From: Bacteroidota bacterium
GTDB lineage: Bacteria > Bacteroidota > Bacteroidia > UBA7662 > JAIXUI01
Direction: 5' to 3'
Length of the DNA: 38,851 nucleotides
NCBI GenBank assembly: GCA_027484125.1
Contig: JAIXUI010000099.1
Location: forward strand, 1-38,851
A model generated the notes under the pieces. The model saw only the letters and a program-made list of their open reading frames with translations. It had not been told where the DNA came from and searched no databases. Both the position numbers and the translations under genes were made by a program. Below are positions 1 to 38,851 of the stretch, one piece after another (positions within the stretch are counted from its first letter, which is position 1; each line of letters opens with the position of its first letter).

Positions 1-276
1 CCAGGCCATTCCGGCACTCAGGATCGCCAATAAAAAGGAAACAACCGCCGAACCTCCCAAGAAGGGGAGGAGTTGAAGAAATCCACTTAAGCTGGAAGCA
101 GCGAACAGCGCCAGCAAGTGAAGCCCAGTTCGCGCCATCCAACTGGTGGACGATTCTCCATCGGACTTTCCGGGTGCTTTCGCCGCCGTCTCCGACTTCC
201 ATGCCTCCCATTCGCTCTTCAGCCAAAAGGCATGAACCGCTTCTTGATAATGCTTATACCAGTGGATCAACGACAT
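1..276 (-). CDS. Membrane protein, partial (C-terminal part lies outside the window)
   Basis: A reading frame opens with ATG at 276 and runs without a stop to the window edge, giving 92 codons. It begins MSLIHWYKHYQEAVHAFW, has a charged segment rich in K and E, and then two hydrophobic stretches, so it is probably an inner-membrane protein with a cytoplasmic N terminus. Its start lies 23 bases inside the end of the upstream membrane-protein gene, which suggests translational coupling and a shared function. I do not recognise the family. Bacteroidota often carry small clusters of DUF2157/DUF4401/GDYXXLXY membrane proteins and this pair could be one, but that is a guess from layout only. Confidence 0.6.
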   Translation of the reverse strand, partial: MSLIHWYKHYQEAVHAFWLKSEWEAWKSETAAKAPGKSDGESSTSWMARTGLHLLALFAASSLSGFLQLLPFLGGSAVVSFLLAILSAGMAW

Positions 277-1264
277 GTTCTTGTTGAATGAGTGCGCTCA
301 GCTTTCGGGTTTGCCTGAAAAGCAGGTAAGCAAATCCTAAGGTAATCAACAACATAACCCCGGAGTGAAGGAGGGGTAAATTGCTAATTATTTCAGCCCC
401 AAAACGGCTGCTGAAGTGAAAATATAGCGAAAGCGTTAGCAAATAGCCGATTAATGAATCGATGACCAGTAAGTACTGCGACCTAAATCGGAAGGCTATG
501 ACATGCCAGTAAACCGTGGCGCCTATGGATATCAGGCAGAACACCCAGTGGAAGTCGGTTTTTTCTAGCAACAGCCCTAAGCAAAACGCGAGGTAGTGGA
601 TATGGGTAAGCCGAAGGCTTTCCAGAAAAGGACGTGGAAAGGGTCGGAGTGAAGAAAACCACGCCAAGACTGACCCTATCAATGCTAAAGCTAAACCGGA
701 CTCTAAGACTAAGTTTTCCGGCTGTGTGGCCAAATCCAGCCAGCCAAAGGTGTAAACTTTGAGTCCAATTAGGTTGTAAACACTCAACATCGCCATGCCA
801 TATACCGTAACATTGCCGGTGAAATACGCCCAACTCCCTAAAAATGCTAAAGCAATCAAGTTAGCAACCGGTCCAGGGCCGAAGACAGCAAACTTCAAAT
901 CCAGATAGGCAATGACCGCCTGACCGAGCAGTGCGGTTAGCAATTGCAAGCTGTTTTCCCACAGGGTTGAAGGCGTTTCTGAACCTGCTTGTAGCGGTTT
1001 TCCTTTTATGCTCCAGAAAAAAGCACCAACTGCTGCGGCAGTTAATACCGCCAAGGCAACCAAATGGCCCCAATCTTTCAGGTTAGTCATCAGTCGATAT
1101 ACCAAGGGGCCGAGGAAACTAAAGGCCGCCAGCACCAACAAGCCAAACACCACGCTACCGGCGGGCTTTTTCCTGTTTAGCCAAGCAGTCTTAAAGTTGG
1201 CTTGCTCGCTTTCCGGAACCAGTCCTTTCTTCAGGACTTCCGCAAGGAAGTAACGGTCGGGCAT
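254..1264 (-). CDS. Multi-spanning membrane protein of unknown function
   Basis: The 336-residue product has a short polar N terminus (MPDRYFLAEVLKKGLVPESE) followed by roughly ten hydrophobic segments, so it should be an integral inner-membrane protein. No catalytic motif or transporter signature is visible. The start ATG overlaps the TAA of the upstream M28 peptidase gene (shared bases 1264-1266), and its own 3' end overlaps the next membrane-protein gene by 23 bases. Such tight packing argues for one transcript. The N-terminal helix before the membrane part resembles the layout of DUF2157-type proteins, but I cannot confirm this by eye. Confidence 0.7.
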   Translation of the reverse strand: MPDRYFLAEVLKKGLVPESEQANFKTAWLNRKKPAGSVVFGLLVLAAFSFLGPLVYRLMTNLKDWGHLVALAVLTAAAVGAFFWSIKGKPLQAGSETPSTLWENSLQLLTALLGQAVIAYLDLKFAVFGPGPVANLIALAFLGSWAYFTGNVTVYGMAMLSVYNLIGLKVYTFGWLDLATQPENLVLESGLALALIGSVLAWFSSLRPFPRPFLESLRLTHIHYLAFCLGLLLEKTDFHWVFCLISIGATVYWHVIAFRFRSQYLLVIDSLIGYLLTLSLYFHFSSRFGAEIISNLPLLHSGVMLLITLGFAYLLFRQTRKLSALIQQEHVVDPLV

Positions 1265-2640
1265 TAGGGCAGATGGATACTCATGAGGTACATCAGCGAC
1301 GCCATGGAAGCAGCACCCAGGGCCAGCTCACGCGGGTGAACCGTCTCGAAGACGTCGGTATGCGCGTGGTGAACGTCGAAATAGCGTTGTGAATCGGGGC
1401 GATAGCCGCTCAGTACCGCCATCGGAAAGGGTTTGCGCAGGAAGCCAACATCTACTCCGGAGCCGCCTTTGCTGAGGTCGTGCAAGCCGTAAGGCGCGAG
1501 CAGATAGCGGATACGATCCATGCCTGCAATGCTTTCCGGCAGCTTTTCGAAGGTGAAACCGCGTGGGGTAAAGCCGCCGGCATCGCTTTCCAAACCAAAG
1601 GCATGAGGTTCGTTTTTGCGTTCTGCCTCTTCGGCATATTTGCGAGCGCCTTTCGCGCCATTCTCTTCGTTCATGAATAAGATGCAGCGGATGTTGAAAC
1701 GTTGGGCCAGCCCCAGCTTTTTCATCAACCGCAACACCTCTATCGACTGTACCACTCCGGCACCATCGTCGTGTGCGCCTTCGCCTACATCCCAACTGTC
1801 GAGGTGACCACCTACTACCAGCCAGGGCGCGTTGGGGCGGTTGGCATGAAGCTCTCCAATCACGTTGTAACTGTCGGCATCAGGCAAGGTTCGGCAATGG
1901 GTTTTCAATTGAAGTTTTACCTGCTGCCCTTTTGCGAGGGCTTCTTCCAACGCATTGGCACTGAGATAACCCAAAGCCAAGCCCGGAACTTTAGGCAGGC
2001 TATCTACATACTGCATCACTCCTGTATGCGGGTTGTCGTCGCGGATGTGGGTGAGCGAGCGGATGACGCAGCCCACCGCCCCAAAACGAGCCGCCTGAAT
2101 AGCGCCATCTACACGCTGCCAAACACAACTGCCGTACGATTCAAAAGTGCGGAGGTGGGTATCGTCGAACGGGTGATTGAAGAATACGATTTTGCCTTCT
2201 ACCTTTTTTCTGCCCAACTGCTCCAGCTCCTCTTTGCTTTTCACCATCACCACCTCGGCTTCGATGCCGGAAGAAGGTGTGGCCACCGAGCCCCCTAACG
2301 CCAGCGCCTTGAGCTTACGCGATTGTCCGGACACTTTCATCGTCACCGATTCCGGTTTTCCGCGCTCCCAATGGGGTACTTTCACCGGCTGCAGCCATAC
2401 GGAGTCGGCACCTGCCGCTTTCAACGCCGCTTCGCCCCAGATAACGGCCTTTTTGGAGCCTTCAGACCCGCTTAATCGGTGCCCGACTTGTTTGCAGAGT
2501 ACCCGCAGGTTGTCGTAAGCAGTGTTATTTTTTAGGCACTCCTGAAAGATGCGGCGCACCGTGATTGAATCTTCCTGAGCAGTAGCAGGCGCCACCAAAC
2601 AGCCAACCAATATGGCGGCGGAAAGTAAACGGTAGATCAT
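1264..2640 (-). CDS. Secreted M28-family zinc aminopeptidase/carboxypeptidase with PA domain
   Basis: The 458-residue protein starts with a signal peptide (MIYRLLSAAILVGCLVAPA, cut near ATAQ). A protease-associated (PA) type domain occupies about residues 110-250. The M28 catalytic part then shows GGHLDSWDVG (His279, first zinc ligand), GAHDDGAG (bridging Asp near 291), MNEENG (catalytic and ligand Glu), ESDAGG (ligand Asp) and HHAHTD (last His). All five expected metal-ligand positions are present, so it should be active on exported peptides; the overall plan is that of carboxypeptidase Q-like enzymes. It is probably periplasmic. The stop codon overlaps the start of the downstream membrane-protein gene. 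The upstream Fic gene ends 25 bases before it. Confidence 0.9.
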   Translation of the reverse strand: MIYRLLSAAILVGCLVAPATAQEDSITVRRIFQECLKNNTAYDNLRVLCKQVGHRLSGSEGSKKAVIWGEAALKAAGADSVWLQPVKVPHWERGKPESVTMKVSGQSRKLKALALGGSVATPSSGIEAEVVMVKSKEELEQLGRKKVEGKIVFFNHPFDDTHLRTFESYGSCVWQRVDGAIQAARFGAVGCVIRSLTHIRDDNPHTGVMQYVDSLPKVPGLALGYLSANALEEALAKGQQVKLQLKTHCRTLPDADSYNVIGELHANRPNAPWLVVGGHLDSWDVGEGAHDDGAGVVQSIEVLRLMKKLGLAQRFNIRCILFMNEENGAKGARKYAEEAERKNEPHAFGLESDAGGFTPRGFTFEKLPESIAGMDRIRYLLAPYGLHDLSKGGSGVDVGFLRKPFPMAVLSGYRPDSQRYFDVHHAHTDVFETVHPRELALGAASMASLMYLMSIHLP

Positions 2641-2665
2641 AGCGTACCAAGATACCCAAACCCGC

Positions 2666-3532
2666 TTATTCTTCGTAGTAATAGGAGTAATCGATGCCTT
2701 TCACGAACATTTGGCGGTCGTGAATTTGGTCGGTAAGTCCGTACTTCATGACATGCAGCAAAACACTGTCATCCACGGTGCTGATGATCATGGCGTTCAT
2801 ATAGGTTGCTTTGCCTATTTTGCTCCAATCCACGCATTTTTTGAGCGCCTTTTTAAGCATCAAGTCCAGCCAAATTCTCGTGCTTCTTCCATTGCCTTCC
2901 ATAAAAGGATGGGCCTTGTTCATAGCGGCATACTTTTCAATAATCTCTTCTAAATTGGACTGTGGCATCGCATCAATTTGCTGTAAATAGGAGGGTAAAT
3001 GCTGCGCAAAAACAAATTGATAGCCTCCTTTGGAGATGGATTGGGTTCTGATTTGCCCCGCAAAATCGTACAAGCCGCCAAACAGATAGGCATGAATTTG
3101 CTGAAGTCCTTGGGTGGTTCCTACTTCAAAGTCGTGGATAAGGTTGCTTTCAAATAAGGTATAGGCCCTTTTTTTACTTTGTCCATCGATACTGGTATCG
3201 CTGTAGAGAAACCAGTCCAAAAATTTGGTTGCCTTGGTGTTAGGGAAATGTTTAGCTAACGCCATGATTCCTTGACTGTCTAAAGTGTCGGTTAAACGAG
3301 ACTTTCCATCAGGGGCAAGTAATTTCAACTGGTTAGTAGCACTAACCAGTTCAGGTTTTTCTTTTTTGAGTTTGTTTTTCAGGTATTTCCAATAATTACG
3401 GACTCTGTTGTAATCGGCTTCTTCATTCAATACGCCCACCACATCCAGCACACTGAACCACCATTTAGACTGCTGATCGTCCCACACGGCACGAATCTCC
3501 CGATCATCGAAAAAGCGGATGGATATTTTCAT
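2666..3532 (-). CDS. Bro-N-like domain fused to Fic domain (AMPylase-type protein)
   Basis: I start this 288-residue protein at the ATG at 3532 (MKISIRFFDDREIRAVWDD); the open frame extends further upstream, but there it is only a shadow of the DinB gene. Residues 1-105 resemble the Bro-N/antirepressor fold (KWWFSVLDVVGVL, then a segment around GIMALAKHFPNTKATKFLDW). Residues about 120-270 are a Fic domain with a full catalytic loop HPFMEGNGRSTR beginning at His208, so nucleotide transfer (AMPylation or similar) onto a protein is expected. No clear inhibitory (S/T)xxxE(G/N) helix was seen, and no separate antitoxin gene is adjacent. Its composition is more A+T-rich than the DinB gene beside it, which suggests acquisition. 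The exact substrate is unknown. Confidence 0.85.
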   Translation of the reverse strand: MKISIRFFDDREIRAVWDDQQSKWWFSVLDVVGVLNEEADYNRVRNYWKYLKNKLKKEKPELVSATNQLKLLAPDGKSRLTDTLDSQGIMALAKHFPNTKATKFLDWFLYSDTSIDGQSKKRAYTLFESNLIHDFEVGTTQGLQQIHAYLFGGLYDFAGQIRTQSISKGGYQFVFAQHLPSYLQQIDAMPQSNLEEIIEKYAAMNKAHPFMEGNGRSTRIWLDLMLKKALKKCVDWSKIGKATYMNAMIISTVDDSVLLHVMKYGLTDQIHDRQMFVKGIDYSYYYEE

Positions 3533-3579
3533 GGTGTTCTTAGAATCATACCATTGAAATACAGGAAAGCTGCCGCCGC

Positions 3580-4104
3580 TCAGGAAACCGTTAGGTAGCG
3601 CTCGCGAACTACAGCCGCATGATGCGCCGCATGAGCCGGCAAAATCCAGAGGAGCGCGAGTCCACTCACCGGATGTCCGGACGCGGTGCCTGTAAACGCA
3701 AGCTGCTCCGCCGTAAGTGAAATCACCAGCGACAGGGTAGCAGCCCGAATAGTCTGCCACTCTTGGTATAACTCCGACAGCGACCTCGTCTCAAACCGAC
3801 CTTGACGCACAAAATCGTCCTCCTCAAAACCCGGCAAAGGCGTGGCATCGAAACGCGCCAACCGCAACAACCGATAAGCGAGGATACGCTCCGTATCATT
3901 GATATGGCCGAGCACCTCCGCCACCGACCATTTCCCCGGCGCATAACGCAGCGCCCCCTCCGCATCCGAAAGCGAAGCAAAAGGCAACAAACCCACCTGC
4001 GCCTGCTTCATCAAAAGCGCCAAAGGCCCCTGATCATCCACCTGCCGGAAATAAGTATCATAATAATCGGGATAAGAACCCACCAACGGCCTATCAAACT
4101 TCAT
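3580..4104 (-). CDS. DinB-like / YfiT-type metal-dependent four-helix-bundle protein
   Basis: The product from the ATG at 4104 (MKFDRPLVGSYPDYY) has 174 residues; an ATG five codons upstream is also possible. It has the DinB-superfamily pattern: KWSVAEVLGHINDTERILAYR supplies the first His, and PAHAAHHAAVVRERY near the C terminus supplies the other His ligands. Members bind a metal and some act as thiol-dependent transferases or hydrolases, but the substrate of this one cannot be told. The coding region is clearly G+C-rich compared with the genes on both sides. It precedes the Fic gene by 47 bases on the same strand. Confidence 0.85.
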   Translation of the reverse strand: MKFDRPLVGSYPDYYDTYFRQVDDQGPLALLMKQAQVGLLPFASLSDAEGALRYAPGKWSVAEVLGHINDTERILAYRLLRLARFDATPLPGFEEDDFVRQGRFETRSLSELYQEWQTIRAATLSLVISLTAEQLAFTGTASGHPVSGLALLWILPAHAAHHAAVVRERYLTVS

Positions 4105-4283
4105 ATACGAAACTAACAAGAAAGCAGCAGCCTTCAGCTGCGATCAAGTGGCAGCATTGGCTTGGATCAGACTGGGGATTTATGGATTGATTATTTGATG
4201 ATTCAGTCTAAATTTGTTTTTGGGTTGATTCATGTATGGGTTGATATGCTTTGAAAATAGGATTTTTTTATTTTGTTATTACT

Positions 4284-5024
4284 TCAATATCCCCAATTAG
4301 AATGACTTACAGGTAAACTGTTTAGCTCATTTTTAATCTCTCTCCAATTAGGCAAATAGGTGTTCATGTAATTTAAAAAATTATTATTATGGTGTCTTTC
4401 CAATAAATGCACCATTTCGTGAACAATGATATATTCTAAACAATGAAGGGGTTTTTTGGCCAATTCTAAGTTTAACCAAATTCTTTCCTTCTCAATGTTG
4501 CAAGTTCCCCATTTGGTTTTCATTTGCTTTACTTGCCAATCGTTGACTGTCACGCCTATTTGCTTTTGCCATTTGTCAATGAGTGGTTGAACCAGTTTCT
4601 TTAATTCTGTCCGATACCATTCGTTGAGAATAGTTTGTTTCTGTTCGGTTGTTGTGTTGGGTCTTACGAATAAGTCAATGTAGGTTTTTGTCTTTAACTC
4701 TACTTTGGCTGGTGCATCTTGTTCTGTAATTCGCAGTAAGTAGCGTTTTCCTAGAAAGTAATGGCTTTCTCGTTCTTTGTATTGTCTGGGTGCTTGTCTG
4801 TCTTGAGCTTCAAAGTTTCGTTGATGTTTTCTTATCCAACTGATTTTTGAAATGGCAAACAGTTTTACAGCTTCGTCATTTACTCGTAATGGTGCAGCAA
4901 TGCGAACTCGTCCTGTTGGCGGATATACCGCCAAGTGCATATTCTTGATGTCTTTGCGAACTACATCTACTTTCAATTTGCCAATTGATAATTGATAGTT
5001 GATAATGTCTTTATCGTTTTCCAT
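4284..5024 (-). CDS. YgjP-like (SprT/M48-type) zinc metallopeptidase of the type I RM locus
   Basis: This 246-residue protein carries the YgjP/DUF45 signature: MKTKWGTCN, then VHEMVHLLERHHNNNF with His202, Glu203 and His206 as HExxH and a following His212 as the probable third zinc ligand, and PNWREIKNELN at the end. Genes of this family are commonly found beside hsdR, but their role there is not established; they may process or control restriction subunits. Here it is the last gene of the hsd operon and its start overlaps the preceding S23 gene by 14 bases. The first 15 residues (DIINYQLSIGKLK) are encoded by a local AATTGATAATT-type repeat. It is probably cytoplasmic. Confidence 0.9.
   Translation of the reverse strand: MENDKDIINYQLSIGKLKVDVVRKDIKNMHLAVYPPTGRVRIAAPLRVNDEAVKLFAISKISWIRKHQRNFEAQDRQAPRQYKERESHYFLGKRYLLRITEQDAPAKVELKTKTYIDLFVRPNTTTEQKQTILNEWYRTELKKLVQPLIDKWQKQIGVTVNDWQVKQMKTKWGTCNIEKERIWLNLELAKKPLHCLEYIIVHEMVHLLERHHNNNFLNYMNTYLPNWREIKNELNSLPVSHSNWGY
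4970..5007. repeat. AATTGATAATT-type short repeat inside a coding region
   Basis: The segment contains consecutive near-copies of attgataa/attgatag and reads as NYQLSIGKL in the metallopeptidase. Related sequence lies at 5370-5400 and 15309-15343, so this is one member of a small dispersed repeat family in this locus. Confidence 0.6.
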
Positions 5025-5370
5025 TGGCTTTACTTGATTTAATAATAGAAGTAAGCAATTTCAAAAGTTCAGTCAAATCAGTTTTCAATGAAGTACTTAC
5101 TGATTCTTCGAAATAACCAGATTGAGATAATAAATCAATCCAATATTCACTTTCATTAGCCTCTTTTAAAGCAATTGAAAGTTTATGAATAAAATCTGCA
5201 TTACTTTCTGCTTGTTCGGCTTCGCGAACCAAAGCGCCAATAGCAGTCCCACTTCTCAATAGTTGTTTACTTAAAATATACTCCTTCTTTTCAGTCGTCA
5301 AAAACTGATATAACTTGACAATTCGCAATGCAAAAGCAAATGATTTATTTTTAACGACATTTTCCTTCAT
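5011..5370 (-). CDS. S23-type four-helix-bundle protein
   Basis: The protein from the ATG at 5370 (MKENVVKNKSFAFALRIVKL) is 119 residues long. It matches the 23S rRNA intervening-sequence protein/four-helix-bundle family: the pieces YILSKQLLRSGTAIGALVREA and KLSIALKEANESEYWIDLL are characteristic. The molecular role of the family is unknown; it forms oligomeric helical bundles and often sits alone or in variable regions of Bacteroidota. Here it lies between hsdR (28-base gap filled by an A+T repeat) and the metallopeptidase gene (14-base overlap). An ATG nine codons further upstream exists, but its codons come from the repeat, so the later start is preferred. Confidence 0.85.
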   Translation of the reverse strand: MKENVVKNKSFAFALRIVKLYQFLTTEKKEYILSKQLLRSGTAIGALVREAEQAESNADFIHKLSIALKEANESEYWIDLLSQSGYFEESVSTSLKTDLTELLKLLTSIIKSSKANGKR

Positions 5371-5400
5371 TATCAATTTTAAATTATTCATTATCAATTA
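5370..5400. repeat. ATTATCAATT direct repeat between hsdR and the S23 gene
   Basis: The core attatcaatt occurs twice within about 30 bases, spanning the stop codon of hsdR and the start of the S23 gene. It belongs with the repeats at 4970-5007 and 15309-15343. Confidence 0.6.
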
Positions 5401-8400
5401 CTTGTATTCCCTTTGCTGTTTAATCACTTCAAAAATGGGGTCTAACTTTTCGACTTTATTGTATTCCTCCAATACTGGTTTTACAACCTTATTTTTCAAA
5501 TGTTTTTCTTTGGAGAGTGTTCCTTCCCAATCATCGTGTTTGCCATAAATTACAGCACTATCCATTGCAATGGTACATTGCTCGTCACAGTCAAGGTTGT
5601 CATACAATGCCCGTTTGGCTTGCGTGTTTATGCTTGAAGGATATTCGTTGCTTGTTTCAGGCTTTTTGATTTTAACGGCAAGTTTTACAATCTCTTCCAG
5701 GTATTTTTCATAAGCTTCCGCTTCTTCATTGCGGAGTTTAATGAGTTCATCCAACAAAACACTCATTTTCTCATAATAAATGGGATTGGTAGGACTTTCC
5801 TCAATGATTACTTTCCTGAGATTGTTCTCAATGGTTTCTGCCATTGCCTCTTTGTTCTTCTTGATATTTTCAGGTAGTTTGTCTAAAGCTCCTTTTCCAT
5901 CTTTCACCAACAATTCCACTAAGCTAAAATCATCAAAAGCCGAAACTTTTTTACTTTCTTCTGCGGCAATGTAGCTATCAATCAAATGCCTCATTGCTGG
6001 TTCATATTGTTTTAAGTCCACCCAGTCGCCACTCGCTAATTGGATTTCCTTGCGAACATTTTCATAGTGTTTGATTTCCTCTTTAATCTTTTCAATTTGG
6101 GAAGGTTTGTAACCCGCTTCTTCCATTTCGTCAGCAATATTGGCATAAGCACGGATTAAGGAAATAACCGCTTTGTAAAGGGCTACTCGTTTGGGTTCGG
6201 TGTCTTTCAGGTCTTCTTTGATTTGTGGATTACCACAAAAGAAAGCGATGTATTGCTGGGTTCCTTTGGGTGGAGCCACCTCTTCACATAAAGCTCTAAT
6301 CGTTTCTAATGCATCATCTAAACGTTCTTTGCCTTTCGCCAAACGGTCGGAGAGAAGACCTTCCACATCTTTTTGGTCGTAATCTTCAAATGCTTTCGAA
6401 GTAAAATCTTTATAGGCATTTTCCAAACTTCCGAACAAATCTTTATAGTCAATAATGTAACCGTACTCTTTGTCGTCACCATCCAAACGATTTACACGGC
6501 AAATGGCTTGAAACAAGCCGTGGTCACGCATACTTTTGTCTATGTACAAGTAGGTGGCACTTGGTGCGTCAAAACCTGTGAGTAGCTTGTCCACCACAAT
6601 CAGCAGTTTCATTTGAGCCGGTTCGTCAATGAAACGTTTCTTTACTTCATCTTCAAAATCCTCCGGTGTCTTGCCGTTGAGCATTTTTTGGTAGATGTCG
6701 TATTGCATCAACTTTTCGGTATAGCCTTCGCCTTCTCCTTTGATGTCGCTGTGCGATGGGGTAAAGGATGTAACTATGGCACAACGAGTAAAGCCGGAAT
6801 CTAGAAACAACTGATAAAAGCGGCAAGCATTGTAAATGCTGTCCGAAACCAAAATAGCATTGCCTCTGCCGTTTTGCAAACGTTCACGGGTTTCCATATC
6901 CAACAGAATGTCGGCTACGATTTTTTGCAAACGGCCTACCGAACTGAACACCTTTTTCATGGTGCCCCATTTCTGTTTCAGTTCAGTTTTGGCAAAGTCC
7001 GTTAATCCTTTGGTTTTACTGTCGAACCAAGCATCTATTTTATCCAGTGAAGTTATTTTCTGCTCTATGTCACGGGCTTCATAACGCAAATCCAATACAA
7101 CTCCGTCTTTTACTGCTTCGTCAAATTTGTAGGTATGAATGTATTTGCCGAAAATCTCAATGCTCTTTTGCTTGTCGGCTTTCATCAATGGTGTTCCAGT
7201 GAAACCTATAAACAAGGCATCATCACCCAAGATTTTACGCATTGCTTTATTCAAATCTCCGCTTTGGCTTCGGTGACATTCATCTACAAACACATAAAAG
7301 TCGCCTTTGGGTTTGAAATCTTTGGGAAGACTATTGCGAAGTTCTTCTAAATAGCTGCTATAATCTTTTGATTTTTCTGCACCTTCCTCTTTGTTGCCGA
7401 ATTTGTGAATCAAGGAACACAACAACCAAGGGGTGGTAGCATTGAGTTTCTCAATTAAATCGGCTCCGCTTTTGGTGCGAAGGATTTGCTCATCAACGCC
7501 TTTGAATACTTTTTCAATCTGTTTGTCCAGTTCATCACGGTCGGTAATGATGAGCACTCGGGCATTGGGGTTGAACTCCCGAATCCATTTGGTAAGCCAC
7601 ACCATGGTCAGGCTTTTGCCGCTGCCTTGTGTGTGCCAAATGATGCCCCCTTCACGGTTGCGAATGCTTTCTTGTGCGGCTTTGATACCGAAATACTGAT
7701 TGGGGCGACAAAACTTCTTTTGCCCACGGTCAAACACCACAAAATCGTGCAGGATTTCAATGAGCCGTTCCTTGCCGAGCATTTCAATGATGTTCTTATC
7801 CAACAGATTTTCAGCTTGGGCAGCTTGTTCCCGAATGGGTTTGGTTAAATCCAACAGATAGGAGTCATTCGGATTAAATTCTTCATTTACCTCCTTCCAT
7901 TTCAGATAATACTTTTCAGGCGTGTCGATGGCTGCATAGCGCAAACCTTCAACATCTTGCCCCGCCATTACCAACTGAATGGTGGTGTAAAAAGGTTTAA
8001 TGAAAAGGTGTTTTTGGTTATCGTTGTTTTGGCGAATACCCTCAGAAACTGAAACCGTGCTTCGTTTCAATTCCAAAACACCTAAGGCTATACCATTGAC
8101 ATAAATAACAATATCAGGTCTTTTGTTATGCTGCCCTTTGATGGTGACTTCTTCGGCAATGGCAAAATCATTCTCCAGTGGATTTTTCCAATCAATCAGG
8201 TAAACCGTTTCTTTGTTTTGCCCGGCTTCTTCTTTTACATTAATGCCATACCGTAGTGCAGCATACACATTTTTGTTGGCCTGATACAAGTCGTCATTGG
8301 TGTTGATGGTGGCAATTTTCTTGAACTCAAACAACACTTTGCTAATCAAGTTTTGGCCGTGTCCTTTTTTGGTCAGGTAAGCCGTGAGCAAAGCTTCGTT

Positions 8401-8520
8401 GATATGGCTATTGTCTTCTTCCTTTTCCAGATTCCCCAAATAGGCGTATTTCAACACCTCCTGAAAAAGCTTGACTACACGATTTTGGGTTGCACGTTCT
8501 ATTTGACCTACTTTGCTCAT
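5398..8520 (-). CDS. hsdR: Type I restriction endonuclease, R subunit (HsdR)
   Basis: The 1040-residue motor and nuclease subunit starts at the ATG at 8520 (MSKVGQIERATQN), which forms an ATGA overlap with the preceding gene. The N-terminal PD-(D/E)xK nuclease shows RPDIVIYVNG and GVLELKRS (Asp136, Glu150, Lys152). The SF2 translocase follows: Walker A TQGSGKS (299-303), motif II DECH (413-416), motif III GFTGTPL, and motif VI QAICRVNRLDG. The C-terminal third is helical and should bind the HsdM/HsdS core. All catalytic motifs are intact, so ATP-driven translocation and cleavage are expected when partnered with HsdM and HsdS encoded upstream. An alternative ATG at 8547 would overlap the previous gene by 31 bases. 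Confidence 0.97.
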   Translation of the reverse strand: MSKVGQIERATQNRVVKLFQEVLKYAYLGNLEKEEDNSHINEALLTAYLTKKGHGQNLISKVLFEFKKIATINTNDDLYQANKNVYAALRYGINVKEEAGQNKETVYLIDWKNPLENDFAIAEEVTIKGQHNKRPDIVIYVNGIALGVLELKRSTVSVSEGIRQNNDNQKHLFIKPFYTTIQLVMAGQDVEGLRYAAIDTPEKYYLKWKEVNEEFNPNDSYLLDLTKPIREQAAQAENLLDKNIIEMLGKERLIEILHDFVVFDRGQKKFCRPNQYFGIKAAQESIRNREGGIIWHTQGSGKSLTMVWLTKWIREFNPNARVLIITDRDELDKQIEKVFKGVDEQILRTKSGADLIEKLNATTPWLLCSLIHKFGNKEEGAEKSKDYSSYLEELRNSLPKDFKPKGDFYVFVDECHRSQSGDLNKAMRKILGDDALFIGFTGTPLMKADKQKSIEIFGKYIHTYKFDEAVKDGVVLDLRYEARDIEQKITSLDKIDAWFDSKTKGLTDFAKTELKQKWGTMKKVFSSVGRLQKIVADILLDMETRERLQNGRGNAILVSDSIYNACRFYQLFLDSGFTRCAIVTSFTPSHSDIKGEGEGYTEKLMQYDIYQKMLNGKTPEDFEDEVKKRFIDEPAQMKLLIVVDKLLTGFDAPSATYLYIDKSMRDHGLFQAICRVNRLDGDDKEYGYIIDYKDLFGSLENAYKDFTSKAFEDYDQKDVEGLLSDRLAKGKERLDDALETIRALCEEVAPPKGTQQYIAFFCGNPQIKEDLKDTEPKRVALYKAVISLIRAYANIADEMEEAGYKPSQIEKIKEEIKHYENVRKEIQLASGDWVDLKQYEPAMRHLIDSYIAAEESKKVSAFDDFSLVELLVKDGKGALDKLPENIKKNKEAMAETIENNLRKVIIEESPTNPIYYEKMSVLLDELIKLRNEEAEAYEKYLEEIVKLAVKIKKPETSNEYPSSINTQAKRALYDNLDCDEQCTIAMDSAVIYGKHDDWEGTLSKEKHLKNKVVKPVLEEYNKVEKLDPIFEVIKQQREYK

Positions 8521-10985
8521 ACGGTTAATCCTTTTAATGACACGCATAAATCATTTATTTTTTTCAGCACTTCGCTTTCTTCTATGTAAATCACATACGA
8601 ATCATTTACAGCCGAATAACCATGATTTGTTAAAACAGCAACCAATTCATTACTGTAATTACCAATATCCCTGTAGAAAAAGCGCAACTTAAATTTATTC
8701 TGAGTGTAGGAGTATAAAATGTCTATTGCATATCTAGTGTTTTCAAATTGCCAATTATCAATATAAGCACAAGGGCGTTCTTCCCTGTCATCGCCTGCTG
8801 CGAAGTAGTAATTTGCTTTTGAATCAAAAGGAGCAAATTCTTTTCCTTCCAAATTATCAAGAAAAAATGAATACGAATACAATTCAGCATGAGCACCGCT
8901 CATTCGCTCACCGCTAAATAAGACAAATCCATGAGCGGAATTTTGTCTTACATATCGTTTCCCTCTTAAATAACTAAACAGCTTTGGAGTTAGAATAAAC
9001 CTGTGACGCCAGTCTGCACCTGTATAACTGTTTTTAATTGTTGCAAGAGATGATGTTAGATTGTTTGCATCAAGCTGATTAAAAATTTGTTTGATGATTT
9101 CTCTATGTAATTCGTGGTTTTTGTCTCCTTTCAAAAATCGCTTCCAGCTAATATCGCGGTCGAAATTGATTAAGAAACTTTGGTTACTGCCTTCTGTAAT
9201 TAAGTAATCGCCTTTTGCTAATAAGGCTCTTTCCCAAACAAAATCAGGGAAAAGATTTATTCCTTTATCACTGAATATCTCAATTGCAATATCCCTGTAT
9301 TTTATAAATTGTTCCTTGAAGTCAATATCTTCTTGTTCGCTCCAATCACAATGACTATTTGTGTTGAAATATTCTTCGATTCCGCTCAAAAATAGTATAA
9401 ATCCGATTTGGCCTTTAAAATATTCATGTTTTTCAACTGAATAAAGCAGTTCATCCCACTTGTTTGGTTTTAAGATTAAAAGGGATTTTATTTTTTCTTC
9501 TTTAAATTGTATTTCATCGAAACCGCTTATTTTATCCAGTGTTGAAATGTTTTTTAAAATGTTATTACTTTGCGGAATAATTAGGTTTATACCTTGAATG
9601 GAATTTGAATACTCCTTTTCATTGTTATAAGGTGCTGTATTCTCGGTTAAGTTGTAAATAACTCGCATCCAGTTTTGCAAACCTTCAATATCTTCAAAAC
9701 CCTTATCGGTTTTCCATTGAATTAAGTATTGACAATAGGCATGAAGTTTAATCCTTTCAACATAGCCAGCTTGAACAAAAGCATTGTTTACAACAATATC
9801 AAACTGTTCTGCTTCATTGTAATGAAAGAAGTCGGACAAATAACTCTTTACCTTTTGGTTTCCGTTCTTTATTAAATCTAGAATGGTTATTAGGTCAATT
9901 ACAGTCTTTTCATTTAAACATGCATTTTTTGAATACTGCTGAAACGAAATATCTTCGTTGCGTTTATCTATTAAATATTTGAGAAACTCTGCATTGCCAG
10001 AATTTGCAGCATAATTATTTACCACAACAGCCCTGATAAAATTCATTATCAGTTTGTCAAATTTCTTTTTGTCTGCCAGCGTGTGGTTCCAAAACAAGTT
10101 TGCCCAATCGGTGTCAATTTTATGGGAAAAATAAGTTTTGACATCAACCTGATTTGGTTTATCATCAAAGGTTAGTGTGTAAGTGTGTTTTGCATTAAAG
10201 TCGGATTTCTTTAAATGCTGTTCAAATTTTGCTTTAAAGTTTTCGTAAGGTGAAAGTGGAATGCCCCTTGCATTCATTTTTATGTACAAATCATCGGTAA
10301 GGTTAAATTCCTTCAAGTCAAGAAACTGGAAGGTTATTACTGGATTATCATGACTTATCAATCTTTGAAAGTAACCATGTGTATTTTTGAACTTAGCGTG
10401 AATATCATCGAGCATTATCAGCATAGACTGAATGGTTGGGTCGGTTTCCCACGATAGAAAATACCAACTGCTATCTTTGATGGTTTTTGATAAGCTGTTG
10501 TTTTCACCTTTATCGGGTTCTAAAAGCTTTTGCAAATCCATATCCGTTAATAACAACGAATCGCAAAATTCCCTTGAACTGGTGCGAGTTTCATACGAAA
10601 ACTTTGATTTTTGGCTTTCTCCCTGCTTGCTAAATACCAAATGCTTTCTGAGTTCATTAATCTCACCGTCTTTTATTGCCAAATACCAATGCAATAAAAA
10701 CAAGGTTGTTAAACGTTGCTGCCCGTCTAAAGGGATGAACTTTGTTTCTTCGTCAATGGCTTCATTTGACTGGTTTCCATATACAAAATCCAAATCCCTG
10801 TGCTTTTTATTCTCTTCAAGATATACCAATAGTGCATCTAAAAAAGAATCACGAATTTCGTGGGCTGTCATTCTTCCTTGAGCATAATCTCTTTGGATTA
10901 TTGGAATCTGGATATGATATTCCTGTATTAACTGAAAAAAAGTTAATCGTTTACTCGAAATATTTCCGTTACTATTCATTGTCAT
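8517..10985 (-). CDS. Large DUF262 (GmrS-like) protein without a visible HNH domain
   Basis: This 822-residue protein has the DUF262 N-terminal signature: IPIIQRDYAQGR (28-39) and PLDGQQRLTTLFLLHW (86-100), the ParB-like nucleotide-binding core of GmrS-type proteins. Further conserved pieces include LYIKMNARGIPLSPYENFKAK. No DUF1524 H-x-x-P/HNH nuclease motif was found; instead a C-terminal region of about 300 residues (around YLRGKRYVRQNSAHG to LFSGERMSGAHAE) is unfamiliar. The stop overlaps the hsdR start as ATGA, and the start overlaps the upstream DUF262-DUF1524 gene by 14 bases (8 if the second ATG is used). The context suggests a defence function: sensing or an NTP-dependent partner of the neighbouring nuclease. 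Confidence 0.85.
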   Translation of the reverse strand: MTMNSNGNISSKRLTFFQLIQEYHIQIPIIQRDYAQGRMTAHEIRDSFLDALLVYLEENKKHRDLDFVYGNQSNEAIDEETKFIPLDGQQRLTTLFLLHWYLAIKDGEINELRKHLVFSKQGESQKSKFSYETRTSSREFCDSLLLTDMDLQKLLEPDKGENNSLSKTIKDSSWYFLSWETDPTIQSMLIMLDDIHAKFKNTHGYFQRLISHDNPVITFQFLDLKEFNLTDDLYIKMNARGIPLSPYENFKAKFEQHLKKSDFNAKHTYTLTFDDKPNQVDVKTYFSHKIDTDWANLFWNHTLADKKKFDKLIMNFIRAVVVNNYAANSGNAEFLKYLIDKRNEDISFQQYSKNACLNEKTVIDLITILDLIKNGNQKVKSYLSDFFHYNEAEQFDIVVNNAFVQAGYVERIKLHAYCQYLIQWKTDKGFEDIEGLQNWMRVIYNLTENTAPYNNEKEYSNSIQGINLIIPQSNNILKNISTLDKISGFDEIQFKEEKIKSLLILKPNKWDELLYSVEKHEYFKGQIGFILFLSGIEEYFNTNSHCDWSEQEDIDFKEQFIKYRDIAIEIFSDKGINLFPDFVWERALLAKGDYLITEGSNQSFLINFDRDISWKRFLKGDKNHELHREIIKQIFNQLDANNLTSSLATIKNSYTGADWRHRFILTPKLFSYLRGKRYVRQNSAHGFVLFSGERMSGAHAELYSYSFFLDNLEGKEFAPFDSKANYYFAAGDDREERPCAYIDNWQFENTRYAIDILYSYTQNKFKLRFFYRDIGNYSNELVAVLTNHGYSAVNDSYVIYIEESEVLKKINDLCVSLKGLTV

Positions 10986-12831
10986 TGCTCACTTGTTTTT
11001 TGGGTAAATAATCAACGAGCGTTTCCTCTATAGATTTAAGGTAAAAATCGGCATCGTGTTTATTCCAATACATTACTTCATCAAACTTCTTGCTGTAGGC
11101 TTTCATAAAAACATTTTTTGTACAGATAGGAATAAACGTCCCCTGCTTATCGCTCTCCAAAATAATTTTACGTTTTATGGGGAAAAATGCGTTTTTATAA
11201 CTTCTATTGGTAGCTGAATCCAATAGGGCTAAATTTGATATGGCGCATTTGCTCGGCTCATTATCTTCCTTAGATTCAATTCTTATTTTATTGTAAACGG
11301 AGCTAAACCGAGCATCATCAATTTTATCGGCATAGGCAACGTGATACAAGTCTGACAATGTGTTTTTGCTTTGCTCTTTTTCGGAAATGGTTCTAAAAAC
11401 TTCAATGTTGTTATTTTCAACAGAATCGATATATTGTTTTTGTTCCGATTCGTCAGCAAAACCTGTAAAATATTCAAGCATATCTTTTGCCCATTCTTTG
11501 CGGTCGGTGCCTGTAATGTTTTTATCGGTTTGCGAACGCACATGCTCTATATCCCAATCTTCATTCTTGTATAGATTGAATGGAAATCGCATATTCGATT
11601 TTTCGTTGGAAAGTATGGTTTGAATGTTGAAAAGCAACAGAACGGTTTTAATTCTATCATCGCCATAATTCAGTTTGCTGATGTCGAATTTCACCTTTTG
11701 ACGGATTTCATCTTTCAAAAATGCTTTGAAACCTGTTTTTGATGTAATGCTGATGTTCACATTGTTCTTTTTCGGTTCAAGAATATCCTGTAACCTGTAG
11801 TTTATCGAAATTAAAAAGCCGATTAAATGATACAACTCCCTGTCTTTGTACCATTCTTCAAAGGTTAGGAAGTATTTTTTTACGCTTAACCAAAGGGTAT
11901 CGGTGTCGGGGATTTTGTATTTATTTTTGTTTTTGCTTGTTTCAAAATCTTCGTAAAACTTGTAAAAAGTGTATTTTTCATCTTCGCCTTCGGGTTTGTT
12001 TTTCATCAGGTCGAAAATGTATTCAATGCGATTGGCGTATTTGCGATTCTTCGATTCGGGCTTGTTGTAAACGAAATACCAAAATGAGTCGTCTTGCAAG
12101 GTGTTTTCAATCCTATCCCACTCGGTAGCAATTTGCAGTTGTTTCAACCTGAGCTTATCCACTGCTTCGACATTGTTCCATTTTTTTAGGAACAAGGCTT
12201 TTATCAGTTCTGCATTGGTTAATTGAATTTTGCCGATGTTTAAACGGGTGAAAATATCGTAGGAATCGGAACCATCCTTTATTACATACCAGATGACTTT
12301 TGTATCGGTTAGGAAAGTAGGGGCAAACTTCGCTTCAGGTGTTACATATTCATTTACTTCATCAGTTGCATTTGCTTTTTTGTCAAACCAATTTTGAATG
12401 GCCTTATTTGCCTGAGCGATATGGTAAAAATCGATATTCTTTTCAGCATCCTCTTCTTTTATTTCAGTTAAGAATTTTTCGCTTTCTTCCCTTGTTTCAT
12501 AAAAGACACGCTTAATATTCTTTTTTCTTATTTGCGATTCGAGGTTTTTCAATATCAAAAAAACGGTTGTAAGGCGTTGCTGACCGTCAATTACTTCCCA
12601 CTCATCGGCTATGCCGTTTTTCTGTTTTACTACAATGGGCTGCAGGCAATAAAAAGGACGCATTTTACCTTCTTCCAGTTTCGGCGGATTGATGGCAAAT
12701 CCCCAAATATCTTCCAATAGTTCTTCTACCTGCTTTTCTGTCCATCGATAGCCACGCTGGTATGATGGAATAAAAAAGCTGTAATCCATCAATTGGTTTA
12801 TCGATTTTAAAACTAATTCGTTCTCACTCAT
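10972..12831 (-). CDS. GmrSD-like DUF262-DUF1524 nuclease
   Basis: The 619-residue product combines both halves of a GmrSD-type enzyme. DUF262 at the N terminus shows IPSYQRGYRW (21-30) and IDGQQRLTTVF (81-91), with FTRLNIGKIQLTNAELIKA after it. The DUF1524 HNH part shows WDIEHVRSQ (His429) and ISNLALLDSATNRSYKNAFF with a following Lys-rich strand. GmrSD-family enzymes are NTP-dependent, often cut modified DNA, and relatives (SspE, BrxU) act in antiphage systems. The HxxP motif is HVRS here, so the Pro is replaced, though His and the Asn-containing second half remain. The start overlaps the hsdS stop as ATGA, so its synthesis is probably coupled to the specificity subunit. Confidence 0.92.
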   Translation of the reverse strand: MSENELVLKSINQLMDYSFFIPSYQRGYRWTEKQVEELLEDIWGFAINPPKLEEGKMRPFYCLQPIVVKQKNGIADEWEVIDGQQRLTTVFLILKNLESQIRKKNIKRVFYETREESEKFLTEIKEEDAEKNIDFYHIAQANKAIQNWFDKKANATDEVNEYVTPEAKFAPTFLTDTKVIWYVIKDGSDSYDIFTRLNIGKIQLTNAELIKALFLKKWNNVEAVDKLRLKQLQIATEWDRIENTLQDDSFWYFVYNKPESKNRKYANRIEYIFDLMKNKPEGEDEKYTFYKFYEDFETSKNKNKYKIPDTDTLWLSVKKYFLTFEEWYKDRELYHLIGFLISINYRLQDILEPKKNNVNISITSKTGFKAFLKDEIRQKVKFDISKLNYGDDRIKTVLLLFNIQTILSNEKSNMRFPFNLYKNEDWDIEHVRSQTDKNITGTDRKEWAKDMLEYFTGFADESEQKQYIDSVENNNIEVFRTISEKEQSKNTLSDLYHVAYADKIDDARFSSVYNKIRIESKEDNEPSKCAISNLALLDSATNRSYKNAFFPIKRKIILESDKQGTFIPICTKNVFMKAYSKKFDEVMYWNKHDADFYLKSIEETLVDYLPKKQVSNDNE

Positions 12832-13982
12832 ACCAACCTAATTTTCCCCGTTAATAAATTCTGCATCATCCCTAATTTCACTTTTTTGTATTTCTCTAGC
12901 TTAGCCTCCAATGCCGCTATCTCCGCATCCATATCGGATAAGATGGTGGCGATGCGGGTTTGTTCTTCTAATGAAGGTATTGAAATTTCAATCTGTTTGA
13001 TCTTGTTTGGACTAATCTCTAAGAAAGTACTTCCACTTGCATTTTGAATTAAAACGTTTTTTAGGGTTTGCATTAGGTAATATAAATACTCATTGTGATA
13101 ACCTTCTTTTGCAATTAGTGATTGAAATCCTTGATTGGTACATCCCTCACTCATAAGAATACTTAAATTCCCAATTCCGGCTCTGGTTGTAAGTAGTATC
13201 GTTCCGATAGGTAGCATTTTTCCAGAGCAATTTAGAAATCCTTCTTTTGTTATTTTACGAGTACTTTGAAACATGTACTTACTATCACCTATTTCTGTAG
13301 GTGTAAACCAATTGATTGTTCCATTCCAATAATTTGGTATGAAGCTACTTGGGGTTCCTCCTCCGACTACCTCACAAACATCCCCCAACTTCTTCACCTC
13401 CCAACCCTCTTTCGGTTGCAGCAGTTGTTGCATGGCCCCTTGCTTAATCATTCGCTTTTTGGCAATGAGTTTTTCTAAACTGCTGATCAAGGCATCGGCA
13501 TCGGATAGGGCGGTGGCTATGGCGGTTTGTTCGGCTTTGGTTGGGGGGATTGGAATTTGCATATCAGCAATCATATCCATCCTTACACTATCTACAGATG
13601 ATTTTGCTGTCATCTGCATTATTCGATTCAGAAAATTATTGCTGAAGTATAGATAGAAATAATAACCATTTATTCTCTCTGAAAAATTACTTATACGATA
13701 TACTCTTTGGTGGCAATCGAATTTGCCATTTATGTAGTGCATAACTTTACCAACGCCAACACCATCGCCAGCTGTGAGCACTGCTTCCCCATCAAATGAA
13801 TATGAATTTATTCTTTCTACAACTTGGGAACGAACAAAAAATGGATAAAGTCCACCTTCAACTCTGTCCTGAGTATTCTTACCCCCAGTTTTTATTTCAG
13901 CTAAGTTCTTAATGAAGTCTATATCCCAATCCTCAGGGATTGTTCCGATATCAGTTTGCTTGTATTCTAGCTTTTCTTTCAT
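12828..13982 (-). CDS. hsdS: Type I restriction specificity subunit (HsdS)
   Basis: The 384-residue subunit has two target-recognition halves. TRD1 begins IGTIPEDWDIDFIKNLAEIKTGG and ends in a conserved helical spacer (KAEQTAIATALSDADALISSL, about 152-190). TRD2 begins GWEVKKLGDVCEVVGGGTPS and ends in a second spacer (LEEQTRIATILSDMDAEIAAL to NLLTGKIRL). The repeated spacers set the gap of the bipartite target, and each half should read one half-site. The start overlaps the ORF6N gene stop as ATGA and the end overlaps the DUF262-DUF1524 gene as ATGA. No frame break, invertible partner or second hsdS copy is visible, so there is no sign of phase-variable TRD exchange. Confidence 0.97.
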   Translation of the reverse strand: MKEKLEYKQTDIGTIPEDWDIDFIKNLAEIKTGGKNTQDRVEGGLYPFFVRSQVVERINSYSFDGEAVLTAGDGVGVGKVMHYINGKFDCHQRVYRISNFSERINGYYFYLYFSNNFLNRIMQMTAKSSVDSVRMDMIADMQIPIPPTKAEQTAIATALSDADALISSLEKLIAKKRMIKQGAMQQLLQPKEGWEVKKLGDVCEVVGGGTPSSFIPNYWNGTINWFTPTEIGDSKYMFQSTRKITKEGFLNCSGKMLPIGTILLTTRAGIGNLSILMSEGCTNQGFQSLIAKEGYHNEYLYYLMQTLKNVLIQNASGSTFLEISPNKIKQIEISIPSLEEQTRIATILSDMDAEIAALEAKLEKYKKVKLGMMQNLLTGKIRLV

Positions 13983-14863
13983 TTCACAAGGTTTAATTTC
14001 GCCAATACATCGGCTGTGAGTGAATCCATTTTAGAAAAGGCAAACCATTTTTTGCCCAGGTCTTTGAGTGAAGCTCCCAAATGGTAAAGTTCTTTTTGGT
14101 CTATAATCAAAAAACGGTCGTGGCTGTGGGCAAAGGTTTTGAGGGCAATAGCCGGGTATTGGCTGTTGTGTTTGTCCACATCCAATTGCAGTTGCTTGCT
14201 GATGGTTTTGGTGTAAATGGTAGCGTTTACTTTGGGTGAGCGTTTGGCCAATACGGTCAGCACGGTTTCATCCACATAATTATCAATGAGAATAATTTCA
14301 TTTTTGGCTTTTTTGATGATGTCGGCTACAAATACATAGGCATCAAAAATTTGCCCTTCGAAGAAGATGCCGTGTTTGGGTTCTGGTTTACCTGCTTCTA
14401 AGGCTTTAAAAACTTGTTCTAGCTTTTCATCGGTTTTGAGTTGTTTTAATTCTACTTGGTTGAGTCGTTGAAAAATAGCTGCATTATGCTGTATAAATTG
14501 TCGCATAGCTACAAATGCTTGTATGATTTGGATGCTGGCAATCACCGCCCTTTCTGTGTTTAAAACAGCTGAAAGCATTGCCACACCTTGTTCCGTAAAT
14601 ACCCAAGGTAAATACTTTCGATGTTGACCTCTCCCTGCTTGATTGTTTAAGGTGCCAATTTGGAACCTTAGAGCTTCCCATTCTTCAGTATTCAATTGAA
14701 AAGCAAAAGCTTCCGGAAATCGCATTGGATTTCTTTTTACCGCTCTATTCACGAATTTGGTTTCCGTTTGGTACAGTAAAGCCAAATCATTGTCCAACAT
14801 CACTTGAACTCCTCTAACTAAGAAGATTTGATTTTGAATATTTTCTTGTTTCAATAGCTCCAT
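13979..14863 (-). CDS. ORF6N-domain protein with PLD-like C-terminal domain
   Basis: The N-terminal part of this 294-residue protein is an ORF6N domain (IFLVRGVQVMLDNDLALLYQ, then RFPEAFAFQLNTEEWEALRF and YLPWVFTEQGVAMLSAVL, about residues 10-105), a DNA-binding module common in phage antirepressors and in type I RM loci. The C-terminal part (about 165-290) looks like a divergent phospholipase D fold: FDAYVFVADIIKKAKNEIILI followed by SHDRFLIID and YHLGASLKDLGKKWFAFSKM. The HKD motif is present as H248-x-R-x4-D, with Arg instead of Lys, and only once. It may regulate the operon, bind DNA or act as an accessory nuclease. It sits between hsdM (59-base gap) and hsdS (ATGA overlap). Confidence 0.88.
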   Translation of the reverse strand: MELLKQENIQNQIFLVRGVQVMLDNDLALLYQTETKFVNRAVKRNPMRFPEAFAFQLNTEEWEALRFQIGTLNNQAGRGQHRKYLPWVFTEQGVAMLSAVLNTERAVIASIQIIQAFVAMRQFIQHNAAIFQRLNQVELKQLKTDEKLEQVFKALEAGKPEPKHGIFFEGQIFDAYVFVADIIKKAKNEIILIDNYVDETVLTVLAKRSPKVNATIYTKTISKQLQLDVDKHNSQYPAIALKTFAHSHDRFLIIDQKELYHLGASLKDLGKKWFAFSKMDSLTADVLAKLNLVK

Positions 14864-14922
14864 ATTCGATTCATATTGTGCAGTTTATAATGGAAAACCT
14901 TGTAAGTGCGTACTCATAGCGT

Positions 14923-17385
14923 TTACATGCTAAAGCCCATCATTTCCAAGTGCTTATTTACTCGCTCTTCCAACAGTTTTACCTCATTGGTTTGTTTAGG
15001 TAGCGGTGTTTCGTAGCGTTCTGCCAATTCTTTAATTCGTTGGGTGAGGCGTTGGCTAATGCGTTCCATTTCGGTTTTCACACTGCGTTCAATATTGGCC
15101 ATCCACTTGTCATCTACCACCAGTTGCTTAATCTCCTCTTCGGTGAGTGACTTGTATCGTTCAATCACCTTTTTGTCTAATTCGGTCTGGGCTTCCTTTA
15201 TCTTTTTATTGAGTTCCGTTTGGTTATCTAATAGCTTAAGGTATTGTTCAAAAACTTCAATTTTGGCTTTCAGTAAAACATATTCTTCACTGTTTTTACC
15301 GTGTTTTTTTAATTGTACATTGTCAATTTTCAATTGTCCATTGATACTGGCTTTGTTTACTTTGTCTAATTCTGCAAAATAGCCGTCTTCGGTGTTGTGT
15401 TCTTCCTCCAGTTCAGTCAACTGATTGGCAATGGCTTCTTTCTCCGCTTCCAGTTTTTCAATGGTTTGTTTTTCAGCAAGGAAATAGCGGTCAATCACCA
15501 GGTATTTTGGCACTAAATCACAATCCCACACGGTGGTTGATTTGGTTTGCTTGATGATACTCAATTCGGCTTTCCAGCCATCGGCAGAAATCTGATAGCA
15601 ATCGTCTTGCATGACCTCATTCCAATAATTCATCAAATGCTGATAGACATCGTATTTGTCCATCAGGGCTTTGCCTGTGTAGGTACTGAGCACATCTTCC
15701 GAAATGCGGTAAATAGTTTGCTTGGGTTTGATGCCTGTTTTGAGTGATTTCAGAAAAGCGGTGTTCTTGGTTTTCCAAGCTTCAAACACGGCATCCATTT
15801 CTTTGCTGAATTGCACAAACTCAGCGTGTGAGAATATTTCATTCTTTACTTGAGCCGGCTCTACCGTGAGTTGCGAATAGTTTTTGCGTCCGTCTTTAAA
15901 TAGTTGCTTCCTCAGAGAAGGATAAACTTTCCAGTATTCTTCCAGTGCATCAATGTCGGCATTAGGTATATCACCTAACAAATGGGCAGCAATGTCTTGA
16001 ATGTCTTCTGCTTCCTGGCTGTCAATGTATCGTGGAATGTTCAGGTTAAAATCATTCTTCGGGTCGCTGATTTCTTCCACACTTACTAATCTGCTGTATT
16101 TGGGCAGTTCAATTTGTTTGTTGAATACGTCCACAATTTTGTGAATGTCCTGTTCACGCAGTCGGTTTTTGTTCCCGTCTTTAATGAAGCCTTTGCTGGC
16201 ATCAATCATAAAGATGTGCTTGCGTTGATTAGCTCCTTCTTTATCTATTACAATGATACAGGCAGGAATACCCGTGCCATAAAACAAGTTGGCAGGTAGC
16301 CCGATAATGCCTTTAATGTAGCCGCGTAAAATCAAGCTCTTACGAATTTCTGCTTCGGCATTTCCACGGAACAATACTCCATGTGGTAAAATACAAGCTC
16401 CTTTTCCTGTGCTTTTCAGCGATTTGAGTATATGTAGCAAAAAAGCATAATCGCCATTTTTATCGGGTGGAGTTTTGTAGGTGGCTTTACCTGTTTTAGA
16501 ACTTACTTCTTCATCTCTTTCAAAACGGCCATAAAGGTCATTTTGTGGATCGAATCCGGTAGCCCAATTTTTAGAGGAAAAGGGCGGGTTTGCAACTATA
16601 AAGTCAAATGTTTTTAGATATCCGTTGCTGTCTTTGAAAAATGGATCGGAAAGGGTGCTCTGCCCACGGTGAATTTCAATGGCTTCTTGTCCATGTAATA
16701 TCATATTCATACGCGTAAGAGCGGCGGTGGCCACATCTTTTTCCTGTCCGTAAATGGTTCCTTTACCATCGGCTTCGTCCAAGGCTTTGAGCAGCAGGGA
16801 GCCAGATCCGCAGGTGGGGTCGTAAAAAGTGGTGCGGTTTGTAGCGTCTTGAATGTTGAGCACTTTCGCCATCACACGACTTACTTCGCTGGGGGTGTAG
16901 AATTGTCCTTTGCTCTTTCCACTTTCGGTAGCAAAGTTTTTCATCAGGTACTCAAAGGCATCTCCCAGAATATCATCACCACCAGCACGATTTTTAGAAA
17001 AGTCAAGAGCCGGATTTTCAAAAATGGCAATTAGGTTGCTCAACCTGTCCACCATTTCCTTGCCTTTGCCCAGCTTGTCATCATCAGCAAAGTCAGCTAC
17101 ATCAATCACCCCTTTTAGGTCGTTGGCTTTTGCCAGCTCACCAATAATGATGTTGATTTGGTTGCCAATGTCCTTGTTGCCCTTCAAGGCTTGCATATCC
17201 TTGAAACTTCCTCCTTCGGGAATTTCAATAATGGCATCGGGGTCATTGGCGTATTTATCGCTTACATACTTTACAAACAACAACACAAGAATATAGTCCT
17301 TGTATTGGCTTGGATCCATTCCGCCTCTCAGTTCGTCACAACTTGCCCAAAGTGAGCTATATAACTCAGATTTTTTGATTGCCAT
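14923..17385 (-). CDS. hsdM: Type I DNA adenine methyltransferase (HsdM), long form
   Basis: The 820-residue protein starts MAIKKSELYSSLWASCDELR with the usual HsdM N-terminal helical domain. Motif QFYTP (161-165) precedes the SAM site FYDPTCGSGS (motif I, 189-195), and the catalytic motif IV reads ANPPF (266-269), the gamma-class N6-adenine signature. Motif and order are intact, so it should methylate adenine with HsdS. Many HsdM proteins are near 500 residues; this one has an extra region of about 300 residues with strong coiled-coil character (KLEAEKEAIANQLTELEEE; QTELNKKIKEAQTELDKK). A repeat-derived piece (SINGQLKIDNVQLKKHGK) lies near residues 680-692. It is the first gene of the operon; no gene precedes it for more than a kilobase. 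Confidence 0.96.
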   Translation of the reverse strand: MAIKKSELYSSLWASCDELRGGMDPSQYKDYILVLLFVKYVSDKYANDPDAIIEIPEGGSFKDMQALKGNKDIGNQINIIIGELAKANDLKGVIDVADFADDDKLGKGKEMVDRLSNLIAIFENPALDFSKNRAGGDDILGDAFEYLMKNFATESGKSKGQFYTPSEVSRVMAKVLNIQDATNRTTFYDPTCGSGSLLLKALDEADGKGTIYGQEKDVATAALTRMNMILHGQEAIEIHRGQSTLSDPFFKDSNGYLKTFDFIVANPPFSSKNWATGFDPQNDLYGRFERDEEVSSKTGKATYKTPPDKNGDYAFLLHILKSLKSTGKGACILPHGVLFRGNAEAEIRKSLILRGYIKGIIGLPANLFYGTGIPACIIVIDKEGANQRKHIFMIDASKGFIKDGNKNRLREQDIHKIVDVFNKQIELPKYSRLVSVEEISDPKNDFNLNIPRYIDSQEAEDIQDIAAHLLGDIPNADIDALEEYWKVYPSLRKQLFKDGRKNYSQLTVEPAQVKNEIFSHAEFVQFSKEMDAVFEAWKTKNTAFLKSLKTGIKPKQTIYRISEDVLSTYTGKALMDKYDVYQHLMNYWNEVMQDDCYQISADGWKAELSIIKQTKSTTVWDCDLVPKYLVIDRYFLAEKQTIEKLEAEKEAIANQLTELEEEHNTEDGYFAELDKVNKASINGQLKIDNVQLKKHGKNSEEYVLLKAKIEVFEQYLKLLDNQTELNKKIKEAQTELDKKVIERYKSLTEEEIKQLVVDDKWMANIERSVKTEMERISQRLTQRIKELAERYETPLPKQTNEVKLLEERVNKHLEMMGFSM
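15309..15343. repeat. AATTGTACATTGTCAATT-type repeat inside hsdM
   Basis: The stretch holds aattgtacattgtcaatttt followed by an inverted-looking caattgtccattg. It is translated in frame as INGQLKIDNVQL in the C-terminal extension of HsdM. Its motif (ATTG-N-CAATT) matches the repeats at 4970-5007 and 5370-5400. Confidence 0.55.
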
Positions 17386-17426
17386 TTAATCGTTGTTTTA
17401 TGCTTAAAATATAGATTTGATGTTGG

Positions 17427-17434
17427 TAAAGATA
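17427..17434 (-). promoter_or_regulatory. Possible -7 promoter element for the hsd operon
   Basis: On the minus strand the sequence is TATCTTTA, seven of eight matches to the Bacteroidota TAnnTTTG element, 42 bases before the hsdM ATG. No TTG was found at the right distance upstream, so support is weak. Confidence 0.3.
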
Positions 17435-18070
17435 GTTTTTCTTACTTATAGGGCATCATTCAATACTTCATAAATATAGCCTTAGGGTTTGGCTAAGGTT
17501 GGTTCCAGATACCTATCTGGATGTCGGTCATAACTAAGTGTAACAATTGTGCGATTGGCTAAAAGAAGTTTTAGAAAATGCGAAAGGGCGGCTTTTTCTC
17601 ATACCGCCATTCTGCTTAGCATAACACGGTCAGCTTGTTTGTCTGTCCGCTTTGTCGATAGGGTCTTTATGTCGAGTCCATTTTTAGTTATTGTCTTGCT
17701 GTGTCGTCTGTCTTTTTAGCATTGGTGGTTACGTTTCTGTTTATGCCCCCCCCCCCCGAACTTGTGTATATATCTGCTTTACAGAAGGGGCTTGGGGTGG
17801 TAGGATGAGCATTCCAAGCTTCTCGTAAGCTGCTTGTTGAGGGGATTACGCTATTGTTTAGTTGGGTGTTTGAGAGAGGTTCCATGGTGCTTCTAGCTCC
17901 ATAGCGCTAAGTTAGAAAATCTTGTAAATGGAGTTGGTCGATAGGAGTTTTTATTGGTTCAAATCTTTTGGTGGCGATTTGGGTGTAGATTTCGATGGTT
18001 TTGGTGCGTGCGTGGCTTAATAGGAATTGGATGTAGCGTAAAACTGTGCCTTTTGCTAAAGGAGCAGGAT

Positions 18071-18222
18071 GGTTTTCTCTCAATGGTTTCGCGCCTACGT
18101 AGCTGCTATAAAATGGGTGGTGTTTTTCTATTGACCTATTGCCCCGGTGGTGGCTATGGAGACGATAGTTCGATTCAAGCGCGGTTCCATATCTCCTTGC
18201 ATGGTTTAATCTCGGGAGTGTA
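18071..18222 (+). repeat. Intergenic palindromic repeat, copy A (degenerate)
   Basis: The segment aligns with 21701-21865 in the same orientation. The best 60 bases (18091-18150 against 21721-21780) match at about 48 positions without a gap and include an identical tgtttttcta; a second block begins at cgattcaagcgc (18171) against cgactcaagcgc (21814). Copy A is the more decayed one: its palindromes (GCCCCGG..; CCTACGTAG) are imperfect. Confidence 0.6.
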
Positions 18223-18573
18223 ATCTGAATGGTTTCATCCCCACTTGGGGCGGCTTTGAAGAAATTTATATGGTTTATTTTTTATTGTTTCCCCCAATAT
18301 TGGCTCTATCTGTTGACAGATTAAAGGCCAACCTTTGATGGCACCCCACTTCTCCTATATCCAGTCACTTGCTAGTTAAACAAGCTTGACCAAGGACATA
18401 TCTGAGGTAAACCCTTCTTTGGGTTTTGTCACCAAGTCGTTTAATTTATATTCTTTCCAGTGGGTCATAGTCTGTTAGTTGTCTGCATCTTGATTTGCAG
18501 GATTTAATGATTTATTTGATTTTGTGTTTGCGTTTTAATGAGATTTTATTCCGGCTTTATTTTTCATTTATTT

Positions 18574-19083
18574 TTAGTGTTGTTTCCATTTCTCAATTCT
18601 TGCTTCATATTCTTTTTTAGGAAAACTTAGCTTGGCGTTAATGGTAGTTAGTTCATTAAGTTTAATTATGGCGGTTTCGGGGGTGATGCACTTATGCTCG
18701 ATTAGTGCATCAAACACCCATAAATGACCGTGCACTTCCACTTTTTGTGTTTTGGCAAATTTTCTCAGTGCATTATCTGAGGTTATTAATGAGGCTTTTA
18801 ATTTAAGAGCACAATGTAAGGCAGAGCAATCTTTGTCTGAGAGTTGCGGCTTTTGGGCTTGAAGGCTCATAATATTAAGCATGTCATCTACACCTAATTC
18901 TTGAATGATGAGTTTTCCGTTTTCAATATACGGTTGAAGTTGTTGTTTCTGCTCGTCATACAATTCGTTTTCAATAATGAGATTAGTAGAATGAAATTCC
19001 CAATCGATATTAAAAAAGGCATCTACTAAATCAAGTTTTATCAAGTCTATTAAAATATTGACATCATTTACAACTGCAATCAT
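18574..19083 (-). CDS. PIN-domain protein (probable RNase toxin or effector)
   Basis: The 169-residue protein has the PIN-fold pattern: an N-terminal strand with Asp7 (MIAVVNDVNILIDLIKL), a middle acidic segment (LIIENELYDEQ), and LSDKDCSALHCALKLKASLITSDNALRKFA carrying the later acidic residues. These residues normally bind Mg/Mn for RNA cleavage. It belongs near the DUF3368-type branch, judged by eye. Its ATG overlaps the stop of the XRE-ImmA/IrrE gene (19080-19083), so the two are made together. The arrangement fits predicted toxin-antitoxin pairs in which an XRE-metalloprotease protein controls a PIN toxin; cleavage target unknown. Confidence 0.85.
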   Translation of the reverse strand: MIAVVNDVNILIDLIKLDLVDAFFNIDWEFHSTNLIIENELYDEQKQQLQPYIENGKLIIQELGVDDMLNIMSLQAQKPQLSDKDCSALHCALKLKASLITSDNALRKFAKTQKVEVHGHLWVFDALIEHKCITPETAIIKLNELTTINAKLSFPKKEYEARIEKWKQH

Positions 19084-20138
19084 ATTGCCATAAATTCATC
19101 ACGGAATTGTGCCAGATTTACATTAGACAAACTTGCGGCTTTACTCATAGAAATTATTTCTTCAGCAGTTGCTCTATAAAGCAATTGCTTAAATCGTGAT
19201 GAATGTTCAATGCCTTTATATTCACCAAAACCAATCTCTTTTTTATGCTTTTCATCCTTATTGACCCAAATTCTAAATCTAATATATTGGTCGTTGGTGA
19301 TGATTCCCAAATCTTTGGCACGAGCCATAATGGCTTGAATAGAGATACCGTAAGATTCTTTGATACTGATAAGTTCGTTTATTGAAACAGAGCTTCTTTT
19401 ATGACCTAATTCTTTTAACAAGGTCTCTCTGGGTAAAAGCATGGCTCCTGCAAATTGATGGCAGAATTTTTCTATTTCTTGATGAGTGAACTTTTCGGGA
19501 TTGATATTGAGCAATAAATGCCCTAATTCATGCAAGGCGGTAAAACGTTTACGCTCTACGGTAAAGTTTTTATTGATTACAATGACTGGTATAGTTTGAT
19601 TTGCCCAACCAGAAAGACCATCAAATTTTTCATCTGCATCAATTTCTACTACTTTAACATCGTTGTCTTCTAAGATTTCAATGACATTAGGTAAAGCATT
19701 GATGCCTAAATCCCATTTTGCCAGAAGTTGACTTACTGCCTTTTCAATATCATCGGCATGTTCAATCACAACATTTTTAACTGGGTTCACAAATCCATTT
19801 TGAACGTTAAGGAAGGTCTCCAATTCAATGTAACGTTCTATATTATCTTTTATATTCTCTTTGATAGAATTGGTTTTCTTAACGGTAAGGTTGCTCTTTT
19901 TTCTGAATTCAATGTTGCTAATTTCTACGGCTTGAGGTCTTAAGAAGTAGTCAGTTTTAACATCTAAGGTATGTGAAAGAGCAATGAGTACTTTACTGTC
20001 AGGCATCATTTCACCTTTTTCGTATTTGCTGATCGCATTGTGACTCACCATTCCTGCTAAAGCATCAGAAAGTTCACGTTGCGAGAATCCCGCTAACAAC
20101 CTGGCTGATTTTATTCTGTTTCCTATTTGTTCTTTCAT
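19080..20138 (-). CDS. XRE-family regulator fused to ImmA/IrrE zinc peptidase
   Basis: Residues about 5-65 of this 352-residue protein form a helix-turn-helix (GNRIKSARLLAGFSQRELSD, SHNAISKYEKGEMMPDSKVL). The C-terminal part is an ImmA/IrrE (COG2856) peptidase with ALHELGHLLL, where His203, Glu204 and His207 make the HExxH zinc site, followed by EKFCHQFAGAMLLPRETLLKEL, which supplies the conserved region after it. Proteins of this plan repress their own operon and may cleave a repressor or partner on a stress signal. It is coupled by an ATGA overlap to the PIN gene. An 11-bp inverted repeat directly upstream is a strong candidate operator for its own HTH. Confidence 0.93.
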   Translation of the reverse strand: MKEQIGNRIKSARLLAGFSQRELSDALAGMVSHNAISKYEKGEMMPDSKVLIALSHTLDVKTDYFLRPQAVEISNIEFRKKSNLTVKKTNSIKENIKDNIERYIELETFLNVQNGFVNPVKNVVIEHADDIEKAVSQLLAKWDLGINALPNVIEILEDNDVKVVEIDADEKFDGLSGWANQTIPVIVINKNFTVERKRFTALHELGHLLLNINPEKFTHQEIEKFCHQFAGAMLLPRETLLKELGHKRSSVSINELISIKESYGISIQAIMARAKDLGIITNDQYIRFRIWVNKDEKHKKEIGFGEYKGIEHSSRFKQLLYRATAEEIISMSKAASLSNVNLAQFRDEFMAI

Positions 20139-20149
20139 ATCGGTGTTGC

Positions 20150-20193
20150 TTAGGTTTACAAAACAACAAGTATAATGCGATATGTAAACCTAA
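20150..20193. promoter_or_regulatory. Inverted-repeat operator and promoter of the XRE-PIN pair
   Basis: Perfect 11-base arms TTAGGTTTACA (20150-20160) and TGTAAACCTAA (20183-20193) are separated by 22 bases, so equivalent points are 33 bases apart, about three helical turns. Between them on the minus strand is TATACTTG (20167-20174), seven of eight matches to the TAnnTTTG -7 element. The site lies 12 bases upstream of the XRE ATG. Binding by the XRE protein would cover the promoter. Confidence 0.65.
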
Positions 20194-20199
20194 CTATTG

Positions 20200-20514
20200 T
20201 TAAATTACTATTCCTGCCTTTTTGAGATTTTGTGTTATTCTCTTTAGAAAAGCAATGGATTGCTCAAAGTAGTTTTTCAGGTTTTCTCAGATGGCTGCAA
20301 CCTTTTCTTCGTAAAGGATGGCATCATCAATGTCCTTGCCTATGCTCGGTAATTTAGCACTTTGGTGTTGTAAGTAGTTCCACCTTGCAGAAGGTGGCAT
20401 ATAAAAAACATGCTCGGCTAAATACTCGTCTTTGTCTTCAGGATCGGAAGAACTGAGGGAACTACTTGGTTTTGTTCGCTTGATTCTCCTTTTGCCGTTT
20501 TTGATGTATGACAA
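20200..20514 (-). pseudogene. Fragment of a second type I methyltransferase (HsdM relic)
   Basis: The open part (20287-20514) reads DPEDKDEYLAEHVFYMPPSA, RWNYLQHQSAKLPSIGKDIDDA. This matches a hallmark stretch of another HsdM subfamily (DPEDKDEY-x-ENVFWVP-EARW-x-QANAKQ-IGK-IDDA), which normally lies in the N-terminal domain of a protein of more than 450 residues. After the in-frame TGA at 20287-20289 the same frame continues for 28 sense codons (ENLKNYFEQSIAFLKRITQN, then LKKAGIVI) to TAA at 20200-20202. Upstream sequence on the same strand shows no further HsdM. The neighbouring intact hsdM is of a different subfamily, so this is the remnant of another RM system and not a copy of that gene. 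Confidence 0.7.
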
Positions 20515-20615
20515 ATTTAGAGTCTTAATGCCAAACCGTAACTCGAAAAATCTTGAGGTGTTACATCAGTTTAGCACTCCTTTGTTAGTCTTTATAGAGT
20601 GGAAAATCTACTGTC

Positions 20616-21038
20616 TCACTTGTCAATTAGAGAAAGTGTTAGTTTGTCTGGTTGGCCATGAAAAAATTTGTCTAATATTTTCTGGAATAAGCGGTCGTTG
20701 GATTGGTCAACAATAGAAAACAGCGTCATGCATGACTTTAATTTGAGGTCATCCGGAGAACCAAAAATTTTATGGGCATTATTTTCCTCAATTTCTAACA
20801 AGGTGAATGTGATTTGCTTGAGTCGAGCGCCGAGTATGGGGTGGTCTAAATAGTTTTTGGCTTCTTCCAAGTTGTTGATGGCATAGTGCTTAGACATTTT
20901 ACTAAACCCCAATCCTTTTAGTTGAGGGAAGATGTACCACATCCAATGTCCATTTTTTTGCCTAGCTTGAATTTCATGAAGTGCTTGATCAAAAGACCTT
21001 TCTTGTGCCTCGAGAAATCTGTTTAAGTCGTTTTTCAT
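20616..21038 (-). CDS. DUF1810-family protein
   Basis: The 140-residue protein shows the DUF1810 pattern: LNRFLEAQERSFDQALHEI at the start, NGHWMWYIFPQLKGLGFSKM, then the DHPILGARLKQIT block and FGSPDDLKLKSCMTLF. Length equals that of the family. Its biochemical role is not firmly established to my knowledge, although the domain is often linked to NAD/ADP-ribose biology. It is monocistronic by spacing (101 bases to the HsdM relic). It is probably cytoplasmic, with no signal peptide. Confidence 0.92.
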   Translation of the reverse strand: MKNDLNRFLEAQERSFDQALHEIQARQKNGHWMWYIFPQLKGLGFSKMSKHYAINNLEEAKNYLDHPILGARLKQITFTLLEIEENNAHKIFGSPDDLKLKSCMTLFSIVDQSNDRLFQKILDKFFHGQPDKLTLSLIDK

Positions 21039-21225
21039 TACTGGTTTAATTCATCACGCCAAGCAACTCAATATTTCAAGTGTCAAAATCAGGGGAATGA
21101 AGCCATTGAGCCGTTGTAAACTGATAACAAGCCAATCAACTTCATTCCTGCCCGAATATGAAAAATTATGGCGAGAATACGAATGCCGACAGAGTTACTC
21201 CTCTAGGCGATTTTCGTTTTTACTA

Positions 21226-21450
21226 TTAAAGTTTAGTCCATTGGTGGTGGCTTCCGGCGGTGCAATACAATACGCTGGGGGTATTTTTTGATTGAACCAA
21301 CAGGGCGCATTTTTTACATTGGTAGTGGTTGGTGCCTACATCGCCAAGGTTGTTCCATTGGTGATGGCCGCCGCTTGGGCAATTCAAAACGGTTGGGATA
21401 GAGGCGCTTTTAAGATGCGTTTTGCATTTTTTGCATTGAAAGTTTTTCAT
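21226..21450 (-). CDS. Small protein with two zinc-ribbon-like repeats
   Basis: From the ATG at 21450 (MKNFQCKKCKTHLKSAS) this is a 74-residue protein built of two similar units. Unit 1 is FQCKKC...PTVLNCPSGGHHQW and unit 2 is YQCKKC...PSVLYCTAGSHHQW. Each holds C-x2-C, a later Cys and an HH pair, so each could bind one metal ion. The internal repetition and conserved Cys/His positions argue strongly for a real gene, although no clear ribosome-binding site precedes it. I do not know a function. Small proteins with the same CPSGGxHxW ending occur in other bacteria, from memory. It stands alone between the DUF1810 gene and repeat-rich DNA. Confidence 0.75.
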   Translation of the reverse strand: MKNFQCKKCKTHLKSASIPTVLNCPSGGHHQWNNLGDVGTNHYQCKKCALLVQSKNTPSVLYCTAGSHHQWTKL

Positions 21451-21690
21451 GTGGTGGGTTGTTTGAAGCAATACTCGCAAGGCATCCCGCCAAATGGCGT
21501 CGTTGTAATTATTTCGATGCAGAAGTTTTAGGAAGTTAGACGGGGACGGTTTTATAAACCTAGCGCCCCGCTGGGGTTAGATCATAATTGGTATAAATTC
21601 ATGCGGCATGTTGGCCAAACGGCAGCAGGGCGGGATGTGTTCCATACGTAATTTACAATTCGTAAAAAAGAGTCAACCTTGTAGCCCTTC

Positions 21691-21865
21691 CCGTAGGAGC
21701 GTTACCTTTTACCCTGTGTCGCTCCTACGGAGCTGCTAAAAAATGAGGCCTGTTTTTCTATTAACCTATCGCCCCTCCGGGGCTGAGGATTGGTGGCTTT
21801 GGTTAGGCTAGCTCGACTCAAGCGCTGTTGAACATCCTCTTTCACGGTTCAAACTCCGCAGTCAG
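21691..21865 (+). repeat. Intergenic palindromic repeat, copy B (well preserved)
   Basis: It starts with a perfect 10-base inverted repeat CCGTAGGAGC (21691-21700) / GCTCCTACGG (21721-21730) and contains a second hairpin GCCCCTCCGGGGC (21771-21783). This REP-like arrangement resembles palindromic elements common between Bacteroidota genes. Copy A lies at 18071-18222 in the same orientation. Confidence 0.65.
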
Positions 21866-21870
21866 TTTTC

Positions 21871-21996
21871 TCAATATTGGACACTCGCACTTTAACATTG
21901 TGTTCTCCCATCTCAATATTCCGTTACCTCACTTCAATATTCCACTCACTGTCCTCAATATTGGACACTTACACTTCAATATTCTGTTTTCTCTTC
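21871..21996 (+). repeat. Strict 21-bp tandem array with TCAATATT core
   Basis: Six consecutive units of exactly 21 bases begin at 21871, 21892, 21913, 21934, 21955 and 21976, with a partial seventh (TCAATA) at 21997. Five start with TCAATATT and one with TTAACATT; the other 13 bases vary. Units 1 and 5 match at 19 of 21 positions, so there is also a higher-order period of 84 bases. Read on the plus strand in frame with 21870 the array gives a heptapeptide repeat with alternating LNI and FNI, inside a 61-codon open frame with only a TTG start (21828-22013). Coding status is unclear. Confidence 0.8.
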
Positions 21997-22248
21997 TCAA
22001 TAGGGGGAGCTGATTTCATTATCGTCAGCTCTTCATCTTACTGAGGTTGTTTCGCTTCTTTAGAGGCTATTGCGGTTTGGTCTCTTGCTTATTGGTGGGT
22101 TTTATTTACGCTAGACCTTGGTGATTGGGGGTGTTGGGCGTTTGGTCGATCACGATGGTGGTCACAGCTTAGATGGGTGGATTCCCCTGTGGTTGGGTTG
22201 TGGGCATCCACCCATCTTGGTTACTGGCTGAGGAGAGCTGGGAGTTGC

Positions 22249-22716
22249 TTAATGCTTCACGCGTTCCCAAACTTCGGTCCTGCCAAACATCGAAATGCCT
22301 AAATAGCCGCGTATCTGGAGCTTTTCGCCTTCAAAGGAGAGTTTGCAGCGGTAGGTCTTTCCGTTGTTAGGGTCATATACGCGCCCGTTCACCCATTGTT
22401 GGTCTTCGTATTCCAGGTCTCGCATCAGCACCATCCCCAGTATGGGCTGTTTCCGTAGTTTGGGGTCTTCGTTTTTGATGTCGAGCTTCGGACTTCCATC
22501 CGGATGATGGGTGTCTTTGCCCCAAATCAGTTTTCCAAAATAGCGGTTGCCTTGTTTGTAGATTTCTATCTTTCCGTCTTTCTGGGCGGTGAGGTAAACG
22601 CCTAGGATCCGGTCTGCTTGGTTTTGTGCGCTTAGGCTAAGGCTGGTTAGGAATAGTCCTGCCGCCATCACCCAGGTTAGCTTTCTTGATAGAAGGGTTG
22701 TTCGAACTTTTGTCAT
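22249..22716 (-). CDS. DUF2147-family exported protein
   Basis: The 155-residue protein has an N-terminal signal peptide (hydrophobic stretch LTWVMAAGLFLTSLSLSAQ). The mature part matches DUF2147: ILGVYLTAQKDGKIEIYKQG, YFGKLIWGK, GMVLMRDLEYEDQQWVNGRV, YDPNNGKTYRCKL and LQIRGYLGISMFGRTEVWER. The fold is a small beta-barrel, and the protein is probably periplasmic or surface-linked; the function is unknown. It follows the RND gene on the same strand with 69 bases between, so read-through from the efflux operon is possible. Confidence 0.92.
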   Translation of the reverse strand: MTKVRTTLLSRKLTWVMAAGLFLTSLSLSAQNQADRILGVYLTAQKDGKIEIYKQGNRYFGKLIWGKDTHHPDGSPKLDIKNEDPKLRKQPILGMVLMRDLEYEDQQWVNGRVYDPNNGKTYRCKLSFEGEKLQIRGYLGISMFGRTEVWERVKH

Positions 22717-22785
22717 GTTCGGTTTCGTTTTTTCTTTTGAACAAAGGTTGTGGTGTTTGGTTGATGAAATGGTTGGAATACTGCG

Positions 22786-25700
22786 TTAAACTTTTGGCGC
22801 TAACATGCGGTACATCACCGGTGTGACTAACCGGGTAAGTAGGGTGGAAACTATGAGTCCGCCGATTAAAACCCAAGCAAGGGGCGAGTACAACGGGTTG
22901 TTTTCCAATACCAGTGGAATTAATCCTCCAATGGCGGTCATGGTGGTGAGGATGATGGGAAGGAAGCGGGTTTCGCCGGCTTCTTCGATGGCTTCGTCTA
23001 ATCCTTTGCCCTGACTTCGCAATAGGTTGGTGTAGTCCACCAGTAAGATGGAGTTCTTCACTTCAATGCCGGCTAAGGCGATTATCCCTACTACTGCTAC
23101 AAACGAGAGGGTGTTTCCGGTGAATAACAAGGCCAATACGGCGCCGATGATGCCCAATGGAATCACGCTCAAGACGATTAAGGTGCTTTTAAAGGTTCCG
23201 AATTCTAATAAAAGGATGGCTAGAAATCCGAATACGGTGATGAGGATGATGGTGCCAAGTCCGCCAAAGCTTTCTTTGGAGCTTTCCACTTCTCCGGCTG
23301 CTTCCAATTTGAAACCTGACGGCATGGTTATCTTATCTAGTTGTTGCAAGACTTCTCCGGTCACTTCCTGGGTGTTGTATCCTTGTTGAACGTAGGAGGT
23401 GACGGTGACGTAGCGGTTTTTGTTGTAGTGATTGATGGTGGGTACGGAGCTTTCGAATTTCAGTCGGGTAAGCTGGCTTAAGGGGACCAATGCGCCGGAC
23501 ATTGAAGAGATATAGACTTTGTCGAATGCGTCAACTGTAGGCCGCCCGGTGGTGGGGACTTTCAAACTTACGGCTCGGTTTTCATCGGTTTGGTCTTTGT
23601 AATTGGCTACTTGCAGTCCGGCAAGTCCAAGGCGCACGCTCCGGTCTATTTCAGCGGTGGGGATGCCCAACATGGCAGCTTTCTCCCTGTTGATGTCCAC
23701 TTTGAGGTCGGTTTTATAGGTGCGAAGCGGATTGTCGATGTAGAGGGTTCCGGGGGTTTGCTTCAGCACTTCGGTAACCCTTCCGGCTAAGGCCCTGAGG
23801 CTGTCGAGGTTTTCTCCAAAAACGCGGATGGCTATGGGTGCTTCTATCGGTGGACCTTGTTCAAACTGTTTCACTTCAATTCTCGCTTCCGGATGGTTGA
23901 GGAACTTTTCCCGAAGTTTTGCAACACGCGCTTCAATTTCGGGCAGTGGCATATCGTTCAATCGCACGAAAAGCTGGGCGTAGTGGCTGGTTTCGTCTTT
24001 GCTGTTTTCGTTGTAATAAACTTCCGGATTGCCTTTGCCTACGTTGGTGAATACTGATTTTACGTCGGGCATTTTCAGGATTTCCTGCTCTACCATTTTC
24101 GCAACTCGGTCGGTGGCGGGTAAGGCACTGCCTAAGGGAAGCTGAATGTTCACCAAAAACATGGGTTTTTCAGATTTAGGAAAAAGGCTGAAGCCTACCA
24201 CTTTGAACAGCATCAAACTGCCTATGAAGAGCAAGGAGGCCAAGGTTAAGGTGGTTTTTGGATAGGCCAAGGCGCGATGCAGTAAACGACGGTAGGAGCC
24301 GGAAATTAGTCGTTGAAGAAATTGAAGAAAGAGGTTGCCTTCTGCGTTTTCGTGCTTCTTGAGCAGCAAACTCGACAGAAATGGCACAATGGTGAGGGAG
24401 ACAAACAAGCTGGCCAAAACGGTGGTCACTACTGCCATGGGGAGGGAGCGGATAAAGTCGCCTGAACCTTCGGGAAGAAATAGCAAGGGCAAGAAAGCGA
24501 CTATCAAGGTGGCGGTACAGCCTAAAACTGCCAGGCTTATTTGGTTGGTTGCTTGAATGGCGGCTTCTTTACGGCTATATCCCATGCGTAGAAATCGCTC
24601 TATGTTCTCTACTACTACGATGCTGTCGTCCACCAATAGGCCGAGTGCTATCACCATCCCCACAATGCTGAGCTGGTTGATGGTGTAGTTCAAGGTATCG
24701 AGTACAAAGAGCCCGATGGAGATAGAAAGTGGTATGGAGATCATCACCACCAGCGATGCGCGTGTTCCCAGGGGCAGCAGGGTGACTAAAACCAAGAGGA
24801 TGGCGATAAGAAAGTCGCGGCTGAAGTGTCCCAATCGTATGCCCACATCTTCGGCTTGCACAAAGCCTTCTTCTAGTTGTATATCGGACGGAAGTTGCTT
24901 TTTGAACTGGTCCACCATGGGCTGCACTTGTTGTTGAATGTCGAGGATGTTGGTTCGGTCCTTCTCATTCATGGTGATGAAAATGGCGCGTTTCCCGTTG
25001 TATCGGGTGAGGTATTGTTGGGTTTTGTCGGTGAGGGAAACGTCTGCAACGTCTTTCAAATAGGTCACAGCGCTTGGTCCACTGCGTATGATGGTGTTGC
25101 GGATATCGTCGAGGCTGCTGAAGTCGCCGGAGGTTTTCACGTTGTAGCGCTTCATCCCTGATTCCAGGCTTCCACCGGGAATGTTGGCGGCTTCACTTTG
25201 GATAGACCCGATTACTTGGTTAAGAGGAAGTCGCAACTGCGCTAGTTTTTCGAGTGCTATCGATATCTCAACTTCTCGCTCTGGTAACCCATGCAGTTTC
25301 ACTTTTTTCACTCCGGATACGGTTTCCAGATTTTTCTTCAGCTTATCGCCTTCGGTTTTTAAACGCAAGTAGCTGGCCTGGTCCGAAACGAGGGCCATTT
25401 GACGGGTGTTGACGTCGGAGGAGGAGATTTTCCGCACTTCTAAGCTCATCATATCGGGCGGAAGGCTTCCTCTTAGGGCGGTAATTTCTCTGACGACTTC
25501 ATTGTATTTGTTATCAATGTCTTCTCCCCATTGAAATTCTACCTGAAGTACTGCCAGGCCATCGTCGATGTTGGTGCGAATTCGCTTGAGTTTGGTGAGT
25601 TCGTTCAAACGCTCTTCTATTGGATCTACCACCAATTTTTCCATGTCGTTGGGGCTGGTTCCCGGGTAAATGGCGACAACCACGTACATGGGTGCGTTGA

Positions 25701-25818
25701 AAGGAGGGTCTTCTCCGCGAGGCATATTCAGGAGAGAGCTGATGCCTAATGCCAGTACCATCAGGAAAATGATGATGGTAAACTGGTAGTTTTTTACTGA
25801 GAATTCGGCCAGTTTCAT
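22786..25818 (-). CDS. RND-family efflux pump, inner-membrane subunit
   Basis: The 1010-residue transporter starts MKLAEFSVKNYQFTIIIFLM with the first membrane helix and has the duplicated RND layout: two sets of six helices and two large periplasmic loops. The first loop begins PRGEDPPFNAPMYVVVAIYP and the second set carries NHYNKNRYVTV. The proton-relay helix 4 reads VIALGLLVDDSIVVVENIERF, with both Asp residues. It should export drugs, detergents or other hydrophobic compounds by proton antiport. The start overlaps the adaptor gene as ATGA. TolC, adaptor and pump are therefore one coupled unit under the TetR regulator just upstream. Substrate cannot be told from sequence. Confidence 0.97.
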   Translation of the reverse strand: MKLAEFSVKNYQFTIIIFLMVLALGISSLLNMPRGEDPPFNAPMYVVVAIYPGTSPNDMEKLVVDPIEERLNELTKLKRIRTNIDDGLAVLQVEFQWGEDIDNKYNEVVREITALRGSLPPDMMSLEVRKISSSDVNTRQMALVSDQASYLRLKTEGDKLKKNLETVSGVKKVKLHGLPEREVEISIALEKLAQLRLPLNQVIGSIQSEAANIPGGSLESGMKRYNVKTSGDFSSLDDIRNTIIRSGPSAVTYLKDVADVSLTDKTQQYLTRYNGKRAIFITMNEKDRTNILDIQQQVQPMVDQFKKQLPSDIQLEEGFVQAEDVGIRLGHFSRDFLIAILLVLVTLLPLGTRASLVVMISIPLSISIGLFVLDTLNYTINQLSIVGMVIALGLLVDDSIVVVENIERFLRMGYSRKEAAIQATNQISLAVLGCTATLIVAFLPLLFLPEGSGDFIRSLPMAVVTTVLASLFVSLTIVPFLSSLLLKKHENAEGNLFLQFLQRLISGSYRRLLHRALAYPKTTLTLASLLFIGSLMLFKVVGFSLFPKSEKPMFLVNIQLPLGSALPATDRVAKMVEQEILKMPDVKSVFTNVGKGNPEVYYNENSKDETSHYAQLFVRLNDMPLPEIEARVAKLREKFLNHPEARIEVKQFEQGPPIEAPIAIRVFGENLDSLRALAGRVTEVLKQTPGTLYIDNPLRTYKTDLKVDINREKAAMLGIPTAEIDRSVRLGLAGLQVANYKDQTDENRAVSLKVPTTGRPTVDAFDKVYISSMSGALVPLSQLTRLKFESSVPTINHYNKNRYVTVTSYVQQGYNTQEVTGEVLQQLDKITMPSGFKLEAAGEVESSKESFGGLGTIILITVFGFLAILLLEFGTFKSTLIVLSVIPLGIIGAVLALLFTGNTLSFVAVVGIIALAGIEVKNSILLVDYTNLLRSQGKGLDEAIEEAGETRFLPIILTTMTAIGGLIPLVLENNPLYSPLAWVLIGGLIVSTLLTRLVTPVMYRMLAPKV

Positions 25819-26867
25819 GGTTTATTGGTAGGGGTTAATGAAACTGCTGCCCCATCGCGAAGTAAGTGGGCTCCTGAAGTAATCACCCGGTCTCCTGCTT
25901 GTAGCCCGGCGATTACGCCTGCATAACCTTGAAACAATCCGGCCAAGGTTGCGGTAACTGCTTTCACGGATTTTCCATCTTTTTGGAGTACAAACACCCT
26001 GGCTTCGTTTTCATTGGCTTCTAGGAGGGCTTCTACCGGTACCAGGAGGAGTTTGCCGGCGCTGGAGGGCTGTATGTTGGCTTTGGCAATAAGTCCGGAG
26101 GCTAATGCGGTGTTTGCTGGAACTTGATTGAGGCGTAGTCCTATTTCAAAAGTTCCGGTCATTGGATTGGCGGCTTCGGCGAGGTCTGTGAGGGTGGCTT
26201 GAAGGGTTTGGCTGGGGGCTGCATCGAGGGTGATTTGTGCGAGGTCGCCTCTTTTCAACCGCAACCAGTCTTTGTCGGAAACGCCTGCTTTCAGCATCCA
26301 CTGTCCTTGTCCGGTGGCATTCACTACCAATACAGGATTTCCGGCGCCTGTTACTTCTCCTTCATTCATGAGTTTAAAGAGCACTTTGCCATCTGCTGGT
26401 GCACGTAGTTGGGAGAAGGATTCTTGGAATCCGGCTTGTTTCAGGCTTTGCCGGGCAACTTCTAAACCGGTGCGGGCATTTTGGTATTGTTCTAAAGTGG
26501 CAGCGCTGTCTTCGTATAGCGCTTTTACTCGTTGAAAGTCGCGTTCTGCTTTGTTCACGGCTTCTTCTGCTTGTCGTGTTTGGCTGCTGATGGGGGTGAG
26601 GTCGAGGGTGGCCAGCAGCTGTCCTTTTCGGATGGTTTCCCCTTCGCGAACGAGGATGCGGCTGATGACTCCGCCGGTAGCGAAGGAGAGCCGGGTTTCC
26701 CGGTCGGAACTTAAGCTGCCGGTGATGACAACGGGCTGTGCGAAGTTTTGATGGATGACTTCTGCTGCATGAACGGCAATGGGAGCATCTTTTACCTCGG
26801 TCGCCGGTTGCTCTGCCGGACTACAGGCTGTAAGCCATAAAAGGGGGAGGAGATAATAGGGTTTCAT
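25815..26867 (-). CDS. RND efflux periplasmic adaptor lipoprotein
   Basis: I place the start at the ATG at 26867 (MKPYYLLPLLWLTACSPAE), which makes an ATGA overlap with the tolC-like gene; an upstream in-frame start is unlikely. The lipobox LTAC puts the lipid anchor on Cys15. Membrane-fusion-protein signatures follow: a barrel-sandwich half-motif GGVISRILVREGETIRKGQLL, a helical hairpin (AEEAVNKAERDFQRVKALYE) and the second lipoyl half (FSQLRAPADGKVLFKL), then the beta-barrel part. Length is 350 residues, normal for the family. It should bridge the RND pump to the TolC-type channel. Confidence 0.95.
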   Translation of the reverse strand: MKPYYLLPLLWLTACSPAEQPATEVKDAPIAVHAAEVIHQNFAQPVVITGSLSSDRETRLSFATGGVISRILVREGETIRKGQLLATLDLTPISSQTRQAEEAVNKAERDFQRVKALYEDSAATLEQYQNARTGLEVARQSLKQAGFQESFSQLRAPADGKVLFKLMNEGEVTGAGNPVLVVNATGQGQWMLKAGVSDKDWLRLKRGDLAQITLDAAPSQTLQATLTDLAEAANPMTGTFEIGLRLNQVPANTALASGLIAKANIQPSSAGKLLLVPVEALLEANENEARVFVLQKDGKSVKAVTATLAGLFQGYAGVIAGLQAGDRVITSGAHLLRDGAAVSLTPTNKP

Positions 26868-28249
26868 CGGGTACGATTGGATGGTTTGGATGTAGTTGGA
26901 AGGGTTTCTTGGGCGGCAACGCGTTCCCATTCTGCTCTGGCGATAAGTCGGTCGGTGAGGCTGAGGCGCTGCTGGATTTTTGCGGTGGTGTATTGTTGCA
27001 AGGCTTGGCTGAGCTCTATGGGCAATGCTTGTCCTTGTTGGTAGCGCACTTGGGTAAGCCTGTAGAGTTCTTCTGCGAGTTTAAGTTGTTCGTTGATGGC
27101 GTTGAGTTGGGTGGTTGCTTGACTCAGCTTTCGGGTGGCTTGTTCCAGTTCAAGTTGCAGCAGCCGCTGGGTTTCATCGGTTTTACTGGTCAGTTCTTGT
27201 TGCTGAAAACGGGCTTGTTGTTGGCGATATCGGCTTTGATTGCCTTGAAAGAGGTTCCAGCGCAGGCTTAATCCTCCTAATGCATAGGCTTGGCGGTCGC
27301 CAAGGTTGAAGCCAAATCCTTGAAATCCGAGGTCAGCAAAGGCGGCAAGCTCCGGCAATCCGGAAGCGCGGTGAAGTCGCTCTGCTAGTCGCGTTTGCTG
27401 TAGTCCGGAGGCTAGTTCTTGCAGCTCTTCGCGTTGGTTCATTGTTGGGTTGCCTGATAGGGTTTGCTGCCAGGGGTGGGTGGTTTGAAGCATGGTGGTG
27501 TCGCGGGTTACCGGGGTCTCGGCGTTCCGGTTGAGCAGGAAGTTAATCTGCATGGTGGCAAGCACTTCTTGGTGTTGGAGTTCTGAAAGTTGGCTGTTGA
27601 GGGCGCTCAAGTCGCGTTGTACTTGCAGCCGGGCCGCCGGAAGTGCCAAGCCTTGCTGAATGAGCCGCTCGGTGAGTTGGAGGTTGTCGTGCAATAAGGC
27701 TTCGGCAGATTTCAGGATTCGGATGCCTTCTCCTGCTTTCAACCACTGGAAGTAGGCTTCCCTGATGGCTTGTATCAACTTGCGCTGGTAAACCCGGATG
27801 GCTGCTTCTGCTCCTTTTACTGCTTCTGCACGGATGGCGGCATTCAAGCTGGCAGTCCGATTGAAGAGGGGCATCGAGGTGCGGATTTTACTGTCGTGAA
27901 AGTTGTTGGGAAGGAACTGCTCGCTTACGTTCTCGATTTGTGGAAATGCCTGGCTTTGGGTGAGCTGGTTGAGTGTGCCATAAACCGGGTTGAGCAAGGT
28001 GCCAACAGGAAGGTCTATTCTTCGTCCTCCTTGTGCCAAGGTGTAATCGGCCATCAAACTGAGGTGGGGGAGGAAGATGCCTTTGGCTTCTTGGAGTGCA
28101 GCAATTTGCTGGTTGAGTCGGAATCCGGCTTGTTGCATGGCGGCATTGCTGGCCAAGCCTTCGGTAATGAGTTGGTCAAGCACGGGGGTTTGTGCATGAA
28201 CGTGGGGGAGAAAACCGGCGAGACAAAGGATGAAGAGCCACTTTTTCAT
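26864..28249 (-). CDS. TolC-family outer-membrane efflux protein
   Basis: This 461-residue protein has a signal peptide (MKKWLFILCLAGFLPHVHAQ) and the two-repeat coiled-coil layout of TolC/OEP proteins: LITEGLASNAAMQQAGFRLN at the start, LIQAIREAYFQWLKAGEGIR in the first half, and the RLLQLELEQATRKLSQATTQ helix with LYRLTQVRYQQGQALPIELS in the second. It should form the outer-membrane channel of this pump. It is first in the operon, 60 bases after the tetR stop, with a TetR-type palindrome 28 bases upstream of its start. The stop overlaps the adaptor start as ATGA. Confidence 0.95.
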   Translation of the reverse strand: MKKWLFILCLAGFLPHVHAQTPVLDQLITEGLASNAAMQQAGFRLNQQIAALQEAKGIFLPHLSLMADYTLAQGGRRIDLPVGTLLNPVYGTLNQLTQSQAFPQIENVSEQFLPNNFHDSKIRTSMPLFNRTASLNAAIRAEAVKGAEAAIRVYQRKLIQAIREAYFQWLKAGEGIRILKSAEALLHDNLQLTERLIQQGLALPAARLQVQRDLSALNSQLSELQHQEVLATMQINFLLNRNAETPVTRDTTMLQTTHPWQQTLSGNPTMNQREELQELASGLQQTRLAERLHRASGLPELAAFADLGFQGFGFNLGDRQAYALGGLSLRWNLFQGNQSRYRQQQARFQQQELTSKTDETQRLLQLELEQATRKLSQATTQLNAINEQLKLAEELYRLTQVRYQQGQALPIELSQALQQYTTAKIQQRLSLTDRLIARAEWERVAAQETLPTTSKPSNRTR

Positions 28250-28277
28250 GTTAGGTTTATATTATGCGTTAAAAAGA

Positions 28278-28290
28278 TGAACAGTGTTCA
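28278..28290. promoter_or_regulatory. TetR-type operator upstream of the efflux operon
   Basis: TGAACAGTGTTCA is a perfect palindrome (6-base arms around one base) 28 bases before the tolC-like ATG. It matches the site upstream of tetR (28943-28955) at 11 of 13 positions. Confidence 0.7.
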
Positions 28291-28309
28291 CATATGGTTA
28301 AAAAAAATA

Positions 28310-28918
28310 TCAGACGGCAATGAGTCTGACCATTTCGCTGGCGCAATGGTGTACGATGGCATCCAGCTGTGTTTCGGGAAAGAAGATGAGTCGTTTACGG
28401 ATATGCAAGCTGACCATTCCGTGCAAAATCGACCAGAGCATGAGGGAGGCTGCATGGGGGTCTTCAATTTTTAGTTTTCCGGCTTCCTGGCAGGCTTGTA
28501 CGGTTTCAAACAGGGTGATGTAGGCTTGATGGCCGCAGTCCCAATCGTCTTGTTCCACTACATTTTCAACCGGTGTTTTCATGATGAACATCAGGTCGTA
28601 GTATTCAGGAAAGTCATGTGCGAAGTGTAAATAGCGGTCTGCCATTCCTTTTAATCGCTCCATGGGATCTTCTAGGTGTAGGATTTTAGCGAACTCCTGA
28701 TTCAGTATTCCGAATCCTTGTTCCATGATGGCTTCCAGGATTTCGGTTTTGTCTTTGAAGTATAGGTAGATGGTAGCAGGGCTGTATTCGATTTTCTCTG
28801 CAATGTTTCGGATGGAAGTACGGTCGTAGCCTTCCTGGATAAACATTTCAGTGGCGGCAGCCAAAACCAATTGGCGCATCTGAAGTTTTTCCCGCTCTTT
28901 TCGTTCAGAAATTCCCAT
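28310..28918 (-). CDS. TetR/AcrR-family repressor of the efflux operon
   Basis: The 202-residue regulator has the TetR N-terminal helix-turn-helix (LVLAAATEMFIQEGYDRTS, then IRNIAEKIEYSPATIYLYF, residues about 15-60) and a helical ligand-binding C-terminal domain (VSLHIRKRLIFFPE). It lies directly upstream of the tolC-adaptor-RND genes on the same strand, the common place for the local repressor. A palindrome in its own promoter and a matching one before the tolC-like gene suggest that it represses both itself and the pump, and is released by a pump substrate. Confidence 0.94.
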   Translation of the reverse strand: MGISERKEREKLQMRQLVLAAATEMFIQEGYDRTSIRNIAEKIEYSPATIYLYFKDKTEILEAIMEQGFGILNQEFAKILHLEDPMERLKGMADRYLHFAHDFPEYYDLMFIMKTPVENVVEQDDWDCGHQAYITLFETVQACQEAGKLKIEDPHAASLMLWSILHGMVSLHIRKRLIFFPETQLDAIVHHCASEMVRLIAV

Positions 28919-28933
28919 ACTTTATTTACGATG

Positions 28934-28963
28934 TAAAATTACTGAACGGTGTTTATTTTGCAA
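28934..28963 (-). promoter_or_regulatory. tetR promoter with internal operator
   Basis: On the minus strand TTG (28961-28963, -33 element) and TAATTTTA (28934-28941, close to TAnnTTTG) are 19 bases apart, the spacing typical of Bacteroidota promoters. The operator-like TGAACGGTGTTTA (28943-28955) fills the spacer, so bound TetR would block the sigma factor. It differs from the site at 28278-28290 at two of 13 positions. Confidence 0.6.
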
Positions 28964-29059
28964 GTGCTTCCTGAAATTTTATTTCAAGAGTTAGGTCGTC
29001 TTTCCTTCATCAAAAATTGGCATCGAAGCAAACTTTCACGCTAAACGTAGGCACCGAAT

Positions 29060-29830
29060 TTATTTTGTGGAGGAAAGCGGATACAGGCAGGGCTTCGATG
29101 GGCTGGCGTCGGTTGTCAGTGAGGCTATTTGTAGGTTCAGCAAGTAATGACCGTCTGTCACCTCGTTGGGCACGTAAATAAGCTCAGAAATGGTGGCATG
29201 AAATCTTGGGGCTTCTGGAAAGCGCCACCAGCGATGATGGGCTTCTAAGGCGCCTCCATCTTCTTCCCGGTCCACAGATGGTAGGTCGATAAGCAAATGG
29301 TCAAACCCTTGTTCAACAAGGAAATCGGCGGCATCGGGTTCTAAGTACACCGGATTTTGTCCGGAGTAATGTTTAATGTGCTTGCTGTCGTCGTTGGGAA
29401 GGGTGCGTATGAGGATGGCCTTGGGAGCTTCTTCAAAGGGATGTTTAATTAAGGCCTCCTCCAAAGCGGATTTTCGAATGGTGAAGTCGCCGTCGGTTCT
29501 TGGTTCTGGTGTTACGGTTACCAGTTGAGCCAGAAAGTGAAATTCTTGGAGGCAATCATAAAGGGTCACGCGCTCCAGGCTGATATGGCCTAAACACTCG
29601 GTATGGGTGCCGTTGCCATGGGCATTGAGCGTCAGGTTTTCGCAATTACACCCGGCTCCTGCGGCCACTGAACCGGTAAAACTCCCTACGGTGATGGGCT
29701 CAAACCGGGCCTGTGGTATATGAAAGGCTGAGATGGTGGCCCCTTCGTGCCTGATGGGAATGGATAGGTCGATGGGTTTGCTGAAATCTATTTGGTAATT
29801 GGTTGACCCGAATTGAACCTGTGCAATCAT
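29060..29830 (-). CDS. Cyclase-family (kynurenine formamidase-like) metal hydrolase
   Basis: The 256-residue protein shows the cyclase/formamidase signature: DFSKPIDLSIPI near the start and LTLNAHGNGTHTECLGHI with His71, His76 and Glu78 as likely metal ligands (HxxxTHxE form). Later parts are HLLIDLPSVDREEDGG and ALEAHHRWWR, near the second active-site region. Members hydrolyse amide or ester bonds, as in arylformamidase of tryptophan breakdown, but the substrate here is not certain. No other tryptophan-pathway gene is nearby. It is cytoplasmic by lack of a signal peptide. The gene starts 42 bases after the TamB-like gene stop. Confidence 0.88.
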   Translation of the reverse strand: MIAQVQFGSTNYQIDFSKPIDLSIPIRHEGATISAFHIPQARFEPITVGSFTGSVAAGAGCNCENLTLNAHGNGTHTECLGHISLERVTLYDCLQEFHFLAQLVTVTPEPRTDGDFTIRKSALEEALIKHPFEEAPKAILIRTLPNDDSKHIKHYSGQNPVYLEPDAADFLVEQGFDHLLIDLPSVDREEDGGALEAHHRWWRFPEAPRFHATISELIYVPNEVTDGHYLLNLQIASLTTDASPSKPCLYPLSSTK

Positions 29831-29872
29831 GTTCGAAGATACAGGCTAACAGCGTTGGTAGCGCTTCTTTAA

Positions 29873-32800
29873 TTAAGGGGCCGGATTGGTAACGTTGGCG
29901 GATGGGTTGGTGGGGGTAGGAGGTGTTCCTGTTCCGTCTGTTTGGGTGGACTTCTTCAACCCTAACCATTCTTTTACGTTTTTCCAATATTCTTTCACGA
30001 TGTTGGCCGGGCCTGCCAGAATATCTTCCGGCTTTTCAAAATCTCGTCTCAACGAAATACCTACTCCTTGGCGGTAGTTGGAGTCTTTGTTAACGAAGAC
30101 GCGGTCATCGATTTTGTTGAAGGCTTTCACACGGAATCTGCCGTCTTCGGTCACTTTGTATTCTATCTGAAAGTCGCCACCAACGGCTTGATTGCTTCTT
30201 CTTATTTGCTCATTTCCCACATCCAAACTTCCATCAATAATCACCCGATTGTCGAAGAGGGTGGTGTTCAAGGCTACTTGCAGTTCTCTCCGGGCGGCAT
30301 TGTTGGCGGCGGTACTTTGTTCTCGGTAATTCACGCCTACGTTTACATTGCCGGCGTATTTAGAAATCCAATTCGATAATTGTGTGGAGAGGAGCTCGGA
30401 AGCGGTATTCAATCCGGCGCCTACGCCTTGGGTTTGCAGGCTTTGTTCAGAAAGGAAGCTGCCCATGATCAACAGTCCGAAAATCTGGCGGTTGAGTTCT
30501 TGTTCGTTGTTGTTGATGTTCCTCAGCTGAACTGCAACCGGATTCGACAAATCGTTTTCATTGATGCCGGGAATCTTGATTTCTGTCCCGATGTCTGGTT
30601 TGAGTAGGTCGCCGGTGAGTTTCAGGTAGGTGTCCACGGAGAATCTTCGGCTAAACTGAGAGGAGTCGATGCGGACACCGGCCATGCTTTCACTACTCAA
30701 CAAATTATTGACATAGGAGCGGGTGTTGTAAATGGCTTTTACATCGATGGCGGCGTGCAGTGGGTCGCCGGTCCAGGTGATTCTGGACCCTTCCTGAATC
30801 TTGAAGTTTTTATTGACGAGGTTTTGGAAGGTAAAGAGGTAGTCGCCCTGGGTAAAGGCGTATTGGCCGTACATCCTGAAATCACCTAGGCGGGTGTATT
30901 CCATTTTTAAATCGGCCACTCCTTTTCCTTTGATGGCATCGCCTCCAATAGGGTCAAGGACAAGATTAACCATAGCGTCTGGGGTCACTTTCAGGTCTAG
31001 TTTCACGGCTAATCCGGAAAGCTCTACTTTCTCTTTCTCTATGTCAGGCTTGGTGGTGTCTTTACTCAGAAATACGATAAAGTTGTCGTCACCCGAAAGT
31101 TCAGCTTCTCCAAATGGAAGGGTGATGGCGGTTCCTTTCTCGGTTTTTGCGTTGATGTCGATGTCGATTTGTGAGATATGTCCATTAAACCGGGCATTGC
31201 CTGAAACATATCCCTGACCAAAATAGCGGGTTCCGGGACTCATCTCGGTGTTCAGGACTTGCACATTTTCAGCTTCTATATTGAGTGCAATGCGGGTGTT
31301 TCGGAAGTAATCGTGAAGGATTTTTCCGGAGAGTGTGGCCTTTCCACCTTTATCATCGCGGATGGCCATGTTGTTGAAGTCGATGTCTTTGTTGGTGAAT
31401 AGAATTCGGCTGGATGCGTTGTAAAAGGTGTTTAGATAATCTACCCGAATGCGGGCATTCTCCAAGTCCACATAGCCTTCAAGCAAAGGATTGTCGAGGG
31501 TATTGTAGAGGTGTAGTTTACTGGTTGCATATCCGCTCAGTTCGGTGAATTCCGGCTTGAGGATTTTCTCCAAAGGCTTCACGGTAGAGCGGTTAAGGGA
31601 GATGTCGATGTCGAGGTCTTGGCGTTCTGCAGCTGTTCCAACGAATCCTTTGAATACTGCCACGGTATCGGATTCTCGAATCATGCTGGCGTTAAGTTCT
31701 ACCCGTTCAGTTCGGGTGTTCCAAAAGGAGTTCACGCCTAAATCACCAAGGGGTTCTCCGTCGAGCACCAATTCTTCAATTCCGAGATTCCCACTGATAA
31801 TGGGTTTTTTCAACACAGAGTTGATGACCAAATGGCTATTCAGAAATCCTTCTAAGGAAGTTCCGGCGGAAGCCAACAGGGGGTTCAGCTGCTGAAGGTC
31901 TATTTCTGTCAAGTCCACCATGAAGCTATCTGCTTTCTCTTCGGAAATCATTCCGTTGAGCAGGATGCGCTGATTGGCTTGGTTCAAACTTAGGCTGTTA
32001 ACCAAGGTTCCTTCGGGTAACAGGGCTATTCTTCCATCTTGGGTGATGGTCCAGCGGTGCGAATTGAGTTGGAATTGGGAGGGCTGGAATACAATGGTTT
32101 TTTCTTGGTCTAAATCGAGTAGTGCGTGAATATTAAAATAGTCGTTGCTGTTTTTGCCGGTGAGATAAGAGGATAAATATATGGTGTCGTGGTGCAGTCG
32201 AGCGCTGGCCATGAGGGTATCAAGTACCAGGCTGTCGTTCAGAAGCATTCTGCCGGATTCTAAAGTTAACTTGAGGGTGTCGGGTTGACTAAACCCATGA
32301 ATGATGAGCGAGTCGAGACGAAGATTGCCACGCTTGAATTGTTGGGCTGTGAGAAGAAAATCTAATTGAGCCTGGTCTTGGTTGTATTCTCCTGTTAGCA
32401 CCAAGTCTGATGCTTCAAGCTGTTTTTCTCCAGCAAAATGTGCCAGCTCGCCAAGTTGCTTTACCCTTCCGTAAAGTTTCAACTCTTGTCGATTGTTGGT
32501 GTTTACTACACCAATTGCAGATTCTTTGATTTGCTTGCCAATGAGCCTTTGAATAGAGCTTTTTAAGCTAGATAGGGTGTAATCCCCTTCAATGTTCAGG
32601 TCGAGGTAATCGGAGCTTAAACTGATGTTTTTCTTGCCGGCTTCCCTCCAGGCTCTAAGCACCACTTCATCTTGATAAAGCGGATATCCATTTCGTTTTA
32701 CATCCAGTTGCTTTCCATATAAAGTGCCGCTTAAGTCATCGAGTTTGATGCCTCTTAGGTTAAGCTGAAGGCCTCCGCTGAGTTCAATGGTATCCTTACC

Positions 32801-34438
32801 GCTGAAGCCAAGTTTATGAAGATTTAAATATTGGATGTCGGAAGTGAAATTGAAAAAAGGAAGGCTGTCTCTTAAATCTACTGTTCCATCAAATTGAAAC
32901 CTTCCATTGGGGTCTTTGGCGTTGATTTTCCCGATAAACAGCTTGTTTTCCAGGTTGCCATTCACCTGCATATCGCGGTAGGTATATCCGCTCAGGTCGA
33001 TGCGCTGAATGGCTACGTTCAGATTGGCTACTGCGGTTTTGAAACTTTTACCTCGGGCGTTTAACTTGCCATTGAAGGCGATATTTTTTACGTCTTCGGT
33101 ACGAAGAAGTCGGCCTAAATCGAAGCCATTGGTTTGAACTTCTCCCACAAGGCTGGTTTCTTCGCTGCTTAAATCCATGGAAAGATCACCGTTTAGGTTT
33201 CCTAATCCGCTGACTAGATTGGCCTGTGTTTTAAATTTATTCGGATAGCCTTCAAACCATCCTTTTGCTCCGAGAAATCCAAGGCTGATGACTTCTTCGG
33301 GAAGTTTCACAAGAGGAAGCGTTGACTGGATGTCGTTAACCTTCACCATTAAATTATCCATTTGGAAACGGATGTAGGTGTTTTTGATGGTAGGCAAACC
33401 TTCCAGTTTGGCATGACCGGCGAGGTAGGATTCACGTCCAAAACTCAGGTGTAAATCTTTGGCGATGAGCCTGCTGACGGTTCCTCTGAAGTTACCCGCA
33501 AGCCCAATAAAGCCTTTTACTTGTGCGGCTTCAGGACTGAAAAAATGCAAGTCGGAAGCACCTAAACTCGACGGCCTTAGCTGTGCGTTTAACTGCACTT
33601 TATCGTTGAAGCGGTCCCAGTCAGCGACTGCTTTCACCTTGAGCCTTACGCTGCCGTTGAAATGGGTGTAAGGGGTTTTCAGCAGAATTGAATCGAGCAA
33701 GATGGACTTGTCGTTCATGCTGAAATGTGTTGCGCAGGAGTCGATTCTGAATCCTGAACGTTCTTTAAACTTGAGGTTGTTCAGGATAACATGGATGGAA
33801 TCTTGGCGGAAATAAAAATCTTTAGCGGAGAAACTCAGTTGGTTTAAGCGAACGTGATTAGGGCTAAAAATTCCTGATAAATAAGGTTGTCCTTTCTTCT
33901 GATAATGTATCCTTCCTTGGTCAAAGCGGAAGGAGCGCAGGGTGATGATCCAATCGAAGCGAGTGGGTTTCTGAAGGGTGTCAGGCTGGTCTAAGGCAAG
34001 CGCTTTTTCAATAAAATAGTAGTTGAAATTACTATCACCTTCTGCCTGATATAGGTTAAGATAGGGCCTGAAAAACTGGGTATTTCTTAAAACAAACTTG
34101 CGGTTATTGAGTCCTATTTCTCGAATATTGAAAGAGAAACGGGTGATGTAGAGGAGGGTGTCTTGCTGTTGATCGCGGATGAGGATTTGATCAAAGGCTA
34201 CTTCACCTTGGGTGTTGAACATAAAGTTTCCCACCCTGACTTCTGTTTTGAAGGTCTCACTGGCCAGTTGTGCTGCATACTGAGCAATCGCTTTCTGGAC
34301 AGGAGGGCTAAGAAGTGCCAGGAAAATGGCAAAAACAAGAAAGAGCAGAGAAAAGAAAACCCATGCCGTGATGCGAAGGGCAATCCTTACACCAGGGCTC
34401 TTTATGGGTACTTCTTGAATATCTGTTTCTTCTTGCAT
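29873..34438 (-). CDS. TamB-like translocation and assembly module protein (DUF490)
   Basis: The protein is about 1521 residues from the ATG at 34438 (MQEETDIQEVPIKSPGVRI); a GTG further upstream is less likely. One transmembrane anchor (residues about 20-50) is followed by a very long beta-rich periplasmic region of AsmA/TamB type. The C-terminal TamB domain shows NPVAVQLRNINNNEQELNRQ, IFGLLIMGSF and VNVGVNYRE, then LDVGNEQIRRSNQ. The tail is Pro/Thr/Asn-rich low complexity. Such proteins bridge the inner and outer membranes and help outer-membrane assembly or lipid transport. It is divergent from tsaD, with about 110 bases between the two starts. Confidence 0.93.
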   Translation of the reverse strand: MQEETDIQEVPIKSPGVRIALRITAWVFFSLLFLVFAIFLALLSPPVQKAIAQYAAQLASETFKTEVRVGNFMFNTQGEVAFDQILIRDQQQDTLLYITRFSFNIREIGLNNRKFVLRNTQFFRPYLNLYQAEGDSNFNYYFIEKALALDQPDTLQKPTRFDWIITLRSFRFDQGRIHYQKKGQPYLSGIFSPNHVRLNQLSFSAKDFYFRQDSIHVILNNLKFKERSGFRIDSCATHFSMNDKSILLDSILLKTPYTHFNGSVRLKVKAVADWDRFNDKVQLNAQLRPSSLGASDLHFFSPEAAQVKGFIGLAGNFRGTVSRLIAKDLHLSFGRESYLAGHAKLEGLPTIKNTYIRFQMDNLMVKVNDIQSTLPLVKLPEEVISLGFLGAKGWFEGYPNKFKTQANLVSGLGNLNGDLSMDLSSEETSLVGEVQTNGFDLGRLLRTEDVKNIAFNGKLNARGKSFKTAVANLNVAIQRIDLSGYTYRDMQVNGNLENKLFIGKINAKDPNGRFQFDGTVDLRDSLPFFNFTSDIQYLNLHKLGFSGKDTIELSGGLQLNLRGIKLDDLSGTLYGKQLDVKRNGYPLYQDEVVLRAWREAGKKNISLSSDYLDLNIEGDYTLSSLKSSIQRLIGKQIKESAIGVVNTNNRQELKLYGRVKQLGELAHFAGEKQLEASDLVLTGEYNQDQAQLDFLLTAQQFKRGNLRLDSLIIHGFSQPDTLKLTLESGRMLLNDSLVLDTLMASARLHHDTIYLSSYLTGKNSNDYFNIHALLDLDQEKTIVFQPSQFQLNSHRWTITQDGRIALLPEGTLVNSLSLNQANQRILLNGMISEEKADSFMVDLTEIDLQQLNPLLASAGTSLEGFLNSHLVINSVLKKPIISGNLGIEELVLDGEPLGDLGVNSFWNTRTERVELNASMIRESDTVAVFKGFVGTAAERQDLDIDISLNRSTVKPLEKILKPEFTELSGYATSKLHLYNTLDNPLLEGYVDLENARIRVDYLNTFYNASSRILFTNKDIDFNNMAIRDDKGGKATLSGKILHDYFRNTRIALNIEAENVQVLNTEMSPGTRYFGQGYVSGNARFNGHISQIDIDINAKTEKGTAITLPFGEAELSGDDNFIVFLSKDTTKPDIEKEKVELSGLAVKLDLKVTPDAMVNLVLDPIGGDAIKGKGVADLKMEYTRLGDFRMYGQYAFTQGDYLFTFQNLVNKNFKIQEGSRITWTGDPLHAAIDVKAIYNTRSYVNNLLSSESMAGVRIDSSQFSRRFSVDTYLKLTGDLLKPDIGTEIKIPGINENDLSNPVAVQLRNINNNEQELNRQIFGLLIMGSFLSEQSLQTQGVGAGLNTASELLSTQLSNWISKYAGNVNVGVNYREQSTAANNAARRELQVALNTTLFDNRVIIDGSLDVGNEQIRRSNQAVGGDFQIEYKVTEDGRFRVKAFNKIDDRVFVNKDSNYRQGVGISLRRDFEKPEDILAGPANIVKEYWKNVKEWLGLKKSTQTDGTGTPPTPTNPSANVTNPAP

Positions 34439-34548
34439 GCGTTCGTGAGTGGGCACAAACCCTCCAATATGTTGCCAAAATAACGCATCCCAGCCGTATT
34501 TAGGGTGTATGGGTGTGCTTTTTAGCGGTTTATTAGGACTTTTGCGCC

Positions 34549-35598
34549 ATGAAAGTGCTTTTGGCGATAGAAACTTCCTGCGACGATACCGGCGCGGCCG
34601 TGATCAATCTCGACGATGGCGAGCTTTTATCTAACGCAGTAGCCACCCAGGAAGTACATGCCAAATATGGAGGCGTGGTTCCTGAATTGGCGAGCAGAGC
34701 ACACGATGAAGGGATTTTTCCAGTTGTTCTGCAAGCCTTGGACGATGCCAATTCCTCACTTGAGCAGGTAGCAGCAGTGGCCTTTACCAAAGGGCCCGGT
34801 CTAATCGGTGCTTTGGTGGTCGGAGCCGCTTTTGCAAAGGGGCTTGCCATCGCTAGAAACTTGCCGTTAATCGGGGTGAATCACATGCGAGCTCACGTCT
34901 TGGCCCATATGATTGATGCTCCAAAGCCGGATTTTCCGTTTTTATGCCTAACTGTTTCGGGTGGTCATACCCAATTGATTCGGGTCAATGGGCCTTTCGA
35001 ATTTGTACTTCTGGGGCAAACGCTAGACGATGCGGTGGGAGAGGCGTTTGATAAAGCGGCTAAGATGCTCGGTCTTGGTTATCCGGGTGGGCCCATTCTT
35101 GATAAACTTGCGGAATCCGGAAACCCTATGGCGTTTAAACTGCCTCAGGCCAGAGTCGCTGGCTACGATTTTAGTTTTAGTGGATTTAAAACCGCAGTAA
35201 AAGTGCTCATTGATCGTGAATCAAGTTCAAATCCGCGATTTGTGGATGATAATCTTCCTGATTTGTGTGCTTCTGTGAGATTTGCGCTCGTTGATACGCT
35301 TATGAAAAAGTTGGTAGCCGCTTCAAATGCTACAGGAATCAAACGATTGGCCATTGCAGGCGGAGTAAGTGCCAACAGGGAATTAAGAAGAAGATTAGAA
35401 GCGTTAGGAAATACAAATCGTTATCAAACGTTTATTCCAAAATTTGAATATTGCACCGACAATGCCGGCATGATTGCCATGACGGCCTGGTACCACCATC
35501 AACATGAACTATTTGAAAATGCGGCTGTCAAGCCTAATCCCCGCCTTAGTCTGGATACTGAGTTTTTACCCCTCAATAAGCCAAGCTCAGAGTCCTAA
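34549..35598 (+). CDS. tsaD: tRNA N6-threonylcarbamoyladenosine synthase subunit TsaD
   Basis: The 349-residue protein begins MKVLLAIETSCDDTGAAVI, the ASKHA signature of TsaD/Kae1. NHMRAHVLAH (111-120) gives the iron/zinc ligands His112 and His116, SGGHTQL and GPGLIGALVVG form the nucleotide site, and TDNAGMIAM carries the late metal-ligand Asp. It makes the t6A modification of tRNAs that read ANN codons, together with TsaB, TsaC and TsaE. A possible leader element GACTTTTG lies just before the ATG. The last 80 bases overlap the start of the next gene in another frame. Confidence 0.97.
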   Translation: MKVLLAIETSCDDTGAAVINLDDGELLSNAVATQEVHAKYGGVVPELASRAHDEGIFPVVLQALDDANSSLEQVAAVAFTKGPGLIGALVVGAAFAKGLAIARNLPLIGVNHMRAHVLAHMIDAPKPDFPFLCLTVSGGHTQLIRVNGPFEFVLLGQTLDDAVGEAFDKAAKMLGLGYPGGPILDKLAESGNPMAFKLPQARVAGYDFSFSGFKTAVKVLIDRESSSNPRFVDDNLPDLCASVRFALVDTLMKKLVAASNATGIKRLAIAGGVSANRELRRRLEALGNTNRYQTFIPKFEYCTDNAGMIAMTAWYHHQHELFENAAVKPNPRLSLDTEFLPLNKPSSES

Positions 35599-36925
35599 TC
35601 CAACTAAATCGGCTTTCGGAGGACAGCAAAAACCGGTTGTTACCACCCGGATTTTATTTGTGTTTGATGCCTCCGGTTCTATGTACGAAAAGCTTCAAAA
35701 CAATACTAGAATCAATGTGGCCAAGAAGCTTTTGGCCGAAATGGTGGATACTTTGAAGAAGCAGAATAACACTCAAATCGCATTGAGGGTTTACGGACAT
35801 CGCTCCGAAAGAGGGGAGAAGAACTGCAAAGACAGCCATCTTGAAGTTCCTTTTTATGCCAATAACCATGAGAAAATCAAGGAGAAAATCAAAGGCATCG
35901 TGCCAAAGGGAACTACGCCTATTGCGTATTCACTGCAAATGTCCGGCGATGACTTTCCCGCAGATCCTCTGAGTCGTAACATCCTCATCCTCATTACCGA
36001 TGGGTTAGAATCTTGCGACGGAGACCCTTGTGCGGTTTCTCTGGCGCTCCAAAAAAGACATGTGGTTTTAAAACCGTTTATCATCGGAATCGGATTAAGT
36101 CCTGAGGTGAAAGATGCGTTCGAGTGTATGGGTACTTTTTATCCTGCGGAGCAGGAAGAAGGATTGCGCCGCGCGTTGAAGTTGGTGGTTGATCAAGCCG
36201 TGAACAAAACCACTTTTCAAGTGAGCTTGTTGGATTCAATGGGGCGTGCAACCGAAACTAATTTACCTTTTACCCTCTACGATAAAACCTTAGGCATTGA
36301 TCGTTATTCTTATATCCATACGCTGAATGCCAAAGGAATGCCGGATACCCTTGTGGTCGATCCTGTGCATACTTACAACATCACGGTGCATAGTAATCCA
36401 CCTGTAAATGCTTCGAACATTACGCTAACGCCAGGTCGTCATAATACCTATTCAGTTAAAACCCCTACCGGACAGTTAGAGATACTCATGGGTGGAAACG
36501 CAGGCAATTATCTTCGGGCTGATGTGAGAAAGTCAGGGACTTGCGAAACGGTGATGGATCACGACATCAACACCCGCCAGCGTTACCTCATCGGCAATTA
36601 CGACATCGATGTACCAACACTTCCTCCTTTAAAGTTTCGCAATGTGCGGGTGAGCCAATCAAAAACCACGAGAATTCAGCTGCCACAACTTGGCATGCTC
36701 AATCTCTCCGTGTTCGGTGATGGATTTGGTTCAATCATGAAAACCGAAAATGGCAAGCTGGTAAAAGTTTACGACCTCAACTTAGGAAGCCGTGGCGAAA
36801 CCATTTATTTGATTCCAGGCGATTATCGCGTGTTATTCCGTTCAAAAGCAGCCAATAGTTCACTTTTCACCATCGATAAACCATTTAGCATAAAGTCTGG
36901 CGAGACGTTAAATATTAAGTTGTAA
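35519..36925 (+). CDS. Secreted von Willebrand factor A-domain protein
   Basis: I choose the ATG at 35519 (MRLSSLIPALVWILSFYPSI), which yields a clean signal peptide cut after SQAQ; an ATG at 35504 only adds five residues. The 468-residue product has a complete MIDAS metal site: FVFDASGSM (DxSxS, Asp near residue 50), KGTTPIAYSL for the Thr, and LITDGLESC for the Asp. The second half is beta-rich with no signature I know. It is probably periplasmic or surface-exposed and binds a ligand through a divalent cation. Its first 80 bases overlap the tsaD coding end out of frame. Confidence 0.88.
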   Translation: MRLSSLIPALVWILSFYPSISQAQSPNPTKSAFGGQQKPVVTTRILFVFDASGSMYEKLQNNTRINVAKKLLAEMVDTLKKQNNTQIALRVYGHRSERGEKNCKDSHLEVPFYANNHEKIKEKIKGIVPKGTTPIAYSLQMSGDDFPADPLSRNILILITDGLESCDGDPCAVSLALQKRHVVLKPFIIGIGLSPEVKDAFECMGTFYPAEQEEGLRRALKLVVDQAVNKTTFQVSLLDSMGRATETNLPFTLYDKTLGIDRYSYIHTLNAKGMPDTLVVDPVHTYNITVHSNPPVNASNITLTPGRHNTYSVKTPTGQLEILMGGNAGNYLRADVRKSGTCETVMDHDINTRQRYLIGNYDIDVPTLPPLKFRNVRVSQSKTTRIQLPQLGMLNLSVFGDGFGSIMKTENGKLVKVYDLNLGSRGETIYLIPGDYRVLFRSKAANSSLFTIDKPFSIKSGETLNIKL

Positions 36926-37187
36926 GCATCGACTTTCGTTCAACTGTAGGGCGCAACCAGATTGTTAAGTGGCTCTTTTCTTCCTTAAGTGTAGCGATGA
37001 AGCTACGCGATTTACTCTGTTGAAGTAGTTTCACGGGTGTTTTATTGGCATGTAAAAACTCTACTGCAGAGAAACTAAAGTAACGTTTTAGGCCAGAAGT
37101 TGCATTGTCAGGCAACGTCAGAGTCTATGAGATTTTGCGTTTTTTGTTTGAAAACAGAAGAAAAACCAATCATTTTTGCCGAAGTCA

Positions 37188-37565
37188 ATGAAGTTTGCCC
37201 GCTTTTTCAAACAGTTGTTTATTTGGACGCTTGTGCTTCAAGTGCTCAATAACAGTGTTGATAGCCCTGAGCTACTTCCGGCTTTTTTACCAGAGAACCT
37301 AGCCTACAACGAGCAGGAATCTATTGCCGAAATTCTTTTTGAGAAAGTCTTCAAGCAAGGCAACCTTATCTCAGAGCACGACGAAGATGAGTCGGATGAG
37401 GAAGGTATGGGACTCAAAAAAATGATTGACCGCATTTCAATTTTGAAACATAAAAGGTTGCTCCTTCACCTCTTGCCTGAGTCTACCACTTTAGTATTGG
37501 CAAGCAAGCAGGCTGTTTGGAAAATGCCTGACTTAAAAGGGGTTTTACAGCCACCGAAGCGGTAG
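37188..37565 (+). CDS. Small membrane-anchored protein of unknown function upstream of the efflux genes
   Basis: From the ATG at 37188 (MKFARFFKQLFIWTLVLQVL) the protein has 125 residues: one N-terminal hydrophobic segment, then a soluble part with a very acidic stretch (EHDEDESDEEGMG) and a basic end (ISILKHKRLLLHLLPE). I do not know a family name. Small proteins of this plan, with a signal anchor and a patch like LNNSVDSPELLPAF, are known to me from Bacteroidota efflux and metal-handling neighbourhoods. It precedes the adaptor gene by 73 bases on the same strand. The gap before it (36926-37187) holds no clear gene. Confidence 0.7.
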   Translation: MKFARFFKQLFIWTLVLQVLNNSVDSPELLPAFLPENLAYNEQESIAEILFEKVFKQGNLISEHDEDESDEEGMGLKKMIDRISILKHKRLLLHLLPESTTLVLASKQAVWKMPDLKGVLQPPKR

Positions 37566-37638
37566 ATCAAAAACCTGATACCCGTCTTAAAGGCGAGTAA
37601 TTTTTGATTTACCAGACTTTGAAGCTTAAAACCATTTC

Positions 37639-38736
37639 ATGAAAAAGTATTTTTTGGTGGTTTTTGCGTGCCTTTGTCTATTGGCATGCGAAGAACCCAT
37701 CGAGCAATCCAAGAGCAAAAAAGTGCGGATTGCCAACATTCAGTTAACCGATGCCATTGTAGAAAAGGAGTATCCAGCTCGACTACGTGCATTTCGTCAG
37801 GTAGAAATTAGAAACAGAATCAGGGCCTATATGGAAGCCGTTATGGTGGAAGAAGGAGCTGAAGTGCAAGAAGGGCAGCCGTTGTTTAAGCTCAGTAGCA
37901 AGGTGCTGGAAGAGCAGGTGAGTAAGGCACGAGCTATGCGTTCTGCTGCGTTAGCGGAGTTGAATGCAGCGGAATTGGAGGCCGCCAATGCTGAGAAATT
38001 ACTTCGTGAGAAGGTCATCGGAAAACCGGAGGCAGAGCTTTTTCAAAGAAAGGCCGAAGTGATGCGTGCCAAAGCAGAGGATGCTGAACTTAGCCTCAAG
38101 CAAGCCGAAATTGAACGCTCTTACTGCCTCATTAAAGCACCATTTTCAGGTCGTATCAATCGAATTCTTCATCGCGAAGGCAGCCTCGTAGAAGAGGGAA
38201 CTACGTTAACCAGTTTAACCAATGGGAAAGTAATGTTCGCTTACTTCTACATACCCGAAAAAAGGTATTTACAATGGGTTAAACGTTTCGGGAACAAGCC
38301 CAATCTGCCAGTTCGCTTTCGTTTGGCTGATGGACAAATGCTAAGCAAAGCCGGTATCATCGATGTATTGGAATCTGAGGTTGATGCAGCCACCGGGACG
38401 GTTGGGGTGAGAGCCAGAATTGAAAATTCGGTGGACGAGCTGTTACATGGAGCTTCGTTGACTATGCTCGTTTCAGACACTTTAAAGCAAGTGTTTACTC
38501 TACCTTACAGTGGGCTGGTAGAGCGTCAAGGGCGCTACTTTGTATATCAAGTTAACCAGCGCAATCAGTTAGAGCGATTGGAGGTAAATCTATTAGGAAT
38601 CAGAGATGAATCTGCCTTTCTCGAAAGCAACCATCGTTTGAAGAATGCCCGTATTGTCTCGGAAGGTGCGGCTTTTCTTCGCGAAGGCGAGCAGGTTACA
38701 ATAGAGAATCAACCTGAAAAAACCACAGGCAAATGA
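37639..38736 (+). CDS. RND efflux periplasmic adaptor lipoprotein (second system)
   Basis: The 365-residue adaptor begins MKKYFLVVFACLCLLACEEP, where LLAC marks lipidation at Cys17. The lipoyl half-motif EVRNRIRAYMEAVMVEEGAE-type sequence (seen as RNRIRAYMEAVMVEEGAEVQ) is followed by a long Ala/Glu-rich helical hairpin (AELNAAELEAANAEKLLREK) and the second half YCLIKAPFSGRINRILHREG. It is of the AcrA/HAE1 type and not closely similar to the adaptor at 25815-26867. The stop overlaps the next gene start as ATGA. No TolC gene is visible in the window, so the outer channel is presumably encoded beyond the edge. Confidence 0.95.
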   Translation: MKKYFLVVFACLCLLACEEPIEQSKSKKVRIANIQLTDAIVEKEYPARLRAFRQVEIRNRIRAYMEAVMVEEGAEVQEGQPLFKLSSKVLEEQVSKARAMRSAALAELNAAELEAANAEKLLREKVIGKPEAELFQRKAEVMRAKAEDAELSLKQAEIERSYCLIKAPFSGRINRILHREGSLVEEGTTLTSLTNGKVMFAYFYIPEKRYLQWVKRFGNKPNLPVRFRLADGQMLSKAGIIDVLESEVDAATGTVGVRARIENSVDELLHGASLTMLVSDTLKQVFTLPYSGLVERQGRYFVYQVNQRNQLERLEVNLLGIRDESAFLESNHRLKNARIVSEGAAFLREGEQVTIENQPEKTTGK

Positions 38737-38851
38737 CTGGCATTTTGAAACGACCAATACTGGCTATTGTCATTTCTCTGCTCATCACTTTTGCCGGTTT
38801 GCTGTCTTGGAACAACCTTCCCGTGAGTCAGTTTCCGGCCATTACGCCCCC
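38733..38851 (+). CDS. RND-family efflux pump, inner-membrane subunit, partial N terminus
   Basis: The ATG at 38733 overlaps the adaptor stop as ATGA and the frame is open to the window end. The 39 full codons read MTGILKRPILAIVISLLITF and then AGLLSWNNLPVSQFPAIT, which is the first transmembrane helix and start of the first periplasmic loop of HAE1-type RND pumps (compare the usual PVAQYPxIxPP). The rest lies outside the window. Confidence 0.9.
   Translation, partial: MTGILKRPILAIVISLLITFAGLLSWNNLPVSQFPAITP

What the first reader, a model, noticed from the sequence alone, without database searches (positions are those of the whole stretch)
21871..21996. Exact 21-bp array with a conserved TCAATATT core
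Six units with no length drift keep an 8-base core while the other 13 bases vary. Spacing of 21 is two helical turns, so cores face one side of the DNA, as in a protein-binding array. It also equals seven codons, giving alternating LNI/FNI heptapeptides. Either reading would explain why the period stayed exact. Units 1-2 and 5-6 are closer to each other, which shows growth by block duplication.
Basis: seen in the sequence. Interest (0 to 1): 0.55.

Follow-up and report, generated by a model that had tools for sequence, protein, structure and literature searches.

The report
Dispersed 21-base intergenic repeat arrays
The six repeats are a short copy of what looks like a non-coding tandem repeat that sits at several places in this bacterium's genome, one of about eight repeat families found there whose units are all exactly 21 bases long, which is unusual but so far has no shown function.

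Summary
The array is real: six in-register 21-bp units (21871-21996) plus a 6-base partial unit; the core is exact in five of six. It is not unique: the same family lies at two or three other loci of this 3.33-Mb genome, each running off a contig end. The window units are collinear with the 3' end of the two longer arrays (unit identity 0.81 with C118, 0.79 with C8), so the window copy is a terminal block, not a local 1-2/5-6 duplication. It is probably non-coding: no frame is open in all three readable copies and synonymous and codon-position tests show nothing significant. It belongs to a wider population: in 865 kb of contigs not chosen for arrays, 21 bp was the commonest basic unit outside evident genes (eight arrays, one flagged coding by my rule). 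I name eight unit families; A and B look related, A and E may be. Many form 42- or 63-bp dimers or trimers. Such arrays recur in other Bacteroidia, but AATATT is not special there (17 of 395 genomes; reversed control 14 of 395). Best reading: a dispersed higher-order minisatellite, like Porphyromonas BrickBuilt in kind. Why 21 is kept (helical phase, 3x7 origin, founding accident) is unsolved.

The parts
21868..22002 (+). Tandem array: six full 21-bp units (21871-21996) with TCAATATT core plus a partial seventh unit (TCAATA, 21997-22002)
21871..21975 (+). Five unit types in the same order as the 3' end of the C118 array; four of the five (units 2-5) also match the 3' end of the C8 array
   Evidence: alignment; offset scan (0.81 at the last six positions of C118, next best 0.68; 0.79 at the last six of C8, next best 0.75; the sixth position of C118 and C8 is the last core plus flank)
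21657..21849 (+). 5' flank homologous to the 5' flank of the C120 array (82 bp at 77% and 92 bp at 75%)
21716..21790 (+). Dispersed palindromic intergenic repeat (CGCTCCTACGGAGC ... CGCCCCTCCGGGGC), also at window 18086 and on contigs C120, C151, C156; not tied to arrays
21828..22013 (+). 61-aa open frame over the array (TTG start, LNI/FNI heptapeptides); judged not a gene
22249..22716 (-). Flanking gene, DUF2147 protein (the array lies downstream of it)
20616..21038 (-). Flanking gene with a Pfam match on the other side, DUF1810 protein (the array lies upstream of it)

Best explanation
A non-coding, dispersed minisatellite. Shown: units of 21 bp of several types (alternating in 42-bp dimers in the long copies), the same terminal block at three loci, positions between genes, register kept. 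Inferred: the array was copied between loci as a block by recombination, with some neighbouring intergenic DNA in at least one case (C112 and C120), and the long copies then grew by unequal exchange or slippage in 42-bp steps, the conserved core fixing the register of pairing. No cellular function is needed to explain it; it is one member of a population of 21-bp arrays in this genome.
For: Same family at the end of C8, the start of C118 and the start of C120. Window units collinear with the 3' ends of C118 and C8. Lag 42 beats lag 21 in C8 and C118. Of 13 21-bp arrays listed, 5 touch a contig end and 7 lie within 150 bp of one, as expected of repeats too long or too often repeated for the assembler. 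Frame, codon-position and Pfam tests give no support for coding in this family. Homologous 5' flank at C112 and C120. Eight further 21-bp arrays of other unit types in 865 kb of contigs not chosen for arrays, outside evident genes, of which my open-frame rule flags C28 as coding; TRF finds arrays at the same eight places and the rule then flags C28 and C128.
Against: Neutral decay should spread changes evenly, but the core is conserved in clustered columns (p 0.0002 to 0.0022). 168 units in 12 arrays carry 500 substitutions from their unit consensus without a shift of register, more length constancy than drift suggests, though units are not independent and I laid them out in fixed steps of 21. 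A block at the start of C17 has family-B-like pieces in a 56-bp period, out of 21-bp register. No shared 3' flank and no transposase or target-site duplication seen by eye.
Confidence: 0.6

Rival explanations
1. Phased protein-binding or DNA-shape array: a nucleoid or regulatory protein reads one core every two helical turns, and selection keeps the 21-bp spacing.
For: Exact 21-bp spacing in the copies of this family; AATATT palindromic core conserved and clustered in all three arrays; in another family (C24) a different 8-base core, GAATACAA, is also clustered (p 0.008), and weakly in C28 (p 0.035); a 37/38-bp family in the same genome does mix unit lengths.
Against: Cores differ between families and clustering is absent in C43, C131, C44, C60 and in C1, C139, C128. 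No 10-11-bp sub-period in this family: lag 10 ranks 9th of 10 in all three arrays; over all 30 arrays lag 10 ranks first in three (C44, one of G376, one of G284), about what chance gives. Arrays sit in varied contexts.
Confidence: 0.17
2. Coding: the arrays encode heptapeptide-repeat proteins and 21 bp is seven codons.
For: Open frames cover several arrays; in family B the reverse frame (NIEVGRS) has no stops and a synonymous excess in both arrays (21 of 53, expected 13.8, p 0.02; 19 of 46, expected 10.9, reached by at most one of 300 simulations). For the window family the C8 array alone is near the line (17 of 64, expected 11.8, p 0.06).
Against: For the window family no frame is open in all three copies; synonymous changes in the LNI frame are 5 of 22, 17 of 64 and 10 of 50 against 4.6, 11.8 and 8.6 expected. 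The codon-position test is not significant in any of 10 arrays (p 0.11 to 0.88). None of seven array frames reaches a curated Pfam cut-off. With 72 frame tests a few low p values are expected and the two family-B arrays are related.
Confidence: 0.08
3. Derived from a heptanucleotide repeat: 21 = 3 x 7, with 42 and 63 as 6 x 7 and 9 x 7; the 21-bp unit is a higher-order trimer of an old (TTCAATA)n-like repeat. This is an account of origin and may hold together with the best explanation.
For: Lag 7 is the strongest sub-period in the three arrays of this family and the two of family E, second in the two of B. A scan of species genomes with a relaxed three-core pattern gave 33 loci, 28 of them 7-bp-based TTCAATA/TTCAACA-type arrays by my reading, and in four of these 21 beats 7 (L209, L211, L217, L230). 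Six 7-bp-based arrays occur in three of 20 genomes not chosen for arrays.
Against: Families C, D, F, G, H show no lag-7 excess (ranks 7-10), and of 18 arrays from other genomes one has lag 7 first; three of eight families at rank 1-2 is within chance by my arithmetic. The scan pattern itself lets 7-bp arrays match. Three of the 33 loci (L215, L226, L240) are 21-bp arrays without strong 7-bp structure and two are weak.
Confidence: 0.25
4. A MITE-like mobile element of the BrickBuilt kind: leader, tandem repeats, tail, moved by a transposase in trans.
For: Multi-copy, intergenic, same terminal block at three loci; shared 5' flank at C112 and C120, and part of that flank also before the family-E array of C28 (116 bp at 76% with C120); a partial copy of the flank without an array at window 18086-18219.
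Against: No shared 3' flank among C112, C8 and C118; I saw no terminal inverted repeats or duplicated target bases by eye but made no dedicated search. The flank blocks also occur without a detected array: C151, C156 and window 18086 and C102, C115, C75, C149. No match in the phage and plasmid collections.
Confidence: 0.1

Closest known systems
BrickBuilt minisatellite/MITE of Porphyromonas gingivalis (PMC4596501; passages read)
   Same: Bacteroidota; 23-nt tandem units without spacers, dispersed (19 places in one strain), always intergenic, variable copy number, flanked by homologous sequence
   Different: Unit 21 not 23 nt; several unit families per genome; alternating unit types; no shared tail found here
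Heptanucleotide repeats (intergenic TAACTGA repeats in Beggiatoaceae, Cyanobacteria and five Bacteroidetes, and the long simple sequence repeats cited there; PMC4679880, passages read)
   Same: Intergenic direct repeats, present in Bacteroidetes; 21 is a multiple of 7
   Different: Here the unit is 21 bp with diverged thirds; a 7-bp residue is weak and seen in only some families
Intergenic tandem repeats noted in lake Planctomycetota (PMC9426551; passages read)
   Same: Intergenic tandem repeats linked to length variants
   Different: Other phylum; unit length not given in the passages read
Iteron arrays of plasmid and phage origins (recalled, from no call)
   Same: Direct repeats of about 20-22 bp on one face of the helix
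   Different: Here at several loci of one assembly, no replication gene recognised beside the window array, no plasmid or phage match

Membership tests
BrickBuilt-type MITE minisatellite | Tandem units of fixed length at several intergenic loci | tested here: met
BrickBuilt-type MITE minisatellite | Unit of 23 nt | tested here: not met
   unit is 21 bp; the BrickBuilt sequence itself was not compared
BrickBuilt-type MITE minisatellite | Shared leader and tail with small inverted-repeat ends | tested here: inconclusive
   5' flank shared by C112 and C120, no shared 3' flank among C112, C8, C118; the 5' ends of C8 and C118 lie beyond the contig ends; inverted ends looked for by eye only
Protein-coding heptapeptide repeat | One frame open in all copies | tested here: not met
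   window family, three copies
Protein-coding heptapeptide repeat | Excess of synonymous or third-position change | tested here: inconclusive
   no significant excess in the window family (C8 alone p 0.06); family B reverse frame does show one
Heptanucleotide repeat | Dominant 7-bp period | tested here: not met
   match at lag 7/14 is 0.35-0.39 against 0.57-0.63 at lag 21 in the three arrays
Phased protein-binding array | A protein binds each core | not testable with these tools
   needs a pulldown or footprint
Known structured RNA family | Match to an Rfam model at its gathering score | tested here: not met
   no match in the window; folding alone: window array z -2.4 (4 of 200 shuffles as good), C118 array z -1.5

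The most novel reading that the evidence does not exclude
Several Bacteroidia lineages carry populations of intergenic arrays in which the spacing of 21 bp, two helical turns, is the conserved property while the repeated sequence is free to differ from family to family: a spacing-defined DNA element, for instance one that sets DNA shape or nucleoid packing rather than a sequence code.
Probability: 0.13. Interest if true: 0.7.

Novelty: new variant of a known kind. Interest (0 to 1): 0.37.

Why it matters
If 21 bp is truly selected across unrelated repeat families, these arrays would be natural test pieces for how spacing alone, apart from sequence, matters to a bacterial chromosome. Short of that, they help explain why this genome breaks into many contigs and why heptapeptide open frames without known relatives appear over such arrays.

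Tried and rejected
Coding reading: not supported for this family. Structured RNA: no Rfam match in the window; mild folding of the window array (z -2.4, 4 of 200 shuffles as good), less for C118 (z -1.5). Promoter and terminator scan of 21500-22260: 2 promoter-like sites against 0.9 (sd 0.9) in shuffles, both inside the array, and 2 terminator-like against 1.0 (sd 1.0); not followed up. Phage or plasmid origin: no blastn match of 21560-22050 at E 0.01 and no viral-contig match of the relaxed pattern. Relatives: none of the 20 other genomes of the order has a four-core array at up to one mismatch; in a 60-genome set 5 of 59 others have one two-core match each. AATATT as the special part: rejected, since the reversed control pattern hits 14 of 395 class genomes (my count from the table) against 17 of 395 for the pattern, own genome included. 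Relation between families: A and B look related (16 of 21, shuffle p 0.0015 before correction for 91 pairs; 13 to 15 of 21 among 217 pairs); A and E possibly (13 of 21 on the other strand; 14 of 21 in the same orientation, p 0.004 uncorrected); G and H match nothing above 12 of 21. Heptamer origin: only a lead. Rows not used: the family-B row of the clustering test pooled two arrays out of phase (redone apart); the ninth C44 unit lies outside that array (totals redone); the shuffle count printed (195) is inflated by three all-N contigs. Literature: eight of ten searches used; no listed paper was about 21-bp arrays in Bacteroidota by its title or the abstract start shown; this is no proof of absence.

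Full report
What is there. Window 21871-21996 holds six units of exactly 21 bp and a partial seventh to 22002. Five of six cores are TCAATATT, unit 2 has TTAACATT. It is more than chance: 13 pattern matches in the window, nine of them in the array, against 1.06 expected and at most 4 in 100 shuffles. The array lies in a gene-poor stretch between a DUF1810 gene (20616-21038, minus) and a DUF2147 gene (22249-22716, minus), near the edge of a low-G+C region that holds restriction-modification genes.

The same family elsewhere in the genome. The window is contig C112 of a 3.33-Mb, 167-contig assembly. The family recurs at the end of C8, at the start of C118 and at the start of C120 (sequences). 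C8 and C118 show long stretches of alternating units, mainly TTAAATATT-GGACACTCAAGT and TTAAATATT-CCGTTCTCTGTC, so that 42 bp matches better than 21; their inner ends carry TCAATATT units. Their 5' ends run off the contigs, and C120 shows only a 5' border of about 60 bases, so it may be the missing end of one of them; the number of loci is three or four.

Collinearity. Sliding the six window units along the C118 array, the best place is the last six positions (0.81 identity; next best 0.68), the sixth being the terminal core plus flank; along C8 also the last six (0.79; next best 0.75) (alignment). All five unit types 1-5 keep their order in C118; in C8 units 2-5 do. Within the window array units match each other at 0.61 on average. 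The window copy is thus a terminal block shared by three loci, and the likeness of units 1 and 5 is older than it. The 5' flanks of C112 and C120 are homologous over two stretches of 82 and 92 bp at 77% and 75%; part of the C120 flank (116 bp, 76%) also stands before the array of another family on C28. These flank blocks are dispersed intergenic repeats that also occur where no array was detected. The 3' flanks of C112, C8 and C118 share nothing that blastn reports at E 0.1.

Coding or not. In the three readable copies no frame is open throughout: the LNI frame has 0, 0 and 2 stops (C112, C8, C118), the Q/KYW frame 1, 0 and 0, the third 0, 8 and 14. Variation is not significantly concentrated in one codon position in any of ten arrays (p 0.11 to 0.88). 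Synonymous changes in the LNI frame are 5 of 22, 17 of 64 and 10 of 50, against 4.6, 11.8 and 8.6 expected, the C8 value at p 0.06. None of seven array frames reaches a Pfam cut-off. One result points the other way: in family B (C43 and C131) the reverse frame has no stops and more synonymous changes than expected (21 of 53 against 13.8; 19 of 46 against 10.9). With 72 frame tests and related arrays I do not count it as proof.

A population of 21-bp arrays. A period scan of 865,400 bases from 76 contigs or contig starts not chosen for arrays (three of them all N) found nine arrays with basic period 21. One lies in a long open frame with coiled-coil-like repeats (C57, by eye); eight do not lie in evident genes, though the open-frame rule flags C28 as coding and, on TRF's limits, C28 and C128. 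The next commonest basic unit lengths outside genes were 24 (four arrays, two of one family) and 37/38 (three, one family, mixing both lengths). With the chosen contigs there are 13 such arrays, which I group in eight families, A to H. A and B look related, A and E may be; G and H match no other family above 12 of 21. In 12 arrays, 168 units carry 500 substitutions from their unit consensus and the register holds from end to end; units were laid out in steps of 21 and are not independent. Against this, family-B-like pieces at the start of C17 stand in a 56-bp period within other repeats. Seven of the 13 arrays lie within 150 bp of a contig end, so lengths and numbers are probably underestimates.

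Beyond this genome. Among 21 genomes of the order only this one has a four-core array. Among 395 genomes of the class 17 have one, but 14 have a match to the reversed control pattern, so what recurs is 21-bp arrays in general, not AATATT. In 20 stretches from 12 class genomes, most chosen because they held a match, further 21-bp arrays of other sequence lay in G376 and G284. In 335 kb of first contigs from 20 genomes not chosen for arrays I found no 21-bp array of this kind: there were 7-bp-based arrays (six, in three genomes), one 42-bp array without a 21-bp sub-period, a short 21-bp repeat inside an open frame, and other lengths including 8, 9, 22 and 46. The class is thus patchy. A scan of species genomes with a relaxed three-core pattern gave 33 loci, 28 of them 7-bp-based by my reading, with three 21-bp arrays lacking strong 7-bp structure, two of them in one Mariniphaga genome.

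How it most likely works. A founding 21-bp duplication grew into unit types and alternating dimers; the conserved core fixes the register in which copies pair during slippage or unequal exchange; a terminal block was copied between loci by recombination. The first two steps are inferred from anatomy; the third rests on the collinearity shown, its mechanism is inferred. The clustered core (p 0.0002 to 0.0022 in the three arrays) and the constant 21 are the two facts this account explains least well. Helical phasing would explain both, but cores differ between families or are not clustered, no 10-11-bp sub-period is seen in this family, and no protein is known.

Closest known. BrickBuilt of Porphyromonas gingivalis is the nearest described thing that I found (passages of PMC4596501); the heptanucleotide repeats of PMC4679880 (passages) are the nearest by arithmetic. 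Neither is met in full. I rate this a new variant of a known kind, of moderate interest.

Noticed in passing
G000 C43 18652-19084 (L074 6653-7085): A 20-unit 21-bp array of another family lies between a gene that looks like a lipoyl-domain acyltransferase (by eye) and a cas9-like gene (L074 7398-11066, Pfam RuvC_III and HNH_4).
   Followed up: partly
window 5398-17385: Type I restriction-modification genes (HsdM at 14923-17385 by Pfam; HsdR and HsdS by eye) with a GmrSD_N protein and an ORF6N protein among them, in a low-G+C stretch.
   Followed up: no
window 18574-20138: HTH plus IrrE-like peptidase protein next to a 169-aa protein without Pfam match, toxin-antitoxin-like by eye.
   Followed up: no
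window 2666-3760: Protein with Fic and Bro-N domains.
   Followed up: no
window 21226-21480: 84-aa ORF with two zinc-ribbon-like copies (weak Pfam matches below cut-off), seen also as a DNA repeat at 117-bp distance.
   Followed up: no
window 18086-18219: Second partial copy of the 5' flank of the array, without an array.
   Followed up: yes
L089 8440-8724 and L102 607-960 (G000 C13, C26): 37/38-bp arrays of one family that differ in unit length, a contrast to the 21-bp arrays.
   Followed up: partly
window 21889-21920: Both promoter-like consensus sites found in 21500-22260 lie inside the array, one on each strand; the number is close to that in shuffles.
   Followed up: no
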